Shown: positions 1 through 64,000 of the stretch, in pieces
Layout of the letters: every line of letters starts with the position of its first letter
Numbering within the stretch: the stretch's first letter is position 1
NCBI GenBank assembly: GCA_032622095.1
Contig: CP136066.1
Location: forward strand, 205,428,978-205,492,977
Origin: Siphonodentalium dalli
Lineage: Eukaryota; Mollusca; Scaphopoda; Gadilida; Siphonodentaliidae
Direction: 5' to 3'
DNA: 64,000 nucleotides
Notes under the pieces: model-generated
Database searches by the model: none
What the model was told of the DNA's origin: nothing
The model's input: the letters and a program-made list of their open reading frames with translations, nothing else
Program-made: the position numbers and the translations under genes

Positions 1-984
1 ATGAATTTGTCATGCCCCATACGGAACTGGGACAACTGGGAATAGAACATGTAGTTGTCAGTTAATTAACTAACACGTATAATAACCAAGTGAGTCACAA
101 TTTGCTATATTTTCGGATAATGCAGAGAATGTTCGGGATATATGTAAAAAATTAGCATTTTACAAATTTGGTTGCCATTTTGGAAGCCATCTTGAGCTTT
201 GAGAAATTTGGTCTATAAACACCTTATTGTGACACATTTAAGATAAACCAAAACAATAAACACCTTTCAATCCAAAGATAGTTATATTTTACCTGAAAAA
301 ATGGTTCAAACCTGAAAACTGAATTTTTGCCCATATTTATGTCAAGTATTTTAGAGAAAAGTCCAATATATTTGACGATGTCAGTGGTGAAAATAGAAAA
401 ATTAACCATGGTGCATCAGACGTGTTAGCATTCAATGTATAGAATGCAGAATGGCCCATTTTATACATCAACACAACTTGTAAGCGATTGCAGGACACGC
501 TGGTGTAATATTTACCATTTTCCATATTTTGTCGGCCATATTGGCAGCCATTTTGAGCCAAAGTAAGAATTTTGGTTCCAGTGATTTGGAATATGCATAG
601 GTAATGATATGCCTCACTCACATTACAAAGTTCTGTTCATTTCTTGTTGAAATATGACTAGAATCCCAATTGTGATTTTTTTTGGTGAAATTTTATACCG
701 CATTCTGTACAATCAAATTTTTGAGGGATCGGAAGGGGTTAAGACCCCAATAATTGCATATTTAATTGCTCCAATGATCAGTTAATATAAAAAACACAAA
801 ATAAAGTTGCATTACTCAACCAGTTCCAAACAGCATGAATTGATCTAGAAGATATTTGTGAAAAAATGTCATATTTTCAACTTCCGGCAGCCATTTTGGC
901 GGCCATCTTGGATGGTGAGTTTCAATTTTGGCCCAAAAAAGTGTCATTATGTCTTAGCTTCACGAAAATATATACATTTGTGTA
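1..984. other. Non-coding, no gene seen
   Basis: I see no exon with good splice sites here. Short phrases of the type GGC(A/G)GCCAT(A/T)TTG recur near 175, 530 and 885, which suggests old dispersed repeat. The short open frames at 224-621 (minus) overlap this repeat and look like chance. Confidence 0.5.
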
Positions 985-1620
985 CATTTTACTAGGGGGG
1001 GGGGGTTAACAAGTCTCGTTCTTATCAGAAAACGACATGAATATATATTTCTTAAGTTGATCGTATCGATTTAGGGATGTATTTGTTGTAATAGTGCAAC
1101 GTACAAGGGATGTACGCACATACACACACGTTGGACAAATGCAATCATGTAATTAAAAGTGATTTTTTTTACGTTTTGAGGGGTGACCCGATGACCCCCC
1201 TTCTTATCTTAAAACCCCAGGAAAAGTTGCTTCTTAAGTTGTGTTTTTATAATTAGTATATATCAAAGTACTTTGAGACCAAAAATTATGGATGTACGCG
1301 AAAGTGTAAAAAAAAGTGAAAAATCACGTTTTGGGGTTCAGCATGGGACCCCCTTTCTTATCTGAAAACCCCAGGAAAATCCCTTTCTTAAGTTGTGTTT
1401 TCTTAATGAGTACACTTAGGAGTATCATCAAACCAAAATTCATCGATGTACGCGGAAGTGTAAATAGAAGTGATTTTTGGCACTTTTTGGGGTTCAGCAG
1501 CCCCTAAACCCCAGGAATGCGCAACTTAAGAAATCGGTTTTTCAGAATGTTCCATTATTGGTACCAACTTTAGGGGGTCAAACCTTTTGTACGCAAAAGT
1601 GTAAATAGAACATATGCGGG
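985..1620. repeat. Diverged tandem repeat, about 155-bp unit
   Basis: Phrases such as TTCTTAAGTTGTG, AACCCCAGGAAA, GATGTACGC and AAGTGTAAA recur in the same order. TTCTTAAGTT sits near 1049, 1231 and 1385, so spacing is 154-182 bases. There are three to four diverged units. A short G run lies near 1000. The 63-aa open frame at 1316 is repeat, not a gene. Confidence 0.7.
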
Positions 1621-1797
1621 CTCCCTAACTAAAAGCTGGCTCGAAACCCGATGCATGCATATTTGTGATCTACACAAAGGGGAAATTGCCTAATTTATAT
1701 ATCTGGGCAAGTTTTTCATTTGCTTTCTTGGGATCGTGGCACTCGTGGGCTCTATGTGCCATGGAGCCTTTTCTCAATCCATAAAAGTGATATAGCT

Positions 1798-2472
1798 TAA
1801 CCCTTTCTATACTAAATCATCAGTGATTAGTAGGTATCCCATAGGAAGTGTTCAGTTAGTAAGTTTAAACCTTTCTGTCCTAAAGCATCTTTGATGAGTA
1901 GTTATCTCATAGGAAGTGTTCTGATAATAAGTTTAAACCTTTCTGTGTTAAAGCATCATTGATGAGTAGTTATCTATTTAAACCTTTCTGTGCTAAAGCA
2001 TCATTGATGAGTAGTTATCTCATAGGAAGTGTTCAGATGATAAGTTTAAACCTTTCTGTGCTAAAGCATCATTGATGAGTAGTTATCTCATAGGAAGTGT
2101 TCCGATAATAAGTTTAAACCTTTCTGTGCTAAAGCATCATTGATGAGTAGTTATCCCATAGGAAGTGTTCCGATAATAAGTTTAAACCTTTCTGTGCTAA
2201 AGCATCATTGATGAGTACAGTAATGCTCTAATTAATCGACTCCTTAACCACAGCAGAATTATGGGTAACTTTTCAGGATTTAGTCGGAAATATGGCTTGT
2301 TGCCATTCATCGGAAAGCTCTCGCCAAGAGATTTCCGATGAATGGCAACAAGCCATATTTCCGACTAAATCCTGAAAAGTTACCCATAATTCTGCTGTGG
2401 TTAAGGAGTCGATTAATTAGAGCATTACTGTAGTTATCCCATAGGAAGTGTTCAGAGAGTAGTTCAACAAAC
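1798..2472. repeat. 68-bp minisatellite, interrupted by a MITE
   Basis: About six units of a 68-bp motif (containing TTTAAACCTTTCTGTG, AAGCATCATTGATGAG and CATAGGAAGTGTTC) run head to tail. The array is split by the foldback MITE at 2216-2432, and the sequence resumes right after it as GTTATCCCATAGG. The motif looks derived from one end of the dispersed TTAACCCTTTCT... family seen at 2472-2680, 3262-3515 and elsewhere. Confidence 0.9.
2216..2432. mobile_element. Foldback MITE, family A copy 1 (TA duplication)
   Basis: The element begins TACAGTAATGC and ends GCATTACTGTA. The two arms, each about 100 bases, are near-perfect inverted copies and the centre is GGAAAGCTCTCGCC. Because it landed inside a tandem repeat, neighbouring units show the empty site GATGAGTAGTTATC. 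The filled site has TA on both sides, so the target duplication is TA, as in Tc1/mariner-type elements. No transposase is encoded. Confidence 0.93.
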
Positions 2473-2676
2473 GACCATAACTTAATTATTATCTGAACAT
2501 TTCCCTCAATAAATAGGACTCTTTCTGCACTTTTATTTTTCTGTCGTCTACTTTTATCACCTTAACATCCCTCCAAATGAACAATAGATCATTCCAATGT
2601 TGACTTTTTAACTGACTGGGAGAATCCATTTAGTAATGAAAGGCGATAAACTACAATAAACCAAACCAAGCTAGTC

Positions 2677-2680
<4 letters not shown>
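2472..2680. repeat. Dispersed repeat, family F
   Basis: Shares TTATCTGAACATTTCCC, CTGTCGTCT, CCCTCCAAATGAA and GGGAGAATCCATT with copies at 3262-3515, 27120-27345, 29985-30227, 60790-60990 and 63410-63645, some reversed. Full copies end in AGAAAGGGTTAA, so this may be another TTAA-type non-autonomous element. No coding capacity seen. Confidence 0.7.

Positions 2681-2709
<29 letters not shown>
2679..2709. repeat. (TA)n microsatellite
   Basis: About 15 uninterrupted TA dinucleotides. Confidence 0.95.
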
Positions 2710-2714
<5 letters not shown>

Positions 2715-2782
2715 CCTTCATTTTTAAAAAAGGTAGTACCATGCAGGTCTCAATCAATGTTGGAAAAATGTGGATATATTAG

Positions 2783-2910
2783 CACAGGGGCTTGAAACTC
2801 GCTCCCTTTTGCAGTGCCCCTATGCCCCGTTCCGATATGCGCGTCTGCTTTAATGGTATTATATATCGGCAGTGTAAAAGGGGCAGCGGAGTGCATTGCA
2901 GGCCCCTGTG
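2783..2910. mobile_element. Small hAT-like MITE
   Basis: Ends are CACAGGGGC and GCCCCTGTG. ATATTAG lies directly outside both ends (2776-2782 and 2911-2917), a candidate 7-bp target duplication. The 128-bp interior is GC-richer than its surroundings. CAGGGGC ends fit hAT elements, which usually make 8-bp duplications, so the exact boundary is uncertain. Confidence 0.55.
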
Positions 2911-3261
2911 ATATTAGGCATTTTTAACTGCAGTGAACTTTATTCCACATGGATTGGCAATTTGCATATGGCCAATCACCAGGGTTAGCAAGGTATGCCC
3001 GAGAAAACAAAAAATTATCTTGATTTATATTTTAATTAACATTTATCGCTAATTGGGTCCAAGTTAGAGCTTCTGACTTACAATATATACAGAGTTGGTG
3101 ACAATTTAATCCTATATCTGGAAATATAGGAGATAATTTCTCTATTATTTATAGAATCACCAGTGAAACCCAAAATATTAAGAGTTGATTTAAATTTTTC
3201 ACAAAATCAATTATATGTAGTTGTATATTCAAGATATAGATAGAAAATTAACTCTTTCTTT

Positions 3262-3515
3262 ACTATAAATACTTCGGAAATGTTCAGATATAAAGTTTAA
3301 TAGATATTATCTGAATATTTTCCAGAAATTAATAAAAATCCTTCTGCATTTGTATTAGAATTTTGCCTACCTGTCTGCTCATATATATCCTGAACTGCCC
3401 TCCAGGTTGATGCCCCTACAGATGAATAATAGACTATTCCAATGCATACTTTAATCATAATGTAATTGAATGGGAGAATCCATTTAGTAAAGAAATGGTT
3501 AAAATAATCTTTTGG
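3262..3515. repeat. Dispersed repeat, family F
   Basis: Second copy of the repeat at 2472-2680, with TTATCTGAATATTTTCC, CTGTCTGCT, ATGAATAATAGAC and GGGAGAATCCATTTAG in the same order. Confidence 0.65.
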
Positions 3516-3596
3516 GCATGCAGATCATCTACAATTACCCGGAAAGCAATTGATCATGGAATTTACATTGATCAAGTGTTCCAATATGTGTAATTC

Positions 3597-3818
3597 TACA
3601 GTAATGCTCTAATTAATCGACTTCTTAACCACAGCAGAATTATGGGTAACTTTTCAGGATTTAGTCGGAAATATGGCTTGTTGCCATTCATTGGAAAGCT
3701 CTCGCCGAGAGATTTCCGATGAATGGCAACAAGCCATATTTCCGACTAAATCCTGAAAAGTTACCCATAATTCTGCTGTGGTTAAGAAATCGATTAATTA
3801 GAGCATATAATTACTGTA
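3597..3818. mobile_element. Foldback MITE, family A copy 2
   Basis: Starts TACAGTAATGCTC and ends ATTACTGTA with the same two long inverted arms as copy 1. The right end carries a small extra ATATAA, so it is slightly scrambled. TA flanks both sides. Confidence 0.9.
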
Positions 3819-4800
3819 CTGTACTTCAGGAATTTTCACCACTTCAACAGGAAGAAGAAGTCCCATCTCAAAGACTCAAACTGGACTTGCCATTTTAACT
3901 AATATATATAAACTTTACTTTTAATTAATGTTCTTCAATTCTTAGATGGCAAATACCTCTCTCCTTAAACGGATATGTCTCATTCGAGCTTCCCAAATTT
4001 GTCTACGTAATTTGGAAGGAGGTATAAGATAGGTTGAAAAATGCATAAAATTTGATATACCGGCTTCATATGCTCTGATAAATAGTTGTCATTGTCATTT
4101 GAAGCCATTTTCCATCTGTTTTCATATTTTGCTCATAAGTGAAAGAGACTCTCTTTATTTCTACCATATCGGGAACAGACTAACACGGAACACTCATTCC
4201 TATTCCATGCCATGCTGTGTATTTTTATTGCTTGGGACCCAAACATCCTGTTGAAGGTTATATTTTGCATTACTTCAATGTGCCTCTCTGGGACATATAA
4301 TGTTCGTAGAAAGGTAGTTTAAGTATTTATCGACCTTTTTCGATACCGGAAAAAAATCAAAAGGGAAATATTATTAGGTGAATTCTGGAGCACAAACCAC
4401 CATGTGGCTTTAGTCCTTGTTTCAATACTATTATTTGCTTATGAACTACATTCACATCACTTCTAGCTTTTCTCTGAAAAAAATGCCACTACATGAACAT
4501 GACATAATAATTCAGCATATCAGGGATGGGTCAATTATCAGAATTAAATACATTTTCTTTCGAAACTCTCAATTACCAAATACAATTATACATAATTAAT
4601 TAAAAACATGAATAATATATGTCGATGGTCCACCTCTTGTAAATATATATCATTCGAAAATTAAGTGGGCCTTTAATTAAAACACCTTAAATTCATGTTT
4701 TATTATAATAATTAAATAATATTCAACAGAAGAATATATATATAAACATAAAATATTAAGCTTAATTCTACTGATAAAAACATTAGGTGAGAAGATTCAT
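3819..4800. other. Non-coding, no gene seen
   Basis: AT-rich with no convincing exon. Near 4657-4685, AAATTAAGTGGGCCTTTAA matches the terminal sequence of the element at 46537-46973, so this is probably a solo or truncated end of that family. Confidence 0.4.
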
Positions 4801-4807
4801 CCAAACC

Positions 4808-4927
4808 ATGGGCCGAATTTGCCTTGGGCCGAATCTTCCCCTTTCGTTCCGTTCCACTTTACTAAGATTATCCCAATCCACATCCGTTCAGCTGTTGTCC
4901 CCATACGATTTGTTGCCTATTGTCGAG
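4808..4927 (+). CDS. Weak candidate first coding exon (40 codons)
   Basis: An ATG opens 40 codons (beginning MGRICLGPNLPLSFRS) that run straight into GAG followed by GTATGT, a good donor. The peptide is basic and rich in Leu and Ser, as some organelle-targeting leaders are. No downstream exon was found and I recognise no family, so chance is quite possible. It lies in a slightly GC-richer stretch beside the minus-strand candidate exon at 5663-5733. Confidence 0.15.
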
Positions 4928-5662
4928 GTATGTTAGAAACGCTCTTGACACTGTCAAACAAACACTATCACTAGCATCAGCCGAATGTCTAGTGTTGATA
5001 CGAAATACAGCTTGAAATGTAAAGAGATTATAGGCCAAAACAGCGATATATGATTCCTTCTGAGTCTATTCATTATCACGCAAATGAAATGGATGCAACT
5101 TGCAAAATGAAATTGGAAATTATTGAAGTATTTGTGTATGTTCGGCGTAGAACTTCAACAGTTCAAGAAGCATTCTGTTTGTCTGTAGCCTACTGGTAGG
5201 CTTGTGTACTGCAGGTTGTATTTGATTTTGAATCTCCATTCACGATTAGCCGCGTTCACCGCAAGGTGGTATTTCTTCCCTGGTGAAGCCCCCCCCCGAA
5301 TATTCCCGAGGCGAATCGGGATACATCGGCACGTAAAAACACAACAACAGAGTGCTTGTGGAAATGGGTTGTTCGCGGAATAACTGCCACAACATATTGA
5401 TCAATGAAATAAATGTTTTTGCAGCATTTATATGATATTTATAATTATATCAATACTAGAATAAGAAAACGATACTTCTGGTTTCTGCATTGATATCGTC
5501 GTGCAGGCTAAAATAAATCAATGTTCGATATTGTTATAACTTTGCCTATGACTCAGTATGAGTTCTGCGATGTGACAAAGTATAACTACTGATAATATTG
5601 CATTTACAACCAAACATGAAACACAAACGGGGCGGAAAAGGGGTCAAGAAAGGATGTCTCAC

Positions 5663-5733
5663 CTAATCTCCTCGTCTGTATTCCTTGTAGTCTGTTTAGA
5701 GTTGTCGTGAATCTGGGGGCGAGTCCGTGTCAT
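5663..5733 (-). CDS. Candidate first coding exon, unknown gene
   Basis: On the minus strand an ATG in good context (GGAAAATGACA) opens 23 codons (MTRTRPQIHDNSKQTTRNTD, then EEI) ending AG followed by GTGAGA, a strong donor with phase 2. The polar, basic and then acidic peptide fits an N-terminus. Upstream sequence to about 5970 is GC-richer than the surroundings. I cannot find the next exon, which may lie at lower coordinates or outside the window. The product is unknown. Confidence 0.33.
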
Positions 5734-5970
5734 TTTCCTTGATGGCGTAATGAAATGAAGTGTATATATGAAGTGTTGGATATAGGCCAACGTCCTAAAA
5801 CTGCTTGAAGTCCGAAGAACTTAGAACAAACATGCGACTGTCCTTGTCACCACAAGAGATCGATAGAGAGATGTATTCTTCCGCGCCACGGAAGCCTTCT
5901 TTCGCTCAGTCCATGCTCCACTTAAGAGTCTTGGATTCTGTCACCTGATGCTGTGACCTTTCACGTGATC
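5734..5970 (-). promoter_or_regulatory. Candidate promoter / 5' UTR for the minus-strand exon
   Basis: Lies just upstream of the candidate start codon at 5733. It holds an E-box CACGTG at 5962-5967 and an AGGTCACAGCA nuclear-receptor-like half-site next to it. No TATA box is evident. This rests on position and composition only. Confidence 0.25.
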
Positions 5971-5979
5971 ATTCATAAC

Positions 5980-7640
5980 AATAATAGTCAACAAAACACA
6001 TGTGCACATGCAGTCCATGTGTACCTCAACATTCACCACAATATTAAATAAAATAAATAAAGGAAATAAAGGAAATTGAACTGGTCAGCTTATCTACTCT
6101 AGGTCTAGTCTAAGCTGCAGTATTTGATTTTGTGTTTCAAATTCAAATGTTTATAAAATAATTGAAAGATATTAATTAAAGTCCACGAAAATAACAACTC
6201 AGAAATATTGACTCTTATAAAGCTCAGACATAACATCATCAAGTATATAAACCGTACACAGTTGAAATGAACCCTACTCTAAAATAGTTTTGGTATACCA
6301 TGGTGTACGTCAGTAATTCTGACTGATTTTCCAATGACTAGCGCAACGTTATTCTAACGTTGTGTTCTTTCTGTTCTGTTCAGCATATCCCTCCTCTTTT
6401 TAAAGAGGAACACCCCACATTTTTGGTTTAAACAAATATTTAAAACCTAGTTTTTATTGGTAAGATAATCATATATTACGGTTGAAATATGTAGATAAAA
6501 GTTGTGTTGCTTCATATGTGCGTTGTAAATTTAGAGTTATTCCTCCTGTATCTGGGATCTTCTCAAGTGTTATAATTTGCCGAGTACTGTTCGACTGTTT
6601 CCGGGTGATCTTCGCCAGGGAATCTTCAGGGGATCTTCGCACCGAGTGATGATCGGGAATCTTCGGGGGATCTTCACCAGGGAAGAAAGACTAAATTGCG
6701 CGTTCACCATTTATACAAATAGTGGCAAGACTCAAGTCAAGAATGAAGACCAACACTGAAAACAGGTTCTGGAAGATTTGAATGGGTCCGAAAACTGATG
6801 CGAAAACATGGTCACGTCACTGAAGCGCAAATTCCCAAGACCTATGGCTCCCAATGCGAGGCTTTTTTCACATTTGTTCCTTCAGTGTTGGTCACTTCCA
6901 TCGCACATTCCGGTCATCCTGCATGTTGTGCTGGCAATTTTATGATTATCTGGCCATTTATACAACAAATATATAGATTAACAATTCAAATCATTTGCTT
7001 TGATGGGAGTAAAGCGCAAATCCCTATACGAACAGTATAGCTGATGGTGTTAATTATCTTCGTAGATTTTTCAAGAGTTATCTCCTGGAAACACGCTAAC
7101 CTACGAGATAACCATCTGCACCTTTCTGCGCGGATTTTGTTTAAGCTTGCAGTCCTATCTCATCGTTGGTATCTGTATTGTTAAGTATGAAAAAATAATG
7201 GGAACTATTAAATAAAATGCTTGCGGATAGGCGCATGATGGATATCACATAGGTTAGCGCATTTCCAGGATATATAACTCTTGAAAAACGTACGAAGACA
7301 ACACTTTTCGCAACAGTATAGTCAATGTTTGAGTCTGCCAGAGGAAAATTATGAGGCTGTATTGGGGATTGAAACACATAATAGTTTTTAAAACAACGAG
7401 GCGACCATGCCAGGTTTGCCCCGTAAGGAGAAAATTCAGATTTTTGTCACTGCAAAGAGAAAAGTAGCCATTTCCTTGCACCTGAGATAATCGCAAAGCA
7501 ATTCAAAGATATGTATATAACGCAAGTTTATCCTGGACGTACTAGTATACCCTTTCATAATTTCTGGGAATGCATTATTTTTTGGTCTCCCGAAAATAGC
7601 TCTGTCCATCCGATTATCTGATTGTGTATTCATCACACAT
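5980..7640. other. Non-coding, no clear gene
   Basis: Around 6560-6690 the phrase GG(G)GATCTTC(G/A)CC recurs about five times, a short degenerate tandem repeat. Open frames of 60-80 codons here overlap each other on both strands, have no splice context and match nothing I know. Confidence 0.4.
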
Positions 7641-7654
7641 ATAATATGGGTATA

Positions 7655-7990
7655 CATTCATTGTGTAATCAACAGCTACCACAGTTTCGAATGTAGAGAA
7701 TTGAAACTTTAGGATATTGCTATACCAATATAAATATTGCTGTTGTACAACTTATATATGGATGATGGAAAATATAGTTTTTCACTGAGTTACATACCGT
7801 ACATGTATTCTCAATTTTTGGCCCCCTTCTGATTTTGGGTACCTGCGTTGTGTAATCAACTCCTCCCACAATTTCAAATGTAGAAAATTGAAAGTTTAGG
7901 ATATTATTACCCATATATTGTTAATGAGCAACGTGTATATGGATGATGGAAATTTAGTTTTCATTGAGGTATTCCCCTTTCTTGACTCGA
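7655..7990. repeat. Two-copy tandem duplication, about 190-bp unit
   Basis: GTGTAATCAAC, ATTGAAA(C/G)TTTAGGATAT and TATATGGATGATGGAAA appear twice in the same order, first from about 7658 and again from about 7850. Divergence is moderate. Confidence 0.65.
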
Positions 7991-8014
7991 AAAACATTTT
8001 ACAATTGTAATTTT

Positions 8015-8935
8015 CATTTTTAGCTCAACTTGACGAAGTCAATCTTGTGCTATTGCCATGGCCGTCTATGCATCCTTCAACAATTTCATTTGGCTCAGCC
8101 TACAGGCCTCATCCGATCATCACCAAACTTCATATGGATCTTTGGGGTGACCTCTAGATGGGAGCCATCTATTTTTTCTGAATTTCGTTAATAATCATGG
8201 CTGCCAGCAGCCTACTTGGATTTTACTCTCTGCATGACTAAATCCTTCGGCACACTCTGCAGGCCTCATCCCTCATCGGAAGAATCCATCAGCACACCCT
8301 GCAGCCCGCATACAGTAATGCCCTAATTAATCAACTTCTTAACCACAGCAGAATTATGGGTAACTTTTCAGGATTTAGTCGGAAATATGGCTTGTTGCCA
8401 TTCATCGGAAAGCTCTCCCCGAGAGCTTTCCGATGAATGGCAGCAAGCCATATTTCCGACTAAATCCTGAAAAGTTACCCATAATTCTGCTGTGGTTAAG
8501 AAGTTGATTACTTAGAGCATTACTGTAGATCAATGAAATGTTTTGTAAATTTACAGGCATGATTAGGATCACCTCTAGATGAGAGCTATCGAATTAAACA
8601 ATTTTAACTCATTTTCGTTGAAAAACATGGCTGCCATCAGCCATCATGGATTTTACTCTTTGCATGACTAAATCCTTTGGCACAACCTACAGGCCACATC
8701 ACTCATCCAATGTCACCAAACTTCATAAGGATCTTCAGGGTGACCTCTAGATAGGAGCCAACAATATTTTCTTATCCCTCATCTTAAGTTCATATGGTTC
8801 TTTGGGGTTACCTCTAGATTGAAGTTGTCCCATTTTTCCAAAATAAAAAAAAAAAATATGGCCGCATGCAGCCATCTTGGATTTCACATTTGAATCCATC
8901 GGCACACCCTGCAGCCCACATTTATTGGACAAATT
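8015..8935. repeat. Tandem array of conserved-style repeat units
   Basis: Three to four units contain CAGGCC(T/A)CATC, CACCAAACTTCATA, GGATCTT(T/C)(G/A)GGGTGACCTCTAGAT and CATGGCTGCCA. Another piece lies at 12295-12440. Repeats of this wording occur in many marine invertebrate genomes. A family A MITE sits inside at 8311-8527. Non-coding. Confidence 0.75.
8311..8527. mobile_element. Foldback MITE, family A copy 3
   Basis: TACAGTAATGCCC at the left and GCATTACTGTA at the right, with the standard pair of long inverted arms around GCTCTCCCCGAGAGC. Inserted within the repeat array at 8015-8935. Confidence 0.93.
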
Positions 8936-9109
8936 AAAATAATTTCATTTATACAATACAATTCATTCACTGAAACTTTTTAACATTCCTTCTTCTTTAT
9001 CATTCTATTGACTGTTCAGCATAAAATTATTAAACGCCTCCCCAAGTTGAGCTACAGTGTCATTGACACTTCCATTTGAATGATTTTGACCTCTTTTTTT
9101 CAGGGGAGG

Positions 9110-9600
9110 AGTGGTTTATTTTCATGGTACCCAGAGCATAAATCATTAAATTACACATGTGAAACCAAAGTTATTGGACATTACAGCAGAAATAGCAATT
9201 GAGACACCAATGTAGTCTTCTGCAATTATATCAAATATTATACATTTATTGCATTGTTTCGAGGTTGACATGAGGATTTATCAACCCAAGGAAGTTAATA
9301 TTCACCGAAGCCGCAGTGATCTACCAATGTTACCAAGTCACATTAGGCCTGAAACACATCACCCCGTGTATATATGTGCATGGATCTATCAAACTCAAAA
9401 CAATGTAGAAACTGTATCATTGAAAAAACCCAGGGATTTACAATCCATATTAATAACTCATGATGTAGTGTGACTTGTTATTAACCCATCTTGCCTATTT
9501 ATAGCACAATCCAGTAGATATCATGATTTATCAACTTCTTTTCCGTTTGAATTAGTATGGGACTTTTAGAAGAAAGTTTATGATCATATAATATTATATT
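9110..9600. repeat. Dispersed repeat, intact relative of the one at 19190-19960
   Basis: Shares CACATTAGGCCTGAAA, GTATATATGTGCATGGAT, AACCCAGGGA, TTATTAACCCATC and ATGGGACTTTTAGAAGAA with 19190-19352 plus 19751-19960. That copy is split by a TTAA element, so this one serves as an empty-site reference. Confidence 0.75.
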
Positions 9601-9681
9601 TACGTGCGCTCACGCAACAGTATGGCGATCAGTCAGATTCGTAGGTACGTACGTTGGTGTCACCCTACCGATTTCACTCCA

Positions 9682-9783
9682 TGACGTCACCCTTACGCAG
9701 TACATGCCGGCGACGTTACAGAGTAGATTATAGAGTTGACACCCTTGGCACTGACATCCGTTACTAGCTCGTTGCTATATAAA
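9682..9783 (+). promoter_or_regulatory. Candidate promoter (CRE + TATA box)
   Basis: A full palindromic CRE, TGACGTCA, lies at 9682-9689 and a TATA-like TATATAAA at 9776-9783, in a CpG-richer stretch. Transcription would start near 9810. A GTAAGT at 10031 could end a non-coding first exon leading to the zinc-finger gene 3 kb downstream. The link to that gene is inferred from position and strand only. Confidence 0.3.
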
Positions 9784-10291
9784 CAAACCAGCGATGTGGC
9801 TTTTGTCGAAAATTGACAGTCAGTACACTCGCCCTCTATACATGTACTTTCAGAAAATACAAAACACCACAACGTTATACCCCACCAATGTCAGTGTCTC
9901 GATATCATTTGACCAAATTTCTTGACATGAAACCGCGACAGACACGGCGTGAAATACATTGCATTGAGTAAACAATTTCCCATTGTTTCAATTCAACTTC
10001 AAGATCGCGGTAAAATCAAAACCGCAATTTGTAAGTGGTAAACATGTGAAAAAGACATCAGGTACATGCAGAAACTAATTGTTGTGCATATTTATTTCTA
10101 TTTGAGGTGGCAATTTTTCATGTTTATCAGTATTTTTAACGATAAGAGCGATGGTAATTGGGGGACTATATTTTATCTAGCGCATTAAATTTAAAATAAA
10201 AAGAGTGTTTTCTATGGCCGCACATTTCGTTGATAATTACGAGCCATTTGTTTGTCTAAATAACATTTTTAAGTTCGAAGAGCATTAGAAT

Positions 10292-10459
10292 GGGGATAAC
10301 AGTGTGGTGTTTTGTGATTTCGGAAAGGTACATGGCGAATATACTGTGACAAATACCCGTTAATGGGCTCCGGCTCCGCCGTCGCCCATTAACTAAATTT
10401 GCCACAGTATATTCGCCATGTACCTTTCCGAAATCACAAAACACCACACTGTTGTCCCC
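10292..10459. mobile_element. Perfect hairpin element, about 168 bp
   Basis: Arms of about 57 bases are near-perfect inverted copies: the left starts GGGGATAACAGTGTGG and the right ends CCACACTGTTGTCCCC. The centre holds a second GC-rich hairpin, TAATGGGC...GCCCATTA, around GGCTCCGCC. Probably a foldback transposon relic. The 63-aa frame here is an artefact of the palindrome. Confidence 0.75.
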
Positions 10460-11577
10460 TAAATAAAATTATTGAAGATTGTAATTGTCTTTTTTAGCTA
10501 ACATTAAATTTAATTAAATTAAATAAATTAAGTAAAATACAGTGAAATTATTTTTTTAATTATTTTTTATTACATTTTTGCGCACGTTGGCATCTCTCTG
10601 AGTGCATTCTAGTTTATATTGCAGAAAGTTTTTCTCAATCGTTTTTTGACACAATGTCCAGTATCATTGGTGATACGTTGCAATGAAATACTTTTGCATG
10701 AAAGTGAGTCAACCGGCGGATCATCCAAAGCAAAGCCGTCCGAAAAGAAGTTGTGACAACTTGCTAACTGCAAAAGATGTTGTTATAAAGTTAAATGATA
10801 ATATCGAGGACCGCTGAATTTAATGGCACATAGTGTTGGAGGATACATCAGTTTTGTTTGGAAAATGTGAACACATGTGTTGTTTGTGCTGGAGGCCCCA
10901 GGTGGGATAAAAAAAAACTGTTATTGACTCTATATTCACTTTATCTCCATATTTGGTGATATATTTTGTGTTCATCCTCGATGGCAGTTATGGCTGAAAT
11001 TACTGGTGTCAATATCACTATGAGTACAGACTTATTGTGGACCTGTTCCATATTATTGCAAAATAAATTACTCATTCCTCATTCAAGTTTTCTGGCTCCA
11101 ATCCATGTTGAAAGAACCTGCTTAATTTGTGTGATCCACAGGCATCTTGAGGGTTTCAATGAATTTCCTTTTCTAATTACCCTCCTTCTTACTCATCTTG
11201 TACTTGACAGTTATCAAAACGAATTACAGAATATGAATTCAGCAGAGAGATGCATTAATTATGTAATATTTGGTAGCACTGGATCTTCGAGTATAAGTAG
11301 TTTCATACATGGAAATCCTGTGCACAAAAATCTCCCTGCTCAGCCATCTGGCATACTTCGATGTTACAGCGACACTTTCAGTACTAGTAGTTGTATTTAC
11401 GCTGTAATATGTTTCGCTTTGACAGCACACCATTTACATTACGTTGTAGTTTTGGTACATTTATTTCAAAGGGTTATTGTGCTCAGTTGACACTTTTTTC
11501 ACCAGCATTCTGTTCAACTACTGTTACAGTGGGAGTTTTAGGATAGACTGCGAATCACTTTATGAAGTTTATGTACA
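10460..11577. other. Non-coding, no supported gene
   Basis: A 174-codon open frame at 10966-11490 has no splice context, unusual composition (many Ser, Leu and His) and no recognisable domain. A 44-codon ATG frame near 10684 is also isolated. I treat both as chance. Confidence 0.4.
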
Positions 11578-11724
11578 TACAGTAATGCCCTAAATAATCG
11601 ACTCCTTAACCACAGCAGAATTATGGGTAATTTTTCAGGATTTAGTCGGAAATATGGCTTGTTGCCCTTCATCGGAAAGCCCTCACTGAGATTATTTAGG
11701 TAAATTATTTAGGTCATTACTGTA
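11578..11724. mobile_element. Foldback MITE, family A copy 4 (right arm deleted)
   Basis: The left end TACAGTAATGCCC and the full left arm are present. After GGAAAGCCCTCA the sequence jumps to a short right terminus ending CATTACTGTA. TA flanks both ends. At 147 bp it has lost most of one arm. Confidence 0.88.
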
Positions 11725-11809
11725 CATGTCTCAAACAGATCATATCAGTAAGGGGATTGAGGCCACTCTATGACGCTGAGCCTGCATGTACTAGTTGAAA
11801 CCTTGCAGT

Positions 11810-12300
11810 AGCAACACCAACTGACCTCCCTCAGAGTCTGAATAAGTGAGACCATCTCATAGTATGGGTGGAGTCTCTGATTCTAACAATCCATGCTTGA
11901 CACCAACATCAGTAGGCCTATATTTGAGTGATGTCCACATGGCCTGAGTCAATTTGATTTTAGGGTGAATTGCCACATTCATTTCTATTTGCGCTTCAGT
12001 GCAAATTAATTATGTTTTAGCGTAAATATGATATATTTGCGCTGAAGCATATTAGTAAATGATTTGTTCTGTAGCTTAAATTATTTAATTGCGCTTCAGT
12101 TCAAGTAAGGAATAAATGTGAAAAAGGCCAACCATAAAGACCAACTGACTTACTTCAGACTCCGAACAAATACTATATGTAGTAAGTTCATCTCATATTA
12201 TGGGTGGAGTCTCTGCTTCTAATAAGTCATGCTTCATACTTCAGTAGGCCTATGTTTGAGTGATGGCTTCATGGCCTGAGTCGATTTGGGTTTAGGAGTT
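11810..12300. repeat. Two-copy duplication, about 320-bp period
   Basis: CAACTGAC, ATGGGTGGAGTCTCTG, CAGTAGGCCTAT, TTTGAGTGATG and ATGGCCTGAGTC occur in the same order from about 11817 and again from about 12137. No coding signal. The stretch to 12690 otherwise holds a fragment of the 8015-8935 repeat. Confidence 0.65.
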
Positions 12301-12700
12301 CTGTTAGCACGCCCTACAGGTCATCCAGTCGTCATCAAACTTCATATGGATTTTCAGGGTGACCTCTGGATGTGAGCCATCGATTTTTTCGAAATTCATA
12401 ATAAATCTTGGATTTCAAATTTGAATCCATCAGCACATGTTTTGCATAGCTAGCATGACTCGACCCTGAATCTCTGATGCAATTCTTGTTTTTAAATTAA
12501 GGAAATATTTTGAAAAATTATTTGAATGAATATTGTTTATATCTATGTGAACATTTACAAACTTGCTATGTAATTTAATAACTTCCTATTTATATATATA
12601 TGTTTGTTTCTGAAATTAGGTTTTATTTCACCTATTGCTATTTTTTGGTTGATACTTTTCACACTGAACACTGGTGTGTAATACACACAGAACTGCACAT

Positions 12701-12747
12701 ATGAATGAAGGAGGTGAACTCTATCGCATTTGTTTGTTATGTCAAAA
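12701..12747 (+). CDS. Candidate start exon of the zinc-finger gene
   Basis: After a possible acceptor (ACACACAG, ending 12690), an ATG opens MNEGGELYRICLLCQ and stops at AA followed by GTAAGA, a strong donor with phase 2. The next good acceptor (TTCTACTTTCAG, ending 13193) restores frame to read K-SLHNYDIITW. A TAA then occurs at 13228 unless a further 96-nt intron (13224-13319, weak donor GTGTTA, branch-like TCTAAC, acceptor CTCAG) is removed, which would rejoin the long reading frame at 13320. The ICLLCQ motif suits a zinc-binding N-terminus. Otherwise this is an upstream ORF in the leader. Confidence 0.35.
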
Positions 12748-12783
12748 GTAAGAAATCCACCCTGATGGCCACAAACAAACTAA

Positions 12784-13110
12784 GTGAACATTCAGATGAC
12801 CATGATTCAATCTTATGTGGGAAGTTTTCCGTCGTGGGTTTAACTGTTAGCTAGATTGCGCATGCCCATGACAAGATCGTGAGTATTAAATGAATATCAA
12901 GCACTGTTTGATTTCAGGTTCGAAATAGCTTTCTGTGGATTCGCAGTTGTGTGTATGTAAAAATCGTAGATGGAAAGATCGTAGGGTAGTCAATCATGTG
13001 GTTAATCCTTGTATTGTAACGACATCACAACTGTGTGAACAGACTATCCACGATTTTGTCGGGCCCTATTCCTCTATTTACGATTGAATCATGGTCATCT
13101 GAATGTTCAC
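12784..13110. mobile_element. Terminal-inverted-repeat element, 327 bp
   Basis: Begins GTGAACATTCAGATGACCAT and ends with the exact inverse, ATGGTCATCTGAATGTTCAC. A diverged relative occupies about 32055-32404. It sits in what would be the intron between the candidate start exon and the large first exon of the zinc-finger gene. No protein encoded. Confidence 0.8.
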
Positions 13111-13308
13111 TAATACCGTAATGTTCACCACATTCACACACCTATCAATTATTTTGATTTGAATTTTGAGACAGATCTTTTTTCTACTTTCAGATCCCTA
13201 CATAACTATGACATAATTACATGGTGTTAAAGAAGATCAGTGTCGTCAAGAGATGTTCACTACTGTAAAGTCTGTTTAACTAGAGGAGTTTTGAAGTGTC
13301 TTCTAACC

Positions 13309-14588
13309 ATGCATCTCAGGTCGAATTCTAAAGGACAATTTATTAAAACTTCCACGAATGCTAAGTCTGATTCTGGCTGTCGAACTGTTGATGAGAGTAA
13401 TCTTATTGGTGAAAATTTTACTCAATGTAAATCAGATCAAGTAGAGAAACCAAATACCGATACAAAAATCTGCACCGAGAGGACAGACAAAACAAAAAAT
13501 ATTAAAAATGACTGTACAAGTAACTATTTGAAAGATTATGAAGGCAATCATTCATCAGATCCGAGTGAGTTCCGTGCCAGTCCTTCTGATCCGGAGGAAT
13601 GTCAAGCTAAACAAATTCTATCTAAATATCAAACTGTGAAGAATGACATTCTAATTTCTTGTGATGTTTGCAAACAGTCTTTTTTGTCAGACGATGATCT
13701 TGCATGTCATATAGAAAAATACTCGGGTAACCTAAGCCAACTGTGTTATGTTTGTGCGGAAATGATCGATATAACCTGTGTCAGTAATATGTCTCTCCAT
13801 CTACGTAGTCATAGCTGTGAGGAGACCATTATTAAGTTGGAGGATATTAATCCTGTCAGCAAAGTGGATTTCAATGAGACTGTTTATGCTGATGATAATG
13901 ATATCGTTGAAGAAGATAGTAAGGAAAACACTATGCAAACACATTTAGACATGCCAGTTGTTGACGCTAAGATAAATAGAAGAAGAACGAAGTCAAAAAA
14001 TTCAAGATGTAGACCAAATGGTTTCAAGTGCTCAATATGTTCAAAAGTATTCACTACTCGATTCAACTTTAAAGAACATACAAAGATCCATACTGGTTCC
14101 AAGCCAAATGTCTGTCCAGTGTGTTCAATGTCATTCCGTTTTAATGGAAACTTCCATCGACATATTGATGGGCATAGGGGAGACAATTTTCAGTCGTTAC
14201 AGTGCACGGTATGTTTAAACGGAATCAAATCTTTTGAGGATCTCCTTTCTCATGTGAAATCACACAAGACTTCCAGATATTTTCAATGTTTCCACTGCAC
14301 AGATGCCTTCGAGTCAGTCAAGGATCAACTCAAACACATGCAAGTAATCCATAAGGAGTGCTTCCCGTGTGTAGTATGTGGACTGAAGTTCGACCGCAGA
14401 CACAAACTCACAATTCACTTGAAATCTCATTCGGCATTGGAAAAGCAGGCAGCTAAGATGCAACCGACAACCTTCAAATGTGACGCCTGTCATAAAGAAT
14501 TCAATAGAAAACACAACCTGAACGCACACATGCTGACCCACACTGACGTGAAACCTTACCAGTGTAGTCTCTGCAAGAAGGCATTCAG
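13309..14588 (+). CDS. Zinc-finger gene, coding exon 1
   Basis: 1280 nt ending phase 2 at GCATTCAG followed by GTGAGA, a strong donor. It encodes the leader and fingers with CSIC, CPVC, CTVC, CFHC, CVVC and CDAC cysteine pairs, then the first half of the CSLC finger. The finger is cut just after the aromatic (KKAF). The likely exon start is 13194, after TTCTACTTTCAG. An intervening leader would contain short upstream ATGs, one at 13221. Confidence 0.88.
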
Positions 14589-17500
14589 GTGAGAATGATA
14601 CAAGACATTAGTTCAAGCCTGCAATTAATGTGTCTGTCATCTGCAGAATGAGGTCCCCAGTGGGTGAATTTAGTGATGCTACCCCGCACAGTGGACTAGC
14701 ATCACCAAATTCACCCTATGGAGACCTCATCATGCTTAGGCCTCATCTTATGGGAAGTATCTATAGTCTCCAATTAACATTGTTTTCAGTTACTTTCTCC
14801 CTTCTGGGAAGTTTCTATATCCCCTAATTTGCAGAAGATAAAATGCATAATCGAGGTGACTAATGGGTAAACATCACCAACCTTCAACTGGGGAACTCCA
14901 ATATGATCCTAGGTATCCCATAGCAGTTGAGGCTTCCAAAGTTCCCAGAGGGTGAATTTAGTTATGCTAGCCAGCCATGCGTGATAGCATCACTAAATTC
15001 ACCCTCTGGGGACCTCATTCTGCAAATGACAGACACATTATTTGCAGGAGGGGGGGGGGGGGGGGGGGGGTGTGTTGTCACCCCATTTTCTGGTATGCAA
15101 GATTCTAGTGATTTGAGGTGGTATACTCGGGATTCATATGCCAATTTTAACCCTTTACCCAACAAACCGGCCAAAACCGGCCAAATAAAGCTTCAACAGC
15201 CTAAAATATCTTCGGTCTGTCTCAATAGAACCATACAAATATGGATATCATTGGAACCGGCTCCTTGACCACATTGTGATAGTTACAGTTATGCCCTGTG
15301 CCAATGCATTCTCTTATATATGCGAGTCGACCATAGGTCGCCTCGCATATATAAGAGAATGCATTGGCCTAACACTTTTTACCATTTTTATGTTTACCCA
15401 TACCATAGTATGGTAAACATAGTGTCGTTGCCCGGATTGACCACTCGTCGTTCGTCCGTCTGTCTGTCTGTCTGTCTGTCCGTAGACACTTTACGAGTAA
15501 TGCGATATCTCAAACATTTTCTATCCGATCGAAACCAAATTTTGTATATGGGTTTCTCAGCCCAAAATACAGATCGAGTTCGAATTTGGGTTTGATCCGA
15601 GTTTTTGTTACAGAGTTATGGCCATTTTTCAACTTAAAATTCACACATTCTGCCATAACTCAAACATTTTTTATCTGATTGGAACCAAATGTGAGTATGT
15701 GAGTTTCACAGCCCAAAATACAGATCGAGTCCGAATATGGGTTTGATCCGATTAATTTTAAAGGAGTTATCACCCTTTTTCGAGAAGAAAAAAAAATTCA
15801 TTTTTTTTAGATTTAGCTCCTTGCTAAATTTAGCATATACAAATATTAAATTTTGTTTGAACTTTAATAACAATAAAAAAAAATTGACACTTTCATTTAT
15901 TTTAGTTTTATACGATTAATTAGGTGTGATATCCTGTTTTGAAATTATGAAGATTTTATTGCAATAGTTTCATGAATATAATGATATCAATAAATTACCA
16001 TGTGATCATCCAACATCCAGAGATATGAGAGGATTTTTATAGATGTTGTCATTCCAAGTGAAATCTGTTATGAAATGAGTGATGACATATGATACAGAGC
16101 TCTGGTGGGTCAAGCAAGATAAACAACACTGGTGGCTGGCTGTTTGTTTATTCTAACTGTCAAATTGATTAATGGCAGCACAAGACTGGTGTTTTTCCTA
16201 TTCTTGAAATTTCATTACAGGGTGAGATAAGGGCCCCCCCTCACCTTATAAGTGTCTTCTAAATTCCATTAATTTGCTTCAAAAATAATTAACCCTTTCC
16301 AAGGTTTCCATAGACACATGCTATAATGTACATGGACTCTTACTCATATCTCTTAATATCTATTGGGTATCTTTGCACACTATTCACTTCTATCAATTTT
16401 GGTATTGACTGATTAATTGATTTTTGAAAAATATATTAACCCTTCAGACGCGTGCTTTCCATTTGAAATTAAAACAACAGCGGATAGCCAATATGATTTA
16501 TCTATGCAATGGGAAACAGGCAGATAAATATACATGACTATTGTAAGTGATGACTTGTTTTGAAAATCAATATGGTAGATGTTAGTATTTCCAGGAACCT
16601 TATTTTCCCATTTGTTCACATTTTCATGGTTGATTGAATTTTAGGGGCCACAGAGCACTTAGAAGATTAACATTGAAGGTTGTGGCTTTTAGTGCCCAAG
16701 CTACTTTTAAAACATTGTAATGTGTGAAACCATTCAATTGAGGGCTAACTTACTTTCTTTTATATGAACGATTTAGTGGTCATAGGGGCCAGCATCCCCA
16801 TCATATTATGTCTGTATAACATTATATAGATAATACTTTTGAATTGTATAAACTACATATATTTTTTAAAAACCATTCACCCCTGTTATGAAACACTTAA
16901 TCTTATTTAATACACAGGTCAGATCTGATCTTATGTCTGTCCATGTTTGATAAACAAATAACTGGGGAGAATGGGGGAAAGGGGGGGGGGGGTAATTAAA
17001 GTACCATTTAAATATGAGATGGAATCCCCTACATGTATATGTCGTTCTAAGCAGTCTGGCTTGTAAACAAATTATAATTTCTCTTTAGAAGTGAATAATA
17101 AATTTTGAATATCTGGCATGTCAAAAGTGGCAAAGATAGGGATTTATCACTTTTGCTTCCAATGAGTTAACTTAAACTCCTAAACATGTCCTCCGAAATC
17201 ACTAAACCATTGGATCTCACAGTGAGAGGTCCTTGTGTGAACAGGGACCGAGTTATGAGATTTAAAACTACTCCTCCCCAACCCAAATACTTTAACCCTT
17301 TCTTAAGACAAATTATTTGAGCTTTTGATTTCAAGTTGGGTACTGACTACTGATATATGGATTAATTCCTGTGATCATATCTTTGACAAATTATCAGTTA
17401 TGGCTAGTCGCTATCTCCAAGGTATGGGTTAAACATCTGCCGATCGTGATCGGCCTCTCGTTTCTTACATTCTTTAACAATTTTATAATTTTTAATGTAT

Positions 17501-20500
17501 TAAGCCAATGCATTCTCTTATATATGCGAGGCGACCTATGGTCGACTCGCATATATAAGAGAATGCATTGGCACAGGGCCCTTCTGTTGGGTAAAGGGTT
17601 AAGGACCTTCAGGATATGCACGATTCAACAAAAAGGCTGATACACAGCTTTTATAGCATTCAATTATTTAGATCTTGATTATTTCTTAGCCAAAATGATA
17701 TATTTTTATTTATTACACTCCTATGCGAGATTTCCATTGAAAACCCTGTTAATTAAAAAATGGTAATATCATTAGTGCATTATGTCATTTCCTGTGACGT
17801 CATTGATGTTGCGTTGCTTACTGATCTAGACTGAATTTTCTATGGTTGATCTTTCTCCACATCGGGACTTTCGTGCATTAATTCTGTGCGTTTTAATCAT
17901 ATTTGGCGAACCAAATTGATGCGGAAGTGTAATAAATAGAGTAATCAATTAGTTCTGAGAATTACGTTTAATAATTCACTCGAGGCGAGAGACGTTTGGG
18001 TAAGAAACTTGTGCGCTAATGTGCACTTGTTTCTTACCGATGTCTCTTGCCTCTCGTGAATTATTTAACGTAACTCTCGAAACCAATTGATTACACTCTA
18101 TGTAATTCAGTCTCATTATCGACATTACTTCAGCAAATGTGTGAAAACTATCTTGTTAACTGGTATACAGGATTCAACAAGATGCAAGGGGGGGGGGGGG
18201 GGGGGGTAGTGTCCTGAAGTTGACACTCTCATACCCTCACAGTTAAATTGGTGTGGCGATGGTGCCTTGTTGACCAGATCAGTGTTGATAAATTTACCAT
18301 GGTTAGTATTCTAGGTTCATATTTTTGCCTTTATAAATTGAACAGAAAATGTCAGAAATACAGTAATGCTCTAATTAATCGACTCCTTAACCACAGCAGA
18401 ATTATGGGTAACTTTTCAGGATTTAGTCGGAATATGGCTTGTTGCCATTCATCGGAAAGCTCTCGCAGCAGAATTATGGGTAACTTTTCAGGATTTAGTA
18501 GGAAATATGGCTTGTTGCCATTCATCGGAAAGCTCTCGCCAAGAGCTTTCCGATGAATGGCAACAAGCCATAATTCCGACTAAATCCTGAAAAGTTACCC
18601 ATAATTCTGCTGTGGTTAAGGAGTCGATTAATTAGAGCATTACTGTACCTGATATGAAAGTGTAACTTGAAACCTGTAACACTGACTTTGACAGTAGACT
18701 CTTTCTACGCGATCTGGTCATCTTAGGCATTTACCTCTTCCCTGCTATATGTCCATACTCAGTTATCTGAATATGGATGTAAAATGTCACGTCTGTACTA
18801 TTCATCCATACTGAGCAGTAGCAGTCAGCCATTATTCATAATTGGACCTCTGAGATTGGTGCATCGGAACCATTGTATCTCGACATTTGAAATAGTGTAT
18901 GACGTTCCAGCATTGTGATAGCGAAGTCAGTTTTAGGGTTTTTGTGCTATTCCCATTACATTAATTCACTGGAAAATAGCTGCCTTTGAGAAGGTTACCT
19001 TGCAATAAAGAGGTAATAATTGTATGAACAAAAATAGAATGAAAAATCCATTAATTTGTCGAAAAAATTTAAAATTAAAATTAATTTCTGGTGATAGGTC
19101 TACGCTTTTGAATACTGATGCCACTGCCTCAAAACTATTATTTTAATGCATCCCCCCCCCCCCCCCCCCCCCCCCCGGAACCTGCTGAATAAATTTTCTT
19201 GTCAACCTCAAAACAATGCAATAAATATTTTATTATATGATATCCCAATGTTATCAAGCCCATTAGGCCTTAAATACCTTGCTGATCCATGTGTATATAT
19301 GTGTACATGGATCCATCAAATGTACAACAATGTGATTCAACAAGTCCCTTCTTTAACCCTTTACCCAACAGAAGGGCCCTGTGCCAATGCATTCTCTTAT
19401 ATATGCGAGTCGACCATAGGTCGCCTCGCATATATAAGAGAATGCATTGGCTTAACACATTAAAAATTATAAAATTGTTAAAGATTAAGAAAAAATGGTA
19501 AAAAGTGTTAAAAATTTTTTTTTTTTAGGCCAATGCATTCTCTTATATATGCGAGGCGACCTATGGTCGACTCGCATATATAAGAGAATGCATTGGCACA
19601 GGGCATAACTGTAACTATCACAATGTGGTCAAGGAGCCGGTTCCAATGATATCCATATTTGTATGGTTCTATTGAGACAGACCGAAGATATTTTAGGCTG
19701 TTGAAGCCTTATTTGGCCGGTTTTGGCCGGTTTGTTGGGTAAAGGGTTAACCCAGGGAGATATATCAACCTATAATTCCTATTAATAACTCATGACGTTG
19801 CTTGAGCTTGTTATTAACCCATCATTCCTATTTATAAGAAAATCCACTAGATATCGTAATTTATCAACTCCTTTCTGTATAATTTAGTATGGGACTTTCA
19901 GAAGAAGGTTTATGATCATATAATAACTATAATAATATTCCCTGGAATCTATATATAACTTGCTGGGAAGAGATAGACCATCTTTAAGATTCTAATCTAT
20001 AATTGTTTACCCTGGAATCTATATATAACTTTATTGGAAGAGATAGGTCATCTTTAACTTGCATTGTTTTGTTTTCAGATGGAAAAGCAACTATAAGCGA
20101 CATCAGACATCTCATTCAGAAGAGACACCTTATATGTGTGATATATGTTCAAGATTGTTTAAAAACTCTGCACTTCTCGCCATGCATTTAAAGAGGCACA
20201 AGGGAGACAAGCGACATATGTGCGTTGTGTGTCCTTCACGGTTCATTACAAAAGCCGCACTGCAAGAGCATCTCAATTCTCATAGAGGTGTGAAAAACTA
20301 TATCTGTGAAGTGTGCTCTGATCGATTTAGTCGCTCATCGAGTTTAAAGATACATATGCGAACACACACGGGTGAAAGAAATTATTCATGTAATCAGTGT
20401 CCGCTTACATTTACCACTAAAAGTAATCTGACGAGACATTTACGGCATCATGATGGAAACAGAACACAGCCGTGTCACCGATGTGATAAGTCGTTCTTCA

Positions 20501-20928
20501 ACAGCAGTGATCTGGCTCGGCATCAGTTGACTCACAAGGCGTTTAAACCATTTCAGTGCACAGGATGTCAAAAATGGTTCAAGAGCAAGCAAACTGTGAA
20601 GAAACACATAGAAAAATTTCATCCAGATGAGGTATATATCGAGGCCGAATTTACCAAGCGAAGCAGTGTCACACAAACTGTTTTAGAGACAGAATATGAG
20701 GATACGATAAGTGCGGAGTTCACGGAAGAGACCGTCGAGGGTCAGTTGATGGACGAAAATGCTGAGTCGCAGGAGGAGATTATCAGGCTTATAATAACTG
20801 ACGAGAACAACAGACAGACCCATATAGAGATTTCTGCTTCCGATCTCCATAATGCTATTGTCGTTCCTGGGGACACTATTGTTATTCAGTCCGCTGCCGA
20901 CAATGGTGCAGATGTGATAGTTGTATGA
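13309..20928 (+). CDS. C2H2 zinc-finger protein, join(13309..14588,20079..20928), 709 aa
   Basis: Probably a nuclear DNA-binding transcription regulator. The two exons join in frame across a 5.49-kb intron: AG plus A gives Arg427. From Met at 13309 the order is: a Ser/Lys/Asp-rich leader (1-115); two degenerate fingers (about 118-134 and 146-168); an acidic and then basic linker (about 175-238, RRRTKSKN); seven C2H2 fingers to the splice junction (about 241-440); six more (about 447-611); and an acidic tail (612-709) ending in a hydrophobic beta-like stretch (IIRLIITDENN, then GDTIVIQ). Linkers such as HTGER appear only once or twice; many are atypical, so some fingers may not bind DNA in register. 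The first in-frame ATG is at 13309. Open frame extends back to 13231 without an ATG, so the true start may lie in an upstream exon. I cannot name an orthologue. Confidence 0.88.
14614..15047. mobile_element. MULE-like foldback element, family C copy 1
   Basis: Begins CAAGCCTGCAATTAATGTGT. Each end carries its own hairpin built from GAATGAGGTCCCCAGAGGG...CACTAAATTCACCCTC, separated by about 200 bases of unique sequence (CTTAGGCCTCAT ... GCAGTTGAGG). The right end stops at ATTATTTGCAGG, where a long G run begins. It lies in the zinc-finger gene intron, 26 nt after the donor. Confidence 0.8.
15050..15070 (+). repeat. Poly-G run
   Basis: About 20 G in a row at the edge of the family C element. 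Prone to form quadruplex and to assembly error. Confidence 0.95.
15147..15373. mobile_element. TTAA element, half copy with palindrome core (family B)
   Basis: Starts TTAACCCTTTACCCAACA and runs through CCGGCCAAAACCGGCC and GTGATAGTTACAG into the palindrome GCCAATGCATTCTCTTATAT...GCATTGGCC. The right half of the full element (compare 19353-19750) is missing. Confidence 0.8.
15435..15790. repeat. GTCTGTCTG-led dispersed repeat, two units
   Basis: After (GTCT)n come two units of about 160 bases with ACTCAAACATTTT(C/T)TATC, GAAACCAAAT, CAGCCCAAAATACAGATCGAG and GGGTTTGATCCGA. It resembles the units at 24050-24545 and 35860-36905. Confidence 0.75.
15791..17370. other. Intronic, no feature beyond short runs
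   Basis: AT-rich intron of the zinc-finger gene. A G run lies at about 16981-16991. No exon with acceptor, open frame and donor is evident. Confidence 0.5.
17460..17602. mobile_element. TTAA element, right half (family B)
   Basis: Runs from TTCTTTAACAATTTTATAA through the palindrome core (GCCAATGCATTC...GAATGCATTGGC) to CACAGGGCCC...GTTGGGTAAAGGGTTAA, the standard right end. The left TTAACCC end is missing. Confidence 0.75.
17937..18100. mobile_element. Hairpin element, 164 bp
   Basis: Ends are TAGAGTAATCAATT and AATTGATTACACTCTA. Arms then pair along CGAGAG/TTACGTTAAATAATTCAC and GGTAAGAAAC, around a small AT loop with GTGCGCTAATGTGCAC. No coding capacity. Confidence 0.7.
18188..18206 (+). 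repeat. Poly-G run
   Basis: Roughly 19 consecutive G in the intron. Confidence 0.95.
18359..18647. mobile_element. Foldback MITE, family A copy 5, with duplicated left arm
   Basis: Normal ends (TACAGTAATGC...GCATTACTGTA). The left arm section CAGCAGAATTATGGGTAACT...GGAAAGCTCTCGC occurs twice in a row (about 18396-18465 and 18466-18538), giving 289 bp rather than about 217. Confidence 0.9.
19152..19176 (+). repeat. Poly-C run
   Basis: About 25 consecutive C in the intron, next to a dispersed repeat. Confidence 0.95.
19190..19960. repeat. Dispersed repeat split by a TTAA element
   Basis: Left (19190-19352) and right (19751-19960) parts match 9200-9600 continuously. The left part ends ...CTTC and the right part resumes CCCAGGGAGATATATCAACC, where the 9.4-kb copy reads AAACCCAGGGATTTACAATCC. 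Confidence 0.75.
19353..19750. mobile_element. Full-length TTAA foldback element (family B), 398 bp
   Basis: Bounded by TTAA at both ends with inverse termini CCCTTTACCCAACA and TGTTGGGTAAAGGG. TTAA duplication and CCC ends fit the piggyBac superfamily. Inside are two copies of the palindrome core in opposite senses, joined by AAAATTATAAAATTGTTAAAG, plus a unique arm with GGAGCCGGTTCCAATG and GGCCGGTTTTGGCCGG. A near-identical copy lies at 54990-55389. Comparison with 9.4 kb supports insertion at one TTAA. Confidence 0.88.
20079..20928 (+). CDS. Zinc-finger gene, last coding exon
   Basis: The acceptor is TTGTTTTGTTTTCAG ending 20078. The first base completes Arg427, then WKSNYKRHQTSH finishes the split finger. 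Six fingers follow (CDIC, CVVC, CEVC, CNQC, CHRC, CTGC), then an acidic tail with many Glu and Thr and the end GADVIVV before TGA at 20926-20928. Reading back from 20059 would include intron, so the apparent Met there is not a start. Confidence 0.92.
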
Positions 20929-20948
20929 GAAAATTGTCAGCATAAGCG

Positions 20949-21411
20949 CAAGCCTGCAAATTAGTCTGTCATTTGCAGAATGAGGTCCCCAGAGGGTGAA
21001 TTTAGTGATGCTATCCCACATAGCTGGCTAGCATTACTAAATTCACCCTCTGGGGACCTCATTCTGCTTAGGCCTCATATTTGGATAGTTTCTTCATTAT
21101 CAAATTTCTACAGAAACTTCTTCACATAGATTCTATTTCTTTTTTAATTTAGTTTCTCTATATATATCCCGAAATTATCCGAGGACACATTGCATAATCA
21201 GGGTTCCCAATGGGTGCAAATCACAATATTCATCATTTGGGAACTTCAATCTGAGTCAATGTCTCCCATAGCAGATGAGGCCATGCAGAATGAGGTTCCC
21301 AGATGGTTAATTTGGTGATATTGTACTAGCCTGCTATACGGGATAGCGTCACTATATTCACCCTCTGGGGACCTCATTCTGCAAATGACAGGCACACTAA
21401 ACTCAGGCTTG
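20949..21411. mobile_element. MULE-like foldback, family C copy 2
   Basis: Starts CAAGCCTGCAAATTAG just 20 bases after the zinc-finger stop codon, so it probably contributes to the 3' UTR. It ends CTCAGGCTTG. Hairpin ends share GAATGAGGTCCCCAGAGGG and the inverse. Confidence 0.82.
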
Positions 21412-21603
21412 ATTTTCTCCTTGGTTGATAATGCCCAGACTTCATTATGAAGCCAGGTAATGTATGTTAGGAAAGTTCTATTTATAATCTGTTCACACAT
21501 GAGATTTGACTTTTGGTCATGACAGGCTGTTTTCTAAAATCCTTATTCAATAAATTCTATTGGGCTTGACAAACCTTCAGCCAATTGATGCTTCAATCCC
21601 TCC

Positions 21604-22046
21604 AAGGCTGCAAATAGCGTGTGTGTCATTTGCAGAATGAGGTCCCAAGAGGGTGAATTTAGTGACGCTATCCCGCATAGCGGGCTAGCATCACTAAATT
21701 CACCCTCTGGGGACCTCATTCTGCTTAGGCCTCATATTCTGGGAAGTATCTATGGTATCATATTAACATTGTTTTTAGTTACGTTTTCCCATCTGGGAAG
21801 TTTCTATATCCCCTAATTTGCAGGAGATAAAATCCATAATCAAGGCGCCAATGGGTGAACATCACCAACTTCAACTGGGGAACTTCAATTTGATCCTAGG
21901 TCTTTCATAGCAGTTGAGGGCCTAAGCAGAATGAGGTCCCCAGAGGGTGAATTTAGTGATGCTAGCCCGATATGCGGGGTAGCGTCACTAAATTCAACCT
22001 CTGGGGACCTCATTCTGCAAATGACAGACATGCTATTTGCAGGCTT
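21604..22046. mobile_element. MULE-like foldback, family C copy 3, 9-bp duplication
   Basis: Ends are AAGGCTGCAAATAG and CTATTTGCAGGCTT. AATCCCTCC lies outside both ends (21595-21603 and 22048-22056), a 9- to 10-bp target duplication typical of Mutator-like elements. Hairpin ends are as in the other copies. Confidence 0.85.
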
Positions 22047-22155
22047 GAATCCCTCCTCATAGTTTCAAGGGACTCAAAGCCTTCAAAGTGGGATAATGTG
22101 AAATCACATAAATTTCATAAAAGTCTGTAAAACAACTATCATCAACAACAACAAA

Positions 22156-22372
22156 TACAGTAATGCCCTAATTAATCGACTCCATAACCACAGCAGAATT
22201 ATGGGTAATTTTTCAGGATTTAGTCGGAAATATGGCTTGTCGCCATTCATTGGAAAGCTCTCCCCGAGAGCTTTCCGATGAATGGCAACAAGCCATATTT
22301 CCGACTAAATCCTGAAAAATTACCCATAAGTCTGCTGTGGTTATGGAGTCGATTAATTAGGGCATTACTGTA
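22156..22372. mobile_element. Foldback MITE, family A copy 6
   Basis: TACAGTAATGCCC...GGCATTACTGTA, both arms intact, TA flanks. Confidence 0.93.
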
Positions 22373-22584
22373 CATCAACTTTTTTCCTATATTCATTACC
22401 AATTACTCTCTGATAACGGGATTTCACATATTGAAACCATTGTTATGTGGACAATACTGTTACAGTGGCATTAGTGATAAAATTCCAATATGATACCAAA
22501 GTTCAAACGAATCTTGATGGTAAACATTGGAAAAGGTCAAAGCATTGACAAATATTCTGAAAATCATATTCAGACTAAAGTATT

Positions 22585-22830
22585 TCAAATTACTACATTA
22601 GTGGCGATGTTTGTTGACAAGTCACTGTAACAGTTAAATTACTACACGATTGGCGATGTTTGTTGACAAGTCACTGTAACGTTAAATTACTACACGATTG
22701 GCGATGTTTGTTGACAAGTCACTGTAACGTTAAATTACTACACGATTGGCGATGTTTGTTGACAAGTCACTGTAACGTTAAATTACTACACGATTGGCGA
22801 TGTTTGTTGACAAGTCACTGTAACAGTTTT
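22585..22830. repeat. 48-bp minisatellite, five units
   Basis: The unit contains AAATTACTACACGATTGG, CGATGTTTGTTGAC and AAGTCACTGTAAC. The middle units are identical, so the array is young. The 69-aa open frame (repeating HCNVKLLHDWRCLLTS) is just the repeat read through. Confidence 0.95.
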
Positions 22831-23389
22831 GGTTTCAACATGAGATCGTTATTTGAGAACTATCCATAATGAATATAAGTACTAAGTTTATTTATTTCTC
22901 AATGATCTTCTTATAACCTGTCGATGTTTCCAAGATTGTCCACGAGAACATAGGTCAGGAGAGTTTTCTATAACAATACACGAGTATTTGGATATATATT
23001 GGTAGTCAATGCTCACATGTTTCGAGTCCGATTTTCTTTTACTTGTTTTCAATATGGCCGCCAAAATTGAATATCTGACCTGGTAAATTTCAATTCGCAA
23101 ATAATCAGGAAGTTTATCAGGTATTAAGTCGTGTGATTTGTCACTCTAATGATAATTTAGTATTCCTTATTCGTTGCTATGAATCAAATTCATATATTCA
23201 AAATGGCCGCCAAAATGGTCGCCGGAATCTTCTAGATCGTATCAATGTATCTCTATCTACCCTTTTGTTGGAATTGCTGACTATCATAGTGAGTGTTGAA
23301 AAAAACATTTCAATCACGTATTATACCTTTTTACCTTAGCCCATTTTTGGGACACAACCACTCCTCGACCCAAATTTGTTTCCATTTTA

Positions 23390-23975
23390 GAAGTATGGGG
23401 GGGGTATACTGGATTACATGCGTCCGTCCGTCCATCCGCTCATATTTCTCAAACATGGGTTATTGGATAACGATGAAATTTGGTATGCAGGTTTGGCATC
23501 AGGAGGGCTTTCAAAAGAGGGTTCATTGACATTGTTCACATTTTCCGCTCTTTGTTTATCTGAAATTGTTGGATTTCTGTTCATCCGCACAAATATCTCA
23601 ACCATGGGTTATCGGATCTCGATGAAATTTGGTAAGCAGGTTTGGCATCAGGATCGGATATCGTTGAAATTTAGTATGCAGATTTGGCATCAGGAGGGCT
23701 TTCAAAAGAGGGTACATTGGATTTTGTTCACATTTTCCATTCAAGAGGGCTTTCAAAAGAGGATTCATTGACGTTCACATTTTCTTTTCAAGACTTATGT
23801 CTTTGTTTATCAGAAAATGTTTGATTTCATCCATCCTCCCTTATATCTCAACCATGGATTATCTGATGTCTATAAAATTTGGTATGCAAGTTTGACATCA
23901 TGAGGGCTTTCAAAAGTGATGTTCATTGACGTTGTTCACATTTTCCGTTTATGAGTTATCCTCTTTCTTTATCTG
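23390..23975. repeat. Tandem repeat, about 100-190 bp units
   Basis: ATCTCAACCATGG(G/A)TTAT, GATGAAATTTGGTA, CAGGTTTGGCATCAGGAGGG and CTTTCAAAAGAGGGT recur four times after a CGTCCGTCCGTCC lead. Open frames on both strands here follow the repeat. Confidence 0.8.
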
Positions 23976-24049
23976 AAAATGTTGGGTTTTCGTCCATTAG
24001 AATTGTCAAGTAATTTGTTCGTTCATCACATTTTTATACACCCTTTTGA

Positions 24050-24545
24050 AAAAAGTTGTATTATGTAATCAGTCCGTCCATCTGGATGACCGGACGTCCG
24101 TCCGTCCATCTGTCCGGCCATTAACATTTTTGGTTTCCGATTGATAACTTCAGTTTGATTTATTTGATCAAAACCAAAGTTGGTATGTGTATTTCCCAGC
24201 TAAAAATACAGGCCAAGTTCAAATATGGGTTCCGTCCAATTATTTTTACATGATGATTTTTACAACCATTTTTCGACTTAGAATTTGACCAAATTCATAA
24301 AATTTGGTTTCTGACCGATAACTCCAGATTTGATTATTTTATCTGAACTAAAGCTGGTATGTGTGTTTCCCAGCTAAAACTACAGGCCAAATTCGAATAT
24401 AAGTTCTGTCCAATTATTTTCACATGAGTTACGGACATTTTTCGACTTGGCATTTTACCTCATTTCGGCATTGAAATTAGGGGTATTCTTTGTAAGCTCA
24501 AATTATTATTTTATTCTGAGGTAGTATTTTGCCACGTCCTAGTGA
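24050..24545. repeat. GTCCGTCC-led repeat, two to three units
   Basis: Units carry GGTTTCCGA, GATAACTCCAG, TTGGTATGTGT, TTTCCCAGCTAAAA and ACAGGCCAA. It is the same family as the longer array at 35860-36905. The end GCCACGTCCTAG matches the end of that array. Confidence 0.85.
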
Positions 24546-24637
24546 TTTCTTGTTCACAATTTGGTTTCCGACCTGTCTATATTTTAATTCTCACCATCGG
24601 TGTATCCCAGCACCCAGTGTGCAACCTCTTGTTTATG

Positions 24638-24815
24638 GGGTTTCATCTTGAGAGCGGATAATTTACTGGGTTTTATCATGACTGTGGGTAACAAATGGGG
24701 TTTTATCAATACTGTGGGTAAGAAATGGGGTTTTATCATGACTGGGTAACAAATGGGGTTTTATCATGACTGTGGTTAATAAACAGGGTTTTATCATGAC
24801 TGCAGATAATTTATC
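24638..24815. repeat. About 30-bp minisatellite, five to six units
   Basis: GGGGTTTTATCATGACTGTG followed by GGTAACAAAT repeats with small changes. Confidence 0.85.
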
Positions 24816-25261
24816 AAATGGAAAAGGAGGCAATATGGCACTGAAATCGTGCTGATTTGAATCTTTTTGAAATAGTCATCTGATTCAGTGTCAATGTTGA
24901 ATTGGGTTATCGATATTGAAAATTTAATCGAATCTCAAACATTCCTAGGTCCCTAAATAGTCCCAGGTCCATAAATAGTCCCAGTTGAGAAAAGATCGTT
25001 GGTATGAGACTTACAAGCTTTGATTAAAAATGAAGTCACTTTATCCAGACTGATAAATTCTTATAGTCCTGTGACCCAGTTGTAAGAATTTTGGCAGAAC
25101 AAAAGATATGTAGTCCCAGAGGGAGGCGATGGCAAGTAAAACAAGATTATTGTTCTGTTTATATTACAAAAATATATGCAGATACAGCAATATATTATTC
25201 TCATCAATTTATAAACATATAAAATCAATAAAAAACAATGAGCTAATCACAATCAAATGTA

Positions 25262-25556
25262 ATACACATCTACTACAATAACATGGCACAAATCAATCAC
25301 ACAATATGTTCAATTCTAATCAATAAACTTAAAGTGGCATTATGTAATGTTTTCTTATTAATCTGGAGGGGTCATGTGTACTGTAGTCTATACATACTCG
25401 GCTTACTGATACATCTACTACAATAACATGGCACAAATCTCTCACATAATATGTTCAATTCTAGTCAATAAACTTAAAGTGGCATAATGTACTGTTTTCT
25501 GATTAATCTTGTACTCTTTTCTGATTAATTGGAGGGTTCATGTGTACTGTACAGAC
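25262..25556. repeat. Two-copy tandem duplication, about 145-bp unit
   Basis: CATCTACTACAATAACATGG, CAATATGTTCAATTCTA and ACTTAAAGTGGCAT occur in both copies with few changes, each followed by GGAGGG(G)TCATGTGTACTG. Confidence 0.85.
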
Positions 25557-25561
25557 TCAGC

Positions 25562-25789
25562 TACAGTAATGCCCTAATTAATCGACTCCTTTAACCACAG
25601 CAGAATTATGGGTAACTTTTCAGGATTTAGTCGGAAATATGGCTTGTTCAAGTTGTTGCCATTCATCAGAAAGCTCTTGGGGAGAGCTTTCCGATGAATG
25701 GCAACAAGTCATATTTCCGACTAAATCCTGAAAAGTTACCCATAATTCTACTGTGGTTAAAGGAGTCGATTAATTAGGGCATTACTGTA
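25562..25789. mobile_element. Foldback MITE, family A copy 7
   Basis: TACAGTAATGCCC...GGCATTACTGTA. Slightly long at 228 bp owing to an insertion of CAAGTTGTTGC near the centre. Confidence 0.92.
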
Positions 25790-25904
25790 ACTGATGCATG
25801 TAGTGCAATAGCGCTCTGGTGTTAGTAGGTCCTGCTGATACAACTCTTTATTACAAACTGATTTTGTTAACCCTATTTGTGATGGGAGCAGCACTGGTGT
25901 AGCA

Positions 25905-26299
25905 TTAACCCTTTCAGTGCCAGGGGCCGATCTCATCGGCCCTAATTTACGGTCTGTAAAATCGGCCCTAAAAAAATTTTTTAATTTAAAAATAAAAAAC
26001 ACCTTACGGGCATGTTATAACTCAATACTATCACCAAGTATTCATAGTAATAATTTTTATGCTCATGAAAAACGTAAGATTCCCTGGCACTAAACCTACA
26101 AAATAAGTCTGTAAAAGAAAATAAGAAAAAATTTATTAAAATTGTACAAAAATAATAACAAATGATGAATAATTGTTAGGCCAATGCATTCTCTTATATA
26201 TGCGAGGCGACTTATGGTCGACTCGCATATATAAGAGAATGCATTGGCACAGGGTATATGGGTTGATACAAAAATCAGACCTGGCACTGAAAGGGTTAA
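25905..26299. mobile_element. TTAA foldback element, GTGCCAG-end subfamily
   Basis: TTAACCCTTTCAGTGCCAG at the left and CTGGCACTGAAAGGGTTAA at the right. The left side also has GGGGCCGATCTCATCGGCCC. Near the right end sits the shared palindrome core (26180-26254). 395 bp. Confidence 0.87.
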
Positions 26300-26520
26300 A
26301 GATTCAGTTCCAGTACATTCTCTATATAGGTGGTTCTCCCATAGGGAGCTTTGCATATATAAGAAAATGCACTGGCTTACAAGGTCAAGGAAAATATTGT
26401 TCGGCCAATTTATTCTGTTATATATGTGAGGCTCCCTATGGGAGACTAGCATATATGAGAGAATGCACTGGCACAGGGTTTTCGCAAAATTTCAGAAAGC
26501 TCCAGTCATGGAAAGGTTAA
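26300..26520. mobile_element. TTAA foldback element, CTCCAGTCATGG subfamily, partial
   Basis: The right end is AGCTCCAGTCATGGAAAGGTTAA. The interior has a diverged core with GGCTCCCTATGGGAG in place of the CGACC centre. The left end is unclear because it abuts the previous element. Confidence 0.65.
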
Positions 26521-26673
26521 AGAGTGAGTAATGGTTACCAATTCTTTCAAGTGTTATCTTAGTTTCTATACCCTTTCTGTCAATGATTCACATATCCATT
26601 TTAAATATTTTTCAAACATCTGCAAGTTTACAAATGCATTCCCAGTTTGAAATTCTGAGACGAATCAAGATTA

Positions 26674-27105
26674 ATATGTGACCCGCCATATCAAATATGG
26701 ATTTTTTTTACCCTGTGCCAATGCATTCTCTTATATATGCGAGTCGATAAGAGAATGCATTGGCCTAACAATTTGTTATCATGTTTTTTAAATAAATGTT
26801 TCTTACAATTTTTAGGACATAAAATAAAAAACATCCATTACCCTGCAGGGAGCCCCACACGTATATAGAAGCATATAGAAGAGTGTCGTCTGCTCATGTT
26901 TGTCTGGGGCTCTGTATGGGTGAAATTATAAAATTGTTAAAGCATACAAGAAAAAATTATTAAAATTATAAAAAATTGTTAGGCCAATGCATTCTCTTAT
27001 ATATGCGAGGCGACCTATGGTCAACTCGCATATATAAGAGAATGCATTGGCACAGGGTAAAAAAATCCCGACTTACGACTGGATTTGATATGGCGGGTCA
27101 CATAT
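26674..27105. mobile_element. Foldback element, TATGTGACCCGCC ends
   Basis: Ends are ATATGTGACCCGCCATATC and GATATGGCGGGTCACATAT. It holds the shared palindrome core twice, the left one collapsed to GCGAGTCGATAAGAGAATGC, plus a second segment with CCCTGCAGGGAGCCCCACAC and AGTGTCGTCTGCTCATG. Relatives lie at 51227, 52891 and 57520. Confidence 0.87.
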
Positions 27106-27119
27106 TATACCTCTTTGGA

Positions 27120-27345
27120 AAGCTTAACTGTTTCTTTACTAAATACACATTGATGAGTAGTTCCTGTACTTAATGTTCAGATAAAATCTCAACAAAATGG
27201 CCAAAGGCTGTTTGTTGAACTTATTATCTGAACATTTCCCTCCAATGAATAAGAATCTTTCTGAATTTGTAATATCTGTTTATCCATATATATCCTCAGG
27301 GAATAGATAAATCATCTTTAAATATAATGTAATTAACAATTTTCA
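27120..27345. repeat. Dispersed repeat, family F
   Basis: TTATTATCTGAACATTTCCC preceded by AACAAAATGGCCAAAGGC, then ATGAATAAGAATC. Matches the other family F copies. Confidence 0.6.
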
Positions 27346-27391
27346 AATATGAAAACATCATTGAAGCCACTGGTATGTTTTAAAGAAATGA

Positions 27392-27575
27392 ATATAGTGG
27401 GTGTGTGTGTTATTGGGGGATAAGGTGCTGTGGTCGTTTGTGGGCACATTATTCTGATATGTGTCACAGAGTGTGTACTGGGCACATCTACATTCATCAA
27501 TTTTATCTCACTAAATGTGCACCCCAACGACCACAACGCCATATCCTCCAATAACACACACACACCCACTACATT
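27392..27575. mobile_element. Foldback element with GTGTGT/CACACA ends
   Basis: Left GAATATAGTGGGTGTGTGTG, TTATTGGGGGATA and CTGTGGTCGTT pair with right AACGACCACA, TATCCTCCAATAA and CACACACCCACTACATTC, around about 90 bases of unpaired centre. Confidence 0.75.
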
Positions 27576-28378
27576 CTTATCTTATAATTACATAGATTTT
27601 TGATGATTTATTCCCATACAACAATCTGAGTGTAGTCTTATTTATTTTCACCAAATCTGCCCAGAATTTGAGACTAGCCTATGCAGCACATTAAGTCAGC
27701 CCAATATCAGATTTTCAAACACTTAGCAATGATAACATGATCAATAAAAATAACTGGATTCAGATGCAATTTGGCTGAATTTGAAAAGCATGCCCAATTA
27801 TTCTGCTGACTGCTTTTAATGATTAGGTCAACAATTTGTGACGTTGTGTTCATATTACGGTCTGTGTGTTATTGGGGTATGAAACGGGTGACCCAATTGG
27901 CAGTTGACCAATCACAGAACATGATTTAGTGTAACACAGACAGGTTATGTAAATTTTTAACTGTTGATTGAATTTAGGTTAAATTCCTTGGGTAAGTATC
28001 TTCTGACTCAGCAATGATATGTAATCCCTGAAGAGTATCACACTTTTCTACCTCTATGCACGATACATACTGTACTAACAAACTTTAAAAAAAAACTTCT
28101 TCAAATGAATGGTATTCCGATATTTTATACATTTTTGGTTTGTTTTGGGTGATGATTGCACACACGTTTATATCATCTTCTTGCACATTTGCGACTAATG
28201 TCCAATTGATTAAATGAATGATCAGACGTTTATCAAAATATACAAGTATATGACATGTATTTATGGAAACCCCCAAATTTCTTACTGATTGCATGAGTAG
28301 ATAATTTCAGGGACCTGTCTAGGGCGACTTGGGAGATATCGTCTCTCTAAATTGTGCCACTTCTCCCTATGTCAGTCC

Positions 28379-28595
28379 TACAGTAATGCCCTAATTAATC
28401 GACTCCATAATCACAGCAGAATTATGGGTAACTTTTCAGGATTTAGTCGGAAATATGGCTTGTTGCCATTCATCGGAAAGCTCTCGCCGAGAGATTTCGG
28501 ATGAATGGCAACAAGCCATATTTCCGACTAAATCCTGAAAAGTTACCCATAATTCTGCTGTGGTTATGGAGTCGATTAATTAGGGCATTACTGTA
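28379..28595. mobile_element. Foldback MITE, family A copy 8
   Basis: TACAGTAATGCCC...GGCATTACTGTA with both arms intact. Flanked by TA. Confidence 0.93.
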
Positions 28596-28662
28596 TTAGA
28601 AGAGATTTCTCTCTCATATACCAGAATGCATATATCAAATGAGCATATTTTAAGTGTATTTC

Positions 28663-28782
28663 CTGATTAAATGGTGTATTTACTCATTATAATGGTGTAT
28701 TTACTCATTATAATGGTGTATTTACTCATTATAATGGTGTATTTACTCATTATAATGGTGTATTTACTCATTATAATGGTTT
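28663..28782. repeat. 21-bp minisatellite
   Basis: TATAATGGTGTATTTACTCA repeats five to six times, the units nearly identical. Confidence 0.95.
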
Positions 28783-29084
28783 TTTAATGGGCTCTTGTGT
28801 TGTATGATACTTATTGGATCACAGAAGCCTGATGTTGGGGTGTTAATTGAACTTCAGCCTTTATGACTTCTCTCGGATAACAGTCTATTTGCTTAGTAAG
28901 GAGAAGACTTCTCCTAATTTGAAACTACCAGGCTGATCCCTCGATCAAAATTCAAAATGTAAGTAATGCGGTCCCCTTTATAGTTAGGGGCATATCGTCG
29001 GTCAGCTTCTAAAAGGTTGTACCTCAGGAAAATCAAATTTTTCAGGAGACACAAAAAAACTGTTTATCTAGGGAACTATAATAA

Positions 29085-29162
29085 TATGAAAGTGTCATTG
29101 TGTAAAGTTATTAATAATTGGTACCTGCCAATAACTTTACACGATGACACTTTCATATTCAA
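29085..29162. repeat. Hairpin
   Basis: AATATGAAAGTGTCAT and GTGTAAAGTTATT pair with AATAACTTTACAC and ATGACACTTTCATATT around a loop TAATTGGTACCTGCC. No poly-T tail, so not a typical bacterial-style terminator. Probably a small foldback relic. Confidence 0.7.
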
Positions 29163-29984
29163 TTATCTTCTAGTTCATTAGAAAACATGATTTTATGATT
29201 TTTTACAACACTTCAGAAGAAAAAAGCAGAAATTTTTTGAGATTGTACTGAGATGTGTCATTTTAGTTTTGACAATTTCCGTGGCTTCGTTTAGTCGCTG
29301 TCACTCACGATAAGGAGAGGATACACCCTCCTGCTTCAAAATAATCCAATCAGAATTATTCTACCAAGAAATTACGACATTCATTTTAGAATTAACATTA
29401 CGTCATTTTAGAACATGAATTTCCCTTAAAAAAATAGCGAAAAATGACATTTATATAACAGATACGACATTTTAGAACACAAATTTCCATGAAAAAAAAA
29501 CGGTGATAAATGGCACTTATATTTGAAATATTGACAATGTTATTTGATGAACTTATGTAATCGAACCCGTAGATTCCGAAAATGCAATAAAAAGTTTCAC
29601 ACCAGAATGGCAAGTACGACCTTTTAGAAGCCCACTGACGATATATATAAGAATTTGATTTGGTGCCCGCCATGTGAGCCAATCATAAGAAGTATAGAAT
29701 GGATGAAGAATAACAGCGTAAATTGTGGAATATTTCAAATGTCACAACTCACATAAATATAAGACTAAGGATATGAAGATAATATATAATATGGCAAGTG
29801 GTGATATTAAGTAGAACTCAACACATGCTGATATTTGTCACAAATAATGTACTGGGCACATCTACATTCACCAATTTTATTTCACTTTTTCATAAAACAT
29901 GAATTTTGACCTAATTTTGATCTGGACTACGCCATCTATTATTCTCAATGGAAGGGGAATTACTCTGTCTCCTAGTTTTGAATT
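29163..29984. other. Intergenic, no gene
   Basis: AT-rich with overlapping short frames on the minus strand that lack splice context. About 29870-29960 resembles part of the element at 46537-46973 (CAATGGAAGGGGAATTACTC). Confidence 0.4.
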
Positions 29985-30227
29985 TTGGTGTATTTTGAAA
30001 TGTTCAGATAATAATTTCAACAATAGGTCGTTTATTGAACTTATTATCTGAATGTTTCCCATCAATGAATATGAATTATTCTCCTCTTATGTTAATATCT
30101 GTTTTTTTCTCTCTGTCGTCTGCTTTTATTACTTCATTACTTACTACACCCCTCCAAATGAATTATAGACTGTTCCATGCAATACTTATAACTGAATGGG
30201 AGAATCCATTCAGTATAGAAAGGGTTA
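29985..30227. repeat. Dispersed repeat, family F, one complete end
   Basis: AATGTTCAGATAATAA and TTATTATCTGAATGTTT form a foldback around ATAGGTCG. The copy continues to GGGAGAATCCATTCAG and TATAGAAAGGGTTAA, with TTAA at the end. Confidence 0.7.
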
Positions 30228-31730
30228 AGTTGTATAGATCCTTTATATGATGTGCGTATATATGAGATGCATGGTCTATCTCTTCCCAGAAAGTTTTATA
30301 CAGATTCCGGGGTATAAAATAATAGATATGAATCGAGGACACATGTCCGAAGAAGTTTCTATCAATTAATATTAATTTTATTTACAATTTATTGTCACAT
30401 GAGCGGGACCGTTTGAAGGGCTATTTTTAGACCAGAAATAAACACGAAAATGTTCGGAGCATGGCAGCTTCATACAAAGAATGAGAACTCCATCTTTTTA
30501 GCAGCCTCAACCTGTATTATGCGCTTAGAGACAACGTAAAAAAACCCCATCTTCAGTTTTATCTGTATTTTATTCAAAAAAATTCTATTTTAGTCCTGAA
30601 ATCGGGATTTATAAAAATGATGTTGTTGTTATAATTGTGGCCTGGAAGAGATAGATCATCTTTAATTCTTTCAGTACTGGGTTCGACAATATCAACCCTA
30701 AATAGATAGTTAACATAGAATATCATGGTTCAAACTTTCAGTCTAAGTTGATCTAAGCAAAAGTACTTCATCAGTGCCGGGAACCTACGTCATAATTTGG
30801 CGGCAAGATGTCTCACATCGAAGTGAGTATTCATCATTTTCTTCATCTATATAAATAACTCAACCAAAAAGATAGTGAATGAGCTATATATCAATTTTGC
30901 TATAGCTCACAATGAATCCATTCCCCATCTAAATATGACTGTTGAGACAGACCGTTTGGGAAGATATAAGTGTCCCAAGTGACTTCCAACACCATTTTTC
31001 AACTTGAATGTTGTGAAATTTGAAATCCAAAATCTCCGTAAAATACAAATGTGTTTGATATCCGCTTTTGCATGGTTTAGTAGGTTTTTGGTATCTTTGG
31101 AAATTATAGTAAAAAATAATGTTGAAAGATTCCCAGGTGTGACTTTTTGCCCACTCAACCTGTTCTCCCGAAAATCTGAACGTTATTGGCTTAATATAGG
31201 ATTTGTTTTAGGTTCATAATAGGTGTAGAATCGCCTCATTTTGAGTCCATAACGGACTTATCAGATGTGCGCCCTTAAAAATATGTTTTCACTGTAGCCC
31301 GCACCATAAAACAGAATAACGGATATAAGTCAACTATCAGCTTATTTCAGAATAAAATAATCCAATATGAAGCGACGCGAATATTATAGGTCAATTATGA
31401 ACCTATTTGCGCGAGGATATGTTGGCCCCATGGTTTCGAGAAAATTGTGACATAGGTTAGCGGCCCGGTAATACTGCCACCTGGACCTTGGATTTCAGCT
31501 ACTTCATCTTCGGGCCCTGGACCAGGAACATACGTCACCAATCAAGTCTCTTTAACGCAAAGCAGTTTTTATTTTAAATTGTTAAACATATATGAATGTT
31601 TGTCTGACGGGATAATATGAGCTGTGTAAATTCACAATGCAAATTAGAACATCAGTCTTTGTCGAAAATTCATACGTATAACTGAAATTTACCAGGAAAA
31701 TAGGCATCGATGGTGCCTCGATGTTGAACA
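30228..31730. other. Intergenic, no gene seen
   Basis: At about 30268-30385, GGTCTATCTCTTCCCAGAA, TATAAAATAATAGATATGAA and TTCTATCAATTAATATT match the repeat at 56650-57005. The remainder has no recognised feature. Confidence 0.45.
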
Positions 31731-31963
31731 TTAACCCTTTCAGTGCCAAGTCAGATTTTTGTATCAACCCATATTTCCTTGATCATTTTTCAAATTTATT
31801 GATTATAATAATTAATTAATTAATGTGATACCGGTACATTGATGGAAAGAGCTCTAAGAGCTCTTTCCATCAATGTATCACATTATTATAATCAATAAAT
31901 TTGAAAAATGATCAAGGAAATATGGGTTGATACAAAAATCGGACTTGGCACTGAAAGGGTTAA
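31731..31963. mobile_element. TTAA foldback element with a different interior
   Basis: TTAACCCTTTCAGTGCCA and TGGCACTGAAAGGGTTAA ends as at 25905-26299, followed inward by TTTTTGTATCAACCCATAT. The centre is a different near-perfect hairpin (TGATGGAAAGAGCTC/GAGCTCTTTCCATCA) instead of the shared core. Confidence 0.85.
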
Positions 31964-32054
31964 ATGCACCTCAACCATTTAATAGATGTTCATAAAATTC
32001 ACATTATCCCTATCACTCGTAAGTATAATAACCCTTGCAACAAATATCTAGCTC

Positions 32055-32404
32055 ATCCAACGATTCAATCGTAAGTGGAGGAATCGGGCCCAACAAGATC
32101 GTGGATAGTTTGTTCAGACGATTGCGATGTCGTCGTACATTATGATATCGTAGGTTGTTCCTAAAGCATGTGATTGACTACCCTAAGGTAATTTCACTAC
32201 GATTTTTACGTACACACGACTGCGATTACGTCGCAACTGGAGGTAACCAAGGATACGCTACATTTCGCATCTAAAATCAAACAGTGCTTGATATTATTTT
32301 TTTACCTACGATTTTGACGTGAGCATGCGCAGTCCAACTACCGGTTACTTCCTACAACGGAAATCTTTCCACTTACGATTGTATCGTGGTCGTCTGAACG
32401 TTCA
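32055..32404. mobile_element. Terminal-inverted-repeat element, diverged
   Basis: Related to 12784-13110: GATTCAATCGTAAGTGGAGG, GGGCCCAACAAGATCGTGG, AAATCAAACAGTGCTTGAT and GTATCGTGGTCGTCTGAACG match in the reversed order expected. Ends are poorly preserved on the left. It lies about 180 bases beyond the aminopeptidase stop codon. Confidence 0.6.
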
Positions 32405-32581
32405 CTATAAAATATAGATAGCAACTATCCGAACGTCTGAAGCTACGGTTTAGAGATTACATTAGTGGCGTACATTTTGTTCCAGGCACTGGGATCATGA
32501 CACTAACAGTTTTATATTCAGAATGGTAAAATGTTCTGATGGTATGTGCAAAATTGATGGTATGTGTGATATATATCCAAA

Positions 32582-32731
32582 TTATACAATCACATTCTCA
32601 TCAAGCCATTTTTCAATAACTTTATAATTAGCGTCCATCCATTTGATGTTTGTTTTAGCCGTTTCCAGTGCTTGGTCAAAGGTGTTGGCTGCTGATCCGA
32701 GGTTCTTGAGAGAAGCTTTGAATGTCTCGAG
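32582..32731 (-). CDS. M1 aminopeptidase, last exon
   Basis: Acceptor TTTTTATTCAG, then 49 codons in phase 0 (LETFKASLKNLGSAANTFDQ, then ALETAKTNIKWMDANYKVIE and on to WLDENVIV) and stop TAA. The TNIKWMD...WL ending is the normal C-terminus of this family, so the protein is full length at this end. Confidence 0.95.
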   Translation of the reverse strand, partial: LETFKASLKNLGSAANTFDQALETAKTNIKWMDANYKVIEKWLDENVIV

Positions 32732-35700
32732 CTGAATAAAAAGATGGTAATAGACAGAACACAATGCACATGTTAACAATTTCATTACTAAATACCTAGT
32801 TGGACTAGTTTCCTAAGGAAATGGTCCGATTATGATCTTATCATTTCCCACCAAAGATTATGAATCCTTCTGCCCTTGTATAATCTTGTATGGTCTGCTG
32901 TTTATGTATGGTAGGCCAAATTCACATTTAGTATTAATGGACTTAAACACAATTCAATTGAAGCGCAATTCAATTGCACTGAATAATAATTAAAAATTGT
33001 GCAGAAGTGCTGCTATTAAAGGTCCTTCCACATGGCGTACCGCGCGATACGCGTGGCATGCCGCACATTTTTCTGCGGCAAATGAGTTTCTGCGACGATG
33101 GCGTTTTCTGCGGCGACGGTGTTTTCTGCGACGATGGCGTTTTCTGCGGCGACGGTGTTTTCTGCGGTTACTCGTAGGTTTCCGTTGATATCATGGTTTC
33201 ATTGTTATTCATGTATATTTGTTTTAAATGATGCACAATCGCAGTAATTGACTTGGACTGAAAACTGCTGTGCTTCCAGTGTCTTTGTTCTATACCGTCA
33301 CTGCAAATGGCAGAGTTTACGAACAACCGCAGAGAAAAACGCGTGGCACCGCACCGACAGATTAGACCAGCGATGTATTCATGCGGCAGCGTTTTCTGAG
33401 TTTTCCTATGTTTTCTGTGATTTCGCACGCAGGCACCCATTGCATGCATACAGTGTGTTCTAAGTCGGCGTATTGTGTGGCATGCCGCATCGCAAATGCT
33501 GTGTATAAGGGCCTTAAAGGCCCACTTAATTTTTGAATCACCAGATCACATTATATACAGCATATTCCATATTATATATACCATTTCAAAGAGGAAGCTC
33601 CAAAACATTGTATTATTGGTCCGCTTGAAAAAAATGGGAACATGTTGTTTTTGTTGAAGTGCCGATGTGTGTTCTGTGATCCGGACTGTACAGTAAAGTC
33701 TATTGCTAGTATTCTCATTGGAAGGGGAATAACTCTATCTTTTAGTTTAAATTCTGATGCATTCTGGGTTGACAAGGGGGGGGAGTTTACAATCTTGCCC
33801 AAATGTAATTTTTTTTATAAATTCTATATCCAAATAGGTAGACAATCATTGTCTTTTTTCTAAGAGAATCATTGTTGTTATCGGGTTGTTATATCAAAGT
33901 AAATAGCTATATTTGCGCGTATTTCAGACGTTATGTTCTCGAAGTGATTAAATTCGATGTGGTTGGAATTTTGAGAACTGAGCTAACAGTTTTATTCACT
34001 AAGATATAAGCCAATAATATGTTTTAACCCTTTCATTGTGGGAGCTGGGGAATCTCGCATATATACGAGAATGCACAGGCTTACACTGTCAAGGTAAACT
34101 TGTCCAAACTTGTAAATATTGTTAGGCCAATGTATTCTCTAAAATATGCGAGGCTCCCTGTTCACAAACAAACCAGGAAGCTCCAGTCATGGAAAGGTTA
34201 ATTTCAAAAGGTGAATGTTAACATGACATAAATAATTTGTACTGCTGACATCATAAAGTAAACTCAACTCCCTATGGGAGAATCATATATATAAGAGAAT
34301 GCATTGGCACAGGGATTTCGCAAACAACCGGGAAGCTCCAGTCATGGAAGGGTTAATTTCAAAAGGTGAACGTTAACATGACATATATAATTTGCACTGC
34401 TGACATCATAAAGTAAACTTCAACTCCCTATGGGAGAATCGCATATATAAGAGAATGCATTGCCACAGGGAATTCGCAAACAACCAGGAAGCTCCAGTCA
34501 TGGAAGGGTTAATTTCAAAAGGTGAATGTTAACATGACATAAATAATTTGTACTGCTAACATCATAAAGTAAACTTCAACTCCTCACAAAAAATGATTTA
34601 AAAATGAAGACGTGCTATAATAATATCAGATCATTGTCTTAAAGATGTATTATCAGAATTAACGCTCCAAAATTACTATTGCTTTGGCTTCGGGAATACA
34701 AAAATATTTGATTCGAGTCGAGGAACCCGCCCATCAAAGCTCGATCAGGTATCGATTTTTGAAGTTTGTTATTTCTTGAGATGTGCAATTATTTGTGGCC
34801 CAGAAAAAAATCGTCAAACCGATGGTCTCGGACAAAATTGCGGATGAAGATGGATAACTCTAAAATCAAGTGGTAATGCGGCCAAATTTTTTGATACTCA
34901 AGTGATAATACGGCCATATTTCGTTGAACAAAATATTGATAAATAACACATTTTGGGAAATTTTATACCATAGTTGACAGTGGTTAGCTTATTTTCTTGC
35001 AATTAATCAATTCTGATAACTAAAGCATATTTTGAAGAAAAGTTGTTGTTGTATCTTGATGATATGGGGACCGTCTGATCGGATTGAGTACCTTTAAATA
35101 ATTCAGAAAACTTGCTCATTTTTAAAGTGGTTATTAGAACCCCGTCCACTATATAATAAGGGTATGTTCACACACACTCAAGTTTACACGGTATGTTTTT
35201 TTTTAGGCATTTCATCCTAGAATACCATATGGTTCCATAATGTGAACGAAAACATGCAAATAAAATTCATCTTTACCACAGCTAACAACATGAGAAGTAA
35301 AATCTCTGTAATTCAACATTTAATGGCGATAATAATAAATTAATATTCTACTATACACATGCAGCGCATATATTTATTTATTATATAATTCCATCCCACT
35401 GGAGAGTGAATATCGTGAGCCAGGAGAGTTCATGCAGTAAGAGAGATATATGTGCGAACGCGAGGAATGCCATATAAAAATAAATTTCATTTACCATTTG
35501 TATATGACATTCCTCATTGTAATTGATTCTTCAATATTATAAACATTTAAAAAAAAAAAAATGGAGCTAATGTCTGATAGTTGACTTCAAATTCCTATAT
35601 GACCCATTCTTGCAAGATAGTTGCTTGCTAATTTCGGTAGCATCCCTACAGGTGGAACTCCAGAGATTTTTAATTCTCACTTAGTTTGTTGTGGTATGGA

Positions 35701-38700
35701 CTCAGATGCATTTTATATGCATGTCTCCGTTCATATTCTGGCAATATCTAGTGTTTTATGACAAAATGCCTGCAAAACATACTGTGCTACTTGCGAGTGT
35801 ATGAACGAACCCCAATTGTCCGATATATTATGTTTTTTATATCCCTTTTGAAAAAAAGGTTGTATTATGTTATCAGTCTGTCCGTCCGTCCATCCGTCTG
35901 TCGTGCCGTCTGTCCGTCCGTTACCATTTTTGGTTTCCGATCGATAACTCCAGTTTTGATTATTTGATCTGAACCAAAGTTGGTATGTGTATTTCCCATC
36001 TAAAGATACAGACCAAGTTTGAATATGGGTTCCGTCCAATTATTTTTACATGAGTTACGGCCCTTTTTCGACAGAATATGATCGTCTGTTAACATTTTTG
36101 GTTTCCGACCGATAACTCCAGTTTGGATTATTTGATCTGAACCAATGTTGGTATGTGTATTTCTCAGCTAAAGATACAAGCCAAGTTCGATTATGGGTTT
36201 CGTCCAGTTATTTTTTCATGAGTTACGGCTCTTTTTCAACTTAAAATTGACCATCTGTTTAAATTTTTGTTTCCGACCGATAACTCCAGTTTGGATTATT
36301 TGATCTGAACCAAAGTTGGTATGTGAATTTCCCAGCTAACAATACAGGCCAAGTTCGAATATGGGTTCCGTCCAATTATTTTTACATGAGTTACGGCCCT
36401 TTTTCAACTTAGAATTTGACCATCTTTTAAAATTTTGGTTTCCGACCGATAACTCCAGTTTGGATTATTTGATCTGAACCAAAGTTTGTATGTGTATTTC
36501 CCAGCTAACAATACAGGCCAAGTTCGAATATGGGTTCCGTCCAATTATTTTTACATGAGTTACGGCCCTTTTTCGACTTAGAATTTGACCAATTTCATAA
36601 CATTTCGGTTTCTGACCGATAACTCCAGTTTTTATTATTTGATCTGAACCAAAGCTGGTATGTGTATTTCCCAGCTAACAATACAGGCCAAGCTCGAATA
36701 TAGGTTCTGTCTAATTATTTTCACATGAGTTACGGCCATTTTTCGACTTAGAATTTGACCGCATTTTGGCATTAAAATTAGGGGTATATAAGATTTTCTT
36801 CACATGTAAGCTCCAAGTATTATTTTATTTTGCGGTAGTACAATTCGAAATGTCTAAAGGGCGTATTTTGCCACGCCCTAGCGATGCTCTTGTTAGTATA
36901 TGTGGTAGATATCCATTAAACTTTAAAGTTTAAGACCAACATCAGCAACCAAGAGTCACCATTCAAGCTCAGTAGAGCGTGGCTTTTCATAAACAATATA
37001 GAAAACAATTTCTAAATCCAGGATGTCGTGTTCAACCACGAAACACAGCATAATTACCCAGTGCGATACTTGTCATCACTGGTCAATCAGGTTTTAGAAA
37101 AAATATCAGCTCGCTGCAATAGTTGATTGGTCGGTGCAGTTATATGCTTAGAACTGTCAATAATATGTACACAGCTTATCAGTAACTGTTGTCTGCAATT
37201 GAATTTACCATTTAGAGGATGTTTAGATACCAAAGTCCACTATGTAGGAACTGTTACATCGGAAGTCGTTCTATTGCCGTTCTATTCTATTGTGATGGTT
37301 CTTGACTGATTTGTTACGGTTCCTTATGATTAAAAATAATCATTTTCGGGACAAAATCACGCATAACTATAGATATCTTGAAATTATTATGCTTTCCTGA
37401 ATGAACACAGGCTGCAGAAGTGGCGTATTATCGAAACCTGAACTCTAGATCACAATTAACTCGGAATTAGCGAGTTAACGCGTAAAAATCAACATGTTAT
37501 CACTGAAAATCAAGCCACGTAAACGCAATTCCTTTTTTTTTTGTGGCGTATAAAATATAAAAATCATTCTGAACACGAACACTGAGTGTAAAGCATACCC
37601 ATGTTATTCTTCTGTAAATTAGATGAGAATATATCCCGATATCGGTTGATAATTTGGAACAGTAGCCTCATAATCAACACGTGTTCGTGTTACGGTTCTA
37701 TTTCAAGCCAATCATGGCTGTGACGGTTCTATAGATAAGATTTATTCGAACGATTTCTGCACTTTGGGTTGAATATTGTCTTGTGTATCTGACAATTTAA
37801 ATCAGATAATGACTGTAGCTTATGCCATTTACATAATACAACAGGTATATTAAGAAAGAATACAATAAATACCTAACAATAATAGTAAGTGATATTAATT
37901 GGTAGAAACCAAATATTGAAAGTCCCGAGAGGTATACTATCATAATCATGCCTGCCTATATGGATATTTACAGTAAAACATGCTCACGCCATCTCATGCC
38001 AAAGCGAAAATCAAAATGGAATGTAACAGCACAATACAAGCATATCCGGAAAACATGAGACAAAATATTCAAATGGAAGAAAATCTTTTGGCCAATTATT
38101 TTGGCCATTTCTGAGAAACTGGCCAAATTGAAAAAAAAATAAAATAGGATCACTGAGAAAACCGAAACTAAAAAAAAAACAATAAAAAAATGAAGAAATA
38201 ATAAAAAGCAAAGGAAGAGAATAGAAAGGAAGGGAGATTAAAATGAAGCAAGACGAACCGGGTAACAAATACACTGTGGCAGTCTATATATAGTAGCAGG
38301 GAATCTGGGATCATGAAACTTGGAAAGAAGAAGGTTGAAATAGAGGAAGTATAGCCTATAGCACTAATAGAACATGTACTGCAACCACAAATTTAATTGG
38401 CACTAGATAATTCCATGAATCTCTACTTTGGTTACACCTGTAAACATCATATTTCACCCGTTAAAGTGATGTGAAACACTCCGGTATGGTGATTCAATAG
38501 AAATGGGGAATAATCTTGCTCAAAGTTGTTCTTTTAACGAATATTATTCCAAATTTCCAACACAAAACGTCATTCTGATATATTTATTAGATGCACTGAC
38601 TCTGGATGGCGAAATCATTTGTGTTTATTTGTTGTCAATTTTTGCGTCCCGAATCCAGATGTAAATATTTACAATTGAGCGCTAGTTTTGACGATGTTTT

Positions 38701-41700
38701 CTATTGAGTGGTATGGTTGATTTCTTTGAAATTTTCGACGATGTTAGTAGAATGCTACATTCTCCAGATTGGCATAACGCCTGCAAACTAACTGATCAGT
38801 TTCACTAACTCGGAACAAGTCCATAATATGTCTTTAAAGCATGGGAATATACCTTGATAATTTTTTTCACATGTGAATGTCCAGATCGAGATTACATGAT
38901 ATTATAGGTGACTTTTGTGAACCAATTTTGCTTAATTGCTTTACCATCATACAATTTTCACCGGGGTAATCAATTCATGTTTATCACGAAATTAGCTCAC
39001 AAAAGTCGCATAAATCACGTAATCTAGAGCTAACCAGAGAACAGATTCATGGCATTATAAATCTACAACAAAACCAAGATTGTCAATATTAGGAAAAATG
39101 CAGTTGATATAGAGAGTGAGAATAAAGCATTCATAGAGCATTTACTGCCACCAGACAGTTGCACATATACGCAAGCGAGTCACACAAGCCCAAATTAAGC
39201 ATGCGTCTTACCTCTTTAAGGTCGAATGGGGTGTTCATTTTGTTTGTGACATATGCTACGACGTTGGAGAATGTAAACGAGCTTTCCCCATACCTAAATA
39301 TAGTAAGAAGATTATATTAATTAAAATAGGAATGTGTCTGAATATAAGTTACCTGCTTCATTTCGAATGTTGAAGTCAATGATAGTGTCGCTCTTGAGAT
39401 GATGAATGACATATCGAAAAATCCTCCGCCAAATCTGAAAAAAATATCCGTTCTCATAATATCATGCATTATGATACACCAGCTAATTACATTTCAGATG
39501 GGGTCAGATTACTAAGTTTTCAACTTTTGGGTGAACAAGGACCAGTCTATATATATCGCACAAAATTTGACAACAGCTGCCTAAATATCTAATTCATGGA
39601 AGTAAAAGTTCATTTTAATGAATGATTTTCGACTCAATGTTGTTATAACTGCTTAGTGAATGAAAATTGCTATCTAGGTGTCCTGGTGTCGCCTGTCTTT
39701 GTTTTTCTTTTTGCGACACGCGTTTCTGTTTATTTGCGAGCACTCAATGTCTCTTGTTGAATAGACTGGTTCCTGGTCAAAAGCTGAAACAATCTGAAAA
39801 TGCAGTAACCCCCACCCCTCCATTCTTATTAGGGGCTGCGATTCGGGCATTATGTTTTGTTTTCAATTTGATTTTGGATACAATTTATATTTTGAATCAA
39901 GATTTTATTCGATTCGGTCAAATGCTTCATCTTTGTGGACAATGAGCCATTGTCTACACAACTTCAGGCCAATAAGGTTCCAGTATAGCTTGTTCTGAAC
40001 AGGGATGGCCCAATTACTTACTCAACGTAGTTTACAATTACAATTACTTTCAACCCCCTGCATTACACATATAATTGCAATTATGTTGAAAACACAATGT
40101 AATTAATTACAATTACTAATACAATGTAATAAATTACGTTTTAATTATTTGATGGAACTTTAAAAATCATTGTATTTTCCTTGTGAATGGTTATGTGTAT
40201 CATTGCTCTATAGTTATTCATCAGTATGACCCAGTATACCAACGATTATTAAAATCCGACCATCAATGAATGAGATATAGAGCTAAAAAAATCGGATGGA
40301 CAGACCCCATTTCTATATCCAAACTTCTTTTGTCGGAGGATAATAATACAGTTCTGATCCATCCAATGACTCAATCTTCCGCACAGAGATTGGATATTCA
40401 AAACATCGAGGTCTATTTGTAACATTTGTGTTCTTGACATCAGATAGCGCAGATGCAGCCTCGTTTGACACACGCTGATAATGCATTTTTTTACCCTGTG
40501 CCAATGCATTCTCTTATATATGCGAGTCGACCATAGGTCGCCTCGCATATATAAGAGAATGCATTGGCCTAACAATTTTATTACAATTTTAATAATTTTT
40601 TCTTGTATTCTTTAACAATTTTATAATTTCACCCATACAGAGCCCCAGACAAACATGAGCAGACGACACTCTTCTATATATGTGTGGGGCTCCCTGCAGG
40701 GTAATGGATGTTTTTTATTTTGTGTAACATTTGTGTTCTTGACATCAGATGCAGGCTCGTTTGCCACACGCTGATAATGCATTTTTTTACCCTGTGCCAA
40801 TGCATTCTCTTATATATGCGAGTCGACCATAGGTCGCCTCGCATATATAATAGAATGCATTGGCCTAACAATTTTTTACAATTTTAATAATTTTTTCTTG
40901 TATTCTTTAACAATTTTATAACTTCACCCATACAGAGCCCCAGACAAACATGAGCAGACGACACTCTTCTATATGCTTCTATATATGTGTGGGGCTCCCT
41001 GCAGGGTAATGGATGTTTTTTATTTTGTGTAACATTTGTGTTCTTGACATCAGATGCAGCCTCGTTTGACACACGCTGATAATGCATTTGAAAACAACAG
41101 CTTCTGCATGGTTTCCAATGTGCTACCTGCAATGTCATATATCTTGCATACACTGTTAACCCTTTGAGTGCCAGGGGCCGATCTCATCGGCCCTAAACCT
41201 ACAAAATAAGTCTGTTAAAGAATATAAGAATAAATTATTAAAATTGTAAAAAATTGTAAAAAAAAATAAATAATAGTTGTTAGGCCAATGCATTCTCTTA
41301 TATATGCGAGGCGACCTATGGTCGACTCGCATATATAAGAGAATGCATTGGCACAGGGTATATGCGTTGATACAAAAATCGACCTGGCACTCAAAGGGTT
41401 AAAGGTACTCAATCCCGATCAGACGCTCCTAAATTACTATTTCTTTGGCTTCGGGGGTAAAAAATATTTGATTCAAGTCGAGGAACCCACCCATCAAAGC
41501 TCAGTGATTAGATATCGATGTTTGAAGTTTACAATTTCTGTTGTTTGTGGGACAGAACTTGACGGTCTTGCAGATAAAGATGGATAACTCTAAGATCAAG
41601 TGGTAATAATAACCATTTGATTTTAGAGTTATCCATCTTTATCTGCAAGTTCTGTCCCACAAACAATAGAAATCGTAAACTTCAAACACTAATCACTCTG

Positions 41701-44700
41701 AGCTTTGATGGGTGGGTTCCTCGACTCGAATCAAATATTTTTTACCCCCGAAGCCAAAGAAATAGTAAATTAGGAGCGTCTGATCGGATTGAGTACCTTT
41801 AATTAACAATTATTGTAAATTTGCAGCGATATAAGGGGTATTATTTGTGTCAGTGTTATGATTCTACCATATAAATGTTCACATGTAAGTGGTAACATGG
41901 TTCTGGCCAGAATACAGTAATGCCCTAAATAATCGACTCCTTAACCACAGCAGAATTATGGGTAATTTTTCAAGATTTAGTCGGAAATATGGCTTGTTGC
42001 CATTCATAGGAAAGCTCTCAGTGAGAGCTTTCCGACCAATGGCAGCAAGCCATATTACCGACTAAATCCTGAAATATTTCACATAATTCTGCTATGGTTA
42101 AAGGGTCATATACTTCGGGCATTACTGTAATCCGGGATATAATGGCAGTGGATTATTTAGGGCACTTCTGTATCTTTGGATTGGCAATACACGCCACACT
42201 TACATTTAAAAATCTTGAACAAAAATGTTGTAAAATGGTCTGGTATTTCATGAGGAAATACTGGTGCAATATATTATTCACATCAATTTCCACGTACATC
42301 ATGTCTTATGCCGGCCATGATACACTTGACGAAGATTGTCAAACGTTTTTTTCTAAAATCATACTTACTTTTCAAATATATCGTCGTATTTGGATCGGAC
42401 AAAATCCCAGGCAAGAGAACGGCCAATCGGATTGCCAGCCACATATCCGATTACGCTAGCTGCATCCTGAGTACGAATTTTCGTTTCATCCATAGCATAT
42501 TCTAGATATCTATAAATAAAGAAAAGTTATATAAGGTCACATGGAAATATATGTTTGCCAGATGTGTGGAAAATATCTTATTCATTCATAATTGATATGA
42601 ATGTGAGGTGTTGGCTTTTCTCTCAGCTTTCTGTATACATGCATTCGTGGTGATAGAATAGGGGGCTTGGTAATTGACATGAATCTCTAATCTGGCTACG
42701 CCCGTATAGAGATCATGTTCAACAAATTAATGGGAACTTTATTGAAGATCTGACGGGATCTTTATAACATCGGAAAAAATAACACGGATAATAAATTTCT
42801 TATTTAATACCTACAGGTTACACTGGTGTAAATGCTTTCCATAGGTCTCAGTACAAACGTTTTAGTGTATACTGTTTACAATATAACGCCTATGTCCAGA
42901 ATTTTCTATAAATCTGAAATATTGACATTTGCGGTAACTTTTTATACGAACAAAATCATCTTACAGGCAGGGAATTCGCCTTTAAATCTTTAAATAAGTG
43001 TCAGAACCGCACTAAAAATATAATGTCATATTTTAAACCGCACCACAGAATTCAAACTTGACTACAAAGGGCTAATGCTTGTGCGAGTGGCTATATTACC
43101 TATGGGAAAGCATAGGGAAGAGGTGAGATATATTTTTAAGCTAAAACACACAAGGCTATTGTATTGACCAATCAGTGCCCAGTGTCTATTTTATTCTCTC
43201 CTAGAATTCCCCCCCGCATCCGCTAGATGTCATTCCGAACCATGTTTACACCAGTGTAACTACATGCACTCTTTAATAATGCATTTCATATTAGTAAAAG
43301 GTCACACTCAAAGAGTACACGCCTTAGTAACTTGAGTGTACCGATTTCGCTTTGCATCGCTTACGATCATACAATTTCTCCCGGGTATAATCAGTTATAT
43401 GTTTTTCGCGACATAATAAGCCGACATCGGCTCACAAAAGTCACTTAAATCATACAATCTCGAGCTGAGACCTTCACCTTGAATTCAATGAAATTTTTTT
43501 TTTTTTAAATATGGATGGCCTTCATGATAGGTATTGCTGTTATAATAGACACATCCATTAAAACCACCATCAACAGAAAGAATATTAAATTATGGACATA
43601 TTTTGTTCTTATTCAAATCATAATATTGCATAAATAGCATGTTATTGTCAAGATCGTACGCAGTGTTAGTGAACAAATACCATGTTATGTTACAGTACAG
43701 TACATAAAGAGTGTGCAATAAGCAAAACACTCGACACCGGGGATATCGTACTGATGAATTTTGGTTAATACTGTTGTTTCAACATACCGCTATAGTGCTT
43801 GCTATTCATCGCAACTCAACATTTCGGTGTTGAATGGGGCACAGCGTGTATCAATCTCCCCAAAAAATCACCACGATGTTGAGTGTGTTGCTTATCGCAC
43901 ACTCTGTATGTGCTGTATATAAACAAATGATCAGCTGGCACAAGTGTGTTTTGTGGATGCTATCCTATTGATACAATTATTATATTATACTATTAGTATA
44001 TTCTTGAGGTCAATTTCATAATTTGATAACTTTTATTTTTAAAGATACAGGCGGCGTTGGCGGTGGGTATGCTGATAAAATATTCACCTCTGTCAAAAAC
44101 CGCCATAAACAGAAATAATAGTAAAATATAGACAGACTTTGTTCTTATACCAATCTGAAATATGGCATAAACAGTATGTTTTTGTCAAATGTTTTTCCTT
44201 TGTTATGTAAACAAAAGCAAAAAACGTTACAGAACCTGGCTTTTTGTTTAGATCCGGATATGGCAAACATAAAGAGCGTTATTTGGAAATAATATGGAAA
44301 TAATAAAGAGCGTTTATATCATTTGTGTGTGATTAACCAATAGAATTGCTCTGTGTTATGTAAACAGAAGCAAAACATCTGTAAAACGAGCAGGCCATCG
44401 TACGTCCTGACGAAAATATACTATTTATGCGCTGATTATGTTTGGCATATGAACAAAACTATATATATTTTAATATTCCTTCTGTTGATGGCGATTTGAA
44501 CAAATATGAATATTTCTGCAATGAACGCCGCCCGTGCCTTTAAATTTAAACCTGCAACCAAGGCCACCCGTACCTTTAAGGAACAGGTTACAATTGACTA
44601 AGAACTAAATTAGCTGTATTAGTTTTTCGATATTATAGAGTTCCCTGTCAGATCTTCAAACAGTACTCAGGTTTTGAACTGGTGGAATATCATATGTATC

Positions 44701-47700
44701 CGGGCATGTAACCAGAACATATAGAGGTACATGGTATGATATACATGGAATGGTGTAACACCCCCCCCCCCCCCCCCCCCCCCATTGTGGAAAGGTTTGG
44801 CATGTTACATTTGGAATGGCACATTGAGATATCTCTCGATCAACTCCACTTGAAAATCATATCAGGCCCATATCAGGCCCATATCAGGGTTCGAAACCAC
44901 AACTTCCCTCTGCAGACTGCAAGGATGGTTTTCACAACATAACCACCTCGACTGAAAGGTCATCCTTGAAAGAAATCATGAGTTAAGCCGCATATCAGTC
45001 TGAACCAGGGTTCGATCTAAGTGTGACATAGAATGGATCTAACATTATCAGAACAGCAAAATGTATTCAACTATATAAAAATTGTTTTGAGAAAATTTAT
45101 TTTATAAGTGCACTACAAACTTTTCTTAATTGAAATTTGAGAATATTTTTCATGCCTTTGTCTAGAAAGTAAGAAAGTGGCTTTCTTACTGTATTAGAAA
45201 TAAATTCTAGCTTTAAGAAATATATTTTCTATATATAAGCACAAAAAACATTTTCTAAGTATACTCCCAAATATTCTTTATATATCTAGCCTAGAAAACT
45301 TTCCTTGACGTTTGAGAAAACATTTCTTATATTTTGCTGGATATTGAGAACAAGGCTTTCTAGAATATAAAAAAAATATTTCTGACGTTTTTCTAGATAT
45401 TGAGAAAAAGACTTTCTAGGATTTAAGAAATTTATTCTTACTATTAAGAAAATATGAGAAAAATATTTAAACAGTTCTTGGGGAAACATTAAGAAAAATA
45501 TTCTCATAATTAGAATTTAAATTCTATAAGAAATGTATTTTTCTAACTATTATAAAATATGATGAAAAGAAAACTTTCTAAGTATACTCCCAAGATATAA
45601 TACTTCTTATTTTAAGTTTTTTTTTATAAAATAAGAAAATCCTTTTTGGCAGTGTGTATATATACTGCACTGGCACACTATAATGTATGGATGCTCTGTC
45701 TTAGTATGATGTGCTCATTGCTTGGTATATACAGTAATGGCCTAAATAATTGACTCCTTAACCACAGCAGAATTATGGGTAATTTTTCAGGATTTAGTCG
45801 GAAATATGGCTGAAAGATTTCCGATGAATGGCAACAAGCCATATTTCCGACTAAAAACTGAAAAATTACCGATAATTCTGCTGTGATTGAGGGGTCGATT
45901 ATTTAGGGCATTACTGTAGGCGGGAACATGTTATCATTTGAAATGTCCATGTTACAATCATAATGGCACACCGGGATGTTCCTGAATTCATATCAAGCTT
46001 GATAATCAGTAAGCCTTGAAATAGGGTGTCTGTCATTTGCAGAATGAGGTCCCCAGAGGGTGAATTTAGTGATGCTATCCTGCATAGCGGGCTAGCATCA
46101 CAAAATTCACCCTCTGGGGACCTCATTCTGCTTACACCTCAGCAGAATGAGGTTCCCAGAGGGCGAATTTTGTGATGCTAGCCCGCTATACGGGGTAGCA
46201 TTACTAAATTCACCCTCTGGGGACCTCATTCTGCAAATGACAGACACACTATTTCAAGGCTTGATAATCAGTCCCAACTTTCGCCCATGTCGGGATTCGA
46301 ACCCACGATGTCGACTTCTATAGTGACTGTTCATGACTTACCTACTTAATACCCAGACCTGTTGACTGCATCCTAAAGCTGACAGAAGCAGGATTTTCTC
46401 AGAGGCGACATTAGAATCCTGCATTTGTTTGAAGAAGAAATCCCAGAGGTCACTATCACCGTCCGAGATCGCAGAACAATAAACTGTTGACTTCAGATCT
46501 GGATCGATACTGAAATCGTACATGGAGATTAATTAAATTAAAGGCCCATTTAATTTTCAAGTCACCGATTATTATTTCTATAGTGACTCGATATACAGTT
46601 TTAAAAACAATCTATGCCATAAAAATATAGTTCATCACCATTTGGAACGTCCATGTCTCAGAAAGTGTCCATAGAGTAATAGAAAATGGATGAAATCATA
46701 TAAACTTTTCCACCGTCTCACTCCCAGAATGCAACATAATTCAAACTATGATATAGAGTTATTCCCCTTCCATTGAACATTTTAGACTTTGCAATACAAT
46801 CCAGATGAAAATTAAGCACAGAAAACACCTAATATGGAAGTCTTTACAGTTTATTACACTGGATAAGTTGATACTACAATGTTTCGGAGCTTCCTCTTTC
46901 AAATGGTATATAATATGGCATATATTTTATACAATGTAATTGACAATTAAGTGGGCCTTTAAGCTAGAATTTAGATTTATAATTTTTATGGATTTATCGT
47001 TGAGAATGTATCAGGTGAAGGCGATGGTCTGACAATTTAATGCAGCGTAGTGATCGAGAGGACAGAACTCTGCGATTCAGTTTGTGAACAATTTATCGAT
47101 AACTCTAACCAAATCCCATGCAGAGTTCAGTCCCCTGTGCAGGACTTACCGCTGCCAGCACCTGCACGCAATGTGAAGAAATGTAACATATATTTATTTG
47201 AGAATTTTGTATGTTACAATTCATTTTGCATTGTTCCGAGAAACTGAACTGTCCATATTCATTTGAAAATTGTCTAGATCAAACCAGAATGAATTGTAAC
47301 TGACAAAACACTTGAATAAAAAAATGTTAGATTTAAATAGAAAATACACATGCCGGCAGCATTCAGACATAGCGCAGAAAGGGGACTGAACTCTATTTTG
47401 CAGCTTGAACTCTTACTTGTTATTGGCAGGATTATCTCTCCAATGCTTCACCTGGATTGCTGAATAATTCTTGCATGAGTCCACATAGGCACAGGCTGTT
47501 GGGGCCAGGAGGGTCATCAGGTATCTAAATGGTAAAGTTTATATATTTAACCAAGCTTTTAACCCTTTACCCAACAAACCGGCCAAAACCGGCCAAATAA
47601 AGCTTCAACAGCCTAAAATATCTTCGGTCTGTCTCAATAGAACCATACAAATATGGATATCATTGGAACCGGCTCCTTGACCACATTGTGATAGTTACAG

Positions 47701-50700
47701 TTATGCCCTGTGCCAATGCATTCTCTTATATATGCGAGTCGACCATTTTGGCCTTTTTACCATTTTTTCTTACATTCTTTAACAATTTTATAATTTTTAA
47801 TGTGTTAAGCCAATGCATTCTCTTATATATGCGAGGCGACCTATGGTCGACTCGCATATATAAGAGAATGCATTGGCACAGGGCCGTTCTGTTGGGTAAA
47901 GGGTTAATAGTGTCTCTGACATTTGCAGAATGAGGTGCACAGAGGGCTAACATCACTAAATTCGCCATCTGGGGACCTCATTCTGCTTAGGCCTCAACTG
48001 CTATGGGATATCTAGGATCAGAATGAAGATCCCCAGTTGAAGTTGTTAATGTTCACCCATTAGTCACCTCGATTATGCATTTTATCTTCAGTGTATACAT
48101 TTGGGGACCTGGGAGTTCTAGTTTACGAATGTCGGCTTGTTGTACCGGTATAAGGTTCCCATTTGGGGAAATAGAAGATCTAGGTAGAAGAAAGGAGCTC
48201 GGTTTTAAATTCGGTTATTATTATATATACATTTAAAATGCATTCTACAGTAAATTAGTTTCAATGCGCTTACATCAATCAATAAAAATAAAAATATAAA
48301 AGGTAAGAGTTAAAAAGTAGTAAATGAGAATTAAAAATTAATAACGACCATCTGCATGTGACTAAGAAATTACTAAAAAAAATTAAAAAACCAACGACCA
48401 TAAGCATGCGACTTATAATTAAAAGAGAATACTAACATAAATTAAAAAATAGTTAAATTTATGAAAAAAGCTTATGGCTAAAAATTTATTTTAAAAAGAA
48501 AAAAGCAAAAAAACAGACAACAAGGTTAACCAAAGAAATAGATAAAAATACTATCAACAAAATTAAATGAATAAAAAAAGTTACCGAAAACAGTCACAAG
48601 TAAGTAAATTGTGAAAGATTAAATGTCGCAGTTAAAGTTGAGTAGTAGGTTTAACACCGAAGCAAATTATGAACAGGTGAGAATTAGATTTGAGAATTAA
48701 GCTGCTTTCACAGACCTGCGGCTGACGCATGCTATATATAGCCACATTAGTATATATCGGTACTTCTGAGTTTATTTTGATGGTGGACAAGGAAGTTCTT
48801 GAAATATATAAGTTAAGGGCTCTGTCCATACGAACATTTCATCTTGTAACTATATATGTGGATTCACACATTTGACAGTTCTGTGGTAGCTTGGAGAAAA
48901 GACTGCAATATATGCGCAGTCTTCACATGGTAGGAGGCACCAGGGCTGACTGTTTATGATGCATAACAGGGAATTTCCTCCGGGTGTTGAATACTGGATC
49001 ATGTCATGAATCTCTACTCTGGCAAATGCCCGTAGAGATCCATATTCCACCATATTTCTCATGTACCATACATTATATTGGCTGAGAATAAAAGCATTAC
49101 TTACTTATATACCGGTACAAAACCTGGGTACTTTTTTATATTCTGACCCGTTCTGACAGGTAACTTTATAAAATTTAACAAACACGGCAGGGATTATATT
49201 TCTTTGTCAATACTTGTTTCTCAATAATCTACTTCTGGTGGAGGTCCCAGCTCGAGATTGCATGTTTTTCTGTGACCTTTGTGAGCCGAATTCGCAATAA
49301 GTTTTGAATTAATTACCAAAGAATAATTCCATAATAATTATTGTAAGCAACGAAATGCAAAATCGCCCACAAAGTCACTTAAGTCGTGTCATTTCGAGTT
49401 GGGGCCTTTTTTCACCCACAGTGAAGTACATTATTAAGGAACAGGAAATAACTAATATATTCCCCGTGTTATTTTTCGACTTTATAAGGTTCCCTGTCAA
49501 AACTTCAAAACATTCCCAGGTTTTGTACTGCATGGTGGAATATGGATCTCTATGGGGGTTAGCCAGAGTAAAGATTTGTGGCACGATCTAAATAGAGGAT
49601 CTACAACGAGTCCCCAGTTTATAGCGGAATTTACAAAACGAGTCCAGTAAATTAGGTCTGGACCGAGCCTTTGGCGAGGTCCAGACCTAATTTACTGGAC
49701 GAGTTTTGTAATTTCCGTTATAAACTGGGGACGAGTTGTAGATTCTATTTATTACATGATCCAAAACATCGACAAAACAAACTTAAATCGACAAATGTGA
49801 CGCGAAATTAACGTCGGCTTCTATAAGGCATGCGATGACATTTCACGTAACTATTCGTTGTTTGCCCGCGTAACGAAATAGTCCCAGATAAATACAGACT
49901 TTTTAACGCATTTAATGGCGTATATTTAATGACATAACTTTTCAAACTCTTCATTTGTAATAGTTTGTTGGAAAAATATTGGAAGCCATGCATAGTATTT
50001 TGAGACGTAGCGTACGGAATGTTAACAGGTCGACAAACCGGAAGTCAAAGGTCACCTGGCACTATTTCCTGTTATTAAACGAACGTTTAATATCACAATT
50101 TATAGAATGGGTCTATTGAATGGAATAAAGGTAGGATCATGTAATAAATGACTATATCAACCCTTTGAATACTGAAATGCATACTCACTTTTTTAGATGT
50201 GGCTGCCCTGCTGGATTCTCCATATCGAGTCTCTCAAATGGAGGCGTGACCTTTGATTTTATGAATTTCTACAGATGGAAATCATAGATAATTATATACT
50301 TATTGTAATTAATGTTGGATATTTGTCGCTAAAACACACAATCTGATTAGCCGAGAACTTCTAACTTTAGTATAGTTGGATATATGTCGCTAAAACACAA
50401 TCTGATTGGCCGAGAACTGATAACTTTAGCAAGTCGGCTTGTTTACAAACTGTTTTCAAGTTCGAATTCCCAAATAGCTAACAAAACGGAGTTTGTTTAT
50501 TTTATAATTGGGTGAAAGCTTTTTAATTACTGCTTGAAACTTTCAATTACATCAACAAATATGAACTGATTTTCCCCAAAGTTGGAAACTTATTAACACT
50601 TAACCCTTCCATGACTGGAGCTTTTTTTTTTGGAAAACCCCGTGCCAATACATTCTATTATATATGCGAGTCTCCCATAGGCAGCCTTGCATACATAATA

Positions 50701-53700
50701 GAATATATTGGCCTAGCAATATTTACCCTGACCTTGTGAGCCAATGCATTCTCTTATATATGCAAGACTCCCTGTGGGAGACTCACATATATAAGAGCAC
50801 GCACTGTCACATAATCTATAATGCTGCACCAGCGCAGGTCGCGTCACAAAAGGGTTAATTCATGATGGAGCATCTTTTCCCTGAAAGATCTCTACTGATT
50901 CAGGGTATACATGTACACTAACAGTTTGAGTCAGAGAGCCTCTGTTACTCGGAAATATTTTGTTTTCATTTTGTTTTCCCAGAAGTGGGACAGGAACTGT
51001 CTCTATTTTGAGAACATTACAGCACTTTTGATTATAAATCTATCTGTTAAACCACATATTACTGACACAAAATTTGACATAACAGTAAAGTACCAATATA
51101 TAAGACATGGTTCTTAACTCTTCGAATTGAGAAGTCGACATGTCCCCAAAATGTGGCAAACAATGCGAAAAATAAAGCATAGTGTTACAATAATCATATT
51201 CCTATAATAAATCCCTACATTTTGATATATGTGACCCGCCATATCAAATCCAGTCATAAGTCGGGATTTTTTAACCCTGTGCCAATGCATTCTCTTATAT
51301 ATGCGAGTCGACCATAGGTCGCCTCGCATATATAAGAGTATGCATTGGCCTAACAATTTTTTATCATTTTTTAAAAATAAATGTTTCTTACAATTTTTAG
51401 GACATAAAATATAAAATATCCATTACCCTGCAGGGAGCCCCACACATATATAGAAGCATATAGAAGAGTGTCGTCTGCTCATGTTTGTCTGGGGCTCTGT
51501 ATGGGTGAAATTATAAAATTGTTAAAGAATACAAGAAAAAATTATTAAAATTGTAAAAAATTGTTAGGCCAATGCATTCTCTTATATATGCGAGGCGACC
51601 TATGGTCTACTCGCATATATAAGAGAATGCATTGGCACAGGGTAAAAATAATCCTGACTTACGACTGGATTTGATATGGCAGGTCACATATGGATGAACC
51701 ATGTTCAGTAAGCGACAGTGGAGATATCTTCCCTGAAACCAATGGAGACAGTCGATAAAAAAAATATGGTCGAACAAGACTCAGGGCCGGTCTCACGGCC
51801 ATTATACAAAACCGAGCCACATTTTTCGCCAGTCTCCGGTGGTTTCATGGGAGATATCTCCACTAGCGTATGCTGTTAATTAATGGCTAATCAATATACC
51901 AAAATAAAGGAAAATATTCCAGATATTCGATTATTCTATCAATATTCTAATATTATTGTCATTATGGTCTGCTAAGTGACCAAACAGAGTCTTGTTCGAC
52001 CACTTTTTGTCCGGTCTCCAGTGGTTCTCAATGCGTTCATAGAATGTATCTCCACTGTCGCCTGCTGTAATGGTTGACTCATACAACAAAATGAAGGGAA
52101 TTATTCAAGGAATATGACTATTTCATTACTATTTTTTAGGTTTCGTGTATTGCTGCATTTCTGATCACGGGTTTGACGACATGAGGAAATTCTACATTTC
52201 GGGAGTAAGGAAAATTGTCGTATATATAGGTACCTTTAGTGTTATGCTGTGTTATGACTAATTTTGTGCCAGGGACCTGTGTGTTAAACCACTTTTATAG
52301 CACGGTGGGGAATCACGTGGTTTCGCAGTTGATGACGACGATGACGGCGATGAGGACGAAGACAATGATGATGATGACGACGATGATGATGATGATGATG
52401 ACAACGATGATGAAGAACACGACGAATAACACTTAACCCTTTGAGTGCCAGGTCCGATTTTGGTATCAACACATATACCCTGTGCCAATGCATTCTCTTA
52501 TATATGCGAGTCGACCATAGGTCGCCTCGCATATATAAGAGAATGCATTGGCCTAACATTTTTTTTTTTTTTTTTTTTTACAATTTTTTACAATTTTAAT
52601 AATTTATTCTTATATTCTTTAACAGACTTATTTTGTATGTTTAGGGCCGATGAGATCGGCCCCTGGCACTCAAAGGGTTAACACGGACCATGACTGCCAA
52701 ACGTAACGGCCATACTAACATTTAGTGCATAGATCTGTACATATGTTTTTCACTCTGTATTGCATACAAATTATGATTGAGTGATATAAAGCAATTCAAT
52801 CACAGTACTACATATTCACAATGTCCAAGGCGAACACAAGCTAATATATGAGGAAATGACACAAAACGTAGCCATTTGATTGTTATGACCATATATGTGA
52901 CCCGCCATATCAAATCCAGTCGGAAGTCTGGATTTTTTTACCCTGTGCCAATGCATTCTCTTATATATGCGACCATAGGTCGCCTCGCATATACAAGAGA
53001 ATGCATTGGCCTAACAATTTTTACAATTTTAATAATTTGTTCTTGTATTCTTTAACAATTTTATAATTTCACCCATACAGAGCCCCAGACAAACATGTGC
53101 AGACGACACTCTTCTATATGCTTCTATATATGTGTGGGGCTCCCTGCAGGGTAATGGATGTTTTTTATTTTATGTCCTAAAAATTGTAAGAAACATTTAT
53201 TTAAAAAACATGATAACAAATTGTTAGGCCAATGCATTCTCTTATATATGCGAGGCGACCAATGGTCGACTCGCATATATAAGAGAATGCATTGGTACAG
53301 GGTAAAAAAAATCCCGACTTCCGACTGGATTTGATATGGCGGGTCATATATGCACGTTTATTTTTTAAAACAATTGATACCCTATATTCAGTATCTTATA
53401 AATTTGAAATTTCCACTTTTTCATGCTACAATTACCTAACTCAACAATATACTGTGTAAATAGTAATCTGTAGTTTCAACTGATCCTTTAGTTGCATGTT
53501 CAATTGTCCTATAGGCAAAATTATGTCTCATCAAATAATATGGGGATATTCTCATCTTGGAAACAGGGGTCCCCAAAAAATAAATAGTCTTACTAGCATC
53601 AAACAGATAACGTACCATGAATTTACCATAGAGTGGGGTTCGCTGCAACATCCTCTTCACGTACCCGATCTCTGTCATAGCAGCGTACCATGGCACATAG

Positions 53701-56700
53701 TCATTCTCGTCATGTAGATAGGTCAGCGTGTCCATAGCAATATCTTGATCAGCGTGCCCAGACCTACATATATACTTTGTATGAATACAGTATGATAATA
53801 TACAATTATAACCCAATTTCTGTATCCCTGTCTTTTGCATATTATCCTATTATCCAAACTGAACCTTGTTCGACAACTTTCTTTCGCCAGTTTCCAGTGG
53901 TTTTCAGGGGCACTCTATCAGCTCCCAGACTTTGGGGGTGTCAGTTTGGAAATTTCCAACACTTGGAAAGCTTGAGGCCAGTCTATAGATGCTAGGATTT
54001 TGCAATTTTCATGTTCAGATTTCAAAATGTTCCGTTCAGCACGGTGTGCCCTTGTCCTCCCATGTGGACAGTCATAATTTAAGAAAAACAAATCGAGGTG
54101 TGAATATTTTTGGAGTTAGACCACCAGATGTTTGGATTTTGCAATGTTGAAGTTCAAATCTCATATTGGGTTGGCACAGTGGATTCTGTTCCCAGATCAC
54201 AAGATTAATGATCCATTCAGAAGATGATACCATCCAGGTCTGTCATATTTATGGAGTAAAATTTGTATAAGTGTCCATTGTACAAATTCAAATTTCTTAT
54301 TGAAATGGACATACCAGGTATCGATCGGAATGGCACAAATGTCCTTGTGATCTAAATCAACTCAGATAGCTATATCGGTGTATGCACTTGTCATTATACC
54401 AACAACAGTAACACACCTGGTCAAGTGGTCCTGCTAATATGGGCTATGATGCTGGTGTTCCTGCTGAATTGCAATGATGCGGGTAGGGCAAACTGATGCC
54501 ATTACGAAAAGTACTGTTATTTTTTCTAAAGTTGTCATTTTCGCGGTGTTTGGCTAATCCGAGCGATTTGACAAAAAAAAAACAGTCTGTATGAAACATC
54601 AAGAATATAAATATTTTTGAAAAATTTAGTAATGCCTGCGCTGGTGTTTCTAAAATGATGTAATTAATCATCTTGATTATTTGTCGATTTTCAACAACTA
54701 ATACAACCAGTATTAAAACATTTCGCAATAAATATGTTTTTGAATGCTTGATACCAAGCCTTGAAATAGGGTGTTTGTCATTTGCAGAATGAGGTCCCCA
54801 GAGGGTGAATTTAGTGATGCTACCCTGCATAGTGGGCTAGCATCACTAAATTCACCCTCTGGGGACATCATCCTGCAAATGGCAGACACCCTATTTCAAG
54901 GCTTGCTTGATACGCATAATGGCTTTTCCTGGATATGTTCTGATTATCAGAACAGGGTACAAAAAGACAAAATATAAAGGTACTTTTTGTTAACCCTTTA
55001 CCCAACAGAAGGGCCCTGTGCCAATGCATTCTCTTATATATGCGAGTCGACCATAGGTCGCCTCGCATATATAAGAGAATGCATTGGCTTAACACATTAA
55101 AAATTATAAAATTGTTAAAGAATGTAAGAAAAAATGGTAAAAAGTGTTAAAAAAAGATTTTTTTTAGGCCAATGCATTCTCTTATATATGCGAGGCGACA
55201 TATGGTCGACTCGCATATATAAGAGAATGCATTGGCACAGGGCATAACTGTAACTATCACAATGTGGTCAAGGAGCCGGTTCCAATGATATCCATATTTG
55301 TATGGTTCTATTGAGACAGACCGAAGATATTTTAGGCTGTTGAAGCTTTATTTGGCCGGTTTTGGCCGGTTTGTTGGGTAAAGGGTTAACAGCATCAGTA
55401 TTCCCTAAAAGCGTCATAGCAATTTAGCAGGACCAGTTGACCAGGGGTGGATGTATGCACCTGTCATTATACCAACAACAAGAGACAAGCCTTCAAATAG
55501 TGTGTCTGACATTTGCAGAGTGTGAATTTGGTGATGCTACCCTGCATAATGGGCTAGCATAACCACATTCACCATTCAGAGACCTCATTCTGCTTAGGCC
55601 CCTTCTTTTGGGAAGTCTCAAATTAACAGTTTTTAGTTACTTTTTCCCTTCTGTTCGGTTTCTATATCCCCCAATTTTCACAAGATTAAATACAATATGA
55701 GTTGACTAATGGGTGAATATCACCAACTTCAACTGGGGAACTTCAATCTGATCCTATATAGGACTCTCATAGCAGTTGTTTTATAAGGAGAATGGGGTTT
55801 CCAGATGGTGAATTTAGTGACAATATCCAGCTGTGTGGGATAGCGTCACTAAGTTCACCCCCTGGGAACCTCATTTTGCTAATATCAGACACACTATATC
55901 AAGGCTTTAAAATAGGAAGGTCAGAGACGTGAATGGCATGGCGACAGGGGTGGGAGAAATTTGTTGCTTTTATATTTTCCTAGTTTCCAAGAGATGGAAA
56001 GCTTGAGGTATAAGTTGGGATATAAATAGAACCGCATGAGTGTCTGGATTTTGACAAAATTATCGCACGAGATTTGTTGGCGGAGCGATACCTCGAGTGC
56101 GGGACAATTCGTCAATTGCGATAATTCGTCAAAATCCAGACACTCATGCGGTTCTATTTTTATTACATAATCTCCGTATCAGAGTAAGTTGACTCACAAT
56201 CGTACATCTCCGGTACAGAAAATGTGAATTTAATTGAGTTTTAACGGAATTTTAGAGTTAACGCAACAATCAGACAGGGAGCCTGTCTATCCGCGAGTGT
56301 CCTTGCCCCATCTTTAATGATGCGTTTGAAATTAAATTCTGTGCCTCGACAAACATATTCTTGAAATGAAACTATACTTGAATGAATCATCTCATCGATC
56401 GATCGCTTATTTTTTCTTTATTGTCGTGATTGAAAAAGTAAAGATAATAACGGCGAGAACCAGTCTAACAACACTGAATGAAAGAGTTCCGTCGACAGAT
56501 TGCACTAGTGCGATTCTGAGAATTATCACACCCTGGAAACTCGTGCGATCATGCGAATTACGTTGATAGATATGTAATAAATTACAACATATGAGAGGGG
56601 GGAAATGGAATATACACGTCACTGAGGAATATACATGTGGTAATAATTAGAGATGGGGTCTATCTCTTCCTAAAACAAGTTTTATATAGTTTCCTGGTTA

Positions 56701-59700
56701 TAAAATAATAAACATGAATCAATTGCCCCTGTCTGGAAATACTTCTATCAATTAATATTGATTTTGTTAGAATTTTTTCTGGTATATTATACATACAATC
56801 AATTTGGGACATGTAACAGCTCGTATTTGTCAAGAGCGTAGAATACGGGATAACTCTATCTGAAAGTTCTAAAAATAGTAACGAAAAATTATCCAAATTG
56901 ATTATCGCATTATATAAGAAAATATTGATACAAAATTAATTTTAATTGATGGAAGCATTTCCGGACAGGTTATTTTATACCCCAGAAACTATATAAAACA
57001 TACTGAATTTAACTTACTTGGCCAGATTCCACGCGTCATTAATAACTTGGGCTCTGTTGATGTTCCCAATTACCTAAAAAAAAAATCAGAAAATGAACAT
57101 GCAATCTCGCTATATTTTAAAATTGATAACGAGCATTTGATGTCCATCACAGACTCTGCATGCATTCTTAAAACAAATGTGAAATTCAATTCTACACAAT
57201 ATGTTTTAAATTTGATCTTAAACAAAATTGTGTAGAAATTGTGTAGACATGGCATGTGTCGGTGGAATTTCCTCAACATTGAATATGAGTGAATATGTGT
57301 GTGTATCATAGTTATTAGATGAGATGTGTTCTATTGGAGACACAAAACCCCGCAAAGGCTTCCACATATGCATAACACAACATTGGCAGCAGTTTTAAAA
57401 TTTGTTATACACTGTTTATATCAAACTGAACAGCACATAATTGTGTAGCACAAAGTTTTAAGGCTGCTGTGAGATTTTAAATATGGTAGATTTTACGAGG
57501 TTTGTGTTGCTAATAGAACATATGTGACCCGCCATATCAAATCCAGTCGGAGGTCGGGATTTTTTTACCCTGTGCCAATGCATTCTCTTATATATGCGAG
57601 TCGACCATAGGTCGCCTCGCATATACAAGAGAATGCATTGGCCTAACAATTTTTTACAATTTTAATAATTTGTTCTTGTATTCTTTAACAATTTTATAAT
57701 TTCACCCATACAGAGCCCCAGACAAACATGTGCAGACGACACTCTTCTATATGCTTCTATATATGTGTGGGGCTCCCTGCAGGGTAATGGATGTTTTTTA
57801 TTTTATGTCCTAAAAATTGTAAGAAACATTTATTTAAAAAACATGATAACAAATTGTTAGGCCAATGCATTCTCTTATATATGCGAGGCGACTGGATTTG
57901 ATATGGCGGGTCACATATCTCATCTACCAACTATAATATTCAATGTTGAGAAAATTCCACTGACACATATACAGTAATACCCTAAATAATCGACTCCTTA
58001 ACCACAGCAGAATTATGGGTAATTTTTCAGGATTTAGTCAGAAATATTGCTTGTTGCCATTCATCGGAAAGCTCTCACGATTATTTAGGGCGTTACTGTA
58101 TGTCATGTGTCATTTCTAAACAGTTTTGTTTAAGATCAAATTAAAAATATATCATGTAGAATTTATATTAAGAGTCAGAGCGACCACAAATTTCCTTCGT
58201 CTTTGTTAGATCATGCCACGAATCTCTGTGCCCATAGACAGGGGCGCCGGAAGAGGGGGCACCCGGGGCAGAGAGGGCAGCTGCCCCCCCTGCCCTTGAC
58301 CAAGGGGGGCGAGCGCGGGCAGGACTTGCCCTTTTTCTGGAGACAGAAAATGCTTTTTGTGTGTTTAATCTCGTGTTTTTATAGCAAAATGTGACTTTTT
58401 TGGTCCAAATACCACCAATTTCACAAGGAATATTAATTTTTTGTCAATTTTATCACAAAACGGCCATAAAAACTGACAAATACCATTAAAATAGGGATTT
58501 TTGCCACAATGAATTTGTGGTTATTTCCCCAAGTTTGCGGAGAAAATGCCCTTTTTTGCGGAAAAGTGCCCTTTTTGTAGGCTCTGCCCCCGCTGAACTT
58601 GGATGCTTCCGGCGCCCCTGCCCATAGAGATCATTCATGAACGTTGTTGTTCTGCCTGTAGAGATCACTCATGAACGTTGTTGTTCTGCCCGAAGAGATC
58701 ACTCATGAACATTGTTGTTCTGAAGGGAACTTTATATCAGTGAAAATATAATGCAGACAAATCTTGAAACAGTGTGTCTATCATTTGCAGAAAGAGGTCC
58801 ACAAAGGGTGAATTTAGCCCGCATGGTGGGCTTGCATCACTAAATTCATCCTCTTGGAACTTCATTCTACTGAGGCCTCAATTGCTATGGGAGACCAGGA
58901 TCAGATTGAATTTCCCAGTTGAAGTTGGTGATGTTCACCCATTTATAGTCACCTCGATTATAGATTTGATCTTCTGCAAATTAGGGGATATAGAAACTGA
59001 ACAGAAGGGATTAAGTAATTGAAACAATGTTAATTTGAGACTATATACACTTACCAGAAGATGGGGCTCAAGCATAACGAAGTATCCAGGTTGTTAATTT
59101 AGTTACGCTATATACAGTAATGCTCCAATTAATTGACCTCTTAACCAAAGCAGAATTATGGGTAACTTTTCAGGATTTAGTCGGAAATATGGCTTGTTGC
59201 CATTCATCGGAAAGCTCTCCCCGAGAGCTTTCCGATGAATGGCAACAAGCCATATTTCCGACTAAATCCTGAAAAGTTACCCATAATTCTGCTTTGGTTA
59301 AGAGGTCGATTAATTAGAGCATTACTGTAGTCCTCTGTGCGGGGTAGCATCTCTAAATTCACCCTATGTGGGCCTCATTATGCAAATGACATACAAACTA
59401 TTTCATGGCTTGAATATTCCTTAGTCAAAACCTGTTCCGCAATAATGCATTTCATGTAGGTGAATATCTCAGCTCGAGACTACGTGATTTAGTCCACTTT
59501 TGTGAGCTGATTTTGTGATAAGCATTGAATTGATCTTGACTTGGGAACTTCACCTACTGTGAAATTCATTATTAAGGAATATGTAATAACTGAAAAACCA
59601 AAAGGTTCCCATGTGTTTTAACTGGTGGAATATGATCTCTACGTGTGTACACAGAGTAGAGATTTATGGTGTGTTATATGTGTCTTTGCCAGCCAAGGAC

Positions 59701-62700
59701 AACAATTAGAAAACACACTGGCAAATACGAGGTTTCATCCCGATCATTCCTCATACTTAGTTGAAATGTGTAGGGTTCTGATTTCCGAAGGTAGAGATTC
59801 ACGGGCATAATCGATATTCATACCAACAATTTCAAGTGAATTACTCACACTGTGGTTACTCCTAAGTTGTCTGATTATAGCCTTCCAGTTGTAGCGTTCA
59901 TAGTTTACTCTGTAGTAACCATATTCATTTATATTTCCCATGATCCAGCTATTCGCATCTTCAATGGGCAGTGTCGGATCATCCACATCAGCTATCAAAC
60001 AGAATGTATGCACTCAGAAAGGTTGCTAAGTAACACAAAGTTAGAAGAATCTGATGCACTACTCTTTTATTCCAAAATAAAGATACACAATCGGATTCGA
60101 TGGTCCCCATCAGATTCCAGCATCAACAACAATAATAACAACAGCAACAACAACAACATTTCTTCAAAAGACGCTTTAATTAATTACTAAAAAAATAATG
60201 CTAACCACTGTCAACTCTAGTGTAAAGTTTAAAATTTTCCAAAACGTGTTATATATATAGTAACATTTGGTAAAAGAAATTTGGTAATGAGATTATGTCG
60301 GTCGGCTCGTCGAATATTTGCTAGCCCGCCAAATATCCAGGTGGTGAAAAATAACAGATTTTAAATAAATTATATTTGATAACTCTGAGCTTTGACTCGA
60401 ATCAAATATTTTTTTACTCGTGAAGCCAAATAAATAGTAATTTAGGAGAGTTAATTCGGATAATAAATAGTAATTTAGGAGGGTTAATTCGGATAATAAA
60501 TAGTAATTTAGGAGGGTTAATTCGGATAATAAATAGTCATTTAGGAGAGTTAATTCGGATTATGTATCTTTAACCAATTGGCTTTGTTTATATATATTGA
60601 ATACTCGCGGATGAGTAGTCACTAACTGCTAATGGAGTTTTCGACATACATTCATTAGTGGGAGAGCTCACGGTTGCTAGGAGACAAAACGTCTGCAGCA
60701 ATAGTTTAATTAGTTTTACCGCACCTGCCTATATGCTATAATACACCCGAGAATAACTCTTCTTTTCACAACTTTAGAAAAATAACGATACTATTCTTTA
60801 CTAAATGGATTCTCCCATTCAGTTATTAAAGTATACATTGGCATAGTCTACCTATTATTCATCTGGAGGGTAGTTCGGGAAATGTAAGCAGACGACAGGC
60901 AGGTGAACAGATAATACAAGTGTAGAAGAATTTATATTAACTGGTGGGAAATGTTCAGATAATAAGTTCAATAAATGACTTATGGTTTGTAAATGGGTTA
61001 CAATGCTATTATATATTACCTGTTTCCATTGTCTTCGTCAACCAGAATATATCCTTGTTCGTTTTATTAAAGTCTGGTTGAGCACTGTGTGTCCAAGTTA
61101 ACGGTATTTCCCATTTGTACCTGAGATATGAAGACATATATTTAGGGTCACACGAAAACATCTATTATATATTTTGGAAGATCTGTCTGTCTGTCTGTCT
61201 GTGTGTGTGTATGTCTGTCTGTTTCCAATGGACTCGAAAACGGCCGAGCCGATTTCGATTAAACTTGGTATGTGGGAGTATTTTCGGCCGGGGAGTGACA
61301 TAGGCCTATTAATTTGCCCGTGCGATGTGACCTTGACCTTGAAATCGGGTCATTTCAAGGTCAAACGCACGAATATCACAGGATTTCGATGAAACTTGGT
61401 ATGTGGGGGTACTTTCTTATGGGGAGTCTCATAAGCCTATTCATTTGCCCGTGCGACATGACCTTGACCTTGAAATCGGGTCAATTCAAGGTCAAATCTC
61501 GAATTTTGTTGGGATTTCGACGAAATTTGATACGTATGGTTACTTTTGTCTACTGAGTGTATTGGACAGGTCGAGTCGTGTCCCCGACCTGACCTTGACC
61601 TTCAAAATAATCAATTCGAGGTCAAATCGGGTAAAACAGGATGGATTTCGACGGGTACTTTTGTCGGGTACTTTTGTCCGGGCAGTGTTTTGGACGGGTC
61701 AAATCGTTACCCCACCTGACCTTGACCTTCAAAATGGTCAATTCAAGGTCAAAGCCCGGACGAAGTCGGGTCACCTTCTAGTATATATATATACTAGAAG
61801 GTGACCCGACTTCGTCCGGGCTTTGACCTTGAATTGACCATTTTGAAGGTCAAGGTCAGGTGGGGTAGTCAGGTGGGGTAACGATTTGACCCGTCCAAAA
61901 CACTGCCCGGACAAAAGTACCCGTCGAAATCCATCCGGTTTTATCCGATTTGACCTCGAATTGATTATTTTGAAGGTCAAGGTCAGGTCGGGGACACGAC
62001 TCGACCCGTCCAATACACTCAGTAGACAAAAGTAACCATACGTATCAAATTTCGTCGAAATCCCATCAAAATTCGAGATTTGACCTTGAATTGACCCGAT
62101 TTCAAGGTCAAGGTCTTGTCGCACGGGCAAATGAATAGGCTTATGAGACTCCCCATACGAAAGTACCCCCACATACCAAGTTTCATCGAAATCCTGTGAT
62201 ATTCGTACGTTTGACCTTGAAATGACCCGATTTCAAGGTCAAGGTCACATCGCACGGGCAAATTAATAGGCCTATGTCACTCCCCGGCCGAAAATACCCC
62301 CACATACCAAGTTTAATCGAAATTGCTTGGCCTTTTTCGAGTCCATTGGAAACAGACAGACACACAGACAGACAGACAGACAGACAGATCTTCCAAAATA
62401 TATAATAGATATAGACACAATGAGGACATTATTAGGTGTTATTATTTTCTTATTGAGGCAGGGACGGGTTGTATAAAAAGTTTTTGCCATTTTTTATTAT
62501 CTTTTAACACATTTACCACCCACCATCATTTTTTTTATTTTGGAATTTTTTATATGCATATTTTCAGACATCTGAAGGCCTCTTTTTATATAAAATTGTT
62601 CAGATATCCACTCCATTAAAAAACGCGACCAGAAACAAGGAAAAAGAAAATAAACTAGGATATGACACATTACGTAGTATTTTGGCAGCTTGCGCTGTAC

Positions 62701-63847
62701 TATTTTCCAAACAAGCTGATAACTCACTTGTGTCCAAACTTACAGTTGTTTGCTCTAACATTCCGACCAAAGTTGTCAGTCGAAGGATTCTCTTAGATGT
62801 TTAGACTGGTGTATTCCACAAACATCCGACTGGCAACTTTGGTCAGAATGTTATAGCTATATAACTATACTGAGTATTTCGGAACAAATAATGTATCAAC
62901 TTGTTTTAAAATTAAACTAGCATATGCCAGTAACAGTCAAAATTCTATGTTTTGTGTCAGTTCCCCATATATTATGTTTTTGTGCGTTTACACTGACCTC
63001 GGCCATTTTGAATGCAGTCGATTTGTTTGAGATTTTCGGTAATATTATTATTATTATAATGCGACATTCCTCCAATGCCTGGGTACTAACTTAACAGTTT
63101 CACTCACAGAACAAGTCCATAATATGTCTTTACCATTGGTAGAGAGATGGATTTTCTTTAGAAAACCAGGAAGTACAGTAATGCCCTAAGTAATCGACTC
63201 TCAGTGAGAGCTTTCCGATGAATGGCAACAAGCCATATTTCCGACTAAATCCTGAAACGTTACCCATAATTATGCTGTGGTTAAGGAGTCGATTACTTAG
63301 GGCATTACTGTATTGTTTTTAACGAACTGTCAAAAATTTATTTAATATTGTCTTAAAAATTTCCACAACCATCATCTTGAAATTAGTCACATCTGCCCAA
63401 CCTTAACCTGTTCTATACTAGATGGATTATACCACTCAAATATAAACATATACACTGGAATTGTCTATTATTCATTTGGAGGGATGCTCAGGTAATAAAA
63501 GCTGACAGAAAAAATTACCATACAAGTGCATATTACATGTAATTAATGGGAAATGTTCATATAATAAGTTCAACAATCGACCTAATATTAAACGTATTAT
63601 CTGAATCACTCACCAACGAGTAATTTAGTGTAGAAAGGGTTAACCCGATTTGTCTACATACATACCCGAATGGTGATGTATATTTGCCCAGCTCCTTTGC
63701 AGTGGAATCCAGGAGAAAGCGTTCTTGTTTGAAGCGCAATTTGTTGTTCAGTGTCCGACTGATGGTGACTACTGGATAGTTCATCTGTAGTGTCCATGTA
63801 TCCATTATATTTTTCACGTCTAGCGGTGTTCCGTCCACTGTGGATTG
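32582..63847 (-). CDS. M1 aminopeptidase (aminopeptidase N / ERAP-like), C-terminal half, 11 coding steps
   Basis: A zinc metallopeptidase of the M1 family, usually a type II membrane or luminal enzyme removing N-terminal residues from peptides. Exons on the minus strand, in order: 63666-63847, 61020-61120, 59849-59991, 57018-57073, 53616-53763, 50189-50268, 47417-47524, 46342-46509, 42369-42509, one of 39353-39434 or 39212-39293, and 32582-32731. All junctions are GT-AG and phases match, giving 452 residues to the stop. Visible family signatures: IMDTWTLQMNYPVV at the start of the beta-sandwich domain; GYYRVNYE; INRAQVINDAWNLA opening the helical C-terminal domain; VPWYAA; a Cys pair seven apart (CAYVDSC) and a second pair (VYCSAI, LGCSQQ) as in aminopeptidase N; and TNIKWMD near the end. 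N-glycosylation sequons include NKT, NHS and NYS. The GAMEN and HEXXH catalytic motifs must lie upstream of 63847, largely beyond the window. Introns are 2-7 kb and packed with transposons. Confidence 0.95.
33000..33490. repeat. Inverted GC-rich ends with 19-bp tandem core
   Basis: From 33087 to 33167, TTCTGCG(A/G)CGA(T/C)GG(C/T)GTT repeats four times. GGCATGCCGCA occurs at both edges (near 33055 and 33480), and the ends read AAAGGTCCTTCCACA and TGTGTATAAGGGCCTT. Possibly a TTAAAGG-type element containing a minisatellite. Confidence 0.55.
33503..33760. repeat. Truncated copy of the GGCCCACTTAAT element
   Basis: TTAAAGGCCCACTTAATTTT at the left, CATTTCAAAGAGGAAGCTCC inside and ATTGGAAGGGGAATAACTC near the right match 46537-46973. 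Confidence 0.65.
34024..34202. mobile_element. TTAA foldback element, CTCCAGTCATGG subfamily
   Basis: Left TTAACCCTTTCATTGTGGGAGCT, right AGCTCCAGTCATGGAAAGGTTAA. Diverged core sequences lie between (CGCATATATACGAGAATGCAC and GGCCAATGTATTCTC). Confidence 0.7.
34196..34580. repeat. Tandem amplification of a TTAA element's right half plus flank
   Basis: GGTTAATTTCAAAAGGTGAA, TGACATCATAAAGTAAACT, CTCCCTATGGGAGAATC, GAGAATGCATTG and CTCCAGTCATGGAAGGG recur with a period near 173 bases, 2.3 times. Confidence 0.85.
34655..35105. mobile_element. Diverged copy of the GGTACTCAATC foldback
   Basis: GCTTTGGCTTCGGG, ATTTGATTC(G/A)AGTCGAGG, CCATCAAAGCTC, GGATAACTCTAAAATCAAGT and the end GTCTGATCGGATTGAGTACC match 41399-41804. 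The second arm is largely lost. Confidence 0.7.
35845..36905. repeat. GTCCGTCC-led tandem array, about 175-bp unit, five units
   Basis: After CTGTCCGTCCGTCC come five units, each with GTTTCCGACCGATAACTCCA, GATTATTTGATCTGAACC, GGTATGTGTATTTCCCAGCT, ACAGGCCAAGTTCGAATATG, CGTCCAATTATTTTTACATG and GTTACGGCCCTTTTTC. It ends GCCACGCCCTAG. Non-coding repeat related to 24050-24545 and 15435-15790. Confidence 0.9.
36906..39200. other. Intronic, no gene
   Basis: Inside the last aminopeptidase intron. No exon with matching phase is seen. About 38410-39060 carries dispersed-repeat phrases (GAATCTCTACT, CAAGTCCATAATATGTCTTT) shared with 48980-49080 and 62980-63170. Confidence 0.5.
39212..39293 (-). CDS. 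M1 aminopeptidase alternative exon 10b
   Basis: 82 nt. Acceptor TACTATATTTAG; the first G completes Lys, then 27 codons (YGESSFTFSNVVAYV, TNKMNTPFDLKE) end phase 0 before GTAAGA. It matches the family's usual Y-G-x-x-S-F-(S/T)-F-S-N segment. It lies 59 nt downstream of its sister exon 10a. Confidence 0.93.
39353..39434 (-). CDS. M1 aminopeptidase alternative exon 10a
   Basis: 82 nt. Acceptor TTTTTTTCAG; the first A completes Lys, then 27 codons (FGGGFFDMSFIISRA, TLSLTSTFEMKQ) end phase 0 before GTAACT. It aligns without gaps to exon 10b: 6 of 27 identical and about 9 more conservative, with G, F, S, T, F and K shared. Its position, length and phases equal those of 10b, so it is a duplicated alternative for the same protein segment. 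Confidence 0.85.
40419..41090. repeat. Tandem duplication carrying foldback elements
   Basis: AACATTTGTGTTCTTGACAT, CAGATGCAG and ACACGCTGATAATGCATTT occur three times (near 40419, 40725 and 41029). Between them lie two copies of a partial TATGTGACCCGCC-type element with the palindrome core (40500-40570 and 40796-40866) and the GAGCCCCAGACAAACATG segment. Element and flank were duplicated together, period about 305 bases. Confidence 0.85.
41156..41402. mobile_element. TTAA foldback element, GTGCCAG-end subfamily
   Basis: TTAACCCTTTGAGTGCCAG...CTGGCACTCAAAGGGTTAA, 247 bp. It has GGGGCCGATCTCATCGGCCC at the left and the shared palindrome core at the right. Its right TTAA is also the left TTAA of the next element. 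Confidence 0.9.
41399..41804. mobile_element. Long TTAA hairpin element, about 405 bp
   Basis: Ends TTAAAGGTACTCAATC and GATTGAGTACCTTTAA. Arms of about 190 bases are almost perfect inverses (GGCTTCGGGGGTAAAAAATA/TATTTTTTACCCCCGAAGCC) and meet at TCAAGTGGTAATAATAACCA. A decayed copy lies at 34655-35105 and pieces at 60380-60560. Confidence 0.9.
41913..42129. mobile_element. Foldback MITE, family A copy 9 (diverged)
   Basis: TACAGTAATGCCC...GGGCATTACTGTA. Several mismatches between arms (ATTTCACATAATTC, AAAGGGTCATATAC), so an older insertion. Confidence 0.88.
42369..42509 (-). CDS. M1 aminopeptidase exon 9
   Basis: Acceptor TATTTATAG. The peptide reads R-YLEYAMDETKIRTQDAASVI, then GYVAGNPIGRSLAWDFVRSK and YDDIFEK, with donor AA-GTAAGT in phase 2. 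The NP-x-GR-x-LAWDF(V) pattern is typical of the helical C-terminal domain. Its phase-2 end fits either exon 10a or 10b and does not fit the last exon directly. Confidence 0.96.
42640..44036. other. Intronic, dispersed repeats only
   Basis: Carries GAATCTCTAATCTGGCTACG-type and GGCTCACAAAAGTCACTTAA-type phrases shared with 38410-39060, 48980-49600 and 59440-59680. Near 43503 a truncated relative of the 44037 element begins. No exon seen. Confidence 0.5.
44037..44567. mobile_element. TTTAAAG-ended element
   Basis: Ends TTTTAAAGATACAGGCGGCGTT and AACGCCGCCCGTGCCTTTAAA are inverse with few mismatches. TTAA lies within both. Internally, CCGCCATAAACAGAA and TTCTGTTGATGGCG echo each other inverted. 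No protein encoded. Confidence 0.65.
44761..44783 (+). repeat. Poly-C run
   Basis: About 23 consecutive C within an aminopeptidase intron. Confidence 0.95.
44860..44965 (-). mobile_element. tRNA-derived SINE head
   Basis: On the minus strand, CGAGGTGGTTATGTTGTG (A-box-like) is followed about 45 bases on by GTGGTTTCGAACCCTGA (B-box-like), with TGCAGTCTGCAGAGG between. That is the layout of tRNA-headed SINEs. A transposed GGCCCATATCA repeat follows. It does not fold as an intact tRNA gene. Confidence 0.5.
45075..45645. repeat. AT-rich region of degenerate TTTCTAGAAA-like repeats
   Basis: TTTCTTA, TCTAGAA, AGAAAA and GATATTGAGAA recur dozens of times on both strands with no fixed period. TTCTAGAA matches the inverted TTCnnGAA unit of heat-shock elements, but composition alone could give it. 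No gene. Confidence 0.6.
45730..45918. mobile_element. Foldback MITE, family A copy 10 (centre deleted)
   Basis: TACAGTAATGGCC...GGGCATTACTGTA. The left arm stops after GGAAATATGGCT and joins the right arm at GAAAGATTTCCGATG, leaving 189 bp. Confidence 0.88.
46011..46262. mobile_element. MULE-like foldback, family C copy 4, perfect 10-bp duplication
   Basis: Ends AAGCCTTGAAATAG and CTATTTCAAGGCTT, flanked by GATAATCAGT on both sides (46001-46010 and 46263-46272). The two hairpins are almost fused, with little unique centre. It lies about 80 bases past the exon 8 donor. Confidence 0.93.
46265..46335 (-). mobile_element. tRNA-derived SINE fragment
   Basis: Minus strand GTCGACATCGTGGGTTCGAA followed by TCCCGACATGGGCG is a good B-box in tRNA-SINE wording. 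The A-box half is absent or has merged into exon-flanking sequence. It lies seven bases from the exon 8 donor. Confidence 0.5.
46342..46509 (-). CDS. M1 aminopeptidase exon 8
   Basis: Acceptor GTACGATTTCAG. The peptide NIDPDLKSTVYCSAISDGDS, then DLWDFFFKQMQDSNVASEKI and LLLSALGCSQQVWVLSR, ends AG-GTAAGT, phase 2. Cysteines in VYC and GCS match a conserved disulfide of aminopeptidase N. Confidence 0.97.
46537..46973. mobile_element. GGCCCACTTAAT-ended element, 437 bp
   Basis: Ends TTAAAGGCCCATTTAATTTT and AATTAAGTGGGCCTTTAA are inverse, with TTAA at both edges. The interior has GTTATTCCCCTTCCATTG and GGAGCTTCCTCTTTCAAATG. Partial copies lie at 33503-33760, about 29870 and about 4660. Confidence 0.8.
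47417..47524 (-). CDS. M1 aminopeptidase exon 7
   Basis: Acceptor CCATTTAG. It reads K-YLMTLLAPTACAYVDSCKN, then YSAIQVKHWRDNPANN, ending AA-GTAAGA, phase 2. CAYVDSC has the seven-residue Cys spacing of the family. NYS is a glycosylation sequon. Confidence 0.95.
47559..47907. mobile_element. TTAA foldback element (family B), first palindrome shortened
   Basis: TTAACCCTTTACCCAACA...TGTTGGGTAAAGGGTTAA, 349 bp. The left palindrome breaks at GCGAGTCGACCATTTTGG; the right one is complete. Otherwise as 19353-19750 but reversed. It starts 35 bases from the exon 7 acceptor. Confidence 0.88.
47910..48080. mobile_element. Family C element, partial
   Basis: GTCTCTGACATTTGCAGAAT, a shortened hairpin, then GCTTAGGCCTCAACTGCTAT and CCCAGTTGAAGTTG match family C interiors. 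The right end is absent. Confidence 0.7.
48200..48620. repeat. A-rich degenerate repeat
   Basis: ACGACCAT(C/A)(T/A)GCATG(T/C)GACT occurs twice, among many AAAATTAAAAA phrases. No coding signal. Confidence 0.5.
48980..49590. repeat. Dispersed repeat with CTCTACT...GTAGAG phrases
   Basis: CATGAATCTCTACTCTGGC and GCCCGTAGAGATCCATATTC at the left are mirrored by GAATATGGATCTCTATGGG and AGAGTAAAGATTTGTGGC at the right, enclosing about 480 bases. Pieces recur at 38410, 42680 and 59440-59680. Confidence 0.6.
49590..49755. mobile_element. Hairpin element, about 165 bp
   Basis: ATCTACAACGAGTCCCCAG, TTATA and TACTGGAC pair with the inverse arm ending CTGGGGACGAGTTGTAGAT. The centre is GGTCTGGACC...GGTCCAGACC. 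Similar in design to 10292-10459 and 56024-56160. Confidence 0.75.
50189..50268 (-). CDS. M1 aminopeptidase exon 6
   Basis: Acceptor CCATCTGTAG. KFIKSKVTPPFERLDMENPA, then GQPHLK, ends AA-GTGAGT, phase 2. The K-V-T-P pattern is the helix following the PLYG motif in this family. Confidence 0.95.
50600..50858. mobile_element. TTAA element, diverged family B relative
   Basis: TTAACCCTTCCATGACTGGAGCT at the left, CACAAAAGGGTTAA at the right. Two diverged cores (CCAATACATTCTATTATAT and CCAATGCATTCTCTTATAT) with TCTCCCATAGG/CTCCCTGTGGGAG centres. Confidence 0.75.
51227..51691. mobile_element. Foldback element, TATGTGACCCGCC ends, 465 bp
   Basis: ATATATGTGACCCGCCATATC...GATATGGCAGGTCACATAT. It contains the palindrome core twice in opposite senses, the CCCTGCAGGGAGCCCCACAC piece and GGGTGAAATTATAAAATTG. 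Confidence 0.9.
51700..52240. repeat. Diverged repeat with CCAGTGG/GGAGATATCT phrases
   Basis: GACAGTGGAGATATCTTCC and GTCTCC(G/A)GTGGTTTC, and the reversed GTATCTCCACTGTCGCC, occur two or three times. A short relative lies near 53860. No gene seen. Confidence 0.45.
52335..52428. repeat. GAT/GAC trinucleotide microsatellite
   Basis: ATGATGACGATGAT-type triplets run about 90 bases. Open frames reading Met/Thr or Ser runs here are artefacts. Confidence 0.92.
52433..52681. mobile_element. TTAA foldback element, GTGCCAG-end subfamily
   Basis: TTAACCCTTTGAGTGCCAG...CTGGCACTCAAAGGGTTAA, 249 bp, the reverse of 41156-41402 with the same core and a poly-T stretch at 52559-52579. Confidence 0.9.
52891..53351. 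mobile_element. Foldback element, TATGTGACCCGCC ends, 461 bp
   Basis: ATATATGTGACCCGCCATATC...GATATGGCGGGTCATATAT, the same layout as 51227-51691 but reversed inside. The left palindrome is shortened at its centre. Confidence 0.9.
53616..53763 (-). CDS. M1 aminopeptidase exon 5
   Basis: Acceptor TATATATGTAG. It reads K-SGHADQDIAMDTLTYLHDE, then NDYVPWYAAMTEIGYVKRML and QRTPLYGKFM, with donor ATG-GTACGT in phase 0. The Y-(V)PW-x-A and PLYG motifs are family marks. Confidence 0.97.
53770..54745. other. Intronic, no feature recognised
   Basis: No exon in a usable phase. Near 54520-54620 the sequence is AT-rich only. Confidence 0.5.
54756..54904. mobile_element. MULE-like single-hairpin element, family C copy 6
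   Basis: AAGCCTTGAAATAG...CTATTTCAAGGCTT, only 149 bp with a single hairpin. Flanks GCTTGATACC (54746-54755) and GCTTGATACG (54905-54914) form a 9- to 10-bp duplication. Confidence 0.92.
54990..55389. mobile_element. Full-length TTAA foldback element (family B), 400 bp
   Basis: TTAACCCTTTACCCAACA...TGTTGGGTAAAGGGTTAA. Nearly the same sequence as 19353-19750, including both palindromes, so both copies are recent. Confidence 0.93.
55496..55907. mobile_element. MULE-like foldback, family C copy 7 (old)
   Basis: AAGCCTTCAAATAGTGTG...CACACTATATCAAGGCTT. Hairpins are eroded and no clear target duplication remains. Confidence 0.75.
56024..56160. mobile_element. Hairpin element, about 137 bp
   Basis: AAATAGAACCGCATGAGTG, CTGGATTTTGAC and AATTATCGCA pair with the inverse arm ending CACTCATGCGGTTCTATTT. 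The loop has TGTTGGCGGAGCGATACCTC. Confidence 0.78.
56161..56649. other. Intronic, no feature recognised
   Basis: No exon in a usable phase, no repeat family recognised. Confidence 0.45.
56650..57005. mobile_element. Inverted-end element next to exon 4
   Basis: GTTTTATATAGTTTCCTGG, TTATAAAATAATA and CTGTCTGGAAATACTTCTATC at the left are mirrored by GATGGAAGCATTTCCGGACA, TATTTTATA and CCAGAAACTATATAAAAC at the right. A related piece lies at 30268-30385. It ends 12 bases beyond the exon 4 donor. Confidence 0.65.
57018..57073 (-). CDS. M1 aminopeptidase exon 4
   Basis: Short 56-nt exon. Acceptor TTTTTTTTTTAG, then VIGNINRAQVINDAWNLA, ending AA-GTAAGT, phase 2. The N-R-A-Q-(V/I)-I-N-D-A motif is one of the best-conserved M1 signatures, so this small exon is secure. 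Confidence 0.96.
57520..57918. mobile_element. Foldback element, TATGTGACCCGCC ends, internally deleted
   Basis: ATATGTGACCCGCCATATC...GATATGGCGGGTCACATAT. The right palindrome ends at GCGAGGCGA and jumps straight to CTGGATTTGATATGG, losing its second arm and the CACAGGG piece. Confidence 0.9.
57970..58101. mobile_element. Foldback MITE, family A copy 11 (one arm)
   Basis: TACAGTAATACCC...GGGCGTTACTGTA. After GGAAAGCTCTCAC only the terminal ATTATTTAGGGC remains of the right arm, the same kind of loss as in copy 4. Confidence 0.88.
58239..58620. mobile_element. hAT-type MITE with 8-bp duplication
   Basis: Ends CAGGGGCGCCGGAAG and CTTCCGGCGCCCCTG are exact inverses. CCCATAGA flanks both sides (58231-58238 and 58621-58628), a perfect 8-bp duplication diagnostic of hAT elements. 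382 bp, GC-rich ends, no transposase. Confidence 0.95.
58623..58722. repeat. 35-bp tandem repeat, three units
   Basis: AGAGATCACTCATGAACGTT followed by GTTGTTCTGCCC repeats. The hAT element landed at its left edge. Confidence 0.92.
58757..59411. mobile_element. Family C element split by a MITE
   Basis: CTTGAAACAGTGTGTCTATC at the left and ACTATTTCATGGCTT at the right, with interiors like the other C copies (GAGGCCTCAATTGCTATGGG). The family A MITE at 59113-59329 sits in its right half, so that MITE is younger. Confidence 0.75.
59113..59329. mobile_element. Foldback MITE, family A copy 12
   Basis: TACAGTAATGCTCC...GAGCATTACTGTA, complete arms, TA on both sides. Confidence 0.93.
59849..59991 (-). 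CDS. M1 aminopeptidase exon 3
   Basis: Acceptor CTGTTTGATAG. A-DVDDPTLPIEDANSWIMGN, then INEYGYYRVNYERYNWKAII and RQLRSNHS, ends at AGT-GTGAGT, phase 0. G-Y-Y-R-V-N-Y is the hallmark of the beta-sandwich domain. Confidence 0.97.
60117..60166. repeat. CAA/AAT trinucleotide microsatellite
   Basis: CAACAACAATAATAACAAC-type triplets over about 50 bases. Confidence 0.9.
60380..60565. repeat. 30-bp tandem repeat within a decayed foldback
   Basis: ATAAATAGTAATTTAGGAGG followed by GTTAATTCGG repeats four times. The left part (GACTCGAATCAAATATTTT, GAAGCCAAA) derives from the 41399-41804 family. Confidence 0.85.
60790..60990. repeat. Dispersed repeat, family F (reverse)
   Basis: TTTACTAAATGGATTCTCCC, TAGTCTACCTATTATTCATC, GACGACAGGCAGGTGAACAG and GGGAAATGTTCAGATAATAA. 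It ends about 30 bases beyond the exon 2 donor. Confidence 0.7.
61020..61120 (-). CDS. M1 aminopeptidase exon 2
   Basis: Acceptor CATATCTCAG. G-YKWEIPLTWTHSAQPDFNK, then TNKDIFWLTKTMET, ends G-GTAATA, phase 1. KW-x-IP...T is the family beta-sandwich edge. NKT is a glycosylation sequon. Confidence 0.96.
61159..62411. mobile_element. 1.25-kb near-perfect inverted repeat with AAGGTCA motifs
   Basis: Arms of about 620 bases run from ATCTATTATATATTTTGGAA to the inverse, meeting at TAGTATATATATATACTAG (near 61783-61801). Each arm has GTCTGTCTG microsatellite, then units with TTTCGATGAAACTTGGTATG, GCCCGTGCGA and TGACCTTGACCTTGAAATCG, ending GGTGACCCGACTTCGTCCGG reversed. Open frames up to 133 codons occur on both strands in mirror copies and are the repeat, not genes. 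It lies in the intron between exons 1 and 2. Confidence 0.9.
62412..63173. other. Intronic, dispersed repeat only
   Basis: At 62740-62860, CATTCCGACCAAAGTTG and CAACTTTGGTCAGAATG face each other (TTGTCAGTCG/CGACTGGCAA), a small foldback. 62980-63170 shares CAAGTCCATAATATGTCTTT with 38760-38850. No exon. Confidence 0.5.
63174..63312. mobile_element. Foldback MITE, family A copy 13 (left arm deleted)
   Basis: TACAGTAATGCCCTAAGTAA jumps to GAGAGCTTTCCGATG and the full right arm ending GGGCATTACTGTA: the mirror of the deletions in copies 4 and 11. Confidence 0.9.
63410..63645. repeat. Dispersed repeat, family F (reverse), with AGAAAGGGTTAA end
   Basis: TACTAGATGGATTATACCAC, GTCTATTATTCATTTGGAGG, GGGAAATGTTCATATAATAA and TTATCTGAATCACTC, then TGTAGAAAGGGTTAA. 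It ends about 20 bases past the exon 1 donor. Confidence 0.7.
63666..63847 (-). CDS. M1 aminopeptidase, first exon in window
   Basis: Acceptor TGTACATTTAG. QSTVDGTPLDVKNIMDTWTL, then QMNYPVVTISRTLNNKLRFK, QERFLLDSTAKELGKYTSPF and GG-GTATGT, phase 2. M-D-T-W-T-x-Q-x-x-(Y/F)-P-V is the family signature at the start of the domain after the catalytic one. The alternative acceptor CCACAG (10 nt inside) is out of frame with the preceding homology, so 63847 is preferred. Earlier exons, with the zinc site, lie beyond 64000. Confidence 0.94.
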
Positions 63848-64000
63848 CTAAATGTACAGAGACAAACAAACCTATAATCTGTAAAAGTGATCTATAATAT
63901 TTTGTGGGTTGTGTCAACAATTTAGGTTTCACATGTCACTTCTGCTAGACGATAGAACATATTATATTTCGATTGAAAATGACTGCAGCAAGAGCTATAA

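Follow-up and report, generated by a model that had tools for sequence, protein, structure and literature searches.

An aminopeptidase-N-type M1 gene of the scaphopod Siphonodentalium dalli with a tandem-duplicated, probably mutually exclusive exon pair and a predicted swap of the S1 gatekeeper loop

We describe herein a tandem duplication of exon 10 in an aminopeptidase N (APN)-type M1 gene of Siphonodentalium dalli, the two copies of which (10a and 10b) are probably mutually exclusive. Sequence comparisons confirmed that the two exons form a duplicated pair in an aminopeptidase gene, and that both copies are genuine family sequence. As read from the DNA, exon 10 was duplicated and both copies retained their length, phase, splice sites and family residues; the splicing machinery would then pick one copy. 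This choice would exchange the flexible cap loop of the S1 pocket, together with the start of the next helix, and the two enzymes would differ in the N-terminal residues that they remove. It is quite possible, if short of likely, that tissue- or stage-regulated splicing of the S1 gatekeeper loop switches the primary specificity pocket of this M1 protease and gives the gene two preferences for N-terminal peptides: an APN-like one and another with a cap that is aromatic and acidic.

The gene lies on the minus strand of the window, by which we mean the whole stretch of 64,000 nucleotides that was analyzed, on contig 6 of the genome (2.23 Gb, 9 contigs). Exons of its ERAP1_C domain run through the window (Table 1), and its catalytic exons are found further upstream, outside the window, at C6:205498441-205503349. 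There, GAMENWG and HELAHQ are encoded in one exon and WWDDLWLNEGFASF in the next, which provides the GAMEN exopeptidase motif and the zinc site HExxH...E of an APN-type M1 aminopeptidase. Matches to PF01433 in these upstream catalytic exons exceed the cut-off. The ERAP1-like C-terminal domain is complete with either version of exon 10, ERAP1_C positions 217-317/318 being matched at 73.9 bits with 10a and at 84.0 bits with 10b (cut-off, 38.2). A search of solved structures with the C-terminal part yielded 58 distinct chains per isoform (E up to 0.001), of which the best-scoring were aminopeptidase N or a named aminopeptidase for both isoforms; the best APN chain scored 96.5 bits with 10a and 105.4 bits with 10b. 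The catalytic motifs, PF01433, ERAP1_C and the APN chains all agree with the assignment to an M1 aminopeptidase gene that had been made in an earlier reading from the letters alone (hereafter the sequence-only reading). Our gene model begins at the GAMEN exon, with the signal anchor and the N-terminal domain lying outside of it. The family and, as far as seen, the domain order are those of human aminopeptidase N (CD13/ANPEP) and other M1 enzymes.

Table 1. Exons of the aminopeptidase gene in the window and the gap between exons 10a and 10b (a slash marks a splice border).
Feature	Position in window	Strand	Description
Exon 10a	39353..39434	-	82 nt; phase 2 in, 0 out; encodes FGGGFFDMSFIISRATLSLTSTFEMKQ; borders ttttttcag/A TTT...CAG/gtaact
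Exon 10b	39212..39293	-	82 nt; phase 2 in, 0 out; encodes YGESSFTFSNVVAYVTNKMNTPFDLKE; borders tatatttag/G TAT...GAG/gtaaga
Gap between exons 10a and 10b	39294..39352	-	59 nt
Exon 9, shared	42369..42509	-	141 nt; ends in phase 2; 23/48 residues identical to pig APN; 3' end ...GAAAA/gtaagt at 42369
Exon 11, shared last coding exon	32582..32731	-	49 residues, then TAA (32584-32582); start ttattcag/CTC at 32731
Exon 8 (ERAP1_C domain)	46342..46509	-	phases fit exon 9; borders from sequence
Earlier ERAP1_C exon	53616..53771	-	higher border is that of the match, not a mapped splice site
Earlier short exon, same gene	57018..57073	-	
Earlier exon, same gene	59849..60013	-	higher border is that of the match
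Earlier exon, same gene	63666..63847	-	

The sequence-only reading had pointed out two 82-nt exons that share their phases and are bounded by GT-AG sites, and all of these features, including the coordinates, were reproduced. Equal length and phase in neighboring homologous exons, as in tandem mutually exclusive exons, are found here. The two were also said to encode gaplessly alignable alternatives of a 27-residue segment; the gapless alignment was borne out, though with an identity of just 6/27 residues and 40/82 nucleotides. Exon 9 ends with GAA AA, and the A or G that opens exon 10 completes a lysine codon in both isoforms. When four exon combinations were translated, 9+10a+11 and 9+10b+11 both proved to be open and to share a common stop codon. 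Joining exon 9 straight to exon 11 shifted the frame, and with both copies included the frame closed with TAA in codon 26 of 10b, 4 nt ahead of the exon 11 junction; both outcomes had been foreseen in the sequence-only reading. The full C-terminal product is therefore obtained by single inclusion only, as the reading had held in stating that the sequence demands exactly one of the two exons. Retention of the 59-nt gap introduces an in-frame TAA, by which one long exon of 223 nt was ruled out. The flanking introns measure 2,934 nt (9 to 10a) and 6,480 nt (10b to 11). No third copy of exon 10 was found between exons 9 and 11, where the next best segment scored 28. Tandem repeats with periods of 156, 168 and 296 bp occupy parts of the flanking introns (34161-34583, 35928-36760 and 40450-41089), and the gap between 10a and 10b is free of inserts.

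Each copy is identical to pig APN at 11 of its 27 residues, but the copies agree with each other at only 6, so the pair appears to be old and neither member looks like debris. Against two other APN chains, 10a has 8/27 and 9/27 identities and 10b has 13/27 and 12/27; against the paralogues on contigs 8 and 6, the values are 8 and 7 for 10a and 11 and 8 for 10b, again of 27. The single exon 10 of three other M1 loci of this genome (L003, L004 and L011) reaches 6/27 each to pig APN, and by this measure of sequence 10a is more APN-like than they are. Given that exon 9 matches pig APN at 23/48 residues, the extent of change in 10a is about that of its neighbors; 10a appears somewhat less conserved than 10b, yet within the range of the neighboring exons. 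Among 69 open 82-nt segments between AG and GT on both strands of the window, scored with BLOSUM62 against the pig APN segment, the pair scored 65 and 55 and the third-ranked segment 1. Moreover, in none of 200,000 residue shuffles did either copy reach its own score against pig APN, and the 10a-10b alignment score of 37 was likewise reached in 0 of 200,000. This ranking and these shuffles ruled out a chance open frame or a chance resemblance. It is hardly credible that the pair represents one long exon, an error of assembly or a fortuitous likeness: the short gap alone speaks for it, while the gap carries an in-frame stop codon, the residue order beats every one of the shuffles against pig APN, and 42 of the 82 positions differ between the copies, which hence are not a duplicated read or haplotype. 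A more serious alternative, albeit an unlikely one, is that 10b is the working exon and 10a a relic, an old duplicate that is now rarely or never spliced in. In its favor are the closer resemblance of 10b to most family members, the lower Pfam and PDB scores of 10a and the absence of any yUnAy branch match within 60 nt upstream of 10a. On the contrary, 10a retains its frame, length and phase together with a pyrimidine-rich acceptor and a good donor, it equals 10b in identity to pig APN, and an exon of this kind seldom survives neutral decay to the divergence observed (0.065 to 1e-5). The decay model started from 10b under F81, with base frequencies that we set ourselves, and indels were assumed to occur at 0, 0.05 or 0.1 per substitution; the joint probability that frame, AG and GT were all kept was 0.065, 0.011, 0.0019, 0.012, 0.00033 and 9.6e-06 in the six settings, the mildest (0.065) taking half the JC distance of 0.86 without indels and the harshest (9.6e-06) the full distance with 0.1 indel per substitution. 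Neutral decay is not strongly rejected at the mildest setting, and it is the family match that makes decay unlikely. A recent loss of 10a use is conceivable.

If both copies are used, as we believe probable, the question is how joint use is avoided. The sequence-only reading had suggested that the 59-nt gap could sterically prevent the joining of one copy to the other. Four yUnAy matches are present in the gap, with the A at 8, 32, 36 and 49 nt from the 10a donor, and all consensus branch-site adenines of the gap thus lie no more than 49 nt from the upstream donor. In OGDH, exons 4a and 4b are exclusive through branch points located 25-41 nt from the donor, and a threshold of ~50 nt was proposed (PMC7969005, in the part of its text available). 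By the same principle, the short gap would put the 10b branch site too near the 10a donor for easy joint use, and our analysis makes steric exclusion of double inclusion plausible. Nonetheless, a human intron of 56 nt, in which 27 nt separate the donor from the branch site, is spliced (PMC8363638, available in part), so a gap of 59 nt is no absolute bar to double inclusion. This leaves some room for the view that the exons are alternative without being strictly exclusive, double inclusion or skipping being a regular third outcome that truncates or changes the C-terminus or reduces enzyme output. We regard it as distinctly improbable: double inclusion would lose the last 49 residues, skipping would swap the residues of exons 10 and 11 for an unrelated tail, and the branch-like adenines are closer to the 10a donor than the threshold cited for OGDH. 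Nonsense-mediated decay follows a 50-55 nt rule. The TAA reached upon double inclusion is situated 4 nt before the last junction and the skipped form ends in the last exon, so decay may spare both of these wrong products, which speaks for the non-exclusive view. Local RNA structure gave no signal as an exclusion device, the fold over 39140-39500 being ordinary (z 0.72; 76/100 shuffles fold at least as well). No known RNA family was found in the window at the gathering score.

The swapped segment had been placed in the C-terminal helical domain, and this was borne out and narrowed, its first eight residues corresponding to the S1 gatekeeper loop. In human APN, Phe896 caps the S1 pocket and resides on a flexible eight-residue loop of domain IV, Y891GGGSFSF898, which may act as a gatekeeper; S895, F896 and S897 are tabulated as S1 residues, with E865, S868 and S869 of ERAP1, Y892 and R895 of ERAP2, and P957 and Y961 of IRAP in the corresponding columns (PMC6222927, in the sections available). 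Docking models also have Phe896 contacting S1 ligands (PMC7226027, PMC7571175), and the ligand contacts of CD13 include Asn900 and Phe896 (PMC10329278), each as given in the available portions of these papers. No gaps are needed to align the swapped segment with solved APN chains. In the alignment, Y891 falls on the first codon lying fully within exon 10 and residue 900 on the tenth, and the first eight codons match the human loop Y891-F898. The pig chain has the same loop as human APN, YGGGSFSF, followed by SN; in the same register, 10b reads YGESSFTF-SN and 10a reads FGGGFFDM-SF. The cap phenylalanine is kept in both copies. Isoform b preserves the APN-like SFTFSN around the cap, with the glycine hinge replaced (YGES). 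Isoform a preserves the GGG hinge and the cap phenylalanine; in it, human S895, S897, F898 and N900 correspond to F, D, M and F, respectively. As inferred from the aligned residues, the splice choice would swap one S1 cap, FGGGFFDM, for another, YGESSFTF. Because the loop matches the published S1 gatekeeper, a specificity switch becomes a concrete prediction. Our guess from residue type is that isoform a could favor basic residues through the acidic D of its pocket wall.

The peptides trimmed by M1 enzymes include regulatory, dietary and antigenic ones, and the preference of each enzyme is set largely by the S1 pocket. We know of no duplicated exon at the position of exon 10 in vertebrate M1 genes. 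The sequence-only reading likewise knew of no such switch in aminopeptidase N genes, and by titles and the beginnings of abstracts we found none for any M1 gene in the open-licence literature. Related arrangements exist elsewhere. The vertebrate OGDH 4a/4b pair is similarly an ancient exon duplication in an enzyme gene with a short intervening intron, and its exon choice alters how the enzyme is controlled; however, the choice there alters calcium sensitivity, whereas the aminopeptidase pair is predicted to swap a substrate-pocket cap, the gap is 118-131 nt in birds and mammals compared to 59 nt here, and the branch points were mapped in OGDH but are guessed here from the yUnAy consensus (PMC7969005, available in part). 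Alternative RNA forms of aminopeptidase N genes were reported in Helicoverpa armigera, but these are truncated or circular, with junctions that fall within exons and are not of the GT/AG type, and in the available text the term "mutually exclusive" occurs only in background on Dscam and in the title of a reference (PMC6722899). Human tandem duplicated exon substitution also has homologous neighboring exons that are used one at a time and tune the protein; the words "aminopeptidase", "peptidase" and "protease" are absent from the main text as available (PMC9741552). The device is of a known kind, and its new place would be an M1 aminopeptidase with a predicted S1 loop swap. If this is true, interchangeable S1 caps in an otherwise identical protein would provide a clean experiment in loop-set specificity, and splicing would serve for what other family members achieve through separate copies of the gene. 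Four splice junctions and a P1 preference are predicted directly from the sequence.

The duplication was seen in this gene only, with 6 of 11 other M1 loci of the genome giving no firm answer. In these 11 loci, the DNA downstream of the C-terminal exon matches was scanned, a procedure that could miss a strongly diverged second copy of exon 10. An exon 10 of 82 nt in the same phase is present as a single copy in each of five loci (L002, L003, L004, L005+L025 and L006). Weak single candidates were seen in L010 and L011, and no convincing exon 10 was found in L001, L007, L008 and L009. The interval from exon 9 to exon 11 was wholly covered in four of the five confident loci; in L003, exon 11 was not located. 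The scan queries included the exon-10 peptides of four confident loci, making the top scores of these loci self-matches; with 10a and 10b as the sole queries, the scores were 58, 42, 31 and 31. A genome-wide search with the C-terminus of isoform a gave no further exon-10 match, a 27-residue exon being near the detection limit. Two pairs of M1 loci in opposite orientation, C1:28504713-28530111(+) with C1:28748112-28771558(-) and C9:213880175-213893603(+) with C9:212327286-212340494(-), have equal or near-equal match scores and look like inverted segmental duplications.

Repeats were also observed at the catalytic exons. In the gene with exons 10a and 10b, a 57-bp minisatellite of 42.6 copies (90% matches) is located beyond the end of the window, at 71793-74220 in window numbering (L012:7793-10000 and L013:1-220). 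Its unit consists of the 3' end of the HExxH exon plus the 5' splice site of that exon, and the array starts in the genuine end of the exon. A further 31 donor-like copies of CATCAGGTA, each of which is a possible decoy donor, are present in the 3.1 kb of intron examined. In the paralogue on contig 8, five tandem copies ~101 bp apart (L020:3650-4180) comprise the 3' splice site and the first part of the next catalytic exon (the W/G-rich WWDDTWLNEGF region), and the last copy alone continues into a complete exon. The intron concerned corresponds to the minisatellite intron of the gene with exons 10a and 10b. Outside the M1 family, a scan for cytochrome P450 exon matches (679 candidates, 92 scored) revealed large clusters at C7:158508522-158945386 and C7:192253156-192441848.
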